In this document: positions 1 to 64,000 of the stretch, in pieces
Numbering within the stretch: position 1 is the first letter of the stretch
Layout of the letters: each line of letters opens with the position of its first letter
Assembly: GCF_004359215.1 (NCBI RefSeq)
Contig: NC_090615.1
Location: 7,323,457 to 7,387,456 of the forward strand
Direction of reading: 5' to 3'
Source: Bremia lactucae
Lineage: Eukaryota; Oomycota; Peronosporomycetes; Peronosporales; Peronosporaceae
DNA: 64,000 nucleotides
Notes under the pieces: generated by a model
The model's database searches: none
What the model was told of the DNA's origin: nothing
The model's input: only the letters and a program-made list of their open reading frames with translations
Made by a program: the position numbers and the translations under genes

Positions 1-227
1 AGAGTTTCGGGACGACGCGTTTGCGTCATCCCAGGTACAGGGGTCTGTACCTGTTGTAATCTCAACAGTTCCGCCTGTTGAGAGCCTTGCTGATTCAGCA
101 AGGCTACTTTTTCCTTCATCTCGTCAAGTTCATGTTGTATGAACTTGGCGACGGTTGAATGGAGGGCATCTCTGTCTAAGTTGGACAGTAATGCCAGGAT
201 TGCATCGTTTCCTACGGATGAACTCAT
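1..227 (-). CDS. Gypsy family A gag, N-terminal part (runs off window)
   Basis: The minus strand is open from an ATG at 227 to the window edge (75 codons, no stop). The predicted protein starts MSSSVGNDAILALLS and is a Leu/Gln-rich helix likely to form a coiled coil (repeated QQ/LL heptads around residues 40-62), as in the N-terminus of many gypsy capsid proteins. It lies just downstream of a primer site and an LTR in the same orientation, which identifies it as gag of an LTR retrotransposon. Lack of stops in this part suggests a fairly young copy, but only a third of gag at most is visible. Related, damaged gag starts occur at 55036-55500 (minus) and 61700-61900 (plus). No capsid domain is visible here, so the assignment rests on position. 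Confidence 0.7.
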   Translation of the reverse strand, partial: MSSSVGNDAILALLSNLDRDALHSTVAKFIQHELDEMKEKVALLNQQGSQQAELLRLQQVQTPVPGMTQTRRPET

Positions 228-370
228 TCGTTCAACCGCACTCCTTTCTATATCACTTAGAAAGGAGTAGCTTTCAGGGGAAACGTGATGCGTATTCCCA
301 CTACCATCTAACATGTCCATGTTAAATGTGGGAAGTGTGGTCCTTGGACGGACTACAAAGTGCTACCAGG
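228..370 (-). other. Leader with primer binding site of family A
   Basis: This stretch separates the gag ATG from the LTR. Read on the minus strand, the LTR end is followed after two bases by TGGTAGCAC (primer site about 351-368). That resembles the complement of a tRNA 3' end finishing in TACCA, possibly initiator Met. The same leader ending recurs at 55575-55602 and 62088-62117. The tRNA identity is inferred, not tested. Confidence 0.6.
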
Positions 371-820
371 TGTAACGGGGCACTGCGACTTGTACTGTTT
401 CAGTACAAGTCCACTTCACACTGCTTCAGATGTGAGTGGTGCCTCTCGTTAGGTGACGTACACTGTACGTATAGAGGAAGACTTCTCTTAAGGCAAGTTA
501 GCTTAAGAGTGTAAAATGAAAACTGTATTAATATAGTTAAGTGTCTTGTTAATCTATCTTTGTAAATGTTGTCTTAACTATAAACTAATACTAAACATGT
601 AAATGAATTCTTATCTATCTTATCTCGTAACTCTCTTTGATTACTTCTACAGCTGATTAGTCTGCGGAATAAATAGACATAATGGTCTATACCTATTTAT
701 GGATAAGAATTTAGGAAATTACTATTTAAAGTAATTTCCTCCAAATATTATCTACCTTTTGGATAATATTAATTAACAATCTTTTATTGTTAATTTCATG
801 TAACGATACACCCCGTTACA
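371..820 (-). repeat. LTR, family A, 450 bp, minus orientation
   Basis: The ends are TGTAACGGGG and CCCCGTTACA, a 10-bp inverted terminus with TG...CA boundaries. The same 450-bp length and ends are found in the solo LTR at 36554-37003. The flanking 5-mers do not match (CCAGG and GGAAG), as expected if this is the 5' LTR of a longer element whose gag begins at 227. Confidence 0.85.
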
Positions 821-1250
821 GGAAGCCTGTAACATTTGGCCGAAGCTAAATATACTGCCAAATAAATTTAATTTTTTTAACGTTTACATTAGTCACCGAC
901 TAGTTCTGTAATTTCATAGGCAAAGCCACTGCTAGCTACGGCTAATGTTTTTATATGCCTTAGCAGAAATTAAGAATAAAAGGCTTATTTATTGACAACA
1001 AAAAAGATGAGTTCACCAAGTGCAGCCGCGTCTGGAGCTGCGTTATTGACATCGTCAAAAGACTCAAATTGCACCCCCTCTGAAAGAGGCGCTAGGTGTT
1101 GGCAGCATTCGTTAATTATGTAAGTTGGGGCTTAGAGTTATTGGCAGATGTGTTGAGGTCAAGATTGTTTTGAGTATAATAGTTGGTCATTAAAGTGTAT
1201 GAGAAAGATGTGCGAATTGTAAATTTTAATCAAGTAAGTAGAATAAGAAT
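821..1250. other. AT-rich intergenic stretch, nothing recognised
   Basis: No gene, LTR boundary or repeat that I can name is visible. It is AT-rich and lacks ORFs longer than about 50 codons. Confidence 0.4.
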
Positions 1251-2057
1251 TTCGAGTCGAAAGAGGACATATAATGACATTTCTCATAAAATTAGAAACA
1301 ATTCATAATTTTGAATTTATATTTTCAATATTACCAAATTTGATAATATTGAGAGAATAGACAATAGTTCCTTAATAGTTTAAAAAATCATAAATATAAG
1401 TCAGTAGATAAGATAATCTTTACATAGAAACTTATTATATTAATAGGGTTTTACATTTTCTCGATACTTACCCTTTTAGTATTGACCTTTTAGCAACTAA
1501 CATTCCTTATGTAACGGGCTAAAGTTGCCCTAATGTTACAGCAATCCCGTAAAGTACACTTTGTGTACCTAATGGGATGGTCAATTATTTAATGAATGTA
1601 ATTGGACCTACCACTTGGGTGTGTGACCCACCCGTGTGTATGTGATGTCACTGAGGGCATTCACATTAGCGGGGATGACGGCTAAAGTCATCCGTTACGC
1701 TAAATATTTCGAAAGATATGCTCGCAATACATATTAGTGTTATCTACAGAGATGACATTTTAGGAATGGTTAAAAAAGTAATTATAACTAATGCGATTAA
1801 ATATAAATCAATCTTCAAACTTCTTCCTACTCGATAAGTGCGCACGAGGAGCCAGATTTCTGCTCCCATGACGACACGAACGTCAAAGTACATAGTGCGT
1901 TGGCTGAGATCGTTAAGGCGCCCACCACAACAACCTCACTGCACACAAGAGAAGAATGTCAAACCGCTTCCTCGCTGTGCTAGGGTGTGTGCTTACGTAG
2001 AGTGTGGCCGCATTAAGACGTGCCCGCCTACGCTTGGAAGCACTTGTAATCCTCCTT
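1251..2057 (+). repeat. Degenerate LTR/leader ahead of family B gag
   Basis: Blocks such as CAATATTACCAAATTTG (about 1328) also occur in the LTRs at 23.1, 30.4 and 62.5 kb. The 1610-1760 segment resembles 24800-24960 and the area near 51.35 kb. The order LTR-like, leader, gag is the same as at 50.86-51.6 kb, so this is probably the decayed 5' end of the plus-strand element that follows. Boundaries are uncertain. Confidence 0.45.
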
Positions 2058-3190
2058 ACGACCCGCATCTCGAAGCGTGTACGTATGGAGAAGCCTCGAT
2101 ATCGATTTGGCTCATTTCCACACCTGTCCGAACATTATCGGGGGGGGGCAGAGCACTTGGCGCAGGGACTTTGTGAATAAGTCCTTGCCAGGCTCCTGGG
2201 CAGTCCTCCTGAGCAATATGTTGCTCAGGTAGGGCAGTTCGAGCTATTCGTGCTCGGACAGCGGAAATCCGCAATTTAGGCATAGAGCCATGCTGCGGTG
2301 GAGTCCGTCACTCAGACTCAGGAAGAGCTGAGGCATGAGCAGGCTCGGACCGAGGCTCTCAACAGGACTGTTGAGATGCTCTCCACCCAGCCGCATCAGC
2401 CGAGGCCCATCCAGATGGACCAGCCCAAGTTCGATGTAACCGCAGCGCACACGATTGTCCACTGGCTGCTAGCCGTGGAGTAATACGGTGTAACGCAGCT
2501 CATCGAGGACGATACCCGGATGATGTAGTACGCCATGATGCATTTGCGCGAAAGGGCCTCGGAGTGGGCTTACTCGGCGCTTATGCGAACGTTAAGGCGT
2601 TTCTTTCATGGGCGATCTTTAAGGAAAAGATTCGCGCCATGTACCAGCCGCCGAACAACGAAGTGTTGCTCCAGGCGCGCTTCTTTGGAGCGCGACAGGC
2701 GAAGCGATCTCTGCAAGAGTATGTGCAAGAGATACGCTCGCTGTCGGCGTCCATAACCGAAGGTCCGATTCCGGAGCACATTAAGGTGCCTACGTTTATG
2801 AACGAACTACGGCATGGCCCATCGCGACAGGCTCTTTTCAGAAAGGTGCCGTCGACGATGAAGGAGGCAATCCAATTTGCCTTAGTTGAGGAGCAATCCT
2901 AAAACAGTTGCTTGACGACAGCTTGGTATAAGCCGTCGGCCGAGAGGACAGATGCCACTTCCATTGGAGTTGGGCAATGCAGACGTCGTCTGCTTTAAAT
3001 ACGGTAAGCGCGACCATATAATGCGTGCTGCTATGTCAGGGTCCCTGCTGGGGTGAAGACGCCCAGCAAGAGGACTCCCTACTCGATGGGCGATGAAAAG
3101 ACTCAGTGTGCGAGACGCATGAGTTCCGCACCGACCACTGAGGGTCGCGAAATGCAGGAGCGCAGTAGGGGCGGAATGCTCTACTGACGC
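2058..3190 (+). pseudogene. Gypsy family B gag relic
   Basis: Several frames on the plus strand together give a retrotransposon gag. There is a weak N-terminal helix (around 2146), then a capsid core with HTIVHWLLAVE, ASEWAYSAL, AMYQPPNNEVLLQARFF and SLQEYVQEIRSLSASI. A degenerate zinc knuckle region follows near 2985-3060. A TAA after LLAVE (about 2481), further stops and frameshifts break it, and the initiator ATG appears lost. The same gag occurs at 25460-26290 and 51585-52640. The C-terminal capsid part (2564-2902) is still open for 112 codons. Protease follows directly downstream on the same strand. Confidence 0.85.
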
Positions 3191-4325
3191 CGACTTTGAA
3201 GCTACCTCTTAGTTCAGAGTCGTGGAACAAATGTACCATTGTCCATGAGGTACCGAAATTTCGGACCTCAACCCTGCTGGTCTACAGCGCTCAAGTACGA
3301 CTGTATGACCAGGTGATGACCCTCCTAGTAGATTCGGGTGCATCCCAGAATTTTGTAAAACTCGCGGCTCTAAGAAAGAGTCCGGCGATGTTTATGTCGC
3401 TTTGCCAGGGTGGCACACAGAAGAGGCGACCGTTAGTTTAGAAAACGGCGCGCTCGTAAAGTCTGAGGGAGTTCAAGTTGAACTCGCCTTCAGTTCGAAT
3501 GACTTCTCTTGTAAAGAGAAGTTCACAGTGATAGGTATGGAGAGTCCGTGTGACCCATCCTAGGCTACCATGGTTGGCAAAACACCAACCATGGATAGAC
3601 TGGCGTGCACGCACATTTGCGAACTCCAAGCAGGACACCGGAAAGGATGTGCTCCTGCGAGATGCGAATGCAACTGATGTCGTGTCAAACACAGTTGAGG
3701 GTGTGTTGACGGGATGTCAAACGTCACCAATTTCTTCCCAGCTCGTCGGGACTGGGGTAGTGAAAAGGGCAATGAAAAGTAGTCATGTGTCTTATAGTCC
3801 TGCACAGAGCCGTGAGCTGGACGCAGTAGACGGCGAGCTGACAGGAAGCCAAGCGTCGCATAGATCGGCACAGTGTCTTGAGCCTGGTGCGGTTGGAAGA
3901 AGTGCGTTAGCCAAGAGAGCAACGGCACTTGTTTCCCAGTCAAAGGTCGTGGTGACTCGATGAACGAGTACCAGACAGATTAAGGCGATCAAAGGCACGT
4001 CTAAACGAGTGACCTTTGGATCAGTTTTTAATAAAGAGGACGGGCCTTCGAACGAGGTGTTCGACGCCGTCAAAGATGAAATTGCAGAGGAATCCTCAGT
4101 CGAGGTGCTCCGGTAAGTCTTTAAATCTGCCGAGGAGATAGTAAAACTCCCGGAGATGTCGTGGGATCTATTCCTTGCCGAACTAAAGAAAGGGTAGATC
4201 CATAAAATAGTCACACCAGTTTCAGAAGTGAGCTTGGTAGACTGTTGCTCGTCGTCCACAATAGACATGAGCGTCCTAAAAAAGGACAAGAAGAACACAG
4301 CACAGGTATCTCGAGGACCCCTATG
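3191..4325 (+). pseudogene. Gypsy family B protease and spacer relic
   Basis: The plus strand encodes LLVDSGASQNFVKLA near 3327, a retropepsin active site (DSG). A segment ending WLAKHQPWIDWRARTF near 3560-3615 follows, and then an open linker to 3963. After a TGA the frame continues in pieces to about 4320 (SNEVFDAVKDEIAEE and similar). Frameshifts and stops make it non-functional. It continues gag and would be expected to lead into RT, but the next 670 bp are inverted. Confidence 0.75.
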
Positions 4326-4369
4326 ACGCACTTTTCCAAGTTGGCTTACAATTGGGCGTCCTCCAGTCT

Positions 4370-5035
4370 GCAACACAGCGTCTAAATGACGCATGTACGA
4401 CTCTATTTCGCTCAGCCCGTCCTTAAACCTACTATGCACGAATACATCGTTAAAGTAACGGGGCGCGTAGGCGCGGTGCTGACGCATCAGGCGAGCCGCC
4501 ACTCGGTTGAATGTGGCTAATGCGTTTTTAAAACCTTTGGGCATCACAAGCCACTCCCGAAGCATACCGATTGGGGTGCTTGCAGCTGTTTTGGCTACAT
4601 CGAACTCTCTCATGAGTACCTGATAGTAGCCATCCTTTAAATCCAACGCGAAAAGATAGTTGACTTTCCTATGGAGTTGAACAAAACATCTTTCTGCGGG
4701 ATTGGCGTTTGCGCCGGTATGGTCGCCGTGTTTAGCTTATTCTAAGCATGAACCACGCGCACCCACCTGCAGTTTACGCAAACAAAAGGTCGTGCTGCAG
4801 TGAGGCGACTTGCTCTCACGTACATTTCCTGGCTTGGCTCGCGTGTCGAAGAACTCATCGATGTAATCGACTTGTTCTTTCGGCAAGGGCCAAAAAAAAT
4901 TGCCTGGTCACAATACTTGGTACCAGGTTCGAGGTCAATTTTGTGCCCGATACCCATCTGCTGGTAGACGTCTCGGGACTTCTTCTGGATACATATCGAG
5001 ATGTTTCTACAGATACTCAAAAACCGGGTTGTTTT
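4370..5035 (-). pseudogene. RT N-terminal half, inverted in place
   Basis: Read on the minus strand from about 5035 downward, this is the start of a gypsy reverse transcriptase. Visible pieces are the pre-RT linker (HKIDLEPGTKYCD), a fingers segment, and then from 4646 MDLKDGYYQVLMREF, TPIGMLREWLVMPKGFKNALATFN and RYFNDVFVHS. The usual YxDD box reads YFND, so one catalytic Asp is replaced by Asn. It ends near HLDAVLQT, and the plus-strand sequence from 5036 resumes at the RT connection region. This inversion within one element is discussed in the findings. Confidence 0.75.
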
Positions 5036-5760
5036 CTAATGCAGTCCAGCCTTGAGCAGCGAATCGTCTACATCATAGGTACACATGCTGTTCGAGCGAA
5101 CCCAGACAAGGTTAAATCTGTAATGGTATGGCCAATCCCACGGCATGTGAAAGATTTGCGCCAATTCCTAGGGCCCGCTAATTACTTGCATAAGTATAGC
5201 ATAATTATGCTAGTCGAACTAAACAATTATCTGACCTCCTTAAAAAGACGCAGAATGGGTTTGGTCAGAAAAACAAGATGATGGGTTCGCATAAGTGAAG
5301 CAAACTCTTGTAGAGGCACTGGTCTTTGCATTGCCAGGCGCGGATAAGCCCTTTAGCGTCGTTTGCGATGCAAGTAATTCGTTATCGGCAGCGCGCTCAT
5401 GCAGAAGGATGACGATGACGTTAACCGTGTCATCTCTTATCAGTCCCGGATTTTATTAGCCGCGAACCTGAATTACTCTGTGTATGACAAAGAGCTGCTT
5501 TCAATCAAGTATGCTCTTGTCAAGTTCGAGTGCACCTATTGGGCACCGAACTATTTGTGATTTATACGGATCTCGCATCACCGCGGACCGCTATAAACTC
5601 ACCGCACCTCTCACATTGAATGGCAAGATGGCTTACATTTTCTTCTCTGAATTCTATTTTAATGTTGAACACAAGCCGAATAAGTCGAATGTCTTGGCTG
5701 ACGCTTTATCGCGGAGACCAGACTTTGAGGTAATACACGCTAGAAAGTGTGCCTAGTGCT
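5036..5760 (+). pseudogene. RT C-terminal half and RNase H relic
   Basis: The plus strand carries the end of RT (THAVRANPDKVKSV, DLRQFLGPANYLHKYS, 5085-5205). RNase H follows in several frames: PFSVVCDASN near 5350, YDKELLSIKYALVKFE near 5485-5530, and VEHKPNKSNVLADALSRRPDFEV at 5660-5730. Stops and a shifted frame between the blocks show decay. It matches the order expected after the inverted RT half. Confidence 0.8.
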
Positions 5761-6920
5761 AAATCACAATTTCAGCCGTCAACGTTGGCAATGAAGGCAT
5801 ACCACGTGACGAGCTCGCTGATACACAAGAGAGCTACAGTTAGGACGAATATTGTCGCCTGCTGTTTGATTACTTTGGTGGGCGAAAGGTTACCCTTCCA
5901 TCGCACCTAAATGCTAAGCTTAATCGCTTTAACTACAGCGATGGCCTGTTATGGAATCAGCTGTCACCTTGTGATCCCTTGAGAATCTATGTGCCTCATG
6001 CCACAGATCTCAAGCTGATGATCCTTCACGAGCTCCGTGATGCGCCATCTAGTGGGCATCTGGGTCGGTATAAGACATTCTTCCGAGTGTCAGAGGAATT
6101 TTGGTGGCCACACATATATAGATGGGTGGCCAACTATATTCGCTCTTGCGAACAGTGTCAGCGCATTAAGCCTGCACCGTCCAGCAGTGCGCCACCGAAG
6201 CCGCTACCGGTTCCAACCAACTGTTGGAAGTCAGTAAGTCTGGACTTCATATTTGGCATGCCACCCGATCATAAGGGTCGGACGGGGCTTGTCGTCTTTG
6301 TACACAGACTAAGCAAAATGGTGCATTTAGCACCATGTAAAACATCAATCACAGGCAAGGAGGCAGCTCTCTTGTTCCTGGATGATGTGTACCGACTACA
6401 CGGGATGTCCGAGTCCATAGTATCGGACCAGGATCCACGTTTCACGTCTGTTTTTTGGCGACATGTGTTTGAGCTGTTAGGATCTAGCTCGATATGTCGA
6501 CAACAGATTATTCCCAGATCGATGGCTAAACAGAACGTGGCAATTGGGTCGTGGCGGATGTCTTACGCACTATAGCAACTCCTAAAGAGTGGAGCAAGCA
6601 ATTGGCATGTGTGGAGTTCGCGATAAATAACAGTGTCCTTGCCAGTACGGGTGAGACACCATTTTATATTAACGGACTGCGCCATCCTCGGTCGCCAGTC
6701 TCGTTTGTGCGCAGCCCGAGTCTTAGTGGGGGAGTGCCCCTTACTATGCTCGGTGCGAAAAAGGAACATAGTTTTGTTAATATGACGATGACCCGCGAGG
6801 GTATCATCTCAAAGACAGAAATTTGCAAATCTGGCCCTGCCAGTTTAGCAGTGGTCAATAAAACTACGTCCTATGACCGACCTCTCGGCAGTGTCATAGG
6901 CGAGCTTGACGCTTAAAGCG
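5761..6920 (+). pseudogene. Gypsy integrase (zinc finger and core) relic
   Basis: The frame from 5979 encodes the integrase N-terminal HHCC zinc finger (H...GHLGRYKTF, WWPHIYRWV, CEQCQR). The DDE core follows with LDFIFGMP and VSDQDPRFTS. The region that should hold the catalytic Glu (DGQTER in relatives) is mutated around 6520. The frame then shifts to 6551-6916, which gives the end of the core (CVEFAINNSVLAST, GETPFYINGLRHPRSP). This copy is therefore dead, although 198 and 121 codons remain open. It belongs with the family B gag upstream. Confidence 0.85.
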
Positions 6921-7335
6921 TGATCGAGGCTCAACGCTTTGTGGATAAGCGACTAGCCATCACACGAAAAGTCGTTGATGCGATGGCAGCGCACAGGACA
7001 AACAAACAAAATATGCAGACCAATATGGTCGCAAAAACAATGAGCGCTTTTGAATAAGAGAAAAATTCTATTAAGTACTGCTACCCTGCCCAAAACTGCA
7101 GTTTTAGTACTACCTGGAGGTACTACGAAGTTGTTGCCGCGTTTCATTGGGCCCTTTATGGTGGTAAAAGAGGTTGGAGACCTAAATTATAGGCCCACCC
7201 TTCCCCCGTATATAAAGGCGCACCCCGTATTTTACGTGGGTCGTCTGAAGCGGTATGTAGACCTAAATGAGGTCACATCCTGTCTAAGGAGACCGATGGT
7301 GACGCCAACTGCAAGTCGAGCGTTGATCGGTTGAG
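6921..7335 (+). pseudogene. Integrase C-terminal GPF/GPY-type domain
   Basis: The plus strand encodes LLPRFIGPFMVVKEVG and AHPVFYVGRLKRYVD (7130-7265), the GPF/GPY-like C-terminal module of gypsy integrases. It is open from 7050 to 7334 and ends in TGA. No chromodomain is evident behind it before 7.4 kb. Confidence 0.75.
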
Positions 7336-7734
7336 GAGCCAATGAAGGTAAGAAACTTACAACCGAATGACTCCTTCCCACCACGATAAGGACTCGGAGA
7401 GCAAGGGATGCCACGCGCGTAATGCAGGTCCCTCAGCAAAAGCTTCTCCTGGATGTTAAGCCGAAGTTTCAGGCGTTCATAACCCTGACGATCTTTCGCG
7501 CGGACAACCGCCCAGGATTTCTTTCAAACGCAAGCGGGCGAAATTAATTCGCTGCTGCCGCTAGCTCATCGTAATGCGGATCAACGCGGCGCGTGAATTT
7601 CGGCTCGTAGCGGTCAGGCGTTTCATTTGATCGCAAGACACCGGGATCACGTAAATACGTCGAAGCAATTTCTTCTGAAACCTCCATGTATCATAACGCC
7701 ATAATAATTATGTGCGTTTACAATAGCACGCTCT
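7336..7734. other. Element remnant, no domain recognised
   Basis: A short open stretch on the plus strand around 7400-7560 is not related to anything I know. It probably belongs to the 3' end of the plus-strand element or to a junction with the inverted element that follows. Confidence 0.3.
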
Positions 7735-8690
7735 AGGAGTGATGCTCTCGGCCCATTGGCTCGAGGCCGTTGAGATATAGGGGGCATAAGTAGGGAGGCG
7801 TACTTTCTAAAAACATTTATTGGAAGACGTGCATCTCTTCTAAGATGCTCGAAGGGCTTGATAAGTTTCATACCTTTTAACAGCGCACGAAGCGTTCGAT
7901 TTTGTTAAGGACCTTCTACGGGAGAGGATGGTTCTCATCGTACTGACAAAAGAGACCCAAAACGTCCATCATTAGTAGGGAATGAGGTTGCAAGCTATCA
8001 TGCGAGGGTGAATACCTTGCTATCGATCAAGGTACTCGCCCGAACCCCCTTCACCTCACGGTAATTCAAGAAGCGTTCAACTCGTAAATGCATTTCACCA
8101 CTCGAATCCGTCCATGGATATGGAGGCGGAGGAAAGTCGGGTTCGCCTCATTCGCCGAATCCGAGTCAACTCCGTGACTTAGATCACGTCTTCCGTTATT
8201 TATGGGAGGACGCTGATCACCCAATCACCACCCTTTTGATTTACCGGAAGCTGAGGCTGAACTACAAATAAAATAATAAAGAAACAAATTTTAAGAATAA
8301 ACCAAAATGAACCTGATAAAATATCAATAAATTTAAACGTTCCCGTCGTCGCGAGTTTGCGTTGACGGTCAACGGTGTTTCTCGTGACCAATTGTAAAAT
8401 TGTGCGCAAGTTGCGGTTGATCGATTGGCGAACAAATCGACACATCAATCCCTTCAAAAACGATCTGGTGACAGCTCGCCAACAGCTCTCATCCTTGAAG
8501 GAAAGAATTGAACGTCTCGTTCACGAGAACCAAACTCTGTCCCGAGAATATCATACTAAGGCTCGAAGCCATCAGTATTTGGCGGATGCTTCAGAGTATG
8601 CCGCTGTAATTTGGAGCCGGAAGAAGCCTCGTACTGATGGTATGGGCGGAGACGCCCGACAAAAAATGTTGGATGCGTAAGCATCCTACG
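7735..8690 (+). pseudogene. Antisense ORF (aORF) copy of family A, C-terminal half
   Basis: Read on the plus strand this matches the reverse-strand frame at 28.5-30.2 kb and 48.1-50.6 kb. Shared pieces are NEVASYHARVNTL (8000), a Gly-rich stretch with HSPNPSQLRDLDHVFRYL (8140-8200) and the coiled coil DLVTARQQLSSLKERIERL to KARSHQYLA (8460-8585). It is convergent with the minus-strand integrase end at 8556-8900 and overlaps it. About 120 bp of AT-rich DNA (8216-8338) interrupts it relative to the copy at 9285-9490. Stops are present, so this is a relic. Confidence 0.6.
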
Positions 8691-8900
8691 AGGCAGCTCG
8701 ATCGTGTACGCATTGCCTTGGCGGTGCAGCACACGGAACGGGCCGATATACCTGGCAAGTAATTTATGACTGCCCGCATTGGTCACTACATGTTTTGGTC
8801 ATCCAAACTTCTCTCATTGCTTCAAAGATGGAGATAACAACGTTTTCCAATGCAGTCTCGTCGTCTGCACTGGCTTGCGCAGCGACCATTAATGAGAGCG
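8556..8900 (-). pseudogene. Integrase C-terminal domain, family A
   Basis: The minus strand encodes SHKLLARYIGPFRVLHRQG, NAYTIELPRRM and HPTFFVGRLRPYHQYEASS. This is the family A integrase C-terminal module, also seen at 11262, 28388 and 47880. Its end overlaps the aORF on the opposite strand. The part toward 8900 is a mutated remnant of the linker. Confidence 0.75.
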
Positions 8901-9284
8901 CTGGTTCTGACACAGAAAAGCCTGAGCCTAAAGCTCTGCCGACGACATGTGAGTGTTCTCAGTCGGTGTCACAAGTCAGTCGTATTAAACGTGGCTATGT
9001 GACGGGTGGCATACCAGGGCATCAGCTGCACCCTTAAATCAACAGGGACATGAGTTAGTGTAGGTTGTCGAGTAATGTTAATAGTACTAGCAAAGGTTGC
9101 CCCGTTCCATGACGAAGTACTTTTTGTCGACAACTTGAATACACAGATCTCGCACGATCGATGACATATTCTGAAGACAGCTCTCATTCCGAGATTTTAC
9201 ATAATAAATTTTCGGACAGAAAGCTCTATACAGAACATGTTAAACGATTATTTTATTGATCCCTACTATAAAAGCGTGAAAAGT
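8901..9284. other. Unassigned element remnant
   Basis: Short open frames on both strands are present but no domain can be supported. It lies between two pieces of family A and is presumably part of them. Confidence 0.25.
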
Positions 9285-9520
9285 TGCATGATCTTACAAT
9301 TGGTCACGATAAATACGGTTGACCGTCACCGCTAACTCGCGACGACGGGATCGTTCGTGATCAGCGTCCTCCCGTAAATAACGGAAGACGTGATCTAAGT
9401 CACGGTGTTGACTCGGGTTCGGCGAATGAGGCGAACCCGACTTTCCTCCGCCTCCATATTCATGGACGGATTCGAGTGGTGAAAAGCACTTTTTTTAGAT
9501 TAACGCTTTTTGAACCACCG
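9285..9520 (-). pseudogene. aORF fragment, family A
   Basis: Minus-strand translation gives RYLREDADHERSRRRELAV and TVNRIYRDQ. This matches YYLKEDLDHERAHRSELAV at 28.78 kb and LDHEQFRRRALAVTVDNV at 48.3 kb. The substitutions are conservative, which argues that the antisense frame once coded for protein. It ends at a junction near 9500. Confidence 0.55.
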
Positions 9521-9539
9521 TGATCAGAAGTTGGCATAG

Positions 9540-9645
9540 TCAGACGGAACGCGTCAATCGCGTCCTCGAAGAGATTGCCTGTTTAAAACTCCATACTAAT
9601 TTTACCTGTTTAAATTTCCAGACTAATCTTGCCTGTTTAAATGAA
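9540..9645 (+). repeat. Integrase scrap followed by three imperfect tandem repeats
   Basis: CAGACGGAACGCGTCAATCG (9540) encodes the QTERVNRV box that holds the catalytic Glu of gypsy integrase. It is followed by three imperfect copies of a roughly 27-bp unit, each with CCTGTTTAAA (about 9580, 9607, 9634). The repeats may come from polymerase slippage. Confidence 0.5.
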
Positions 9646-9698
9646 CACCTATAATGCACCAACCCACGATCAGCTTCTTACGGTACCAGATCAGGCAG

Positions 9699-9954
9699 CT
9701 AAACCTTCAAAAGGCAAATAGCCGTTTTATTTGGATCAATATATTTCAAATAGGTGACTGAGAGCATGCTTGGTTTCTTCAAGCATCTTGTTAGTGCTAC
9801 TATCCAAAATAGGATCGTCGACGTAGAGTGAAAATGCCGCAGCATGAGCATATGGATATGCACCGCAAGCAGTACATCGTGCGTATTGACGCCGCTGAAG
9901 CGTAAAAAAATATGGATATTCAACGGGACATTGACCTATCCAACCTAATAACAA
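9699..9954 (-). pseudogene. Ty1/copia reverse transcriptase fragment
   Basis: The minus strand encodes SLYVDDPILDSSTNKML and EETKHALSHLFEIY. YVDD is the copia RT catalytic box, and the following helix with a terminal FE resembles the usual palm sequence of copia RT. Only about 70 codons survive, with a frameshift just before YVDD. No other copia domains adjoin it. Confidence 0.6.
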
Positions 9955-10739
9955 AATGCTATAACTTTTTGGAACTATTGCTACACATAAGATGATGTAG
10001 CATCGGGTTATACGCTATTTTGCGAGACAGGTACGCTATGCACTTGTTGCATCGGAGGATACGACGCTGTTCTTTCGTTGGGGCTGGATACATACTATAT
10101 CGATGTCATCTTGACAACACACGCAAGATGATGTAGATACATAGTACCGCGCAGCGTCATTCCCGTCGTCGTACAACCGCCGTCGGAAAACCACCTTCGG
10201 AAAACCTCCGTAGGATTAGCATACTGTTGCGAATCTGGTACTTACCGGTAATGTTGCTGCTCGAGACGCTCCCTGAACTTTGATACAACTCAATGTAAAT
10301 TGTCACGCGAACAAAATTCTTGTGATCTGATTGGAAATCAAAAGTATTGATATGCGTGCGAAGCACACCTCAACAGTTATAAAATCGATCAGTGTGCGAG
10401 TAGTACAGCGATCGATACTCGTGATGAGCATGAGCCAGAATATGGTTTTGCTCGTGCGGCCCCCCCCCATTAAACTAGAGGAGGATCTCTCCAATTGGGT
10501 GGGTATGCGTGGATGGCGTATGCCCCGGGTTATGAGCTCTCTCATTTAACGACTATAGTGTTGCCTATTACTGAATTAACTATGCAATGTGCCTCCTTGC
10601 GCAACGCCTAATCGTGTCTTGTAATGACTGGTGGGATTGATCTAAACTTAAATAGCAACTTACCCGATTAGGATCATTTTGCGTTAAAAAAGATAGTGAC
10701 TTGTTTGCTGGTTGTATTTAAGATTTCGAAGCCGTCCGG
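9955..10739. other. Unassigned repeat-like sequence
   Basis: No domain is recognised. Two frames of 70-80 codons overlap on opposite strands at 10303-10549 and look like chance. A C9 tract lies near 10460. Confidence 0.3.
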
Positions 10740-11261
10740 CTTAAGTTGGAAACGAGGTTGCCAGCTATCATGCGAGGGTGGATACTTTCGAACGAGGTAA
10801 CTCGTTCGAACATAAACAAGACTGGTGTCCGAGGATGGTGCAGTCCGTTAATATAAAAAAACAGTGTCCTCGCCAGTACGGGTAAGAAACCGTTTTATAT
10901 TAACAGACTGCGCATCGTCAGACGCCAGTGTTGTTTATGCGAAGCCCGAGTCTTACTGAAGGAGGGCTCCTCACTATGCTCGGTGCGAAAGAGGAATGAA
11001 TTCGTCCGCAAGTACACACGTACTTGCGAAGCTTGTCAACGAGTAAAGTCAAGTGCTTGATTTCGTGCTCCGCTACAATCTCTGCCTGTTCCGGCAGAGC
11101 GTAGGCAGTCCGCATCTATGGACTTCGTTTTCGAATTTCCCTACGACAAGTAACGACAGAAAAGGAGCTCTGACAAAAATGGGAGAGCAAACATTCTTTA
11201 TTTAATATTAATGACCTTATCCTACTGTCGACAATAAATCAACCAAGAAACATAGTGACGA
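10740..11261. mobile_element. Mosaic of aORF and integrase scraps
   Basis: The 10750-10810 part matches the aORF motif region near 29.0 and 48.5 kb (GNEV, HARVDT). From 10850 a plus-strand integrase scrap repeats sequence found at 6627-6770. From about 11010 comes another integrase scrap like 46360-46500 (RTCEACQRVK, SADSVDFVF-like). The pieces are each 60-250 bp, joined without intact domains. Confidence 0.5.
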
Positions 11262-11580
11262 ATGTGGGCAGTAATTTATTACTGCCCAGGTATATCGGCC
11301 CGTTTCGTGCACCGCCAAGGCAATGCGTACACGATCGAGCTCCCTCGTAGGCTGCGTACGCATCCTACCTTCATGTTAAGCGTCTCCACCCGTACCATCA
11401 GTACGAGGCTTCTTCTGATTCTGGATTCACCGGAACGGTCTAGGGCATCCGCCAAAGCCTGATGGCCCCGAGTCAAAGCCTTATGGTCTCTGGACAGAGT
11501 CTAATTCTCATGAACCAGACGATCCACTCTTTCCTCCAAGAAAGAGATCTTCTGACGAGCTGACACCTCTATAAATTCTT
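11262..11580 (+). pseudogene. Integrase C-terminal domain, family A, with antisense aORF end
   Basis: The plus strand encodes RQGNAYTIELPRRLRTHPTF, the family A integrase C-terminal module. The minus strand over 11279-11580 carries the aORF C-terminal part (HQALADALDRSGESRIRRS). The convergent overlap of the two frames is the same as at 8.6, 28.5 and 48.1 kb. Confidence 0.65.
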
Positions 11581-11582
11581 AA

Positions 11583-12241
11583 ATGGTCGGAGACCGAGTT
11601 TTACTAAACGCTAAAAATCTACCTACCAACTTGGTTTCCGTGGTCTTCAAGACCAAATTGCGCCCGCGCTTTATTGGACCATTTACGGTCGTGGCCAAGA
11701 AAGGCCAACCTTATACGCTAAACTTTCCTAGCAAGCTGCGTACACACCCAGTGTTCTACGTTGGCTTGCTCAAGCCATATCGGGACCCTTCTTGAAGGCG
11801 CTTGCGCCGAGACAGGCGGTCGTGCCGCAGATTGCTCCATCCTCACCAGGATATCCAGCTGGCCCTCTAAACGAGGCTGCTGACGCTCCAGCGTCGAAAG
11901 ACGATCCCAAAACGCGTCAAAAGAGCTCTCAACCCGAGCAAGGACATCACGAAGAATTTGCACCTCGTGCCGTAGAGCATCAAGTGCTTCCACCGAAATT
12001 CGCCCCCCTTCCGCGCTGCTTGATGCGCGGAGGAACTTTCAGTTTCATGTGGGGAATTTTTTTAAAGCGACGTCGTCGTAAGGGTCAATACCAGTATCAG
12101 GTGAAGTGGCTAGGGTACCCCTCTTCTGAAAACTCTTGGGAGTTCGAGGTACCTCTTCGGCAAGATTGCCCGTACAACGTTGACGTTTTTGAGCGCCAAG
12201 CTCAGGGTCAACTCGCGTCAAACGACGCTTCCCACCACTAA
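11583..12241 (+). pseudogene. Integrase C-terminal domain plus chromodomain (chromovirus-type)
   Basis: Two plus-strand frames overlap at 11792-11795. The first (70 codons) has RPRFIGPFTVVAKKGQPYTL and THPVFYVGLLKPYRDPS, the integrase C-terminal module. The second (149 codons) has a Pro/Glu-rich linker and then QYQVKWLGYPSSENSWE (12090-12145), a clear chromodomain signature as in chromoviral integrases, which direct insertion to particular chromatin. The two frames would be one protein in an intact copy. There is no upstream core next to it, so this is a 3' fragment of an element. Confidence 0.8.
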
Positions 12242-13260
12242 AAGTGGGATTAGGTGGATCTATAGCCTCATTGCGGCTTCGATCCATTGTTGTACGGTCA
12301 ACAGAAGCACTGAAATATCGGCTAGGCCTTTCTTCGTTTTGTGGTACGCAACGGGCCTTTGGCCTCAAGCTTAGCGAAATCGAAGCGAAGCTTCCGTTCT
12401 AAACGAACATCACCTCTATCGCAGACTCTCTGATGGCCCGCCGACTTCTTACGAAGTCGGCGGGCCCGGTGGACACAGTTCTCAATAAGATTTCGTTTCA
12501 CTGCTTGTTTCGTTTGGAAACAAAACGATCGGAATTTACCTCATGGAGGTCACCGAAGCCCCACGGGCTTGATCACGTAAACGCGTCAGATACTGGCTTC
12601 GCGTCATTACCTTTGGCGTAAGGTATTGCTCATGAAGAGCGTTGCGTGCAGCGGTCCCCTCCGGCGTCCTCGCCGGGTTATCGTAGATCCAGGTGCCCAA
12701 GCTGTGACCCGCTACCTCATTGAGACGCTCGTCCGCACTAAGCGGAGTGAATCTATATTTACTATGAGCTTTAGCTTTAGCTATCTCGGCAGCTCAACGA
12801 GAGCTGTTTTCTCTATGAGAATTATCCGCTCTTGCTCTTCATCGAGCGGAGTCGTAATGATATTGGACTCAGGGTCCCGTGTCTTGCTCAGCAGTTAAGA
12901 CATTACCGGCACCACGTTCTAAAAACGATTTCGGGGTCCGCCGACGTTCATCCGGAGGAGAAGGCGTGAGAGAGCAACGCTCTTTCTCCTCCTCCTCTGA
13001 TGGAGAGTGACTTTTTAAAGTCCACCATTCCTTCATCGTCGAGGAAGGTGCTAAGGGTCTGTGACTCACGCTTAATTGTCATGAGACAAAAGAATGAAAA
13101 ACACAAGCGAACGGTCAGCTGTTTAGGTTCCAACCTCAAAGAGGAAATGAAGCGAATGTTGTCACTCGGTGTCAACAGTCTGATGGTGGAGGGTGTAATG
13201 GGGCACATATCGGTTGGAGAACCTTTATTGTGGTACATTTACTTTATGAGTAAAATACCC
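11718..13260 (-). pseudogene. Antisense ORF relic behind the chromodomain element
   Basis: The minus strand carries several long open pieces in different frames. An acidic stretch (SEEEEKER, 12940-13010) comes first, then about 85 codons around 12550-12790 with RLNEVAGHSLGTWIYDNPAR and KVMTRSQYLTRLRDQARG. A basic piece (12045-12368) follows, and finally a helical piece starting MEALDALRHEVQILRDVLA (11718-11993) that runs antisense to the integrase/chromodomain linker. Stops and frameshifts separate them. The position (convergent with pol, upstream of an LTR start at 13823) is the same as for the family A aORF, although the sequences are not obviously related. Confidence 0.45.
12435..12466. 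repeat. Perfect hairpin, 14-bp arms
   Basis: GGCCCGCCGACTTC is followed by TTAC and then its exact reverse complement. It lies inside the antisense ORF relic. It could act as a transcription terminator-like structure or simply be a palindromic scar. Confidence 0.7.
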
Positions 13261-13822
13261 TTTTATCGAATTTAAAACTATTAAATACTTAAATCCTATT
13301 TATTATGGGTAACAAATGTGGACGCCGCCAGATATAAATCTGGCGGCCAAAATCTATTTAAATTAGCTGGGGTAAGGTTTTTAGATTAAAATAAAATAAG
13401 TGCAGTTCCCCTTTCGATCTTAAAGCGTTAAGTGCCTTCTAGGGCTTGCGCATTGATCTGTAAGAGATAGAAGCCTTTCTAGGGTATATCCTCCTGGGCA
13501 CTAGTTGCCACTTGGTTCTACGAACCCGTAAATCCCTTCAACTACGATTCCGTAAGCTTTATTTGATGGTACAACTCCCTGAGTTGACAAACCCATTAGT
13601 TCAATAGAACTAAGTGACTCTCTCAGTCTGAAAGTCTTCCTCTGACTTTAGGAGCGAGGCAGCTCCGCTACAGCTTCACAGGCGACGCGCACGGGTTTAT
13701 GATACCATGCGCAATTAATTAAAGTTGGAATTAAAATAAAACGAAAAGTACTGATTTGCAGAGAGAGACATAATAATACTTTCTGTCACTTTACATCAAT
13801 CACGAAAGTGACTGTTGTTTTA
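13261..13822. other. Element 3' region without genes
   Basis: The sequence is AT-rich with a small inverted repeat around 13322-13350 (GCCGCCAGAT, ATCTGGCGGC). A similar CCACCAGAT/ATCTGGTGG repeat occurs near 31435-31460. No coding domain is visible. Confidence 0.35.
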
Positions 13823-13940
13823 GGAACGGGGGTGTCCGTTACACTAGTATTATTTCCTATAAGAGGATTAATAAATATAATTTCCTGAAGGAAATAATCT
13901 CTTTTATTAATTTTGACTTATAAAGGTATAAATCGGATCA
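13823..13940 (+). repeat. Truncated LTR start
   Basis: GGAACGGGGGTGTCCGTTAC and the following ATTATTTCCTATAAGAGG (13850-13867) match the beginning of the LTRs at 30337 and 50860. The LTR is cut after about 115 bp, next to the first host gene, so this marks the repeat/gene border. Confidence 0.6.
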
Positions 13941-13985
13941 GTGATTTCACCATTGAAAAACTTACATGCGCAAAGGATTGGTCAA

Positions 13986-14504
13986 TCATGTTTTTATTGC
14001 TAATGTATAATAATGAAAAGTATTAAACCAGAAGAGTACACTCTTCTTGTCACTGACTTCTGGTTCACTAATGTGATTAATTATTCGTGCCGGGTGCCAA
14101 TCTTCGTCTTCTTCAAGCACCACAAGACAGCTCTTGCGTTCTCTACGCAGTCGTCGCATATCATCAGTTTGACTCTGCTGTGTAGCTTCGCTATCATTTA
14201 TTTCGGTGCAAATGAACACATAAACGAGTTGCTTTGCAACTTCTGATAATACAGTCGAGTCCAATAGCTCCGTCTCCGCCAGCACTTGAATGAACTTATT
14301 GACAAGCTTGGCTCGGTCTTGAATTGTGATTGCCTCCTTAGCAGCGGCAATTATCAGCTCCGCAGTGAAGTCCAGCTCTTCCACTGTAGCTCCACCTCTT
14401 GTAAAAGTCTCTAGCCGAGACACAAATTATTGGGCAGTGTCCTCCATTAGAATGGCGGCAGTGGTCATCGAGCATTTAAAAGGTGGCATACTGAAACGAC
14501 CCAT
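13986..14504 (-). CDS. Small conserved-looking protein with Tudor-like C-terminus
   Basis: I infer two exons on the minus strand: 14504-14492 (MGRF plus one base) and 14410-13986, joined over an 81-nt GT-AG intron (gtatgc...ctag). The product has 145 aa. Without the intron there is an in-frame TAA at 14427-14429, which supports the splice. Residues 1-80 are helical (GGATVEELDFTAELIIAAAK, ETELLDSTVLSEVAKQLV). A charged DDMRRLRRERKSC stretch follows, and the C-terminus (CLVVLEEDEDWHPARIINHI) resembles a Tudor-type barrel strand that binds methylated Arg/Lys in other proteins. The gene is divergent from the Hsp70-TPR gene with only 75 bp between start codons. The family is not one I recognise, and the Tudor call is tentative. 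Confidence 0.6.
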
Positions 14505-14579
14505 CATGAGAGTGATGGTCGCTTAAATTGCATGGGCACCACACAATTCGAGACATTCATTGAGATTCGAAATTAAAGG
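14505..14579. promoter_or_regulatory. 75-bp bidirectional intergenic region
   Basis: Only 75 bp separate the two inferred start codons of the Tudor-like gene (minus) and the Hsp70-TPR gene (plus), so both promoters must overlap or lie within coding sequence. A TCATT block near 14554 resembles oomycete initiator sites but is not a full match. Confidence 0.45.
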
Positions 14580-16798
14580 ATGACAACAACGCAGTTCCAA
14601 CGCGTCTTTGGTGTTGACTTTGTACGTGACTGCTACCATCACTCACGTCGAAATCTTGTCTAACTATATGTTTAATCGGCTCTTCCTGACCCCGACAGGG
14701 TGCGCAACGATGCGTTGTTGCTGAGAGCAATGGCGACGTGGTGCCAAACGAGCTTGGTGCCATGACAACCGCCACAATCATCTCTTTTAAGGGAGAGGAA
14801 CGTCTTGTCGGGGAGTCGGCCGTGCTTGCGTCCAGCACGAATCCTTGCAACACGATCGGATTTCTTTCAGTACTTCTTGGTAAGAATCTTACGGACGTAC
14901 AGCGCCAGCTTGAGCGGCTGCCGGGTTGTCAGCCCACGTTTGAGGTCAACGAGGCTGATCACGTGGTAGCTCTAGTCACGTATGGTAAAAATGGAACCAT
15001 AACGAAACTTACAGTGGAGCAGCTTACTGGTATGCTACTCGCCGATCTAGCCTCGCAGATGAAGAAACGTTTCGTGGACGAGCCTTTGCATGCGCTCCAT
15101 GTAACATTGGCTGTACCATCAGTGTGGGTAGATAAGGAGAAGCGGGCTCTGCGGATGGCTGCGAAAATTGCTGGAATTCCGAGCTTGGCGATCATTTCGC
15201 GCGATGCGGCGCTGGCTCGCTGTTTCCACTGCAAACACCCGTTAAAGGCTTCTGCTCCTACTGATGATGGTGATGTCTGTATGGAGACTGCTCGCCACAT
15301 TGCAATTGTCGACATGGGCCACACTAGTACTAGTGTCACAATTGTGAAACTCACGCCCGCGGGTGAGACACTGGTTGCGACCGAGGCGGATGTTGAGCTT
15401 GGAGCCGAGACATTCGATCGTCGACTATTTGAGCATTTCCAGAATGAGGTGCAAGAAAAACACCAGCTAAGCGTAGTGCTTCACTCAAAAGAGGGAAAGC
15501 GCCTATACCATGCGTGTGAGAAGCTTAAGAGGCTGCTGTCTACCATTGGTGAGGCAAGTGTGACAGTGGAAAATCTTGCTCCTGAAAAAGACATCAATAT
15601 ATCGATTTCTCGCGATAAATTTCAAGCGCTTTGTACCGCTGAACGTAAAAATGTGACTGAGATGGTACAAAAAGCACTAGAGACGGCCCAGGATATAGTT
15701 GCCAGTGCCGATATTGCGGCGGTTGAAATTGTCGGTGGTGGTACTCGTATTCCGTTTGTACAAGAGGCCATCATTGCTGCTTTTCCTGCACAGCAGCATC
15801 GAAGCTCTACTCTTATTGGCCGGATGCTTGATTCTACTACTTCCATTGCTCTTGGTGCCGCGTATTTTTCAGAGGCAGCTACCACTGCTGTGACTAACGC
15901 GGTCGAATCCGTCGAGAATACGGCAGAGCTGGCTCGGTGTGTTGCGCTGGAGCAGGAGTTTCAAGCTCGTGATGCTCAGCTGATGGCCATTGCCGACGAG
16001 CGTAATGCCATTGAGGCATTTGTGTATGAAATACGTTCAAAGAGCAGCGGAAAGTTTGGAAATATGCTCGACGCATCTAAATTAAATCCTCTCTTGGAAG
16101 CCGCTGAGGACTGGATTTATTCTGAGGAGGCTGAATTTGCGACGCTGGATGCTATTAGCGCTAAGCGTAAAGCGATTGAAACGGAAATTCGCGCCGTGTG
16201 TGAAGATTACTTTTCTGCTATGGAGGCGGATGAACGTGCGTTAGAAAAGCAGCTCGAACAGGAATCTCAAAAGGCTGAAGCTGAACGTCAAGCGGATGGA
16301 GGCGATGAAGATCATGACATTCGCAAGCTAAAGAAGCCCGAGCGTATGCGCATGGTAGTGAAAAACAAAGAAGAAGGCAATGAGCTGTTTCGTGACGGTA
16401 ACTACAAGCATGCTGCTGCTCGCTATGTAAAGGCTCTGACGCATGCTTCTAAGTTCTTCGATTTGTCGGAAGCTGATAAAGAAGAAGTGAATTCTATAAA
16501 GCTCAGTCTGTATTTGAACCTGGCCCAGTGCTACCTTAAAATGGAAATCAATTCTAAAGTGGTGGCAAATTGCAATGAAGCATTGATTCTGGATCCCAAG
16601 AATGTAAAGGCTCTATATCGTCGCGCTGTAGCGTACGAGAAGGAGAATAAGGTTGAGCAGGCTGCTGACGACGTCAAGGCTGCTCTAAGAATCGCACCAC
16701 AAGACCGTACCGTCATCAAGCTCGATGAGCGTCTCAAGCTTTGTCTACGCCGCCAGCTCGAAAAAGAGAAGAAAATGTGGAGCAAGGCATTTGCGTAA
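14580..16798 (+). CDS. Hsp70-type ATPase fused to a C-terminal TPR domain
   Basis: The gene has two inferred exons, 14580-14621 and 14699-16798, with a 77-nt intron (gtacgt...acag), giving 713 aa. The splice restores the Hsp70 phosphate-1 strand (GVDF joined to GAQRCVVAESNGDVV). The nucleotide-binding domain covers about residues 8-405. It has divergent phosphate-2 (AIVDMGHTSTSVTI, residue 215) and adenosine (VGGGTRIPFVQEA, 358) motifs, closer to Hsp110-like than to canonical Hsp70. The beta-sandwich substrate domain seems absent. A helical lid-like part follows (ERNAIEAFVYEIR, about 440-545), then a charged linker and three TPR motifs (about 563-690: KEEGNELFRDGNYKHAAARY, LNLAQCYLKM, KALYRRAVAYEKENKVEQAA) of the FKBP/co-chaperone type. 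It probably acts in the cytosol as a chaperone or Hsp70/Hsp90 adaptor; that role is inferred. No EEVD tail is present. Confidence 0.9.
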
Positions 16799-17024
16799 GT
16801 TTTTTTTAGTCATTTGACGGCATGCTTGAAAGTATTTTAGAGATCCTACGACCGACTTTTAAAGTAGATACAGCTACGTCCCCTTATCTTCGTGTGATTT
16901 AGTTTGCTTTTCTATTATAAGTCGATACATGTGCACTAGATGATTTTCAAATAATGTGCTTCGACTATCCATGTAAAATTCATTCAGCACCCATTCATTC
17001 CTGTAACTCAATTGCCATTTTTGT

Positions 17025-17777
17025 TTACTGCTTGTCTACTACTGTGCATCTATTAATCCACTTGCGTCGCCGCACCATGGCTAATGTAAAAGGATCCTTT
17101 TGCCAAGGCCCTGAAAACGATGGCGCGTAAATCCAGCCATTGTCGTCTCCCTGCGACACGTCTAATGTCCACCCTTCCGCTCTGAGATGACTCGGCACCT
17201 TTGGCGCAACCTTTTCAAAAGCATCAGATGATACATTGGCGTCTGTGACGGAGCTCCAGCGCTTACGCTCATTCGAGCCAGAGATTAACGTGTCCGTGGT
17301 CCACTTTTTTACAATGTGATAGCGTTGGTTCTCCCAGAGCTCCAGCATTTGGTCCACTTGTTCATTGGGGGTAAGTTTGATCTCGAGAAAAAGAATGGAC
17401 TTGCGTTTTTGTCTGTCGAAATCTGGTGGCACCTCAATCTCGTATGATACGACTTCAGATTGCTTCTTCTCGAGGAACGGAGCTAATGCGAGGTTAGCGT
17501 TGCCAATACAGTCATCCTTCAGAAAGCGATCGTAATCCATCACGTGCACCTCAAGACACTTCTCTTTTGGGCGGTCTACTTGGAACTGAAACGTCTCGGG
17601 CGGCTCCCAACGTGGATGGAGGCTATTTGGTACCACAGAACTCTTTTGGCTTACGCGCCCCAATTTAAACACCACGTACGGGTCGCTTTTGCCACCCATA
17701 CCCATAAAACCAAAGTCACTTGCCGCCAAGTCACCTGCACAAATAAGCGTCACCTGCAGCGTGTGCATGCCGCTCAT
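17025..17777 (-). CDS. C2 domain plus DysF/peroxin-type domain protein
   Basis: The protein has 250 aa from the ATG at 17777 (MSGMHTLQVTLICAGDLA). The upstream frame opens at a non-ATG codon and is less likely. Residues 1-150 form a C2 domain (GKSDPYVVFKLG, VVPNSLHPRWEPPETF, VMDYDRFLKDDCIG). These Asp residues are the usual Ca2+-binding loops, which target membranes. Residues 155-245 contain YENQR-like ENQRYHIVKKW, GWTLD, GWIYAPSF and VRRRKWINR, the pattern of DysF/peroxin domains known from dysferlin and yeast Pex30-type proteins. It is probably a peripheral membrane protein. It shares a 403-bp divergent intergenic region with a single-C2 paralogue at 18181. Single exon, no damage seen. Confidence 0.85.
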   Translation of the reverse strand: MSGMHTLQVTLICAGDLAASDFGFMGMGGKSDPYVVFKLGRVSQKSSVVPNSLHPRWEPPETFQFQVDRPKEKCLEVHVMDYDRFLKDDCIGNANLALAPFLEKKQSEVVSYEIEVPPDFDRQKRKSILFLEIKLTPNEQVDQMLELWENQRYHIVKKWTTDTLISGSNERKRWSSVTDANVSSDAFEKVAPKVPSHLRAEGWTLDVSQGDDNGWIYAPSFSGPWQKDPFTLAMVRRRKWINRCTVVDKQ

Positions 17778-18152
17778 AATCACTTTCTGTCTCTTCGACG
17801 TTTTCCAGATTCGGAGTGCGACCCACACTACGATGTGATGTCATGTAATTATTGCCTTCTCGTAAATAAAGAGCGGTATACTGCGACGGAAGCCGGTTCA
17901 GGAGGAATCTTATTATCCGGATTCATTAAATCAATAGATCCACGTTGTTCTACTACACCAACTTATTTTCTATTCCTTAAACTGTAGCGCGTTAATCGAA
18001 CAATCATACCATAGCTGTCATCGGAAGTTTTTTCAGTATACAACTTTTTTAAGTGCTGTATACAACTTTCATTTTTTTGGAATGAATCGTAATATTATAC
18101 TGTACTGTGCACTTCTACACGTGAAATAGACAATTATTGCAGCTGAAGAATA

Positions 18153-18160
18153 TCATTTCT
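18153..18160 (+). promoter_or_regulatory. Possible oomycete initiator element
   Basis: TCATTTCT, 21 bp before the ATG of the C2 gene, fits the oomycete initiator pattern TCAYTYY. Position and sequence are consistent with a transcription start, but this is not proof. Confidence 0.4.
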
Positions 18161-18180
18161 CCTTAATCATTGTTACCCAA

Positions 18181-18576
18181 ATGTACGCCGTCCACGTGAC
18201 ACTCATTAAGGCTGTAGACCTACCGTCTGCCGACTTCAACGGTAAGAGCGACCCGTACGTGGTCTTCCAACTGGCCAACACAACGCGCAAGAGCTCAACC
18301 ATCCCAGCGAATCTAAACCCAGAGTGGGATCCTGAAGAAACGTTCGCCTTCATCGCCGACGATCCCCAAACGGCCGTGCTTGATGTCAGTGTGTTCGATC
18401 ACGACCGCATCTCTAAAGACGATATGATTGGCTTCTGTAATTTGCCACTCGCTCCCTTAATGGACAAAGCCGAGTCGGAGGTGCTCATGTACGAACTCGA
18501 AGTGCCAGCAGCCCTCGCGAAACAGAAGCGCAAAAGCGCCATTATGCTCGAGATTAAGCTCGAAAAGGAAGACTAG
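18181..18576 (+). CDS. Single C2-domain protein
   Basis: The protein has 131 aa and is essentially one C2 domain: MYAVHVTLIKAVDLPSADF, GKSDPYVVFQL, IPANLNPEWDPEETFAF and VFDHDRISKDDMIG. Five or more acidic loop residues are kept, so Ca2+-dependent phospholipid binding is likely. It is about half identical by eye to the C2 part of the neighbouring minus-strand gene, including the C-terminal KQKRKSAIMLEIKL against RQKRKSILFLEIKL. The pair probably arose by inverted duplication, with the DysF domain gained or lost in one copy. It is a single exon with stop TAG. Function beyond membrane or lipid association cannot be read from the sequence. Confidence 0.88.
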   Translation: MYAVHVTLIKAVDLPSADFNGKSDPYVVFQLANTTRKSSTIPANLNPEWDPEETFAFIADDPQTAVLDVSVFDHDRISKDDMIGFCNLPLAPLMDKAESEVLMYELEVPAALAKQKRKSAIMLEIKLEKED

Positions 18577-19025
18577 GCCAATGCATGTTGTCTATTGTGT
18601 AAACCTCAAAACTCGGCCGTTAGTAATAAAATAATGGTGCTTTATGTTGCAGCTTTTCTTGCACGTGCGACTTGCACGGAAAGTGCTTTAAGCTAGTCGG
18701 TAGTTGTCATGACTGCTGAAGCATCCGAGAATAGGCAGTGCTTCTGTTTATAGACATGATAGCACTGCTAGAAGCCGCGTCATCATGGTCTCGAACCATC
18801 TGAAAGCCTTGTCCCGAACGGCGGCTCCCATGGGCGAATTCTATCGATTCTATCGGTGTCACATTGGCTTGACGGCTGCCACGTCGCTTCCCAACGCCTT
18901 AATATAGCGGCTTTCTTGCAAGTCTCTTTTTGTCTTTGAAGCAAGACGACGGACGTGAGTCATAGCTATCTAAGCAAGTTTTCACAAGTTTAAAAGCTTT
19001 GAAGTGCGCAACGTTGCCGGAAGGC
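18577..19025. other. Intergenic, 3' UTR and promoter region
   Basis: No gene is seen. It contains the 3' flank of the C2 gene (AATAAAATAATGG near 18625, possible polyadenylation signal) and the promoter side of the zinc-repeat gene. Confidence 0.4.
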
Positions 19026-20552
19026 ATGAAGACTAACATTTCAAAGGCACAAACCAAGTTTCGATCGAGGTGCAACGACGAATTCAAGCACAAGTTGCAT
19101 AAGCTTATTACCGCCGCGTCACACTCTCCAGATGATACATACAACAATAATTCTTGGGTTTCAGGAGACTCAAGCGGCTCAGACGTTGAGCATGAAAGCG
19201 AAGACGCAGTGAGGGAGCAACTTGTGAGCGCCAACATGCACCCGTCATTGGAACATCTGACCGCAAAGCAGAGACGGGGTCTGCATTCGATATTTGATAC
19301 AGAATGCAGCAGTCGAGATAGCCTTGAGCAAGTCGTCCCTCAAAGGCAGTTAACCGAATGTCGCAGTTGCACATGCAGTGATGCAAGTCGTGGACCATGC
19401 CTGCAACATGGCAGCGAACGGAAGTGCACCTACCACGGGTGCAAAAGGCACGTTGCTTCTAGTGGGTTATGTCGTACCCACGGTGGCGGGCGACGTTGCC
19501 AAGTGCCGGATTGTATGAGTAACGCTCAAAGTCGAGGTCTTTGCTACGTTCACGGCGGAGGAGGACGCTGTCAACGAGAAGGGTGTGGATCCAGCGCCAA
19601 GAAGGGGGGATTCTGCATTGCACACGGTGGAGGCCATCGATGTGAGGTGACGGGCTGTACCAGTAGTGCGGTTAGTGGGTCTCGCTGTCGAGCTCACGGA
19701 GGTGGACGTCGGTGTGCTGTCGAAAACTGTACAAGCAGCGCCAAGACGGGTGGTCGCTGCATTGCACATGGGGGTGGCAAGCGCTGTACTGTTAATGGAT
19801 GCACTAGTAGCGCTCAACGCCTGGGACTCTGTAAGGCTCATGGTGGTGGACGACGATGTATCGTGGATAATTGCGCAAACAGTGCTGTAAGTCGTAGTCG
19901 CTGCATCGCACATGGCGGAGGAAAGCGGTGCGTCTTTGAAGGCTGTTCCACTACAGCTCGGAGGGGAGGCTTTTGCTTTGCGCACGGTGGACGATCTACG
20001 CCGTCGATAGCTTGCACTCGAACCAAACTACCGTCTCCATCTTCGACATTTCAAACAACGCCAGCGTCAGTGTCACCAAGGTCCCTTCCGTGGTCTCTTA
20101 CCAAAGAACGCTCGATTCCTGCACTTACATTGCCTCCACGAAGACTGCTTCCTCCAATCAATGTGATGCTGACGGCCAACCGACCCGGAATTCGTCGCCG
20201 CAGTAGCCCAGTCCCTCCCATTCGGAAACCTGTTCTCTCGTTCGAGCGAAAAGATCAGTTGAGTCGCCGTAGTTTTGATGAAAGTCGGCGCAGTCCGAGC
20301 CAGGCGTGGCACTGCAGTAAGCCGGCGTATTTAAATTTTCAAGACCGACTTCAGACCCCTTCGCCATCTTCTACTCGTACAGGGTATTCGTGGCAGCGGC
20401 TCCAAGAAACGATTCGTCGCGAGTCTCGCGTCCACGGTATCACGAACGATGATGATGAAATAGTAACTGACGAAAAATTTAGCAGCAAGACGATATACAG
20501 ATCTACGCATGGAAAAAGACAGACACGAAACTGTGATCCAGTTCTCTTGTGA
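19026..20552 (+). CDS. Zinc-repeat protein of the WRKY19-like type
   Basis: The protein has 508 aa from the ATG at 19026 (MKTNISKAQTKFRSRCND). A slightly longer frame starts at a TTG and is unlikely. Residues 111-323 hold nine 24-aa units of the form C-x4-C-x9-C-x2-H followed by GGG (for example RRCQVPDCMSNAQSRGLC then YVHGGG); the first unit lacks a full spacing. Such repeats are common in oomycete proteins usually annotated as WRKY19-like after a plant protein. They are likely zinc-binding and may bind nucleic acid, although no WRKY domain is present. The N-terminus is acidic (SGDSSGSDVEHESED). The C-terminal 180 aa are Ser/Pro/Arg-rich and disordered (SRRSFDESRRSPSQ). Single exon. A nuclear regulatory role is a guess from family naming. 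Confidence 0.85.
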   Translation: MKTNISKAQTKFRSRCNDEFKHKLHKLITAASHSPDDTYNNNSWVSGDSSGSDVEHESEDAVREQLVSANMHPSLEHLTAKQRRGLHSIFDTECSSRDSLEQVVPQRQLTECRSCTCSDASRGPCLQHGSERKCTYHGCKRHVASSGLCRTHGGGRRCQVPDCMSNAQSRGLCYVHGGGGRCQREGCGSSAKKGGFCIAHGGGHRCEVTGCTSSAVSGSRCRAHGGGRRCAVENCTSSAKTGGRCIAHGGGKRCTVNGCTSSAQRLGLCKAHGGGRRCIVDNCANSAVSRSRCIAHGGGKRCVFEGCSTTARRGGFCFAHGGRSTPSIACTRTKLPSPSSTFQTTPASVSPRSLPWSLTKERSIPALTLPPRRLLPPINVMLTANRPGIRRRSSPVPPIRKPVLSFERKDQLSRRSFDESRRSPSQAWHCSKPAYLNFQDRLQTPSPSSTRTGYSWQRLQETIRRESRVHGITNDDDEIVTDEKFSSKTIYRSTHGKRQTRNCDPVLL

Positions 20553-20672
20553 AGCACACGCTATTTAAAAGAAATTTAGGAAGCAGTGTAATTTTTGCAA
20601 ATCAATATTTGTTCATGCATTAAATTTATCATGATTTTCTGCCATTTCGCTCTTGTGCTGTTGCTTCGTGAC

Positions 20673-22645
20673 CTACTGAATCGAGCAGTACGACCAAAAT
20701 GACCTATTTTGGTTGCGCTGGCGAGACAAAATTGACTCCTGCGTAGCTACATCTAAGTGCCCGCGACCTCTAGCAAACCGTCGGAGACGAATCTCATTGT
20801 CTTCTCGGACTAAGTCGAGCTTGTCAGGGTTTTTCTTCAGATAGTTTTGCAATTGGGCCAAAGCTTTCTCGGTTTCGGTTTGTCCTTGCTTCTTATACTC
20901 CGACTTCGATATTAAATTGCTGTGACGGCCAGGTTTTTCAAAGTGATACCAAAAATACGCAATCGTGGCAATAATTTCAAACATGCGCGTAAGTGATACG
21001 AGCAGTATCAACAGCATCGACGTTTCGGTAGATGAAGTGCTGTAAAGCAACAACGTCAAACCCGCCAGCTTTAAGGAACGCGAAACAATGAGCTGCAAAT
21101 TTGTGAGTGGAGGCAGCTCATCGTTCAAATGGCCAATTTCTTCGATTTCGTCTTCATCTTGAGCTTGTATCCCCGTCTGTGCTGACGCCCCCCATTGATA
21201 CCACCACACAAGCCCACAACCAAAAATGGCGAAAAAAACAAAGTAAAATTTTCCCAAGTGCGGCACGCCGAAAAGAACCTCGCGATTCCATAAAAAGACG
21301 AGGTACGAGATCGCCCAAGATCCGAGTCGATATAGACTGGGCATGATCACGAAGCCGGTAACTGGAAGCGCCACTGTTGCCATAGATAATAAAGTCGATA
21401 CTAGCTGAGCGCCTGGTATCATCTTGGTAGTATTTCGAGCTTGGCGCTGAAAGAGATAAAGAGCGAGAAGCGCTGAACAAAAGATTCCTCCAGTCGCACC
21501 GAGAAAGTAGTGAAAAGAGCGCGAGCGCGAGAGCCATTCCGATAAATAAAACAACAGTAGGCCGAGAATAAAGTTTTGTGTGTATACCCAAGATAGATCT
21601 GCGATACAATCGAAAGAATTGTTAAAAGTGTGCACAAGAAATGGGACACGCAGGCAAGAATACGCACATGTATAAAAAGTAAATTGAAAGTCAAACTGTG
21701 GCGTTGGAGTCATTAGAAAAGGCTGAAGGGGGCCTGCCACAGTGATACATGGAGCATGATACGGACTGAGCTTTAGCATGCACGAATTTTTAGCTTCCAC
21801 TTCGCTGCACTTGATCGGACAGCCACCGACACAATCTTCACACGCCATTTTAGCTATCAACAAGAAAATGAAGTCTTGTGAGTGTTAAAAAAAGTCAGGA
21901 TCGACAATTATGCAACGTACACGCCAAATTAAGAAGACTTTCAATCAAGTTGACGACAAAAGCAGGCAGATATTTTTCAAGCGTCGGAGTCGAGTCCGCA
22001 GCCTTAAAGACACTACGACAAAGCAATCCTGGGGCCCTTTATAATAGCATACTTACAAGTTATGTATTGCTGACGTCTTGTAGCAAATACTCACCGTGCA
22101 AATGTAAAGCTCAACTTGTCCACTTTCGGACTTTCCACCACGACACGTAATTCGCTCCAGGCCCAAAAGACAGGCCGTAGCGGCCACACAGCACTCTGCA
22201 AGTACCACAGCGTGGCATTAATCATCTGAAAAAGCGCCTTCGCCTCGTGCGACTGGCCTAGCGTCTGAATCAGAGCAGGTTGTAGAGCGCTGTTTATAGA
22301 ATAGTCGAATATTCAAAACCTCTTCATCTTCTGCAGTAATTGCGACAGCATATGATTCCTTTACCTGTTCAAAGGATCCATGCGCATGCGTAGGGACGCA
22401 TTCTTGTAAAAGCAAAAGGTGTTCTGGTGACCCCACTCAATCACTTCGCGCGTATCCGTGACGCCTTCGTCCAACCATCGGAAATGTATGCGGTCGGCTT
22501 CGGTCGCCACTGGATCATAGGTAGTGACTTCATTAACATTGATAAATCGATATTATCAAACTAAGGTCATACTAGAAGGCTTTGCGGTGGACTGCGTGAG
22601 TGCGGGCACGCAGCAGAGCAGCGCAATGGCCATCCGCAGTTGCAT
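20673..22645 (-). CDS. NEMP/TMEM194-like multi-pass membrane protein, five exons
   Basis: I infer exons 22645-22573, 22509-22365, 22289-22095, 22036-21921 and 21853-20673, giving 569 aa. The introns are 63, 75, 58 and 67 nt, all GT-AG, and every junction keeps the frame. Exon 1 encodes a signal peptide (MQLRMAIALLCCVPALTQS). Residues 25-265 are lumenal, with WPLRPVFWAWSELRVVVES and a Cys-rich CEDCVGGCPIKC. About five membrane segments follow (for example GLLLFYLSEWL, FHYFLGATGGIFCSALLALY, FVFFAIFGCGLVWWYQ, LAGLTLLLYSTSS, LLILLVSLTRMF). The order and the LKLAGLTLLLYS block resemble NEMP nuclear-envelope proteins. The C-terminal tail is soluble with charged helices. The last exon alone could be mistaken for a 391-aa gene. 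The nuclear envelope location is inferred from the family. The exon 4 acceptor (AAAG) is the weakest junction. Confidence 0.8.
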
Positions 22646-22959
22646 CTTTTAACGCTTTCTAGCGAATGATCAACGCAATGTGTAAATTGTTAAGAAATGG
22701 TGTGTCTCACACAACATGAGCTTTCATTGAATTTGATAATTTCTTATCGGTTTTTGCTAAAATGAAGGGAGCTGGCATAGCCACACCCCTTTCGGTATAG
22801 CCACTCCCCACGTTTTGTTTTCATTGAATACAAATTACAGAATAATGACAACATATACTTATTTATAGCAGAGTCATTCCACTGATCGCAAAATCAACAG
22901 TCGCTCCTTTGAAATCGTCTTGAGAGACCCCTATCTGCTGGTAGGCGGCTCGGCACTTC
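22646..22959. other. Promoter side of the NEMP-like gene, then repeat remnants
   Basis: No gene is visible. From about 22905 the minus strand carries a scrap of the family B pre-RT linker (LPAD near 22940), so the host/repeat border lies around 22.9 kb. Confidence 0.4.
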
Positions 22960-23014
22960 TCGACCTAGGATCATCGTGTTGTCCCAAAGGGAGAACACGA
23001 TGATCCTAGGTCGA
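22960..23014. repeat. Inverted repeat with perfect 21-bp arms
   Basis: TCGACCTAGGATCATCGTGTT (22960-22980) and its exact reverse complement (22994-23014) flank a 13-bp spacer. It sits exactly at the join between an RT scrap and an LTR-like sequence, and may be a fold-back formed at a break. Confidence 0.8.
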
Positions 23015-23264
23015 TAATTTTATTATTTCTATGAGAGTAATAATAAAAATTATTTCCTGTGAGAGAAAATAAAGAAAGAAGTACAAATTATTATATTTTA
23101 TTAATTTTGACTTAATAAGTTCCAATATTACCAAATTTGTTAATATTGAGGCAACAAGACATTAGTTCTGTTGATTGGTTGATTTAAATTTATCAATCCC
23201 ACAAATCGTTACAAGACACGATAATGCGGCGCGCAACGAGGCGCTCTTCATAATTAGCTATTAA

Positions 23265-23272
23265 TATATTAA
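23265..23272. repeat. Left target duplication of the MULE
   Basis: TATATTAA precedes the element and is repeated exactly at 24326-24333. Eight bases fit hAT or Mutator-like elements; the long terminal inverted repeats favour Mutator-like. Confidence 0.85.
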
Positions 23273-24325
23273 GGGAAATGATATTGCCACCCGACTTTTT
23301 CTTATGGCTACCCGACTTTTTATTGCTATAACCGTTAGTACGTTCACCCCATTGGCTACTGTCTGGCATGCCTATTGGCTACTGTTTCGTGTCCCGTCTA
23401 CACATGTATGTACAGTGCCCTACCAGACATAATGGAACGATGCCAGTTTTAATTTGTAGTCACATACAGAACCGCCTTTTTGGAACCACTCGTTAATTCT
23501 GTTCAGAGTTAAGTTCGAAATTGGCGGCAGAAATTACTTTGATAATTCAGTTAACTGCTAATAGGCCTATGGAAGGATGTGTGGAGGTTGAAAGGCAAAG
23601 GAAGTGAATTTTCACCCAATCGAATAGTAAAAAGTAATAAAACTGATTCCATCTGCATTTAAATCTCAAATCTTGAGCGACCACATGTTGTCAACAACTG
23701 CGTCTCTTATTCCCGAGCAATCGCGCTTGAGCTTGACCTAGAACGGGCACTCATAATTCCTGGATTTTTGCACTGGCCTGCCGTTTTCGTGGGCTTTGCT
23801 GATGTATTCTCCGTGGTGTTTGCAGGCATAGATCACGTCCTTCAACGGCTTGTCAGACCCTTTACCAAAGCGGTGAGAACGAAGTTTCATCAAGTCAAAT
23901 TGTTCCATCTCTGCGTGCTCAAACATGGCCTGTTATACCGCCTCGACTGACGGGTACGTGAGCTCCTGAGGATGTGCGAGAGACATGATGTTGACAAAGG
24001 GTAGTAGCGAAATTGTGAAGCAGGTTTTAAGTAGGGAGAATCTACGAGAAATTAAACAAAGCTTTGTATTCTGCTTCAAATTCCTCGCGTGGTAGGGGGG
24101 GGGGTTATATTGCTCTAGCCAATTGAATTAACCGTAGGTATATTATGTGCCTATGGATCCCCCACGGGTACATGTTGTAGACGTGACGCGAGACAGTACC
24201 AATGGGCATGCCAGACAGGAGCCAATGGGGTGGACGTATTAACGGTCGAGTAGCAATTAAAAGTCGGGTAGCAATAAAAAAGTCGGGTAGCAATAAAAAA
24301 AAGTCGGGTAGCAATATCATTTCCC
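23273..24325. mobile_element. Mutator-like element, 1053 bp, with long TIRs and 8-bp TSD
   Basis: The element starts GGGAAATGATATTGC and ends with the reverse complement GCAATATCATTTCCC. The terminal inverted repeats extend roughly 150 bp (23273 to about 23420; about 24170 to 24325). They include three copies of a CCCGACTTTTT motif on the right and two on the left, and a CATTGGCT...GTCTGGCATGCC block. Long TIRs plus an 8-bp target duplication are typical of MULEs. Inside is only a broken N-terminal piece of a protein, so the element is non-autonomous. It inserted into an LTR. Confidence 0.85.
23690..23988 (-). pseudogene. Relic of a MULE protein N-terminus
   Basis: Read from the ATG at 23988 (MSLAHPQELTYPSVEAV), the frame has a TAA at about codon 18. 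It then runs 62 codons (MEQFDLMKLRSHRFGKG, VIYACKHHGEYISKA, SRNYECPF), reaches a TAG, and continues VKLKRDCSGIRDAV. The Cys/His spacing and the closing CPF resemble the FAR1/MULE N-terminal zinc domain that binds the TIRs. No catalytic core is left within the element. Confidence 0.55.
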
Positions 24326-24565
24326 TATATTAAAGTCACTAGATAGGATATCGTTACGTAGGGGCTGATATTTTGTACACAGTTTTACTTTTTCTTTCTA
24401 CTAAAGCCTTATTATGGAGCTCTGGTAGCTAAGACTTCTTAGCTACTTGTAAATCTCATCTGCTCGTCAGTGTACGTGAAGTTAATCGAGGCACCTCACC
24501 TTTACTGTTATTAGTGTGGGTTGACTAGAATTGTTGTCAGTACTATCGAAAGGTGCCCCGTTACA

Positions 24566-25009
24566 GCTTCAGTACTAGCCAATTAAGTGAAGGTGAGGTG
24601 CCTCCGAATACTTCACGTACACGATGTGGAGAGGAAGGTATAAAGTAGCCAATGAGTCTTAGCTACTAAAGGCCAATACTTAAGGCATGGAGAAAAAGTA
24701 AAGCAAAATTAATTATTTTAGCTCTCGCGTAACGATGCTCTTATCTACTGACTTAAATATATCATAAATGAAATTATGTATTGTTAATTCGTGTGGAGTT
24801 AGCTCACCTGTCACTCTGGTGAGATTCACGTAGTGACCCACCGTTGTGCATTTGATGCACACAGATGTATTCACATTAAAGGGGATGACGTCTAGCGTCA
24901 TCTGCGAGCTGAGGCATTTAGAACAATACGTTCGCCATGCAGAGATGCACATTTACAGAGATGAATTCTACTAAGTATATAAATCAGTCTTAAACTTACT
25001 GTATAGTAC
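24566..25009. repeat. Nested LTR and leader pieces
   Basis: The stretch 24566-24700 looks like LTR sequence in the opposite orientation (ACTTCACGTACACGATGTG, as at 55690 and 62205). From 24790 to 25000 it resembles 1610-1830, the leader of a family B element. It therefore joins parts of at least two LTR elements. Confidence 0.5.
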
Positions 25010-25039
25010 ACATTGCGCTCAAGAAGATGGAAAACCGCT

Positions 25040-25300
25040 TCCGTCACTTGTTTGTAGGTACAAGTTCGTTGGGTTTTGTCGCCTTTGGCGCCCACTAACT
25101 CACGCCTGAGCTCATCCGGAGTCTTAATGACGGACTCCGCCGCAGCATGGCTACGAGCCTCGGAAGCGGGCATTCGCTGTCCGAGCACAACCGCCTCAAA
25201 CTGCTCCAACTGAGCAACATGTTTCTCAGGAGGAATGTCCAAATGCCTGGCCAGGGCTTGCTCACCAAGTCTCTGCCGCAAGTGCTCAGCCACCATTTGA
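25040..25300 (-). pseudogene. Family B gag N-terminus, inverted
   Basis: The minus strand encodes VAEHLRQRLGEQALARHL and HVAQLEQFEAVVLGQRMP, then SVIKTPDELRRELV. The same sequence is on the plus strand at 51660-51800 (EVAEHLAQGLGEQALARLL). Here it points away from the rest of gag, which continues on the plus strand at 25460. An inversion or two separate insertions would explain this. Confidence 0.65.
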
Positions 25301-25459
25301 AGAGGTAGGGGGAATTAGACCAATCAACGTTAAGGATCATCCCCACTGACACACTCATTAAAAGGGTACTACTAGTGCTACGAAGTGTATGCGACCTCGC
25401 ACTACAGCCCACACACTTTTAAGCACAGCGAAGAAGCGTTTTCACCGTCTTCTCTTATG

Positions 25460-26290
25460 TGCAGTGAGGTAGCAGGCTCGGAACGAGGCTCTCCACAGGA
25501 CTGTTGAGACGCCCTCTGCCCGGCCGCATCAGCCGAGGCTCATTCGGATGGACCCGCTCAAGTTCGATGGAACTGCAGCGCACACGATTGTCCACTGGAT
25601 TTTAGCCGTGGAGCAATGCGGTGTCGCGCAACTCATCGAGGACAACAGCCGGATGGTGTCGTACGCCATGTCGCATCTGCACGGTAAGGCCTCAGAGTGG
25701 GCTTACTCGGCGCTTATGGCGGACAGAATGGCGTTCCCTACATAAGCGATCTTCAAGGAAAAAAACATTCGCGCCATGTACCAGCCGCCGAACAACGAAG
25801 TGTTGCTTCAGGCGCGCCTCTTTGGACCGCGACAGGCGAAGCGATCTCTGCAAGAGTATGTGCAAGAGATGCGCTCGCTGTCGGCGTCCATTACTGTAGG
25901 TCAGATCCCGGAGCACATTAAGGTGCCCATGTTTTTGAACGAACTACGGCATGGCCCATCGCAACAGGTCCTTTTCAGAAAGGTGCCATCGACGATGGAA
26001 AAGGCAATCCAAATTGCCTTAGTTGAGGAGCAATCCTACAGCTGTGTCTCGGCGATAGCTTGGTATAAGCCGTCGGCCGAGAGGTCAGATGCCACTCCCT
26101 TGAAGTTGGGCAATGCAGACGTGGTCTGTTTAAAATGCGGGCAAGCGCGGCCATATGATGGCTCTTTGCTATGCCAGGGTCCCTGTTGGGGCGAAGACGC
26201 CCAGCAAGAGGACTCCCTACCCAAAGGGCGACGGCAAGAACTTGCGTGCGAGATGCCTGAGTTCTGCATCAACGACTGAGGGGTCGGGAA
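25460..26290 (+). pseudogene. Family B gag, capsid and zinc-knuckle part
   Basis: The pieces are HTIVHWILAVEQCGVAQLIE (25580), a frame to 25745, then AMYQPPNNEVLLQARLFG to 26279 (167 codons) with QEYVQEMRSLSASITVGQIP and VVCLKCGQARPYDGSLLCQ, a damaged CCHC knuckle. A TAA at 25743-25745 and a frameshift around 25745-25780 break it. This is the best preserved copy of the C-terminal capsid in the window. No protease follows. Confidence 0.85.
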
Positions 26291-26339
26291 ATGCAGAAGT
26301 GCAGTAGGGTCGAAATGCCCTAATGATGCGGACTCTGAA

Positions 26340-26640
26340 GCTACCCCTAAGCTCAAAGTTGTACAATGATTCGCGCTTGCGCATCATGTATGAGTGCCCA
26401 AAGACCAACAAGTGGACATCGTGGACGTGAGACAACTTATCTTACAGCAAGTCACGACATTTACTGGCCATGCCAGTATCAATTCTTGCGCAAGTACATT
26501 CGTGCTTGCGAGGTATGTCAACGGGTGAAGCCCCGCCGTGTACCTCTTTAACCTCTCCCACTTCGGCAGAATGTTGGCAGTCCGTATCTATGGACTTCGT
26601 TTTCGGATTTCCCGAAGACGAACAGCATCAGCGACGACAT
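26340..26640 (+). pseudogene. Family A integrase fragment
   Basis: The pieces are SGHRGRETTYLTASHDIYWP, KYIRACEVCQRVKP (26490-26540) and, in another frame, SVSMDFVFGFPEDE (26577-26620). This is the HHCC finger and the start of the catalytic core. It follows family B gag directly, so protease and RT are missing and the join is between two elements. Confidence 0.75.
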
Positions 26641-27880
26641 CAAGTCGTCCTGGTTTATATTCTACGGAGAAATTATACGCCGCGAAGAAGGAAAGACACC
26701 TCGCCATTCTTTGCGAGTGGTGTGGGCTATTTACGGCCGTGCATAATGACGCATGGTCCGCATATACGTTGTACAATCTATCTCCTAGGAGGTAGATCCT
26801 AAATTTAGCCAATGCATATTTCATGGCAAGGAGTTCCTTGTCATGCACTGGGTAATTGCGTTCAGCTGGTTGCAGCTGACGCGATTGGTAACAGACGACG
26901 CGCTCCGCGCCATCTGTATCGTATTGCATTAACGCACAGCCGATTGCGAAATCGCTGGCGTCACAGACCACATGGAATGGTCTGTCTTGATCTGCAATCG
27001 CCAAGATAGGCGATTGCATCAAGCTTTGCTTGATATCTTCAAAGGAACGCTGACAATCAGCGTGCCATAACCATTCTCCGTCTTTTTTGAAGAGACGAGA
27101 GAGATGATCTGCCTTCTCAACATAATTGCGGGAGTTCTTGTGCAAGTACGCCGCTAGCCCAAGGAACTTTCTAAGTCCCTTGACATCGACTGGAAATGGC
27201 CAGTCGGTAATTGCCTTGATCTTTTCGGGATCAGGGCGCACGCCGTGTTTACCGACGATGCACCCAAGAAGTGTTTTTTCGCTTGCAGCGAATATGCACT
27301 TCTCGAGATTTGCGTGCAACATGTGCTTTTGCATAAATGTAAAAATCTGACGAACGTGATTTTTATGAACTTCCACGTCCGCCTTTCTGTCAATTGTCTG
27401 ACTATGGACGAAAAAATCGTCAAAATAACTCGGTGCGAATTTTTGCACCGGACTCAACGGATTCGTTACGCATCTGTTGAAAGTTGCAGGAGCGTTACTA
27501 AGCTCCTGTGGCATTAATAGCTTTTTCCAAAGCATCCCACTGGGAGTGCTCACTGCTGTGTACGGGATGTCTTGTTCACGCATAAGGATCTGATAAAATT
27601 CATCCATCAGATCCATAGACGGAAAGATGGTACTCTTAGACATACCATCTATGATTACGTCTTTTCTAGGTATCGGCGTTTGAGCCGGTACCGTTGCAGC
27701 ATTCAGTTTATTAAATGCGTGCACTATCCGCCACCCTCCTGTCGCCTTCGGCACACAGAAGGTTGGAGAGCTATGTGGGGAGGTTGACCTCCTTTCATGG
27801 CCCGCTTTTACGCGACCGGTAAAGAATTTATCGATCGCAAGTACTTCTTCACGTGGCAGTGGCCACTGCTTCACTGACAC
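26588..27880 (-). CDS. Gypsy family A reverse transcriptase/RNase H, 430-codon open frame
   Basis: This is the longest open pol piece in the window. From 27880 it encodes the RT fingers (KFFTGRVKAGHERRS, ATGGWRIVHAFNKLNAATVP) and palm with SMDLMDEFYQILMREQDIP and TPSGMLWKKLLMPQELSNAP. The catalytic box reads SYFDDFFVHS. The connection (LLGCIVGKHGVRPDPEKIK, VKGLRKFLGLAAYLHK) and RNase H (FHVVCDASDFAIGCAL, DKELLAMKYALAKFR, EYKPGRLDVVADAV) follow. Both Asp of the FDD box and the first RNase H Asp are kept, so the active site may be intact. However, DEFYQ replaces the usual DGFYQ, and the start and end are cut: the frame ends in unrelated residues at a junction with plus-strand integrase. It is listed as a coding fragment, probably not an active gene. 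Confidence 0.8.
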   Translation of the reverse strand: MSVKQWPLPREEVLAIDKFFTGRVKAGHERRSTSPHSSPTFCVPKATGGWRIVHAFNKLNAATVPAQTPIPRKDVIIDGMSKSTIFPSMDLMDEFYQILMREQDIPYTAVSTPSGMLWKKLLMPQELSNAPATFNRCVTNPLSPVQKFAPSYFDDFFVHSQTIDRKADVEVHKNHVRQIFTFMQKHMLHANLEKCIFAASEKTLLGCIVGKHGVRPDPEKIKAITDWPFPVDVKGLRKFLGLAAYLHKNSRNYVEKADHLSRLFKKDGEWLWHADCQRSFEDIKQSLMQSPILAIADQDRPFHVVCDASDFAIGCALMQYDTDGAERVVCYQSRQLQPAERNYPVHDKELLAMKYALAKFRIYLLGDRLYNVYADHASLCTAVNSPHHSQRMARCLSFFAAYNFSVEYKPGRLDVVADAVRLREIRKRSP

Positions 27881-27960
27881 AGTACTTCGAGCCCGGTTTG
27901 AGCTCGATCTAATGTCGAGTGCCTTAATCCATAGGCAACTCGCATGGAACTATCTAGGGA
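27881..27960 (-). pseudogene. Pre-RT linker scrap
   Basis: This continues the RT frame upstream on the minus strand, matching 59370-59430 and 61140-61190. It ends where plus-strand integrase sequence begins at about 27960. Confidence 0.45.
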
Positions 27961-28565
27961 ATACAAGGACTCGCTCGAGCAAAAAAAAAGTTTAGCTCTT
28001 GCTCATCACGCATTAGCACTAAGGTCAATGCGAAAGATACTAATGTTGATTTAATTTACATTGAGGTGGACAAACTCAGTAATAACAATAATGTTATTAC
28101 TGACTTTAATAACGATGCTGAAAGACTTAACATCAAAAAGAAAATTATTAATGAGAACGATAATACTCTTAATAACGAATAGATTTAAATACCGCAGTGC
28201 GAGCCGGTCGCACTGAAAACAAAAAAAGAGATAGCAGGTAATTTTTTTTGGCTTGAGAAGCATGGGTCCGTCTTGTACAGGAGTCCATCGCTGATGCGGT
28301 GGACCAACAGAAACGGAAGACAACATACCATCAATTAATTCTAATAACCCAGTCGTACTGTCTACGGTTGACCTTCTGAAACATGTCGTGATGAAGGCAG
28401 TGATAAATTACTGCCCAGGTATATTGGGCCGTTTTGTGTTCTACATCGCTGCCTCGTGGTATGCGTGCGCGCATCCTACGTTTTATGTTGGGTATCTATG
28501 GGTACGAGGCTTCTTCCAATTCCGGGTTACACCGGAACGGTCGAGGGCATCGCCAAAGCCTGATG
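27961..28565 (+). pseudogene. Integrase linker and C-terminal domain, family A
   Basis: The first part (to about 28330) encodes an Asn/Asp/Lys-rich segment (EVDKLSNNNNVITDFNNDAE) between core and C-terminal domain. The second part has the C-terminal module, damaged (YCPGILGRFVF, HPTFYVG; 28388-28500). A stop near 28180 and frameshifts are present. It overlaps the aORF end on the minus strand. Confidence 0.65.
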
Positions 28566-30192
28566 GTTTCGAGCCAAAGCCTTGTTGTCTCGGAACATAG
28601 TCTGATTCTCTTGAACCAGACGATCCACTCTTTCCTTCAAGGAAGAGATCTTCTGACGAGCTGTCACCAGCTCGTTTTGAAGGGACTGACATGTCCTCTT
28701 GTTCGCCATTTGTTCAGTCGCAACCTGCGCACAATTTTTCATATGGTCACGAAACACATTGTCGACAGTCACCGCTAACTCGCTGCGATGGGCTCGCTCG
28801 TGATCAAGATCCTCCTTTAGATAATAAGAGGAGTGGTCCAATCACGATGTTGATTCGGGCTCGTCAAATGAGTCGATCCCGATTCCCCCCCCTCCACATC
28901 CGTTGACAAATTCGAGTGATGAGAAGCATTTTCATGTTGAAAGCTTCTTGAACCGCCGTGAGGTAAAGGGGGTTCGAACGAGTCATCTCGTTCGTTGGCG
29001 AGGGTATCCACCCTCGCATGATAGTTAGGAACCTCGTTCCCAACTGATGTTGGACGGGTCTCGTCTTGCAGTACGATGAGAACATCCGCCTCGACAGAGA
29101 GTCCATCAAGAACGAACGTTTCCCGCGCTCGTAATAGTATTGAAGGTTCTCAATCCCTTGATGCATCTTGTTAGATGAGCGTCCTCAAATGAGAATCTTT
29201 AAGGGAATATTTCTTTGCTCTCTACCTCAAGCTTTGGGGTACATGCTTCTTTAGAGGCATGACCTGCCCCTTTAAAACAGCATTGACATGAGTCCCCCCA
29301 CGAAAGGCAAGGAATTCCTGCCTGTCTAGACAAACGTTGTAGCTTATAGTGTGCACCGACTACGGTCCGTTTCTCGAACCGTTCACGGAGAGCATTTAGC
29401 TTGTCAGGCCTATGTTTTGCATATTGAGCACAAAGGCTGTCCAAGCTTGGAGCAAAGGTTTGCATCCTTCCCCCGCATAGAAGAGTACTACCGATGCCGA
29501 TAAAGAATTCCGTCTCATTCTCACCAGTGAAGCCTGGCTGAGTCAAATAACGGAATGTGATATCGATCGTTGTCATACCAGACCAACGAATTAGGTTATT
29601 CTTCGAGGGGAAACTATGTCTATTTTCAGGAGCGAGCCGCAACGTTTTGCGATTCCTCTCTTGATGGCGCATGTTAACGTTAACTTGGCCCTTGAAGCAA
29701 TCCCTAGAATCACTCCTTTCCTGGCGTATGCAAACTAGCACCACCAGTAACACTCTTCCCTACAGATCACTTAGTTTCTAGTGACGTATACTTAGTCACC
29801 AGAGTGATCATCGCCCACGAAGTCACCATCCGATGACTCCCCACCAAACTCGTCATCACCTCTTAGGTTGTCACATTAGAAACCAAAGGTTTAACGGACT
29901 CGTCCTTAGGTGATCCGGCGGCATTTACAGTAGCCACTGAGTCGGGCGGTGCCGGTGACTTGGTCCAGTCACCTACAATTGGTGTAGCAGGTGACTTGTC
30001 ACCGTCACCTGCAATTATATTATCAGATGACATATCTCAGTCACCTTCAATTGGGGTAGGAGGTTACGTATTCCACACAGTCGACGCATTAGCGTCTACT
30101 TAAACATTTGCAATACTAACAGCTGCACTAATCCGTGCAGCTGCCAGCTTTGCGGCCTCACGGGCCACGCGCACAGACTTGTTTGTCGCCAT
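28527..30192 (-). pseudogene. Antisense ORF (aORF) of family A, most complete copy
   Basis: On the minus strand from the ATG at 30192 (MATNKSVRVAREAAKLAAAR) the protein continues in one dominant frame with scattered stops and shifts. The N-terminus is a basic helix. An acidic Thr/Pro/Asp stretch follows (PATPIVGDWTKSPAPPDSV, GESSDGDF). Then a 184-codon open piece (29753-29199) has FTGENETEFFIGIGSTLL, SLCAQYAKHRPDKLNALRE and a Cys cluster (CLSWGDSCQCCFKGAG). A Gly/Ser/His-rich part precedes a coiled coil (ELVTARQKISSLKERVDRL, 28640-28700). The frame sits between integrase (plus strand, overlapping by about 40-100 bp) and the 3' LTR at 30337. I do not know the protein; the Cys cluster might bind zinc or RNA. 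Confidence 0.55.
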
Positions 30193-30336
30193 GTTGATCT
30201 CGGTCAAAATCAATAAGGCAAATAATAACGGTATTTTGATTAAAATCAATAATGCAAAATTACACGGAAAGACATAATAGTATTTCCGGTCACCCTACAT
30301 CAGTCGCAATAGTGACTGTTAGTTAAGGTGGGGTGA
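30193..30336 (+). other. 3' non-coding end of family A with polypurine tract
   Basis: AAGGTGGGGTGA (30325-30336) directly precedes the LTR and is a good polypurine tract for plus-strand priming. The equivalent GATTAAGGGGTGGTGGTGA lies before the LTR at 50860. A small repeat CAGTCGCAATAGTGACTG lies just upstream. Confidence 0.55.
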
Positions 30337-30818
30337 TGAAATGGGGTGTCTCGTTTCATAGGTATTATTTCCTATAAGAGGAAATAAACAAAGAAATACG
30401 AAATTATATCTTCATTAATTTTAACTTAAATAGTACTCATATTACCAAATTTGGTAATTGATACAATAAAACATTAGGTCTATTGATCGGTTGATTTAAG
30501 TCTAAATCAGTCCAGTCAATCATTATAAGACAAGGATAGTGTGGATCGCAAGGACGCGACATCCTTAGTTAAATATTAATATAATACGTTCAGAAGTAGA
30601 TAGATGATCGTTACTTAGGAAACTAAATACATTAATACAGCTTTACTATTCTCTATTGATAAGCCTTAGTCTAGACCTGTAAGCTAAAGACCCTAAGATC
30701 CATAGAAACCTTCCTCTGTAACTTTGTGTACGTGTAATTTCGAGGCATCTCACCTACATTGTAATCAGTGTAAGGTTAACTAGTACTGATCAGTACTATT
30801 GAAAGGTGCCCCGTTACA
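30337..30818 (+). repeat. LTR, family A, 3' LTR of the pol-aORF unit
   Basis: The start is a mutated TGAAATGGGGTGTCTCG and the end GGTGCCCCGTTACA. It aligns by eye along its length with 50860-51317. Orientation is plus, the same as integrase at 28.0-28.5 kb. Confidence 0.75.
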
Positions 30819-30949
30819 CAAGTGGTGGGTCTAATTACTTCACTTGTGTGGGGCAACTTTCATTGCGAATAGGTGCGAATCCAGCGTGGGAAATGCGTCG
30901 TCTGTGTACGTGCTACATGTGATGCTCACTCACAGGCTTCACCACCGAG

Positions 30950-31282
30950 CTAAGAAGTTGTCATCACCACTTTTGTTGTTCTGTTAGGATCATGGCAGGG
31001 GTATGGCCATTTCCATATGTTTCGATCCAAACAAGGAGATTTTCTCTCTCTTGTCCTCATATGTCTCAACACTGACAACAAGAGGGCAAGCCTTAGGCTC
31101 CTGATCAGGTACAGGAATTTACCGAGTTGCATAAATGCTGCTAAGTGGTCCGATATAGAAAGATTCATGTTGCAGAAAGGCTTTAAGCCTTGCAACAAGA
31201 ACCTTTGGGCCCTGAAAAGGATGTGATCTCTACGATCCAGCCCAAACAAATTTGTAAGGTTATCAAACGCTACGCGTTTCAC
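30950..31282 (-). pseudogene. Possible Ty1/copia gag fragment
   Basis: The minus strand is open for 110 codons (FDNLTNLFGLDRRDHILFRA, NLSISDHLAAFMQLGKFLYL, LALLLSVLRHM). The pattern of a short helix with SISDHLAAF followed by LLSVL resembles the UBN2-type gag of copia elements. No zinc knuckle is seen, so confidence is low. Confidence 0.35.
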
Positions 31283-32259
31283 CCCTAAAAGTTTGAGAAA
31301 TGGATCTATGTCAGCAGACGCTCGGACTTATAAAGACTCAGGCGTAGATTGGCGAATCGGACTTAATTCATTAAGATTATACGAAAAACTAAACTTTAAT
31401 TAAAATTTAAAATGTGGAACCTTACCTTAATTCCACCAGATCTCTATCTGGTGGCTACTACTCGTATTTCGTATCACCTACATAAAAATGGGATTGTTTT
31501 AGCCAATCAGAAGCCTTACTTATTGCGCTCCGCATATTTTTTTTCACGATAAAAAAACATCGTTTTGAATCGGGCTGGGTCAAGTTGATCTACTCTCCAT
31601 ATCCTTCTTTTTGACTTGTAAACAAGCGGGTCCTACGAATTATTATCAATCACAATACATTCTCTATATCACACTCAATTTCTACTTTCTTCCTTGTCAG
31701 GCTGTTCTACAATGCTTCCACCACACCACCCAATGCATCCTTTCCCAGCACAATGGCCCTGACGGATGCAGCTCGCGAATTCGCTCATGCAGAAGGATAT
31801 GCTGTGTCTACCCTAAATTCCGACAAAAAGAAGATTATTTTGTAATGCGATCGACGTGGTACCTACCTGCAAAGGGCAGCAACATGACTTGAGTTGCCGC
31901 GAAACTCTGCGAGCCGATTGACTAATTGCCCGTTTCGTCTATCAGGGCGTCTACCAAGCGATAACAGCTTGCAACTGCGAACTTTTCATAGGGAACATAA
32001 TCATGAACCTTCAGACAACATAAGTAGTCATCCGACTGCCTGACGCTTTCAATCAGAGCAAAATTTGTTAGTACAAAAACTTCTTAAGGCTGGGATTGCG
32101 CCGAAAGAAATTGTCACAACCCTACGCCAAATAGATCCCAGCACAAAAGCAATAGGAAGGACAATCTACAACGAGCGCCAGCGGTGCGAGCAGAAGAGCT
32201 TCGCAATCGTACACCACTGGACGCTCTATTTGACATTCTGCATCATGCAGAGTGGGTTT

Positions 32260-32300
32260 ATAGGTGTGAAAGATGATTATCATCATCTTTTCACACCTAT
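32260..32300. repeat. Palindrome with 18-19 bp arms
   Basis: ATAGGTGTGAAAGATGAT and the near-exact reverse complement on the right (one extra A) are separated by four bases. It lies inside the MULE transposase relic. Confidence 0.8.
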
Positions 32301-32344
32301 TCTATGCCAGCCAAAAATCTGTGGAACTCCTTTACAGACATCCA

Positions 32345-32398
32345 TACGCTTTGGTGGCGGACTGCACCTAGATAGGTGCAGTCCACCACCAAAGCGTA
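32345..32398. repeat. Palindrome with 26-bp arms and 2-bp spacer
   Basis: The arms TACGCTTTGGTGG...CTGCACCTA and their reverse complement differ by one base and are separated by GA. Together with 32260-32300 this is a second cruciform-prone site within 140 bp. Confidence 0.85.
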
Positions 32399-32589
32399 AG
32401 GATATCTGTGATCGATTCATAATGCCGGATCCTCCATATCACTGGTGTCACAAGCTTCAACACTTCCTCCCAATTGCTATTGCTTTCATCAGGCATGAAC
32501 GTGAAGCGGACTACCTTTGGGCTCTCGATCAACTGCCACAGACAATCACAACAGACCGAGAATTTGCCCTAAAGAATGCCCTGAAATAA

Positions 32590-33474
32590 CATTTCCCACC
32601 TCAACCCATCTTCTATGCGTTTAACATATTTAAAAAAACGCTCTAGCAAATTGTCGTAAGTTTTTTGGACCTGGGGATGACTGGAATAAATTCGTGAAGA
32701 GTCGGACAGATGTAATCTATTCGAAATCAGAGGAAGTGTAAATCAATCTCATGATAAGCATGCACTCAACATATACTGCACTGCCTAACATGCTGGCCTA
32801 TCCGGATACCACCTGTCTGACACATAAAAATTAATTTATTTACGCATACACCAGGAATTGCATGCATTTTGGCCACGTCACATCATCGAGAGCTGAAGGG
32901 CTTCATCATATGTTAAAGAGCTACATAAGTGTTCCGGAAAAAACTTGGGTGATGTACAAACTCGCGTAGCTCATGCTGCTTAAGCCCAGATTGAAAATCT
33001 TGGTGTTTAGCTGTCGTAGGAGCGAATGCAAGTCATGCACAAACACAGAAAATCCCTTTCTTTGCTGTAGTGCGCCGCATTTCAATATACGCACTAGGAA
33101 AATGCTTTGAGCTATGAGTTATCTGAAGATCCTACCAATGCCACCATAACCTGTTCAGTTGCGTGTAATTCAAGAATGGAATACCCTGTCAGCATCAAAT
33201 AATCTGCTTTTCTAAGAAGTGGCCGCCCTCTCACTGTTAAGAGTTTCCACCATTAATGGCGCTTGGATGCAGCTGCGCCTGCAGCCATGCCTGAAGTGGG
33301 TAGACAAAATGTTGCCACCATATTAGAGGCTGTCAAAGAACGTTACAACATGGTGGAGTATCGCCATCAAGAAACCATTATGGGAACAGCTACGATAAAT
33401 TGCAGTCTGGATGATATGGCTCCAAGAATTCTGTCCCTTAGCGTACTCGTGGTCGCTCAACTGGATCTAGACCG
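32590..33474. other. MULE interior without recognisable domain
   Basis: It probably encodes the C-terminal part of the transposase in several broken frames; a 74-codon piece at 33263-33487 is open. I cannot assign motifs. Confidence 0.35.
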
Positions 33475-33813
33475 TCACAAAAAATAATAATGTGCATCAA
33501 TCATCAAGGCAACGAGATCCATCTGAATTTGAGTTTGTTCAAGTAGCGGATTGCTCGAAACTTTGCATACAATCAGGTCAAAATGCACGCAGGTGCCCCA
33601 TCGCTCAATCTCTGGCTCTTTTAAATAAGTCCTTTTATCCATCTGAATTTGAGATTGTATAAGCAGCAATTCGTTGAAGACTTTGCAGTATTTGCAGGAA
33701 TAAGGGTCACAATGCACGCAGGTGCCCTTAACGCCGAATATCTGGCTCTTAAATAAGTATTTTTTATCCACTTCATCAACTTGCCATTCCACCCCAGCAT
33801 TTGTTATTTCCAC
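33475..33813 (-). other. Duplicated Cys-containing frame near MULE right end
   Basis: The minus strand is open for 112 codons and contains two related units: SQIFGVKGTCVHCDPYSC to QSQIQMD, and PEIERWGTCVHFDLIVC to QTQIQMD. The DNA repeat is about 125 bp in tandem (33517-33641 and 33642-33770). The Cys pairs could bind zinc. The protein is unknown to me. Confidence 0.4.
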
Positions 33814-34004
33814 CCGTCATTATTTTTTCCACCCGTCATTATTTTTTCCACCCCTTATTTGTCTTTTTCCGCCCATATAAATAAATATGCGAAGCGTTAT
33901 ACATAATGCTTCTGATTGGCTAATCGGAATCAAGTTGGCAGCGACGGTATTTTTTTGCATGGGGTGGAAATAACGAAATGGTGGGGTGGAAATAACATTC
34001 CCCT

Positions 34005-34820
34005 TTATTTATTATCTAAGTTCTTAATAGCAAAAGGTGTGTTGTGAATTGTACACTTCAACCGAAGTATGCCCCATTACAATTTTATATTCCGTTGCAT
34101 GGTTGCTACTCTGGCAAATTGCAGTGCACAATTTCGATTTGGCACAGCCATAAAAAATATGGTTTTCGGCACTTCATATGGTACGGATTCTTTATTCGAT
34201 CAGGAGAATGATACTATGAATTCTGTAGGCTCTTATTTCCTCGATTTTTCGTTCCAAGTTGCTTAATTCTTCATGGAAGGTCCTGTCGCTGCGGATGCGC
34301 TCTTTGAGCAATAGTAATCAGGCAGCAAATAATAGGTGGGCGCGAGTGGGCTTTAATATATGCCCCGTCATGATTATTTAGTCCCCTTAAAAGTCTTGGC
34401 CCGCAAACGCTTGATTACTTACGCCATGAGCTATTTAGTGCTTGTACGTGCGCAAATAGCCCATGCTTTAGTAGGGTTGGCAATTGAGACCGTGAATGAG
34501 TCTAGCTAGTATCATGCATCTTTTTGTGAAGATGCTCAGACTTGGAAAATGATTTTTATGACACTATCGCGTTAGAAGCTCAGCTATTTAAAATGAGACT
34601 TGTCGAACGCAAATCGTGTATAAGATTTATAAAAAGCCTTCCCATCTGGGAGGTTACCGGCATGACTCTTCCGTCTCGTGGAACAAGACGAGTATATTTT
34701 CACCGACCTTTCGACGGGCGTGTACACGTCGATAGCGGCGAGTATGCTAACATCATACGTTTCAATTGAGAAATATTAAATAACAATACTCAGATTTGTG
34801 ACTATTTTTGAATAACGACT
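34005..34820. other. Unassigned intergenic sequence
   Basis: The short frames at 34069-34266 and 34542-34769 have no recognisable motif. No repeat boundary is visible. Confidence 0.3.
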
Positions 34821-35027
34821 ACAGTATAACCTGTCTAAATTAATAATGTTGGGACGCCCTTTCCTGATAAATTTAAAAAGTTTAGAATTTTAGACAGGTG
34901 TAGTATCCCACAGATAAATTAATTATTTCGCTTTTTTGGAGGGATGTGGTTATAAAAGAAAGGCCTCTCCCACAATCCCCAAGAAGAACTCAGCAGCGCA
35001 TCAACAATGCCTCTGGGAGGAGCACGC

Positions 35028-37044
35028 CACAATGACGGACGATGTCCGTGTGGCTCTCTGCAAACATTACACATAGAATCCCGCACTGATCTAGGCACAG
35101 CTTGTCAATTGACTTCAGGACAAATATCAGCTGGGGGTCAGCCAGGCGACGGTCTCCAGCACGCCGAAGAAGAAGGCAGACCATCTTCGACTTTCAGAAG
35201 ACAGCAGTAATGTATTCACTGATGGAATCAGCTCTGCTGGCTTGGTTTAATGCCCATTCGGATCGTATCAGTCTTAGCGGAGACGTTGCCCGTGAACATG
35301 CAGAGCGGATTTTGGACCTTCTTTGTCCAGGACATGAACTATTTCAGCTTTCCAACGGATGGCTGGAATCCTATATAGCTCTGAATGGAATCCGCGCCTA
35401 TCGCAGTTCGGAGAGAGCGGCGCGATGGACATGGTTGATGAGGAGGATGCGCTTTCTCCCTTATGCGAGGTCCTCAATTAGTATAAATGGAAGAATATCT
35501 ACAACATGGGTGAGACTGGCTTGTTCTATCGGATGCAGGTAAGCACTCTGCGAAGGACACCAAATTTTGTTATCTGGTGGCTAATGCAACTCTTCTGTTT
35601 CAAGCTGACACTTCGCTTGCAACAGGGAGCTGAAGGGGTGAAAGCAAACAAGGAATAAATGTGACTGTCTACTGCAATGGTGATGGGTCCGACAGAGGCC
35701 CCTATGGATCATTGGCACTACGCCACTTCTCGCTGCTCCCGCCATGTCAATCTCCAGAACCTTGGCTATCAGTATCGCAGCAACAAGAAGGCCTAGATAA
35801 CACAAATTATCATCTTGGAGTGACTGAGGGACTTCGATGGGAGAATGGCAAACCGCAAGGTGCTGCTGATCCTGGACAACTGCAGTGCACACGTCCTGCT
35901 TGCTGATCTGTCGCAGCGAATCGCAATTCGCAACACGACAATCTACTATATTTCGCCCAACATGACGTCGAAGCTTCAGCCGTGCGACCAGGGTATCCTA
36001 CGCAACCTCAAAGCCTACTAGGCGCAGCTTCTCCCGTATGCTCCTTCAGGATCTCGACAATGGTGTCGTTGAGCCGGCAAAGATAAACATCTTTCATGCT
36101 ATCTAGGTGTCAGTCTCAACTTGGTCTAACGATGTCCGCATTGAGACCATCCATAACTGTTACCGGCATTGCAACATCCGGTCAGAACCAGCTGATGCTG
36201 CACCAGTCCTAGAGGAGCAGTGCCTTGACAATGAAGTCATGGTGGAGATGGAACATCAGATTAGACGCTTCAGGTATCCTATCGTGATGAACATCCGCAA
36301 CCTGCTAGACTATCCTACCGAGCGGATCACATCATACATTCCAGACGTGGATGAAATCATTGAGGACCACCTCCCGACTCAGCCTGAGGACGAGCAGGAA
36401 TCGCTGTCGTAGATGCTCAGAAAGCACTCGAGTTGCTTGAGACAATCTGGCTGCAACAGGATGGCGGCGCGCTGGGTTTTCTCAAGTCCGTACAGCAGAT
36501 GAAGGACAGCGTTGGAGCAATCCGCACAAACCAAATCGCTCAGCCTGACATACTGTAACGGGGCACTACGACTTGAACTGCTTCAGTACAAGTCCATTTC
36601 GCACTGCCTCAGTTGCAAGTGGTGCCCTACATTATTTCACGTACACTAGTACGTGCAGAGGAAGACTTCTCTTTAAGGCAACTAACTTAAAGAGGGTTAA
36701 ATGAAAACTGTATTAATATAAGTAAGTATCTCTTCTATCTATCTTGTAAATGCAAACCTAATTATAATCTAATACTAAACATGCAATTGAATACTTATCT
36801 GATCTTATCTGTATCTCTCTTTTGTTTATCTCTACAGCTGATTAGTCTGCGAAATAGATAAAATGGTCTATACCTATTTATGGATAAGAATTTTGAACAT
36901 AACTACATAGAGTAATATCCTCCAAATATTCTCTACGTTTTAGATAATATATTAATTAACAGCCTTTAAGTGTTAATTTCATGTAACGATACACCCCGTT
37001 ACACATACGAGATTTCTTCAGACGTGTTTAGTGCTTTCAATTAT
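35028..37044 (+). pseudogene. Pogo/Tigger transposase relic
   Basis: From the ATG near 35031 the frame has several stops (TAG, TAG, TGA). It then gives an HTH (YQLGVSQATVS), a CENP-B/Tc5-type HTH (ALLAWFNAHSDRISLSGDVA, NGWLESYIALNGI) and a DDE core. In the core IYNMGETGLFYRMQ has Gly in place of the first catalytic Asp. Later LILDNCSAHVLLADL keeps the second, and MTSKLQPCDQGILRNLKAY follows. The C-terminal part includes DVRIETIHNCYRHCNI. After a TAG at 36409 it reads on (DAQKALELLETIWLQQDGG) to the solo LTR; past the LTR the frame resumes as RDFFRRV and a stop. Many of the stops could come from C-to-T changes in Gln codons. Confidence 0.85.
36554..37003 (-). repeat. Solo LTR, family A, with 5-bp target duplication
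   Basis: 450 bp with TGTAACGGGG and CCCCGTTACA ends, flanked by CATAC on both sides (36549-36553 and 37004-37008). It inserted into the last codons of the pogo transposase. The exact target duplication and complete ends show a clean insertion followed by LTR-LTR recombination. Confidence 0.93.
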
Positions 37045-37060
37045 TTTACAGTATCTGATT

Positions 37061-38530
37061 TTTTTCATCAAGAAAAATTATATGAATAATAAATTTAAAA
37101 AAAGGGACCTCAAATTGCATTTAATAATTAAATTACAAAGGTTTATTAATCATTAAATGTGCTCGATTAACGACGAAGTTAAATGAATAATTTAAGAATC
37201 TTATTAATTAACTCGGGATTTTCTTAAGACAGGCTCTTCTGTTCATTTCATTTTTCTACTTCAAATGAAAGGTAAATTTTGTCTGGCTCAATCAAATGTG
37301 AAACATTCTCAACATCTAGAGCTTCAAGCAAAAATTCTACAGCATATCAGATTTTGCTCGTCACATAAATTCTAGCTGGGTATGTGAGCCAGCTTCGTGA
37401 AAGACGCATCATTTTTTCCCTGTCAAAACAACTATTTCTCTGCTTACAATTATTGGGTAAACTATTCCTACGAGGAAACAGCCTCGACTGTAACCAGTAT
37501 GTAACATAGTCGCATGTTGAAAGAGAATTAACGCAAGACAAAGTTGTCAACACGCAAACACACAGAAGACAATCGCGATAATGCACATATATTGGATTGT
37601 TCATGCTTGAACTTTATATGGCGCAATAGTCCCGAGTCCGTAGGCTTACAATTCGTGCGATTGTAAGCTCGTTGGCTGCAGTGCGTCCTATATGTCGCAG
37701 CTGAGCCATAACATAGCAGGCTATCCTGACAAATACAAACACAGTTTCCTGTAAGCATTTTTTATTAAATATAAACAGTCCCGATCGTTAGCGCGAATGA
37801 CTATTTTTTTGGTCAAAGCTAAACTTTATCGCCTATATTACCAGGCTTTGGCTTCATAAAAGAGAAATCTACGGGGACGCGAGCTGGAGTAAGGGACCTC
37901 GAATAATCCAAGTGAAATATAATGATAATATCTATAGGTTATGTAGTTTTACGCTAGAGTTGCCATATCGTGCGTCTGTCGTAAAGCCGTCAGCTGGAAT
38001 AAGAACGAATCTTAGCAAATGTTTCTATCAATATAGAATGCACTGCACACCCCTCCCGACTAAACCGACTGAATGGGCCGCCAATCGAGCTCAGAGAGCG
38101 ACCAAGTTTCACGCCAAATACGCACAAATCACGCGATCGGATATTCCGCCGCTTGCCGTATGTATCAATTGGTCGAGACTGGCGCCGACAGCTGTTCTCG
38201 ATGATTGCTTTTTCCAAGAACGTCGGTGCAGAACCAAGACATGTGTGTGCATGACACGGGCAACTCGCGAGTTTTTTACATCTGACTCTTATGCGGCTAA
38301 AGGCACAGTGCCGCACAAGCTCAAAATAACGACTCCTACAGTTTGCCTTGTCACGTGATCAACCTCGTTTTGAATTGATAGTGGCAAGTAAGTGGACTGC
38401 TATTGATTCCGGCAAGAGGGTTACGCAAGACTTTGGTGCAGGGAACAATAGAGCTGTTTTTATCGAACCTTCAGCGCAGATTCCAGGAAAGTTGCGCTGG
38501 CGTGACGCTTCGGGCTCCGGAGGCTGGACA
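37061..38530. other. AT-rich gene-poor region and upstream region of island 2
   Basis: No conserved frame is visible. A 148-codon plus frame (37912-38358) and a 108-codon minus frame overlap each other and resemble nothing, so they are treated as chance. The 3' half probably holds the promoter of the gene at 38531. Confidence 0.4.
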
Positions 38531-40444
38531 ATGCAGGTCCACCGACGGTGGCTCAGATTCGTGCTGGTGGTACTGCTCATGAATTCACAGGCCAATGCAC
38601 AGATTTTTGCAGTGCAAAGTCGCGATGGGGATCCAGAAACGGTCTTGAATTTTAAAGAGGATCTCAATAATGGACGTGTTCCAACGTTGGCGACGCAACG
38701 ACCAGAACGGCCATGGTTGCTTGACCAGAATGCATCGTCGGACTCGTCGGAACCAGCAGAGCCCTCGACACCGACGCCCGAGGTTTTAAAACCAACCGAC
38801 GCACCAAGTACACGGGCGCCTTTGACAAGTGCTTCCCCGGGAGTGAATAATAAGGACGTAGATGCTACCGACAAACCTTTACCTGTTAACAAACCCGTCG
38901 ATCCTGCAAAGCGCGACGCCAATCGAGACAAAGCGACTGGTGTGGTAAAGCCAAAGGACGAGACCACGGAGGTTACGTTTACAAGGTCCCCACTTCTTCA
39001 ACAGACAGCGCCTGTGTCCGACGCCATCCCCACGGCTGACAGCAATGCTAATTTTGACAAGCCAACCTCCAGTCCTCCAACTGAAGTTGAAATCAAGCCA
39101 GAGGAGTCGAAACCCGTGCCAAATGCACCACCGAAATCAATTTCTTTAAAAGTGAGGAAACAAATCATCGATCCCGAGTCTGGATCGGACGACGATGCCA
39201 GTGTAGGCTCTAAAAGTGATTTAAACGAGACCCAACAGACTTTGAAACCTCCTACGAAGAAGGATGCCAGTACGATTCAAGAGACTCTCGAATCAAATAC
39301 AGTCGATTTAAAGACAAGTAAAACAAGTGACAAGACTACGAAACAAGACAATTTATCCGACAATGGTACGGATTCAAAGCAAGAAGCAGATACGTCGCGA
39401 TCATCTTCGTCGTCTGGATCGCCGTCGGCCGCGGCGTCCGTATTAGCTGATGCAGCATCGAATGCCACGAGTACTGCATCAAATACGTTAATGCTTGGTT
39501 TAATGATGGCAGGCGCGATTGCGCTTGTGTTACTGGTCGCCCTCTTTGTATACAAGAAAACCAATCAACTGGTCCAAGACGACGACCCTGGTCTTGAAAG
39601 AGGACGTCACGATCACACTCAAGGCGTGGCTCAAGCGTCAACAGTGGCGGCAAATTATCATCAGAATCACAACATGTCGCCAACAGGGTTTAGTGACGAC
39701 AATTACCCGCCAAATCCTGGCAATAGCCAATTCGATCAGGAGCCTTACGATCACGATGGAGGTCGACTTACGTACAATGATCCAAACCTCGACATGTTGA
39801 CACCACGAAGCCAAATCGCTTTAGCGCATTCTCAAATGTCCTTGCCACCAATGGCGCAAACAAATTCTTCACACGGTACGAGTCAGTATTCGCAATACTC
39901 GTCCCAGTCGTCGTCGTTTTATGGTCAAAGTATGTATAGCTCTGGTCACTCGGGGAATCACTTTCAATCAAAGTATGACAGTCGACATCGAGAGGATCTT
40001 GCTTCCGAGGACGAGAGCGATTTTGGGGGCGATTCGATTCAAGATCTGTCGAATGGATGGCATGGAATGGGTCAAAAAGGGTCGAAAAAGACGACAAAGC
40101 GACCGGATTTGTCTTTGGACGAGTCGTTTTTTGAACCCAAAGACTCGCGATCGACGTCAGCAAGTGATTATCACGGCCAAACGCGCTTTCAAGCGTCCGG
40201 CCAGACAGAATACCGCATGTCCACGGCAGATGAGAGCAGATATATGGGCGACGAGAGTTTTGCGGCCACGAATAGTAATTACGACCAGAGCCACTACAAT
40301 GGCGACCCGAGTTTTCAAAGCAGCGGCTTTAGCGAGTTTGAGGCATCTGGTGCACCCCGCCGACGAGGGGATAGTAGCAATCATGACGCGTCTTCGTTTT
40401 ATCGGACCAAAGATTCTCGATTTACGGACGCTTCATACTATTGA
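38531..40444 (+). CDS. Ser/Thr-rich type I membrane protein
   Basis: The protein has 637 aa from the ATG at 38531, chosen because it starts a signal peptide (MQVHRRWLRFVLVVLLMNSQ, likely cut after ANA). Upstream in-frame codons back to 38348 lack such features. Residues 25-315 are Ser/Thr/Pro/Lys-rich and disordered, probably O-glycosylated (EPSTPTPEVLKPTDAPST), with a poly-Ser/Ala stretch before the membrane. One transmembrane helix lies at about residues 319-342 (LMLGLMMAGAIALVLLVALF) followed by YKK. The roughly 290-aa cytoplasmic tail is rich in Ser, Gln, Tyr and Asp, with loosely repeated short motifs (SRSTSASDY, SRYMGDESF, DSRFTDASYY). It may be a wall/membrane sensor-like or mucin-like protein; no catalytic domain is present. 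Single exon. Confidence 0.8.
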   Translation: MQVHRRWLRFVLVVLLMNSQANAQIFAVQSRDGDPETVLNFKEDLNNGRVPTLATQRPERPWLLDQNASSDSSEPAEPSTPTPEVLKPTDAPSTRAPLTSASPGVNNKDVDATDKPLPVNKPVDPAKRDANRDKATGVVKPKDETTEVTFTRSPLLQQTAPVSDAIPTADSNANFDKPTSSPPTEVEIKPEESKPVPNAPPKSISLKVRKQIIDPESGSDDDASVGSKSDLNETQQTLKPPTKKDASTIQETLESNTVDLKTSKTSDKTTKQDNLSDNGTDSKQEADTSRSSSSSGSPSAAASVLADAASNATSTASNTLMLGLMMAGAIALVLLVALFVYKKTNQLVQDDDPGLERGRHDHTQGVAQASTVAANYHQNHNMSPTGFSDDNYPPNPGNSQFDQEPYDHDGGRLTYNDPNLDMLTPRSQIALAHSQMSLPPMAQTNSSHGTSQYSQYSSQSSSFYGQSMYSSGHSGNHFQSKYDSRHREDLASEDESDFGGDSIQDLSNGWHGMGQKGSKKTTKRPDLSLDESFFEPKDSRSTSASDYHGQTRFQASGQTEYRMSTADESRYMGDESFAATNSNYDQSHYNGDPSFQSSGFSEFEASGAPRRRGDSSNHDASSFYRTKDSRFTDASYY

Positions 40445-41343
40445 GCGACTTACGAGTCCTGACCAATTTTAATGTCCCTCAAAAGTTTGTCCATGGTTGT
40501 GTGTAAACCTACGGATGTCTGTCAAAATGGAATTCAAATTAATTTATACTTTTGGCGATTGTATTCCTGTAAATTTGTATTTAAATTGCGAATTTTTCAT
40601 TGTTCGTGAAAAACAAATTAATATATAGATTGAAAGGTTTTCTTTAAAAAAAATAAAAACAACCGACTGATGTGATGTACACCAAGTGCGTCCGATCTCG
40701 TTCCGCAGTGGCAGAGACATCCTCGCCCCTTGGCAGACCTTGCAACTCTTCTTTGGCTCGTTGTTACGCCTCGTGGGGCGCGTTTAGTACGCAAGTGCCA
40801 ATTCTTTGCAACGTATTGCAAGATTCAGTATCAAACCGCCGAATCTCTCGTGTTGCCACGAGTAGATTTAATACCGAGAACATCACGCTAGAAGACGCGC
40901 CATGGCGGACGCGCAGGATGTCCAGACGCTCAAGATGCAAGGCACGTGACATCGTGTGGCCATTTAAAGCACACTCTCTTCCTTTGTGACAATATCGTGT
41001 GGTTTGTAGTGGTACGGAAACACGAGAATGACCCGGATCGTCGACGTTCGACTCATTTGCGATTAGAACCGCCACGTACGTGGCCATGTTGCAGTCCTTT
41101 TTCGTGCCATGATGCGACTTTAGACACTAATACGCGTTGTAACACGTAGAATCCGATGTCCGATTAGCGAGTTCTTTCCAACGGGCCCGCACATCAGGCG
41201 TTCATCGCCTTCTTCGCTCCAATACTAGCAGTATCGGGAGCTATGTACCACCGACAAAGGAGAACGATAGTACTCCTACCGGCAATAATGCGTCTAGCAG
41301 CAACGCGATTGTTGAAAACGACAAGCTTTATGACTCGAAAGAA
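40445..41343. other. Intergenic, promoter or 5' exon region of the phosphatase gene
   Basis: The frame of the next gene stays open upstream to 41143 without an ATG, and the translation (GSYVPPTKENDSTP, 41236-41277) looks like protein. A 5' exon could start at the ATG 40902 (MADAQDVQTLKMQ), spliced from about 40949 to an acceptor near 41228. This would be a long intron (about 280 nt) for this window, so it is only a suggestion. Confidence 0.4.
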
Positions 41344-43124
41344 ATGCCTTCCGTGCCTGAATCGGTCAAAATAGACGATCATCTCGCTACTGACCAAGTC
41401 GAAGACGATCCAGTGCCTTTGTATCTCGAACACACATGGACCCACGTGGTGCTTAAAATGACGGCGTTTACCGAAGAAGATACCGTCACAAGCTTTACGT
41501 TTGATGAGAAAGGAGGCGGTATTGGCCAAACTTGTGAGAATATTGCAAGTATACCTGCCGATACACTCCTTGCAGAGACCGACCACGCACGTGTGCTGTA
41601 TAGTCACGGGCGTTTCTATTTAGTCAATGGCGACCAAGCAAATGGGGACACGTTTGTGCGGTTAAGTCCCGTGGAAACCCAAGCAAATGACGAAAATATG
41701 GGCGATCGTATGCAATGGCCTCTCGAGCCTCACGTGGCATTTCGAGTTGGAAAATCGGATTTTCTTGTTACATCGTTTCACGAAGAATTGCCAAGTCTTA
41801 CGGTCTCGGCATTAAGTGGCAAATTAGCTGGCACGGAGTTTGTGATTACACAAGAAGGTGCAGGAATTGGTCGATCTGCGGAGAATCAAATCCATACAAG
41901 TGATGGGGAACTCTCTCGAAAACATGCTGCAATTTGGTTTGATGAATTGACGAATCAATTTTATTTGATTGATTTAAACTCGACGAATGGGACATTTATG
42001 AAACTCGTGGGAAGTTATCAAGAACCCTATCGACTGGAAATTGGCGACGATTTACTCGTGGCACAAACGTGTTTAACTGTCAATCGGTTTGACTTTGGAG
42101 CGCATGCCGACATGGGCGCTCGTAAACATATGGAAGACGCGCATACGATTATTCAAGACTTGTGTATTGAACCATTAAGTCGTTTGGGATTGCATCCCCA
42201 GTCATTCTTTGCTGTCTATGACGGCCATGGCGGTGACGAAGCATCTTCGTTTTTGAGTGACGTGCTCCACCATAGCCTCATTACCGCGTTTTTCATGCAC
42301 ACGAGTGAATTGAAACCTTTACTAACAATGACAATTGAGGAATTGCAATCAATCATCATGAAGCGCTTGACCAATGCGTTTGAACGTACGGATGAAGAAT
42401 TTTTAAGGACCTCGGATCGTCCGCAAGCTGGAAGCACGGCCACGACAGTCTTTGTGGCGGGCAAGTATCTCTTTGTGGCCAACGTTGGAGACTCGCGCAC
42501 TGTCTTGAGTCGCAATGGCACAGCTGAACGACTTTCAAATGATCATAAACCCAGTCGAACGGACGAAGCGCAGCGGATTCGAGAGACTGGCGGCTTTGTG
42601 ATTCACGGACGTATTATGGGCGAATTGGCCGTCTCGCGTGCCTTTGGCGACGCCCCTTTCAAGTCGTTTGATCTCGTCGAGCCTTTGGTCGATGACATTG
42701 ACACGAAAGCACGGAACGAGTACAATTCGCAGGAATTACCGGTGAATCCCAACGATATTTTAAAAGGTCCATTAGTGATTCCGACGCCAGAGTTTACCGT
42801 CACGGAATTAACAGACGAGTGCGAGTTTGTGATGCTCGCAAGTGACGGATTGTATGATGTGTTGAAAGATCAAGAAGCTGTGGATTTTGTTCGTCGAAAA
42901 CTTGTCGAATTGAAAGATGTGCAACGGGCTGTTGAGGTGTGTGAGTGAGTGGATTGTGCTAGATGATGCTTGTGGTGGATTAATGGCGCGATTCTCTCTC
43001 GTTTTTCTTTGTGTAGGCGCTTATTGAGTATGCCATTTTTCATCAGCGGTCGACCGATAATGTGACATGTGTCGTTGTGATGTTTAAAGAGGCGAAAGAA
43101 ATAGTGTGGCAAAGTTCCTCGTAA
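41344..43124 (+). CDS. FHA-PP2C protein phosphatase
   Basis: I infer two exons, 41344-42936 and 43017-43124 (80-nt intron, gtgtgt...gtag), giving 566 aa; a 5' exon is possible. Residues 30-135 look like a degenerate FHA fold (GGGIGQTCENI, HVAFRVGKSDFLV). Residues 155-245 are a second FHA domain with the phosphothreonine-binding pattern (GAGIGRSAENQIH, LSRKHAAIWF, LNSTNGTFM). The PP2C domain covers 250-560: MGARKHMEDAH, FFAVYDGHGGDEASS, LFVANVGDSRTVLSR, GELAVSRAFGDAPFK, LASDGLYDVL and, in the last exon, STDNVTCVVVMF. The metal-binding Asp residues are present. Without exon 2 the domain would lack its last strand and DN motif, which supports the intron. It likely dephosphorylates Ser/Thr substrates recognised through FHA binding of pThr; the substrate is unknown. 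Confidence 0.88.
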
Positions 43125-43819
43125 ACATGAGTCTGAGCGCTAAAAAAGAGGACAAAACATCAATATATAGGATAGGACGGGACAATTACTACTATTGAAC
43201 GAAAAATTGCCGTATGGGTTTAAAAAGAGTAAAACCACATTTTAGGAAGAGAATTTCTAAACTCACTTCATGCAGTTTTTAGTCAATTTAATTTCTGAAT
43301 TACAGCGTATCACATTGCATTACATAGATCAACGCCAAACTCTCCGTGCACGATCACCAACTGCGGCGTTATCTGACGGCTTTCCATTGACTTTTTTGCG
43401 CGGTTTAGAAAAGTTGGAACCGTCCTAGAACGAAGTGCAAGTAAAGATTTTTTTAAATACAAGAATGCTGGTATCCCATCATGACCCAGACCGTCCCGAA
43501 AATTCAAGTAAGCGAAGCCATAAGTGCTTGAACTATCCTTTCCAAGTCACTTTAAAGCAAAGAGCTTGGAAGTTGGAGATAGATAATGGTGCTCAAAACC
43601 ATGACCTTGTGCATCTTAGTGCATATTCTTCCGTACGCAGGCTTGGGAATACGGCAAGTCAGCAGGTGGTTCGCTTCACAATGCTGTTGTCCCTTCTAGA
43701 ACAATTTAATAATTGTCTCTCGTTCATCATGGCCAACTAATGAACGTCTTTGAGCGTTACAGGCGTGTGGATGTCGTACGAGTGAGTGCGATGGCCTCAC
43801 TTGTGGTTCGGTCGTTAGC
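43125..43819. other. Intergenic region, no gene recognised
   Basis: A 101-codon frame at 43435-43740 shows no motif. Repeat sequence begins by about 43800. Confidence 0.35.
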
Positions 43820-44589
43820 ATGACTGCACAAGACCTCAGTGTGAATACCCAGCACATTGTGGAGTTAGATCCCGACGGCTGTGCACGAGCAAATGCAACA
43901 TCGAAGGTCCGCTATTGTGACGTGGACATAGTTATTGACGGAAGTGCACAAGCACAGGCAGCGTCGAAGTTCAACCACTCGAATAAGTTAAGAGGTACGA
44001 AACAAGGATGCTTTCTTGAAAAGCAACATCCAAGAGAATTTGGAACGCCCGTCTATAAGAGAGAGTGCGAAAGTCCTTGCTCGACTGGAGAGTCGATCGT
44101 GAAGGATATCGCTGTGGTAGCGCAACCACAGCTAGAGGATGTTGGGGAGGATATTCACCAAATAATTTCTGAGAGAAGAAGTCCCCGGAAACCTGTGGTC
44201 TAAGGTTCCCAGGTACCTTTGGAAATAAGTTCCAAAGAAGAAACTGAGACAATCAATGTCTTAGTAAACAATGGATCAAGTGTAGGCGCTTATACACTTG
44301 ATCTATTAGCGCCTCCGAAGTTAACTTCGGAGATAACTCGATTGCCAACGCTATAATCGAAACGGTTTTTGCTGATCTGCGTAGTAGTAAAGTCAAGCAG
44401 ATCTGCCTACTTGTCACAGATGACGACAACGTGGCCAATATTCGGTCGGCAATCGTATTTCTTGAGAACGAACGGATTCTCAATAGCTCATCGATAAACG
44501 AAAGTGTCCTGAATGAGAAGATTCGGATTATACGTTTTACGTCCCGATCCTGGGAGTCTTTGAAAACAACCCATATGCATAAAGATTTA
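43820..44589 (+). pseudogene. Family A protease region
   Basis: The first 127 codons (MTAQDLSVNTQHIVELDPDG) are open to 44203 with a linker rich in Ser and Glu. Downstream, TINVLVNNGSSVGAYTLDL (44248-44305) is a retropepsin-like site where the usual DSG reads NGS. Later VTDDDNVANIRSAIVFLENE (44415-44475) is the stretch before RT that recurs, inverted, at 54150-54250 and 61290-61400. Stops break the frame. Confidence 0.6.
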
Positions 44590-45460
44590 GTTGAATTTTA
44601 GGATGTCTTCCCTGAATCAGTACCGTGCGAGTTGCCTAACGACAAAGGCACTCGACACGAAATCGACCTTATCCCAGGTTCGAAATACTGTGGTATGAAT
44701 CAATTGCCGTTGCGTCGTGAACAAGTAATAGCGATCGACAAATTCTTTGCCGAATGCTTAGCAGCGGGCCATGTGAGGGAATCAACTTTCCCACATAGCT
44801 CTACAACCTTCTGTGTGCGCAATGCAACAGGAGGTTGGCGGATAGTGCATGCATTCAATAAACTGAATACTGCAACTGTACCGGCTCAAACGCCGATACC
44901 ACGAAAATATGTAATCATTGATGGCATGTCAAAGAGTACTATCTTTTCGTCAATGAATCTGCTGGATGGATTCTATCAGATCCTTGTGCGTGAACAAGAT
45001 ATTCCGCTCACAGCAGTAATCACCCCCAAGTAGTATGCTATGGGAGTGGCTAGTCATGCCACAGGGGTTTAGTAATGCCCCTGCGACATTTGACAAACGT
45101 GTAACCAATCTATTGAGATCGGGGCGGGATTTTGTACCGAGCTATTATGATGACGACTTCGTTCATAGCAGACCCATGAACGGAACGCCGGATGTTGAAG
45201 TTCATCGTATCCACGTCCGAAAGGTTCTTACCCTTATGCGTAAGCACAAGTTGCATGCAGAAATGTATATTCGCTGCAAGCGAAATACCTCTTCTTGGGT
45301 GCATCGTGGGTAAACACGGTGAATGCCGCGATTCAGAAAAAGATCAAGGCGATCACCGACTGGCTTGTACCAGTCGATGTAAGGGACTAAAACAGTTCCT
45401 CGTTTAGCGGCATTTTTGCACAAGTACTCACGTACTTGTGCTAAAATGACAGTATATCTT
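44590..45460 (+). pseudogene. Family A reverse transcriptase relic
   Basis: The pieces are KGTRHEIDLIPGSKYCGMNQ, ATGGWRIVHAFNKLNTATVP and SSMNLLDGFYQILVREQDI, where the first catalytic Asp position reads Asn. After a TAG at 45032 come MLWEWLVMPQGFSNAPATFD and PSYYDDDFVHSR, which keeps DD. Further frameshifts occur near 45190 and 45310. The plus-strand order with RNase H and integrase downstream is normal. Confidence 0.85.
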
Positions 45461-45985
45461 TCTTCTTTGTTGAAGAAAAAACGTAAAGTTGTCATGGAAC
45501 CCTGATTGTCAGCTTTCCTTCGATGATATTAAGAAAAGCTGGATGCAATCGCCAATCCTGGCGATTGCAGACCGAGATCGACCTTTTCATGTCGTCCCTG
45601 ACGCCAGCGATTTTGCATTCGGCTGTGCGTTAACGCAATATGTCACAGACGGCGCAGAGCGCGTCGTCTATTTTCAATCGCGTCAATTTCAACCAGCGAA
45701 CGCAACTATTTAGTGTATGATAAGGAACTCCTTGCCATGAAATACGCACTGGCTAAGTTAGGGTCTACCTCTTGGAAGATAGACCGTTCATTGAATATAC
45801 GGACCATGCGTCTTTACGCACGGCCATAAGCAGTCCACACCTCTCGCATAGAATGGCGAGATGGTTGTCTTCCTTTGCGGAGTATAACTTCTCCGTGGAG
45901 TATAAATCAAGACGACTAAGCGTTGTCGCTGATGCCCTTTCGCGCCGGCCCTATTTTGAGCTGGCTGCGCAACAGTGACCATAAG
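45461..45985 (+). pseudogene. Family A RNase H relic
   Basis: The pieces are WNPDCQLSFDDIKKSWMQS, FHVVPDASDFAFGCALTQYV (45585-45645) and, after a frameshift, YTDHASLRTAISSPHLSHRM and EYKSRRLSVVADALSRRPYF, ending in a TGA near 45977. The core Asp and fold are recognisable. Confidence 0.85.
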
Positions 45986-46159
45986 ATCACTGTTGCAATA
46001 ATAAGTGTTCCGATGTCAACATTAAATGACGACGTTAGAAGAGCTTAACATGAAGATAAGGCTCTTACAGGGTTGATGGATTACCTAAGAGATCCATCCC
46101 AACAATCCTTAGAAGGGTTGTCGAAGTTGTATCGATCCTCAACAGATAGATATACAACG

Positions 46160-46690
46160 CGCAACGGTTAATTGTATTGTTCAGCCATTGCTGGCGACAC
46201 ACCTCGTGTCATCATCCCTACCCATAATGATCTGCGATTACGCATCATGTATGAGTACCACGATGCACCAAAAAGTGGTCATCGTGGACGGGAGAAGACA
46301 TTTCTCACGATAAGTTCCGACTTCTACTGGCCACGCCAGTATGTGTTCGTCCACAAGCACATACGTGCTTGAGAAGTTTGTCAACAAGAAACCCCAGTGC
46401 TTCATCCCGTGCCCAGTGCTTCATCCCGTGCTCCGTTACATCCTCTGCCTTTTCCGGCAGAGTGCTGGCAGTCCGTATCTATGAACTTCGTCCTCGGATT
46501 CTTTGAAGTCACCCATAAGAATAATGGTATTCTTGTTTTTGCTGAGCGTTTAAGCAAGATGGTACATCTTGCTGCCGTCCCGGAGTCGATCACAGCCAAA
46601 AGCTGTGCTCGTGGCTTTATTAAAACGATCTTTTACTTGATGGGTTACATTTTGAACTGGTCTCAGATCGAGACCCTCGATCCACGGCGG
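46160..46690 (+). pseudogene. Family A integrase zinc finger and core, first part
   Basis: The pieces are HNDLRLRIMYEYHDAPKSGH, YWPRQYVFVHKHIRA (HHCC finger), PFPAECWQSVSMNFVLGF, in which MNF stands where other copies have MDF (first catalytic Asp lost), then LVFAERLSKMVHLAAVPESI. The core breaks off at about 46690 where foreign DNA begins, and resumes at 47161. Confidence 0.8.
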
Positions 46691-46956
46691 GATGAGCTCA
46701 AGCTTAAAATCTCCGTGCAAAATTTTCATTGCGAATTGTAGCATGAGAATTTCCAGATTCAGCATGAGAATCTGCAGTCGTGAACAAGTCACTACCATCC
46801 TCAATACCACTTTCTAATTAACACCCTGCGGCTGAGTTAGTGAGCATTACTGGTTTAAGCTATGCTCTATTATTGATTTTAGTACTACCGCAGCCGCAAA
46901 CCTGTATAACTAGCCATTGAAGGAGATGGTAACAAAAATACGTTAAGAATGCAAAG

Positions 46957-47011
46957 GTAAAGGTGAAGTCGTAACAAGGTTTCCGTAGATGAACCTGCGG
47001 AAGGATCATTA
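46957..47011 (+). rRNA. 18S rRNA 3' end fragment
   Basis: GTGAAGTCGTAACAAGGTTT, CCGTAGATGAACCTGCGGAA and GGATCATTA form the universal 3' terminus of eukaryotic 18S rRNA, with one change (GTAGATG in place of GTAGGTG). Only about 55 nt are present, so this is a pseudogene fragment. Confidence 0.93.
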
Positions 47012-47156
47012 CCACACCTAAAAAACTTCCACGTGAACTGTGGCAAAACTTAGTTGGGAACAAATTAGGCGGCGACTGCAGACTTTATTGTTAGCGGTTG
47101 CTGCTAAATGCGTCCCATCATGGCGATCGTTTCGACCTCGGTTGGAATTAGTAGCT
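47012..47156 (+). other. ITS1 fragment of oomycete rDNA
   Basis: CCACACCTAAAAAACTTCCA, CGTGAACTG and, later, CCCATCATGGCGATCGTTTC, GACCTCGGT and TAGTAGCT match the layout of ITS1 in Phytophthora and relatives. Several differences from the usual sequence suggest an old or diverged copy. Confidence 0.85.
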
Positions 47157-47160
47157 AACA

Positions 47161-48066
47161 GTGTTCAAATCACTTGGATCACATTTAAAAATGTCAACTT
47201 CTGATCATCCTGAAACAGATGGTCAGACGGACCGTGCAAACCGTATTCTCTAAGAGATACGTCTCGGACACGTCCACTCTTTTGACAGCTGGAGCGAGTT
47301 CTTGCCGATGTAGAATTTGCCATCAACAATTCAGCGCATGCTTCTACAAAGCATACACCATTTTTCGTGAATGGCTTACGACACCCTCGTATCCCTATGC
47401 TGTTTGAGAGTAACTCTTATTTAAGGGGGGAGGGACTCGCTCGAGCAAAGAAGCTTTAGCTCTTGCTCATGACTCATTAGCCCTAAGGTTCAATGCGAAG
47501 GATACGAATGTTGAGTTTACTAACATTGAAGTGGACAAACTCAGTAATAACAGTTATGCTTTTACTGACTTAGACAACGATGCTGGAAGACTCAGCATCG
47601 AAAACAATACTATTAATGATAATGCTCTCAATCGTGAAGAGATGAATATCTCCGCAGTGCGAGCCGGTTGCACTGAAACAAAAATAAAATCGAGTCAGCA
47701 GGTGGTTTCCTGCTGGCTAGCGAAGCAGTGGTCCATTTGTACGGGATTCCATCGCTAGTGCGGTGGACCGACAGATACGGAACTCTGACAAAAATGGAAA
47801 AGCAAACACACTTAAATTTAAAATTAATGACCTAGTCATACTGTCTACGGTAAACCCACCAAAGCACGTAGTGACGAGTGTAGGCAGTAATAAATTACTG
47901 CCCAGGTATATCGGCCCGTTTCGTGTATTACATCGCTAAGGCAATGCATACACGATCGAGCTGCCTCGTAGAATGCGTACGCATCCTACTTTTTTTGCTG
48001 GTCGTCTCCGCTCACGCCATCAGTACGAGGCTTCTTCCGATCCGGATTACACCGGAACGGTCAAGG
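47161..48066 (+). pseudogene. Integrase core end, linker and C-terminal domain, family A
   Basis: Core sequence resumes (47161-47420: LGSHLK-like, DHPETDGQTDRANRI, EFAINNS in frames). The Asn/Asp-rich linker follows at 47440-47790 (VDKLSNNSYAFTDLDNDAGR, INDNALNREEMN). Then comes the C-terminal module at 47880-48030 (NKLLPRYIGPFRVLHR, AYTIELPRRMRTHPTFF). Stops and frameshifts are frequent. The end overlaps the aORF on the minus strand. Confidence 0.75.
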
Positions 48067-49060
48067 GCATCAGCTAAAGCCTTATGGCTCCCAGCTAAAG
48101 ACTTATTGTCTCAGAACAGGGTCTATTTCTTTTGAGCAAGACGATCCACTCTTTCCTACAAGAAAGAAAATCTTCTGACGAACAGTCAACAGCTTCTTTT
48201 CGTTCGCCAGTTTGTTCAGTCTCAATCTGCGCACAACTTTTTACCTGGTCACGAGAAACATTGTCGACCGTCACCGCTAATGCGCGGCGACGAAATTGCT
48301 CGTGGTCAAGATTCCCTCTTAAGGAAAAAAGGGTGTGATTCGAATTACAATGCTGAATCGGGCTCGTCAAACGAGGCGAATCCGATTCCCCCCCCACATC
48401 CATTGATGGGTTCGGGTGGTGAGAAGCGCTTTCTTGTTAAAAGATTCTTGAGCCACCGTGAGGCAAAGAGGTTCGAGTGAGTTATCTCGTTCGTTGGCGA
48501 GGGTGTCCGCCCTCGCATGATAGTTGGGAACCTCGTTCCTAACTGATATTGGACGTTCCGGGTCTCGTCTTACATTACGACGAGACCCATCCTCCTTGGT
48601 AAAAGGTCCAACGGAGAACGAGTGCTTCCCGAGCAAAAAAGTATTGAAGGTTATCGATCCCTTGACGCATCTCGTAAGAGATGAGAGTCCTCCAATGGGG
48701 ATCTTTGAGGAATATGCTTCCTTAGGGCATTTACCTGCACCCTTAAAACAGCATGGACATGAGTCTCCCCACGAGAGGCAAGAATCCGTGCCTCTCTAAA
48801 CATAGGGTGCAACTTATAGGGTGCACCGAGTACGGTCCGTTCTGGAACCGTTCACGGAAAGCATTTAGCTTGTCAAGCCAGACCTCACAGCCTATGTTAT
48901 GTACATTCTATACAAAGGCTGTCCAAGCTCGGAACAAAGGTTTGACATCCTTTGTTCGTTTGCAAGTGTACCACCGATGCCGGTAAAAGGCATTGATGAA
49001 GAATTCTGTTTCAACCTCACCAGGCTTGTGAAGCCATGATGAGTCGAATATCGGAATATG

Positions 49061-49349
49061 ATAATCGCCAAGATGGGCTATCGCATCAAGCTTTGCTTGA
49101 TACCTTCAAACGAACGCTGACAATCAGCATTCCATAACCATTTCGTCTTTTTTCAAGAGACGAGAGAGATGAACTGTCATCTCGGCATAATTGCGAGAGT
49201 ACTTGTGCAAGTACGCCGCTAAATCAAGGAACTTTCTAAGTCCCTTGACATCGACTGGAACTGGCCAGTCGGTGATTGCCTTGATCTTTTCGGGATTAGG
49301 GCGCGCGCCGTGTTTACCGACGATGCACCCAAGAAGTGGTATTTCGCTT
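49061..49349 (-). pseudogene. RT scrap inserted in the aORF
   Basis: The sequence matches the minus-strand RT of 26588-27880 (connection region, near 27000-27290 in that copy) and is cut at both ends. The join with aORF sequence is at about 49061 and 49349. Confidence 0.65.
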
Positions 49350-49867
49350 TTGATCGTTGGTCACACCAGACCAACGAATGAGGTTTCTCTTAGAAAGTAA
49401 CCAAGGCCTCATTTCAGGAGCGAACCGCAACGTATTGCGGTCCGTCTCCTGCTGGCGCATGTTAACGTTAACGTCAACTTGGCCCTGGGGGCGATCTCTA
49501 GATTCATCCTTTTTTCTGGTGATACAAACTAGCACCACCAGCAGCACTCTTACCTTCGCGACCACGCTATTCCTGGTGACAAACACTAACGTCACCAGAG
49601 TTTTGGTCATCGCCCTCGGAGTCATCTGATGATGACTCCCCGCCAAAGAGGTCCGACAAGTTTAACAACCTCGTCACCATGTTTTTGTAGTCACGTTAAG
49701 AACCAAAGGCTTAACGGGCTGGGCCCGGTGGGAGAGGTGATCCGGCGGCCTTCCCAGTCACCACTGAGTCGGGCGATGCAGGTGACTTGGACCAGTCACC
49801 TACGACTGGTGTAGCGGGTGACGTGTCCCCGTCATCTACATGTCATCAACAGATGACAAACCCCAGT

Positions 49868-50487
49868 TGTAGCGGGCACTGCCGACTTGTACTCCTTTAG
49901 TGCAAGTGGTGCTACACGTCACTTCACGTGCAAAGAAGACTCTCTTCAAAACACTTGCTTCAAAGAGGGTTAAAAGTAAGCTGTGTTTAATATATAATAG
50001 GTTCTTCTGTTTCTATCTATCTATTACCAACTTAATTTTATACTAATACAAAACCTGTAATAAATTCTTTTCTATCTCTCTCTTTGCGCGCGGTGGCTGG
50101 GATGGTGGCTGGCTGGTAAATCACGCTTCATGCAGCAAAGTAATATGACATCCCATCATTCAGACGTACTCTCGACGATAGAAATACAAATATAAAGGGT
50201 GTTTGAAACGTCTCCTACTGTTGAGAATGGAACAGTCGCCTGATATACGTCAGGCGGCTGACTGAGCCTTCGAATGAGAGGGCTCATTCTGATAGACTAG
50301 TAAACAGTCACGATGAGGCTGACTGGACTGCGGAGCAAGTAAATATAATGATCTATATCTACCAATGGATAAGCTTTCCGAATTTTATTATTAAAAGTAA
50401 CATTCTCCAAATATTATCTATCTTTTAGATAATGTATTAATAACAACCTTTAAGTGTTAATTTCATGTAGCGATACACCCCGTTACA
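49868..50487 (-). repeat. Solo LTR, 620 bp, with CCAGT target duplication
   Basis: It starts TGTAGCGGGC and ends CCCCGTTACA, flanked by CCAGT at 49863-49867 and 50488-50492. It is about 170 bp longer than the 450-bp LTRs because of an insertion-like part near 50090-50320 (GGCTGGGATGGTGGCTGGCT, and an inverted repeat around the GAATGAGAGGGCTCATTC block). Confidence 0.9.
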
Positions 50488-50700
50488 CCAGTCAACTCCA
50501 ATGGGAGCAGGAGGTGACATATCCCACGCAGTTGACGCATAAGCGTCTACTGAAACATTTGCCTTACTGACAGCTACACTGATCTGTGCAGCTGCCAGCT
50601 TAGCGGCCTCGCGGTCCACGCGCTCAGACTTGTTTGTCGCCATCTTGATCTTGGTCAAAATCAAGAATGCAAATAAAATCGATATTTTGATTAAGATCAT

Positions 50701-50859
50701 ATTGCAAACAAAACGGGTTATTTGATTAAATCATAATGCTAATAAAATTGGTATTTAATTCAGAAAAACAATAATGCTAATTACAAGGAAACACTTAATG
50801 ATCGCCCTGTCACCCTACATCAATCACTGTAGTGACAGTTGATTAAGGGGTGGTGGTGA
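50701..50859 (+). other. 3' non-coding end with polypurine tract
   Basis: The sequence upstream of the LTR ends GATTAAGGGGTGGTGGTGA, a polypurine tract as at 30325. A CAATCACTGTAGTGACAGTTG inverted repeat precedes it. Confidence 0.5.
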
Positions 50860-51317
50860 TGTAACGTGGTGTTTCGTTACATAAGTAAATTTCCTACAAG
50901 AGAAAATAAGCAAAGAAGTACAAAAAATAACTATCTTTATTAATTTTGACTTAAATAGTTCCAATAATAGCATATTTGATATTCTTTTTGATGCAATTAG
51001 ACATAAGCTTTATTGATTGGTTGTTTTAAGTCTAAATCAACCACGCCAATCATTTCAACACACGATTGTGCGGTGCGTAAGGAGGCGCCATACTTAGTTA
51101 GATATTAATATTATAAGTTCAGTAGTAGATGGAAGATCGTTACGCAGGAAACTAATTCTATTAATATTTCTTCCTAATACTAATCCTTTGAATAACCTTT
51201 AGTAGCTTAAGACCCTAAGCTCTTAAAAAAAACTGTGTACGTGAAGCCTAACCTACACTGTTATCAGTGTATGGTCAACTAGTACTTACCAGTAGTATTG
51301 AAAGGTGCCCCGTTACA
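50860..51317 (+). repeat. LTR, family A, 458 bp, plus orientation
   Basis: It starts TGTAACGTGGTG and ends GGTGCCCCGTTACA. It follows pol (44.6-48.0 kb) and the aORF in the order expected for a 3' LTR. It aligns by eye with 30337-30818. Confidence 0.85.
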
Positions 51318-51584
51318 GCTAGCGCTATAGTAATCCTAGGTATTAAAAATAATACGCTCGCAATGTAGGAGTGCACATCTACAGAGGTGGCATCTATTGA
51401 TTAATTAAAAATATGCTTTATGCTTAATTTTTTATAAATAGAAATTAATTTTCCGTGACGACACTTGTCCTAAGGTCGTTGGGTGAGGTAGCTTAGACGC
51501 CCACCAACTACCTCACTGTGCATGAAGGTGTGTGCTTAAGTAGAGCGTTGTTGCTATAGAAGCGCCCGCGTAGTAGTCCTATTC
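51318..51584 (+). other. Leader or LTR remnant of a family B element
   Basis: Resembles 1700-2050 (AATACGCTCGCAATGTAGG, CATCTACAGAG) and leads into gag. No gene. Confidence 0.45.
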
Positions 51585-52640
51585 ATGACCCGTCTCTCTG
51601 AGCGTGTCAGTGAGGATGAGCTTAAAATCAATTGAACTCGTTTCACAGACCTCTCCGAATGTCATCGGGAGGTGGCAGAGCACTTGGCGCAGGGACTTGG
51701 GGAACAAGCCCTGGCCAGGCTCTTGGGTAGTCCTCCTGAACAACATGTTGCCCAATTGGAGCAGTTTAAGGCATTTGGGCTTGGGCAGCAAGTGGTCGCG
51801 TCCGAGACACAGCCAAGCTGCGTTGGAATTCGTCACTATGACTCAGGATGAGCTTAGGCGTCAGCAGGCTCGGAGCGAGGCTCTCAGCAAAATTGCTGAG
51901 ATGCTTTCCGCCCGGCCGTTCAAGTTCGACAGAATTGTAGCGCACACGATTTTACACTGGCGGATAGCCGTGGAGCAATGCGATGCGGCGCAGCTTATCA
52001 AAGGACGACAGCCGGATGGTGTCGTACGCCATGTCGCATCTGCACGGTAAGGCCTCAGAGTGGGCTTACTCGGCGCTTATGGCGATCATTAAGGCGTTTC
52101 CTTTGACTTTAAAAGAAAGATTCGCGCCATGTATCAGCCTCCGGATAACAAAGTATTGCTTCAGGCGCGCTTCTTTGAAGCGCGACAGGCGAAGCGATCC
52201 CGGCAAGAATATTTGCTAGAAATGCGCTCGCTGTCAACGTCAATAACTGTGGGTCCGATACCGAAACACAATATGATGCCCTCGTTCATGAATGGAATGC
52301 GGCTCGGCCTATCGCGATAGGCCCTTTTTATAAAGACGCCGTCGACGATTGAAGAGGCAATCCAAATTGCCTTAGTTGAAGAGCAATCCTTCAACAGTGC
52401 CTCGACGACAGCTTGGCAGACGCCGTTGTCCGAAGGTTGGATGCCACTCCAATGGAATTGGGCAATGCAGACGTTGTCGGCTTAAATTGCGGCAAGGGCG
52501 GCCATATGATGGCTTGTTGCCATTCCAGAGTCCCTGCTTGAGCTAAGACGCTCAGCAAGAGGACTTCCTCCCCTAACGGTGATGGCAAGAACCTGCTTGC
52601 ATAATGTGTGAGTTCTGCATCGACCGCTGAGGGTTAGGGT
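51585..52640 (+). pseudogene. Family B gag relic
   Basis: The ATG at 51585 starts MTRLSERVSEDELKIN and is followed by a stop. Then come EVAEHLAQGLGEQALARLLG, PPEQHVAQLEQF, and after more stops and a shift SYAMSHLHGKASEWAYSALM and YQPPDNKVLLQARFFEARQA up to 52320. The zinc knuckle (CHSRVPA) is broken near 52530. This copy shows the gag start lost in the copies at 2 and 25 kb. Confidence 0.8.
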
Positions 52641-53344
52641 AATGCAGGAGCGCAGTAGGGGCGGGATGTCCTACTGACCTGGACTCTGAAGCTACCCCTA
52701 AGTTTAGAGCTATCGAACAAACAAATAGCATAGTCCCGGACGTCTCGTAATTTTGATTCTCAACCCTGCTGGTCATAGCGCTTGAGTACGAGGCTATGAC
52801 CATGTCATAACCCTTCTTGTGGATTAGAGTGCATAACAGAATTTTGTAAATCTCGCGACTCTAACACAGAGACTGCGTTGTTTAAGTCGCTTCGCCACGA
52901 TGGCAAGTGAGAAGAGGCGACTGTTCGTTAATCAACGGCATAGTCGTGAAAATTTGAAAGATTTCAAGTTGAACTCGCCTACAAGTTTATTGACTTACCC
53001 TGTAGAGATAAGTTCACGGTGCTAGGTATGGAGAGTCCGTATGACCTTGTTCTAGGCATGCCATGGATGGCAAGACACCAACCATGGATAGACTTGCGAT
53101 CACGCGCATTTTTTTGACTCTACGCAGGAGATGTGCTCCTTCGAGAGGCCTATGAAGCTGATGTTGTGTTTAACAAATTTGAGGGTGCGTTGACGGGATG
53201 TCAAACGTCACCAGGCCCTCCACAGAGCCTAGAGCCTGGTGTAGCTGTTAGTGTCCCGTCAGGAAGTCAGATGACACAAAGCCCCGGATAAGCCCTTAGC
53301 GTCGTCTGCAGTGCAAGCAATTTTGCAATCGGCAGCGCGCTTCA
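52641..53344 (+). pseudogene. Family B protease and spacer relic
   Basis: The protease site is destroyed (LLVD followed by a stop, near 52813). The end WQDTNHG (about 53070) parallels WLAKHQPWID at 3570. A short RNase H scrap (53280-53340, like 5335-5400) closes the element and abuts an inverted element at about 53345. Confidence 0.6.
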
Positions 53345-54010
53345 TAGACGACTTGCCTTGTTCCACAATCACCAGGGCTGACAATTGCATCAAGCTTTGC
53401 TTGATACCCTCAAAGGAACGCGTACAATCAGCGTTTCATGACCAATTGACGTTTTTTTACAACAAAGATGAAAGACGTACTGTCAGCTAGGTATAATCGC
53501 GGGAGTATGCGCCGCTAAGCCGAGAAATTTTCGAAGTCCTTTTACATCGACTGGCACAGACCAGTCGGTGATCGCTTGATCGCGGGATCAGGGCGCACAC
53601 AGTGTTTACCCACAATGCACCCAAGAAGTGGTATTTTGCTTTCGGCGAATATCCACTTTTTAAGATTTGCATACAACTTACGCTTTCGCATAAGTGTAAG
53701 AACCTTTCGGACTGGTACGATGTACTTCATGTACTTCAACGTCCAAATTCCTGTTCATGAATCTGCTATGAACGAAGACGTCATCAAAATAACTTGGTGC
53801 GAAATCCAGCACAGATCTCAACAGATTAGTTTCGCATCTGTTAAATGTCGCAGGAGCATAACTAAGCCCTTGTGGCATAACTAGCTACTCGCATAGCATT
53901 CCGCATAGGGCTTATGGCTGTGAACGGGATATCCTGCCCACGCATTACGATTTGAAAAAAACCATCAATCAGATCCATTGGCGAAAAGTAAGTACATCAT
54001 GTCATACCCC
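53345..54010 (-). pseudogene. RT fragment of an inverted family A element
   Basis: Minus-strand RT: MPQGLSYAPATFNRCETNLL, DFAPSYFDDVFVHSRFMNRN (intact YFDD box near 53800), and KCIFAES-like with LLGCIVGKHCVRPDP near 53600. Upstream (54000) lies a C13 tract. It continues into protease and gag on the same strand. Confidence 0.75.
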
Positions 54011-54400
54011 CCCCCCCGGTACGGATTCAGGGAATACATCCTTGAATTCGATCAAATCCTTATAGAAAGAAATTATCTTTAAAGACTCCCATGATTAAAA
54101 CGTAAAACGTTCAATCCGAGTCTTCTCATTGAAGACATTTTATGCTATCGATGACCCGCTGAGAATCACTTCGTTCTCAGGAAATACTATTTTCGACCGA
54201 CTAACGATTACGTACTTGTCATCGGTGACAAGTAAGCAGATCTGCTTGACTTTGCCACTACGCAGATCACGCAAGAACTATCCCGGTTCTAGCGTTGGTA
54301 ATTGAGTTATCTCCGAAGTTAATTTGGAGGTGCTATCAGACCAAGTGTATAAGCGCCTACTGTTGATCCAGTTATACTAAGACATTTATGTCTCAGTTTC
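54011..54400 (-). pseudogene. Pre-RT and protease region of the inverted element
   Basis: The sequence is the reverse of 44240-44600 in content (linker with external-strand motif and AGGCGCTTATACACTTG near 54345). No intact frame. Confidence 0.55.
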
Positions 54401-55500
54401 CGTTTTGAAACTAATTGCTAACGGTACATGGGAACCTTTGACCACAGGTTTCTGGAAACTTATTCCCGCAGAATCTTGGGCACCTATTCCCTCCAGATTT
54501 ATTTGGGGAGTATCCAACCCAACTGCCTTTAGCTGTGGTTGCCCAACCACAGCGAGATTCTCTACGATCGACTCTCTAGTCGACTTAGGACTTTCGCACT
54601 GTCTCTTACAGACAGGCGTCTTAAATTTTCTTGGGTATTCCTAACGAACTTGAGCCTGCATTCTTCTAGCGATTGGCGTCGAATGCAATTGTTCGATGCC
54701 CCACAATCGAGTAGGGGCTTTAGTAGCAATTTATTTGCCACTATACTTTTCAAGGTGATGAGATTAACCTCATCATTAGGGGCAGTTACACACAATGTTT
54801 GTGTGTGAGGAGCAATTTCTTCAAAGGCCTGCAATTTCTTTGACGTTGCTGGATCAGTCGGACGCCCGCACCTACTGACCCACATAGCCCTTGCGATTTC
54901 ACAACAGCGTCGGATCCGCGTCATGCAGTTCCTAGCGGGTGGTCGATAGTTTCGCTCAGTGTTTCTGGGATCCAGGAGCTCAGCTCGAGCCCTAAATTCG
55001 GCACGTGACGGCTAAAGTGTTTGCCTGAGCCGACCTCATTCGACGCAAAAACCAATTTGTCTTGAAGCTTGAGCCCTAAAGCCCAAGATATGGCTCGTCC
55101 GGCTGCAGAAAGCTTCAATGGCGTCCTTTAATTTGACGAACCATCTTAAAAGGGAGTCGCTTATGACTGCAACAAACTTAGAAATTTCTATCTTTAAGCT
55201 TTCGGGTCGACGCGGAAGCGTCGGCCTCCTAGCAGCATGTAAATGCTGCAGTCTCAACAGCACCAACTGTTGAGCACCCTGTTCATTCAACACCTCCGCG
55301 TATTGAGAGCCTTTCTGGTGAAGCAAAGCTACTTTTTCTCGGTCGCGTCGAGTTCATGTTGCATCTACTCGGCTCTATGGCCGCATGTTGTTCATCTGTG
55401 TTCAGAGTGAACAGCATGGTGCGGATAGCCTACGACCAAACTAATGCGTCCGATCGCTCGCCGTTAAAGGTCACTCAAATGAAAGTGAACCTTTCAAGCG
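54401..55500 (-). pseudogene. Gag and protease-like region of the inverted family A element
   Basis: The minus-strand frame at 54562-54924 encodes a Cys/His-poor linker and LKPLLDCGASNNCIRRQSLE, a retropepsin-like site with Cys in the DSG/DCG triad. The frames at 54921-55118 and 55036-55326 hold gag: ISWALGLKLQDKLVF, LRWFVKLKDAIEAFCSR and, upstream, the coil QQLVLLRLQHL. Two frames are needed, so at least one shift exists. A new 5' LTR lies at 55603. Confidence 0.7.
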
Positions 55501-55602
55501 TTGCCTGATAGCCTTCTTGAGAATCTTGGAATCTCCCTTCTTATTCATCCAGCATGTTTATGCTGGAATGAACGTGCGTGGGCCGTTGAACGGACTACGA
55601 AG
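55501..55602 (-). other. Leader of inverted family A element
   Basis: Same leader as at 62040-62100 and 330-370. The last ten bases carrying the primer site are missing here, so the copy lacks a working PBS. Confidence 0.5.
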
Positions 55603-56140
55603 TGTAACGGGGCACCCTTTGCTAGTACTGATAACAATACTGGTCAACCTACAATGATTACAGTAAAGCTGCGGCGCCTCGACAACTTCCCGTACACGGC
55701 GTGCAGAGGAAGGTTCTAAGTAGCTAAGAAGTCTTAGCTACTAAAGGTAAATTCTAAGGCTTTAGAATAGAGAAAAAGTAAAACTGTATTAATATATTAA
55801 GTTCCTACGTAACGATCTTCTATCCGCTACTGACTTTATTATATTGATAACAAACTATGTATGGCGCTTACTTGCGGACCACACAATAGTGTCTTACAAC
55901 GATTTTCGGGGTTGAGTTTAACTTAAATCAACCAATCTATAGAACTAATGTCTTATGGCGTCAATATTACCAAATTTGGTAATTGGAATTATTCAGTCAA
56001 AATTGGTACAGATAATAATTTTGTACTTCTTATTTATTTCCTCTCATAGGATATAATATTAATTATCGCTCTTATAGGATATAGTATTAATTATCTTTAC
56101 TTTAGGAAATATTATTTATGTAACGGGACACCCCGTTACA
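55603..56140 (-). repeat. LTR, family A, 538 bp, minus orientation
   Basis: It starts TGTAACGGGGCACC and ends CACCCCGTTACA. It is nearly the same sequence as 62118-62608 (both contain TGCGGACCACACAAT and GGTTGAGTTTAACTTAAATC-like blocks). It is the 5' LTR of the inverted element whose gag lies at 54.6-55.5 kb. Confidence 0.85.
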
Positions 56141-56383
56141 GCTACCTTAAAAATCTTACTTGACACGTCGTCCACGTGAAGTATCTGTGGGCACCTCATC
56201 TTCACTGTTATCAGTGCAGGTTGGCTAGTACTTAAGCAGTGCTCCTAGATGCCCACTCAATGGTGTATCCTGAAGCTTGGGAAGTATTTTTAGCTTCAGA
56301 TCTGTGTCCTGAGGGACATAATTAAGGGATCACAATGTGACAGTTGATACCATTAAAGTAGCTAAAGCGACTTAGCTTAGCCT
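56141..56383. other. LTR-flank remnants, nothing coding
   Basis: The ATCTTCACTGTTATCAGTGC block (56208-56227) resembles LTR sequence near 51258 and 30755. No gene. Confidence 0.4.
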
Positions 56384-56690
56384 TTAGGTGCGACGGAAGG
56401 GAAACCTTTCGTCCACCGAAGTGATATAACAGCAGGCGACAATGTCCGTCCTGACTGTAGCCCTCCTTAATTCGGAGGCCAATGAGTTCGTAACGCGGTA
56501 TGCCTTCATGGCTGCCAACGGTGACGACTCAACTTGTGCTTTAGCACGAGACACACTTCCTGGTGTCTTGCCTCGAAGTCTGGTCCAAGATAAAGCGTCA
56601 GCCAAGTCAGTCGACTTATCCGGCTTGTATCCAACTTTGAAGTCAGATTCAGAGAAGAATTTCAGCCATTTTGCCATTTTAGGCGAGAGG
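56384..56690 (-). pseudogene. Family B RNase H fragment
   Basis: The minus strand encodes MAKWLKFFSESDFKVGYKPD and KSTDLADALSWTRL, the end of RNase H and the tether, matching 5630-5890 on the other strand. It is followed by plus-strand family A sequence, so a junction lies near 56690. Confidence 0.7.
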
Positions 56691-56699
56691 TGCGGTGAG

Positions 56700-57300
56700 C
56701 TTATAGCGGTCCGCAGTGGTGCGTCGCCAGCGGTTTTGCAATTGGCTGTGCGTTAATGCATTATGACACGGACGGCGCAGATCGCGTCGTCTGCAATCAG
56801 TCGCATCAGCATCAACAAGCTGATCGCAATTACTCAGTGCATGACAAGGAATTTTTTGCCATGAAATATGTTATAGCAAAGTTTAGAGTTTATATCTTGG
56901 GGATAGACCGTTCATTGTTGATATAGACCATTCGTCTTTTCGCACGGCTGTATTGAGTCCCCACCTCTGGCAAAGAATGGCGAGATGGTTGTCTTTCTTC
57001 GCGGAGTATAATTTCTCCGTGGAGTTTAAACCAAGACGACTTAACGTCGTCACTTATGCCCTTTTGCGACGCTGCGCGAAACAACAGTGAGGATAAGCCC
57101 ACTGTTGCAACAATCAATAGTGAGCATGAGCCCACTGCTGCAACAATATGTGTTCTGGCGTCATCAATATTTGACGACGTTGGAAAAGCCTTTAGAAGAT
57201 AAGGCTTCAAAAGGATTGATGGATTGCCTTAGAAATTTATCACAGCGATCCTTGAAAGGTTTGTCGAAATTGTCTCGTTCCTCAACCGATTGATCCATAA
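56700..57300 (+). pseudogene. Family A RNase H relic
   Basis: The pieces are SGASPAVLQLAVR, NYSVHDKEFFAMKYVIAKFR (56830-56890), MARWLSFFAEYNFSVEFKPR and RLNVVTYALL near 56975-57060. Stops and shifts are present. Integrase follows. Confidence 0.75.
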
Positions 57301-57319
57301 CACGCGATGAGTTACTGTA

Positions 57320-58060
57320 TCGCAGAGCCACTGCTGGCGATACACCTCGTGTCGTCATCTCCACCAATAATGATTTGCGTTTACGCGTATTTATGAGTGC
57401 CACGATGCACCAATAAGTGGGCATCGTGGACGCGAGAAGACTTATCTCACGATAAGTTGCGACTTCTACTGGCCAGGCCAGTATAATTTTGTACGCAAGT
57501 ACATTTGGGCTTGCGAAGTTTATCAACGGGTGAAGCCCAGTGCACCATCTAGTGCTTCGTAACAATCTTTATCTGTTTCGGCAGAGTGTTGCCATATCTA
57601 TGGATTTTGCGAACGGATTTTGTCGGAGACGATCACGAGAATAATGGTATTTCTGTGTTTGTTGATCGTTTCAGCAAGATGGTCCATCTTGCTGCTGTCC
57701 CGGAGTCGGTCACAGCCAAAGGCTGTGCTTGTGTCTTTGTTGACCCGATCTTTCGACTCCATGGGTTTCCCCGTGAGCTGGTCTTAAATCGAGACCCAGA
57801 TTCACGGCGAAGTTTGTCAATCTCTGTTCAAATCACTTGAACAACGATAGAAAATGTCAACTTCTGACCATCCTGAAATAGGTGCTCAGAAATAACGTGC
57901 AAATCGTATCCTCGAAGAGGTACTTTGCGGTTACGTCCACAATTTTACGAGTTGGAGCGAGTTCTTGCCAATGACAGAATTTGTCATCAACAATTCAGTG
58001 CATATTTCTACAAAGCATACACCGTTTTTCGTGAACGACCTACGCTATCCGCGTATACGC
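57320..58060 (+). pseudogene. Family A integrase relic
   Basis: The pieces are NDLRLRVFMSATMHQ-like, SGHRGREKTYLT, SCDFYWPGQYNFVRKYIWA (HHCC region), VFVDRFSKMVHLAAVPESVT (57655-57720), RLHGFPRELVLNRDP (57750-57800) and, after a frameshift, QFSAYFYKAYTVFRERPTLS. No intact catalytic triad. Confidence 0.75.
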
Positions 58061-58069
58061 TTTGTTTGA

Positions 58070-58350
58070 GACGTCAAGTACTAATGACGATGGAACAGTT
58101 ATTGTTGCAACAGTGGGCTCATGCTCACTGTTAGTGGTTGCAGCAGTGACCTTATCCTCACTGTTGTTTTGCGCAGCCGGCTCAAAATCGGGCCGGCGCG
58201 AGAAGGCATTAGCAACGACATTCAGTCGTCTTGGTTTATATTACACAGGGAAGTTGTACTTCGAAAAAAAAAGCCAATTATCTCGCCATTCTTTGCGAAA
58301 GGTGTGGACTGTTTACGGCCGCGCATAAAGACGCATGTTCCGTATAAACA
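58070..58350 (-). pseudogene. Inverted RNase H scrap
   Basis: The minus strand carries the RNase H end (EPAAQNN, RRLN-like) similar to 57000-57100. It is flanked by plus-strand integrase on both sides. Confidence 0.5.
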
Positions 58351-58379
58351 ATGAACGGTCTAAGTACGTACGTGCTTGC

Positions 58380-59335
58380 AAAGTTTGTCAACGATTGAAG
58401 CCTAACGCTTCACCTTGTGCTCCGTCACAACATCTGCCGATAAGGCAGAGTGTTGGCAGTCCTTATCGATGGACTTTGTCTTCGGATTGCCCGAAAGACG
58501 ATCACAAGAATGATGGTATTCTTATGTTTGATGACCGTTTCAGCAAGATGGTAAATCTTGTTGCATTTCAGGAGTCGACCACTGCCACAGCATGGGCTCG
58601 TGTCTTTATTGACAATAAATTTCGACTCCATGGTTACCCCGTGAGCTAGTCTAAGATCGAGACCCCACATTTACGGCGACGTTTTGGCAATGTGTATTTA
58701 AATCACTTGAAAACAGTAAGAAACACAAGTTCTGACCATCCAGAAACAGATGTCCAGACAGAACGTGCAAATGGTATCCTCGAAGAAATACTTCGCGGAT
58801 ACGTCCACTCTTTTACGAGTTGGAGCAAGCTCTTGCCGATGGTCGAATTTGCGATCAACAACTCAGTACATGCTTCTACAGAGCATACACCGTCTTTCGC
58901 CATCCGCGTATACACCTTGTTTAAGAGTCACTCTTATTCAAGGGACGGGACTCGCTCGAGCAAAGAACAATCTAGCTCTTGTTCACCACGCATTGACTGT
59001 ATGTTCAATACGAAGGATACCAATGTTGATTTAATCAACATTGAATTGGACAAACTCAGTAATTGCGATAAAGCTACTGCTAACTTTGACAACGATACTG
59101 AAATGTCAGCATCGAAAACAGTAATAAGTGAGAAAAACAATGCTTTCACCAATGAGGAGAATGTCATCTCTGCAGTGCGCACCGGTCGCACTGAAGACAA
59201 ACTCAAAATCGAGTCAGCATGAGCCTCCTTGCTGGCTAGAGAACATTGGTCTGTTTCGTACAAAATTCCGTCGCTGATGCGGTGGACCAACAAAAACAAA
59301 TCAGACAAAAAAGGAGGTTTTTTTATTTACTATCA
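58380..59335 (+). pseudogene. Family A integrase core and linker
   Basis: The pieces are KYVRACKVCQRLKP, LMFDDRFSKMVNLVAFQEST, DHPETDVQTERANGILEEIL (the E of the catalytic triad) and FAINNSVHASTEHTPSFAIR. An open linker runs to 59222 (NTKDTNVDLINIELDKLSN, SEKNNAFTNEENVISAVRTG). This is the best copy of the linker, with 176 codons open from 58692. The C-terminal domain is missing. Confidence 0.8.
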
Positions 59336-59830
59336 ATGATCTTGTCCTACTGGCTACGATACACCTGGTATCAGATCGATCTCGTTTCGAGTGCCTTTAT
59401 CATAAGGCAACTCGCATGGTATCGAATCAGAAAACACATCGTTAAATTCGATCAAATCCTTACATGAGATTTGTCTCTAACGGTTTCCAAGATTGAGACG
59501 TAAACGTTCAATTCGAGTCTTCTTATTGAGGACAGTTTCTGCCATTGATGAGCTGATGAGAATCCGTTCGTTCTCAAAAAATACTATTGACGGCCAAATG
59601 TTAGCCACGTACTTGTCATCTTGTGACAAGTATGTGACTTTGCCACAACAGATCTTGGCACTTGAGTTATCTCAAAAGTTAATTTCGGAGGCGCTATCAG
59701 ATCAAGTGTATAAGCTCCTACGCTTGTTTTAAGCTATTTAATGTCTCAGGTTTATTTTAAAAATATTTTAAAGGTTCCTAGGGATTTCGTCCTTCAGGTT
59801 TTTGAGGACTTATTTCCTCAAGTTGTATGG
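59336..59830 (-). pseudogene. Protease to pre-RT region, inverted
   Basis: Matches the 44320-44520 stretch on the opposite strand (LVTDDDKYVANI-like). It abuts integrase on the plus strand at about 59336. Confidence 0.5.
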
Positions 59831-60335
59831 GACTTATTCTCTTATTTATTTCGGATATTCATACTCGGATTTACACTGTACTAAGAAGATAATATTCAGC
59901 TTACAAAAGGTCTGTAACTGACGTCTGTAATTTATATCTTATATTGCAATTATTTATACACTGTTTCGCAAGTTATTGCCATGATACGTGGTCCTGGCGT
60001 CCCAAGCATATCCCGACCCGACCTCTTTCGAGATAAAGTCGCAAGTTATTTGTGCTGAATCCATACTGCTTCAAACTGATAATTCTCATCTTTAAGGTCA
60101 TTGCAAATGGTGGCGGAATCGGATCGGGAGATACATTGCTCAATGAATTTGCATGTATAAAGATTCCTGTCTAAGAAACCAACCTCTTTGTTTGAGTGTA
60201 AATGTGGAGCTGTTACTTATTTTTTATATGTATTCCTAAACCTCTTAATAGTGTGCATTTTACATATAGCGCGGTCGTTTCACTGACTTCGTAGCCGCGA
60301 ACAGTCGCCCATCACCGAAACTCCTCCACTGTCAT
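59831..60335. other. Unassigned AT-rich sequence
   Basis: No frame or repeat recognised. Confidence 0.3.
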
Positions 60336-61190
60336 GTAAGCCACATAAAAACCATTTTATTTTTCTTCAACAAAGAAGAAATATGTACTGTCATTTCTGC
60401 ATAATTGCGGGAGTACTTATAAAAGTACGCCGCTAAGCCGACAAACTTACGAAGTCCCTTTACATCGACTGGCACAGGCCAGTTGGTGATCGCCTTGATC
60501 TCTTGCGGATCACGGCGCTCACCGTGGTTACCCACGATGTACTCGAGAAGTGTTATTCGCTTGCAGCGAATATACACTTCTTAAGATTTGCATACAAGTT
60601 ATGCTTACGCATAAGTGTAAGAAGCTTTCGGACGTGGGTACGATGTACTTCAACGTCCGACTTCCTATTCATGGCTCTGCTATTAACGAACACGTCAATT
60701 AACTTGGTGCAAAATCACGCACCGACTTAACAGATTAGTACACATCTATTGATTGTTGCAGGGGCATTACTAAGCCTCTGTGACATAAGTGTTCACTCCC
60801 ATAGCATTCCGCTTGGGGTGCTTACTGTTGTGAAGGGAGTATTCTGTTCACGCGTAAGGATCTGATACAATCCATCCATCAAATCCATTGACAAAAAGAT
60901 GCTACTCTTTGACAAACAATCAAAATTACGTCTTTTCGTGGTATTGGCGTTTGAGCCGGTACCGTTGCAGCGTTCAATTTATTAAACGCATGCACAATCC
61001 GCCCTCGTCATGTTGCTTTACGCACACCGAAGGTCGAAGAGCTATGTGGAGGGGGGTGATCGGCAAAAATTTGTCCATCGCTAATACTTGTCACGAGGCA
61101 ATGGCCTCAGCTTCATGAGACAGTATTCCGAACCTGGAAATAGGTCGATTTCGTGTCGAGAGCCTTTATCCTAAGGCAACTCGCACAGTT
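60336..61190 (-). pseudogene. Family A RT relic, minus strand
   Basis: The pieces are YIVGNHGERRDPQEIKAITN, WPVPVDVKGLRKFVGLAAYF (60400-60560), then up to 61180 the palm in several frames. Stops are common, and the YxDD box is not intact in the reading I can follow. Confidence 0.65.
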
Positions 61191-61600
61191 CGAATTCAGG
61201 GAATACATCCTTGAATTCGATCAAATCCTTATATAAGGATCGATTAGCAAGATTGAGACAAAACACTCAATCCGAGTCTTCTCATTGAGGACATTTTCTT
61301 CCGTCGATGAACGGCTGCGAATCCGTTCGTTTTCCGAAAATAAATACTATTGCCGACTGAATATCGGCCACGTATTTGTCATCTGTGACAAGTACGAAGA
61401 TCTGTTTGTCTTAGCCACTACGCTGATCACGCAAGAACTGTTTCGGTTTTAGCGTTGACAATTGAGTTATCTCCTAAGTTAACTTCGGAGGCGCTATCAG
61501 ATTAAGTGTATAAGCGCCTACACTTAATCTATTGTTTACCGAGACATTTAATGTCACAGTTTCCTCTTCGGAACTTATTTCCAAAGCTGAGCTCGGCCGT
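61191..61600 (-). pseudogene. Pre-RT and protease scrap, minus strand
   Basis: Same sequence as 54030-54400, with the external motif near 61490 (GCGCTATCAGATTAAGTGTA). It continues the RT piece upstream. Confidence 0.55.
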
Positions 61601-61679
61601 AGGCGGGCAGCCGTTAGCGCCGTGTTGTTCGCTCTACGAATATACAATCAACATGCGGCTATAGCCGGGTTCATACAAC

Positions 61680-61900
61680 ATGAACTCGACGGGTTAGAAA
61701 AGTAACCTTGCTTCACCAGCAAGCCTCTCAACACGAAAAGGTGTTGAGAGAACAGGGTGCTCAACAGTTTGAACTGTTGAGACAAGAAATTTACATGCTA
61801 CTAGCGGGCCGACACTTTCACGTCGACCCGGAAGCTAAAATATCGAAATCGCTAAGTTTGAGGAGGACACTCCCAAATTAAACTTGAGAGAATAGATCCC
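61680..61900 (+). pseudogene. Family A gag N-terminal scrap
   Basis: The plus strand encodes a coil with VLREQGAQQFELLRQE and HFHVDPEAK, similar to the gag start at 1-227. The orientation is opposite to the LTR at 62118. Confidence 0.55.
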
Positions 61901-61979
61901 CATGATTCTGCAGGAATAAGTTCCCAGAAACCTGTGGTCAAAGGTTCCCAGATACCTTCGATCGCTCTCCGTTCTAGGG

Positions 61980-62117
61980 TCACTAAAATTATTGAACATT
62001 TGTCGCGTTGCGTGATAGCCTTCTTGAGAGGCGTGGAATCTCCTCCTTTTTATCTAACATGTCAATGCTGGATGGAACATGCGTAGGCCGTTGAACGGAC
62101 TACGAAGTGCTACCAGG
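61980..62117 (-). other. Leader with primer binding site
   Basis: The TGGTAGCAC primer site is at about 62108-62116 on the minus strand, next to the LTR. The site is preserved, unlike at 55603. Confidence 0.5.
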
Positions 62118-62608
62118 TGTAATAGGGCACCTTTTGCCAGTACTGATTACAGTACTAGTCAACCAACGCAAATCACAGTAAATGTGGGGTGCCTCGGCTA
62201 CTTCACGTACACGACGTGCAGAGGAAGGTTCTAAGGTAGCTAAGAAGTCTTAACTTCTACAGGTAAATTCTAAGGCTTTAGAATAGAAAAAAGTTAAATT
62301 GTATTAATATATTAAGTTCCTACGTTACGATCTTCTATCCGCTACTGACTTTATTATATCAATCACAAACTATGTGTGGCGCTTACTTGCGGACCACACA
62401 ATCGAGTCTTATAACGATTTTCGGGTTGATTGAATCTTAAATCAACCAATCAATAGAACTAATGTCTTATTGCGTCAATATTACCAAATTTGGTAATTGG
62501 AATTATTCAGTCAAAATTGGTACCGATAATAATTTTGTACTTCTTTAATTTTATCCTCTCATAGAATATTATATTAATTATCTCTCTTATAGGATATCGT
62601 ATTTATGT
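62118..62608 (-). repeat. LTR, family A, truncated at the gene border
   Basis: It starts TGTAATAGGGCACC and follows the LTR at 55603-56140 closely, but stops at TTATGTAG (about 62608) before the CCCCGTTACA end. Host-like sequence follows. Confidence 0.75.
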
Positions 62609-63064
62609 AGCTGCACACATCTGTTTTCAAAATATTAATAACTACGAAATAATGGCGAAGATGCTCGTGTAACATTCCAACCGAATTTACTGTCATTCGT
62701 TTGGAAGTGTTTTTTTATAATTACGTATTTAGCTAAAAGAATAGAAGTAGGATTTTATACAGCCTTCAATGTGGAAGCTCTAAGTGACCTTTAAAACTTT
62801 CTTTACCTCTCACTGTACTCGTTCGTCAGTATCTTCGTCATGTTTGCGTTTGTTGCACTGCGTTTCGGATTCGAAGTTGAAATTTTACATCGATTAGCTT
62901 GAACATATAAATATATGAACATAAAATCTTAAGATCTGGTGACATAATAATTAATTGCGTAAGAATTCCCGAACACTATGTCCACAACAAGACTGGATAC
63001 GGAACACTTCTAAATCGTTTCCTATTTCTTTATTACGCATTAAATTCTACTCAGTCAGATCGAT
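62609..63064. promoter_or_regulatory. Upstream region of island 3
   Basis: No conserved frame or exact promoter motif. It is the likely promoter of the membrane protein gene at 63065, only about 450 bp from the LTR. Confidence 0.4.
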
Positions 63065-64000
63065 ATGCGCCGCCGCCCTGGTCATCCTATCTCGACAGGT
63101 GCGTTTTATCGGCCTTCTCCATGCTTTCATGTCTCTCTCGACCTCTGATTAAGGCTATTTGATCGTGTGCACCGTTCCTTCTTCAGACACCGATGCCGTT
63201 CAACGAGCTCAATACGAAGACGATCCGCGCTTGGCCATCACAAAAGCTCTGGCTGTGCGAGCTTTCAAGTCCCCAAAAGTTCGCATTGGGTTCATAGTAT
63301 GGGCCGTTGGACTGTTCTTTATGCTGCTAGCCCCCGGACTGCGCACGACCACTACCGAAATGAAGACCACTTACGAAGGCATGGTCCTCGAGGCTGCCAA
63401 TATGCCAGAGTATCATCAAGCCTATGCGAAATACACGGAAACTCAGGCCTATGCTGATGAAGCAAAAGTCTGGTTCTGGCGCTTTCGAGAGCCTTACAAG
63501 TCAATGGTAAGCGAGCGCCAACTAGTGGCCGATAAGTGGGCAGCTGAGGTTGCGAGAACTGAACAAGAAATGGAGAATCAAATGAAAAAAGCGCGTGCGT
63601 TTGTGGGTCTTTGGTCAGACTTTGGAATGGCGGACGTGCGATCTAGGTTCTGGAGTGCTTTCGAACAGGGCAAGATCTTTGCACAACAGCAGACTTTTTA
63701 CCACATGCTCATGCGCGTGTTAACAGCACAGGATGACGATATACTTAGTATGGTCCTTAACTGGGTATTTGTGGCCGTGATGAATTTCACGACGGGATTA
63801 CTAGGTGCGCTCTTCTTTTTTTTCTTTTCGCTCGTCAACATGGTGTTCTCGTATCAGCCTGATCCACTTAGTGCGACGGCCTTCGTTGTGTTGGGCTTTG
63901 TCGGTGCTGCGAGCGTTGTGGCTTCGTATTTATTTGCAATCTATGGAATGGTGGCTAGCGGATTCTACGTGGTGGGAAAGATCGTCGTGCGCAATGCCCT
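63065..64000 (+). CDS. Multi-pass membrane protein, 5' part
   Basis: Exon 1 is 63065-63098 (MRRRPGHPIST plus one base) and exon 2 starts at 63187 after an 88-nt intron (gtgcgt...tcag). The frame is open to the window end, giving at least 282 aa. Residues 12-35 are soluble (DTDAVQRAQYEDDPRLAITK). A membrane helix follows (VRIGFIVWAVGLFFMLLAPG), then a roughly 130-aa charged helical loop with MPEYHQAYAKYTETQAYADE and EVARTEQEMENQMKKARAF. Three or more membrane helices come next (VLNWVFVAVMNFTTGLLGAL, AFVVLGFVGAASVVASYLF, MVASGFYVVGKIVV). It looks like a conserved oomycete membrane protein, but I do not recognise the family. The 3' end is outside the window. Confidence 0.75.

What the first reader, a model, noticed from the sequence alone, without database searches (positions are those of the whole stretch)
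28527..30336. Conserved antisense ORF between integrase and 3' LTR of a gypsy family
Seen: on the strand opposite to pol, a long frame starts next to the polypurine tract/LTR (MATNKS...) and runs convergently into the integrase C-terminal domain, overlapping it. The unit recurs at 7735-8690, 9285-9520, 11279-11580, 28527-30192 and 48067-50642. Between copies the antisense frame changes conservatively: SLKERVDRLVQENQT against SLKERIERLVHENQT; YYLKEDLDHERAHRSELAV against RYLREDADHERSRRRELAV; CLSWGDSCQCCFKGAG against CLSWGDSCPCCFKGAG. Known: some plant Tat-lineage gypsy elements and a few retroviruses carry antisense genes in this position. Inference: this oomycete family encodes an accessory protein (basic helix, acidic region, Cys cluster, coiled coil) from an antisense transcript.
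Basis: partly seen in the sequence, partly recalled or inferred. Interest (0 to 1): 0.8.

Follow-up and report, generated by a model that had tools for sequence, protein, structure and literature searches.

The report
Antisense gene overlapping retrotransposon integrase gene
A large family of jumping genes in downy mildews carries an extra protein gene written backwards on the opposite DNA strand, its second half lying over the end of the element's own integrase gene, and natural selection has kept it, so it probably does something for the element.

Summary
In detail: the unit recurs at the five places named. The copy at 28527-30192 is dead and rearranged; a minus-strand RT abuts it at a breakpoint near 27967, which first suggested gag. 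Other copies exclude that: RT lies downstream on the opposite strand in 6 of 10 loci, LTR polarity agrees, and one gag match sits on the pol strand. The frame encodes an undescribed protein of about 490-590 aa, listed full length in Peronospora matthiolae and P. effusa, shorter in Hyaloperonospora. Its core, outside pol, has pN/pS 0.43-0.55; control frames give about 1. From residue ~314 on it overlaps the integrase tail and chromodomain; one younger copy is open on both strands for 698 nt. Among younger copies constraint is divided: the chromodomain is kept opposite a disordered linker of the antisense protein, whose coiled coil lies opposite an unconstrained stretch of pol. Plant Retand elements have antisense genes in this position, so this is a new variant of a known kind. 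Transcription and function are untested; a nuclear regulatory role is inference.

The parts
28527..30192 (-). Antisense frame, copy A (MATNKS...); broken by stops and frameshifts
29199..29753 (-). Longest open piece of copy A, the conserved core with the CLSWGDSC motif
28930..29046 (+). Chromodomain at the end of pol, opposite copy A
   Evidence: PF00385 E=1.5e-5, 25.3 bits against a cut-off of 25.1
28384..28452 (+). Remnant of the integrase SH3-like domain (weak)
   Evidence: PF24626 E=0.0038, below cut-off
30325..30336 (+). Purine-rich tract before the 3' LTR (polypurine-tract candidate)
   Evidence: by eye and by analogy with other copies
30337..30819 (+). 3' LTR of copy A in pol sense (TGAAATGGGG...CCCCGTTACAC)
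26675..27967 (-). RT and RNase H piece on the minus strand, joined at a breakpoint near 27967; not in the order of the family
47433..50708 (-). Antisense frame, copy B, in several pieces
45035..46390 (+). RT, RNase H and integrase zinc-binding domain of copy B, opposite strand to its antisense frame
47829..48011 (+). Integrase SH3-like domain of copy B
   Evidence: PF24626 E=4e-11
48474..48581 (+). Chromodomain of copy B, inside the antisense frame
   Evidence: PF00385 E=1.3e-6
50868..51317 (+). 3' LTR of copy B (matched part)
7842..8795 (+). Partial copy of the unit, inverted relative to copy A
9301..9523 (-). Partial copy of the unit
11267..11567 (-). Partial copy of the unit

Best explanation
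The frame is a true gene of a Ty3/gypsy element family with a chromodomain at the end of pol. It lies between the integrase and the 3' LTR and is read antisense to gag-pol; its second half overlaps the integrase tail and chromodomain. Shown here: orientation, coding constraint of the core, conservation of the protein in other downy mildews, and, among younger copies, a division of constraint in the overlap. Inferred: an antisense mRNA starts in or just inside the 3' LTR and gives a protein of about 490-590 aa with a helical core bearing an H-C-C-C cluster, a disordered acidic N-terminal part, a long coiled coil and a basic tail. I think it most likely works in the nucleus as a dimeric accessory protein that binds the element's DNA, RNA or chromatin and regulates its expression or silencing (about 0.4 for this functional step).
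For: RT on the strand opposite the frame, downstream of it, in 6 of 10 loci and in window copy B. Chromodomain match on the opposite strand in 8 of 10 loci scanned there (missed in L015 and L016; below the curated cut-off in L012 and L049). Direct-repeat LTR pairs in 4 of 6 loci tested; LTR inverted ends and a conserved motif after the 5' LTR. Full-length homologous proteins in Peronospora matthiolae (clusters of 524 and 1335 members) and P. effusa, shorter ones in H. arabidopsidis. Core: median dN/dS 0.50 over 184 pairs; pN/pS 0.55 over 10 disjoint pairs, 10 of 10 with pN<pS, chi2 p=3.9e-16; 0.43 among younger copies (15 pairs) and 0.28 young against old (6 pairs, 227 codons); control frames 1-4 give 0.90-1.30 in the first three and 1.15-1.50 in the last. 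Both strands open at once over 698 nt in L064, 630 nt in L060 and 591 nt in L063; pol ends opposite residue 314 in L062, L063 and L064.
Against: No RNA evidence. No DNA context from other genera. Most copies here are broken. The first 110 residues show no constraint among old copies (median 0.84, 18 pairs), though 0.50 among younger ones. In residues 335-420 the antisense frame is not constrained (0.87, p=0.33, disjoint old pairs; 1.36 young against old). Pairs share copies. Three of 18 public proteins aligned lack the two later cysteines and one has Tyr at the first. No domain or fold match that points to a function.
Confidence: 0.82

Rival explanations
1. The frame is gag (or a gag-like first gene) of a separate element inserted in the opposite direction, with its own RT on the same strand.
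For: In window copy A an RT/RNase H lies on the same strand just downstream; L016 also has gag and RT matches on the same strand further downstream.
Against: 27967 is a breakpoint. RT is downstream on the opposite strand in 6 of 10 loci; L011 and L013 had no RT match and in L017 the matching RT lies upstream. A gag match lies on the pol strand of L015 (E=9.1e-5, just below the curated cut-off). LTR ends and the motif after the 5' LTR follow pol. No gag family matches the protein in 8 sequences at E<=10.
Confidence: 0.03
2. The frame is open only because pol and composition keep stops out of the opposite strand; it makes no protein.
For: Opposite-strand frames can stay open by chance; the wobble-coupled frame also shows a low pN/pS.
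Against: The core lies outside pol (pol ends at residue 314 in 3 of 5 loci with a readable end, earlier in the coding sense in the other two), and no other frame there is open (where the counting favours the protein frame). The named Peronospora and Hyaloperonospora proteins share 38-45% identity with P0002.
Confidence: 0.03
3. The protein is real but is a structural or targeting partner (for instance particle assembly or integration), not a regulator.
For: A helical core followed by a Cys cluster and a coiled coil is also what a nucleic-acid-binding structural protein could look like.
Against: gag and a chromodomain are already present on the pol strand; antisense synthesis suits timing or regulation better. 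Neither is a test.
Confidence: 0.3
4. The gene was captured from the host and only its last part grew over pol.
For: Gene capture by such elements is described (PMC7264820, passages read).
Against: No hit named as an ordinary host gene among the 97 or the 12, though most are unnamed or 'uncharacterized'; no Pfam family above its cut-off in 8 sequences. Absence is weak evidence.
Confidence: 0.12

Closest known systems
[quoted passage not shown]
   Same: Antisense to gag-pol, next to the 3' LTR, general in the group and found across species (PMC11963269, abstract and passages read).
   Different: Those are non-chromovirus elements; the antisense ORFs sit in a 2.9-6.6 kb region after pol and nearly all groups encode TRP28. 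Here the element has a chromodomain, the gene overlaps pol by about 660 nt, and no TRP28 is found.
Grande, RIRE2 and PvRetro13 antisense additional ORFs
   Same: Position and orientation; Grande gene23 is transcribed from its own upstream promoter and its product is nuclear (PMC7264820, passages read).
   Different: Plants, not oomycetes; sequence relation not tested.
Chronos elements of oomycetes
   Same: Ty3/gypsy with a chromodomain at the 3' end of pol in Peronosporales (PMC5348765, passages read).
   Different: Chronos has two RNase H domains; none was found between RNase H and integrase here. The word 'antisense' does not occur in that paper's main text.
HBZ of HTLV-1, an antisense retroviral gene
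   Same: Antisense to gag-pol-env (mentioned in PMC11963269; position at the 3' end and bZIP nature recalled).
   Different: No bZIP match; no relation claimed.

Membership tests
Ty3/gypsy LTR retrotransposon | gag, RT, RNase H, integrase in that order on one strand | tested here: met
   L015: gag, RVT_1, RNaseH, H2C2, rve in order on the strand opposite the antisense frame, gag and rve just below their curated cut-offs; L012 RT to chromodomain, no gag match
Ty3/gypsy LTR retrotransposon | direct-repeat LTRs with inverted ends | tested here: met
   LTR pairs in L009, L010, L014, L015 (72-81%), not in L012 or L018; ends TGTAACGGGG...CCCCGTTACA
Chromodomain-bearing element (chromovirus-like) | chromodomain C-terminal to integrase | tested here: met
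   8 of 10 loci scanned; best E=1.7e-13; missed in L015 and L016
Chromovirus | RT within the chromovirus clade | not tested
   no reference RT set at hand
Chronos | second (archaeal-type) RNase H | tested here: inconclusive
   no other RNase H family between RT_RNaseH and H2C2 in window copy B and L015, nor upstream of H2C2 in L017, at E<=5; copies are decayed
Retand/Tat antisense ORF | ORF antisense to pol, next to the 3' LTR | tested here: met
Retand/Tat antisense ORF | TRP28 domain (PF04195) | tested here: not met
   no match at E<=10 in 8 sequences
Retand/Tat antisense ORF | ORF in a long region downstream of pol | tested here: not met
   it overlaps pol from residue 314 to its end
HBZ-like retroviral antisense gene | transcript from an antisense promoter in the 3' LTR | not testable with these tools
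   no RNA data

The most novel reading that the evidence does not exclude
The C-terminal half of the gene arose by overprinting the integrase-chromodomain end of pol, and the two strands now share out the constraint; the product is a zinc-binding, dimeric nuclear regulator made only by downy mildew elements, an independent parallel to the antisense genes of plant Retand elements and of HTLV.
Probability: 0.35. Interest if true: 0.75.

Novelty: new variant of a known kind. Interest (0 to 1): 0.62.

Why it matters
Gypsy elements fill 53 of 91 Mb of sequence in the published Bremia lactucae assembly (PMC6570648, passages read), which this genome resembles in size; an extra gene kept in such a family may bear on how they spread. 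It also gives a clear case of two proteins coded on opposite strands over about 660 nt, with constraint falling in different places on each strand. It makes testable whether distant retroelements repeatedly evolve antisense regulators at the 3' LTR.

Tried and rejected

Rows dropped before counts: 24 copies went in, the small piece 9200-9700 was left out, and L013 and the piece 11200-11700 had no mapped codons; one search also left out the window pieces 7500-9000 and 11200-11700. In one search the Cys/His count used 13 of the 18 public proteins of A1; P0061, P0069, P0070, P0085 and P0087 were dropped, and of these the first three have a gap over C286/C289 and P0087 has Tyr at 279. The pairs share copies and are not independent, hence the disjoint pairs; there the overlap regions are weak (antisense frame 0.87, p=0.33 for residues 335-420; 0.75, p=0.027 for 420-532; pol frame 0.69, p=0.007 in 335-420 and 1.18, p=0.25 in 420-532). 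In one search one further frame is also low in two regions of the younger copies (frame 2: 0.68 in 1-110, 0.59 in 335-420). Codons were assigned with tblastn against intact proteins, which favours the protein frame when stops are counted. One search was a failed script and a failed first run of the same analysis (no codons mapped).

Full report
What was checked. The window is G000:C6:7323457-7387456, part of a 115.9-Mb genome in 220 contigs.

Anatomy. In copy A (28527-30192) the reading is broken, and the DNA left of 27967 is rearranged: there an RT/RNase H lies on the same minus strand. This first suggested gag. Ten 10-kb loci, chosen by a long open frame among the N-terminal matches, decide against it: RT lies downstream on the opposite strand in L009, L010, L012, L014, L015 and L018 (6 of 10); L011 and L013 had no RT match; L016 has RT on the same strand further downstream, and L017 has one upstream. 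In L015 the strand opposite the frame reads gag, RT, RNase H, integrase H2C2 and integrase core in order (gag and core just below their cut-offs); L012 reads RT to chromodomain; L017 has H2C2, SH3-like and chromodomain, L049 a chromodomain; window copy B reads RT to chromodomain on + with the frame on -. Scans of L015 and of part of L016 found no chromodomain. The same LTR recurs as a direct repeat in L009, L010, L014 and L015, 4 of 6 tested, at 72-81% identity, so those copies are old. LTRs run TGTAACGGGG...CCCCGTTACA in pol sense. A motif near CTGGTAGCACTTCGTAGTCCG follows the 5' LTR in L009, L010, L014, L015 and one minus-strand window copy, part of it in a second. A purine-rich tract precedes the 3' LTR next to the antisense start. 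I did not match the primer-side motif to a tRNA.

The gene. The best-kept copy of the older group, L049, carries the whole frame with one stop. Its 360-residue part found 97 proteins, all listed, many full length at 488-574 aa; two P. matthiolae clusters hold 524 and 1335 members. P. effusa proteins of 374-593 aa and Hyaloperonospora proteins of 286-463 aa also match. The alignment shows a strongly conserved block, GARYKLHRLSREAGLPCLSWGD in P0002, with ten invariant columns. H269, C279, C286 and C289 (P0001 numbering, used throughout) are kept in 13 of 13 sequences counted (five others were dropped, four of which lack some of these residues), a spacing that could bind zinc (inference). The AlphaFold2 model of P0002 gives a helical core, low-confidence stretches at 18-139 and 336-411, taken as disordered, and a 90-residue helix at 417-507. 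The tail is basic (KKQRTDSTGGGGQRKT in P0002), like a nuclear signal (inference; no predictor was run).

Selection. Codons were assigned by tblastn with intact public proteins, and substitutions were counted on independent nucleotide alignments for six frames. In the core (110-330) the antisense frame has median dN/dS 0.50 over 184 pairs; frames 1-4 give 0.94-1.13; frame 5, whose third positions coincide, gives 0.57 but is not open (about 4% stops). Ten disjoint pairs give pN/pS 0.55, 10 of 10 with pN below pS, p=3.9e-16. Against this, residues 1-110 show nothing among old copies (median 0.84, 18 pairs).

Younger copies and the overlap. Searching with intact public proteins found further copies, most with stops, a few open. 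Five were fetched, and L059 was added. In L064 the antisense frame is open at 664-1944 and the pol frame from 1247 on, so both strands are open for 698 nt; in L060 both are open over 1627-2256 and in L063 over 1326-1916. Pol stops opposite residue 314 in L062, L063 and L064; in L059 and L060 it stops sooner, opposite 340 and 360. In L049, L017, L012 and copy B the motif used to find the end of pol was not matched. Chromo matches reach E=1.7e-13 inside the antisense frame. Antisense third positions face pol second positions. Among the younger copies (6 copies, up to 15 pairs) the antisense frame has pN/pS 0.50 (1-110), 0.43 (110-300), 0.68 (335-420) and 0.56 (420-532); the pol frame has 0.44 in 335-420 and 1.19 in 420-532. 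Young against old gives pol 0.37 and antisense 1.36 in 335-420 over 57 pairs, and antisense 0.28 in the core over 6 pairs. So the chromodomain is kept where the antisense protein is a disordered linker, and the coiled coil is kept where pol is free. The disjoint old pairs point the same way, but weakly.

Reading. The shown parts are orientation, conservation, constraint and overlap. Transcription, translation and function are inferred. By position the gene matches the antisense additional ORFs of plant Retand elements (PMC11963269, PMC7264820; passages read), but it differs in domain, host group, chromodomain and the long overlap. The chromodomain elements described for oomycetes, Chronos, have a second RNase H that was not found here, and that paper's main text never uses the word antisense. 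I therefore call it a new variant of a known kind.

Noticed in passing
window about 29202 to 50702, including 41344-42948: A block of at least 20 kb with a PP2C+FHA gene seems to be present many times without divergence: 27 places, the window included, at 100% over 1605 bp, and 34 places, the window included, with 100% protein identity to the core piece 29202-29753, while 14738-16798 and 20673-21863 occur once and 58692-59222 has no other identical copy among 40 scored. A very recent large mobile segment, segmental amplification or an assembly artefact; not resolved.
   Followed up: partly
own genome: A second relative of the core (60% identity, 5 stops) occurs 28 times at the same score, perhaps another frozen multi-copy segment.
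   Followed up: no
P0085, P0096 (Hyaloperonospora arabidopsidis): Members of this retrotransposon protein family are named 'RxLR effector candidate protein' in UniRef, probably a misannotation.
   Followed up: no
P0169 (Hyaloperonospora arabidopsidis): Named 'Core-binding (CB) domain-containing protein' by a source; NCBIfam found no family in it.
   Followed up: partly
window 20673-21863 (-): ORF of 396 aa with a NEMP-family match (PF10225, E=5.2e-13), single copy.
   Followed up: partly
L017 6873-9914 in the reversed orientation: A 1014-aa open frame next to the element, not examined.
   Followed up: no
L063 2735-3400 in the reversed orientation: A 222-aa frame on the antisense-gene strand that looks like gag of another element (by eye).
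   Followed up: no
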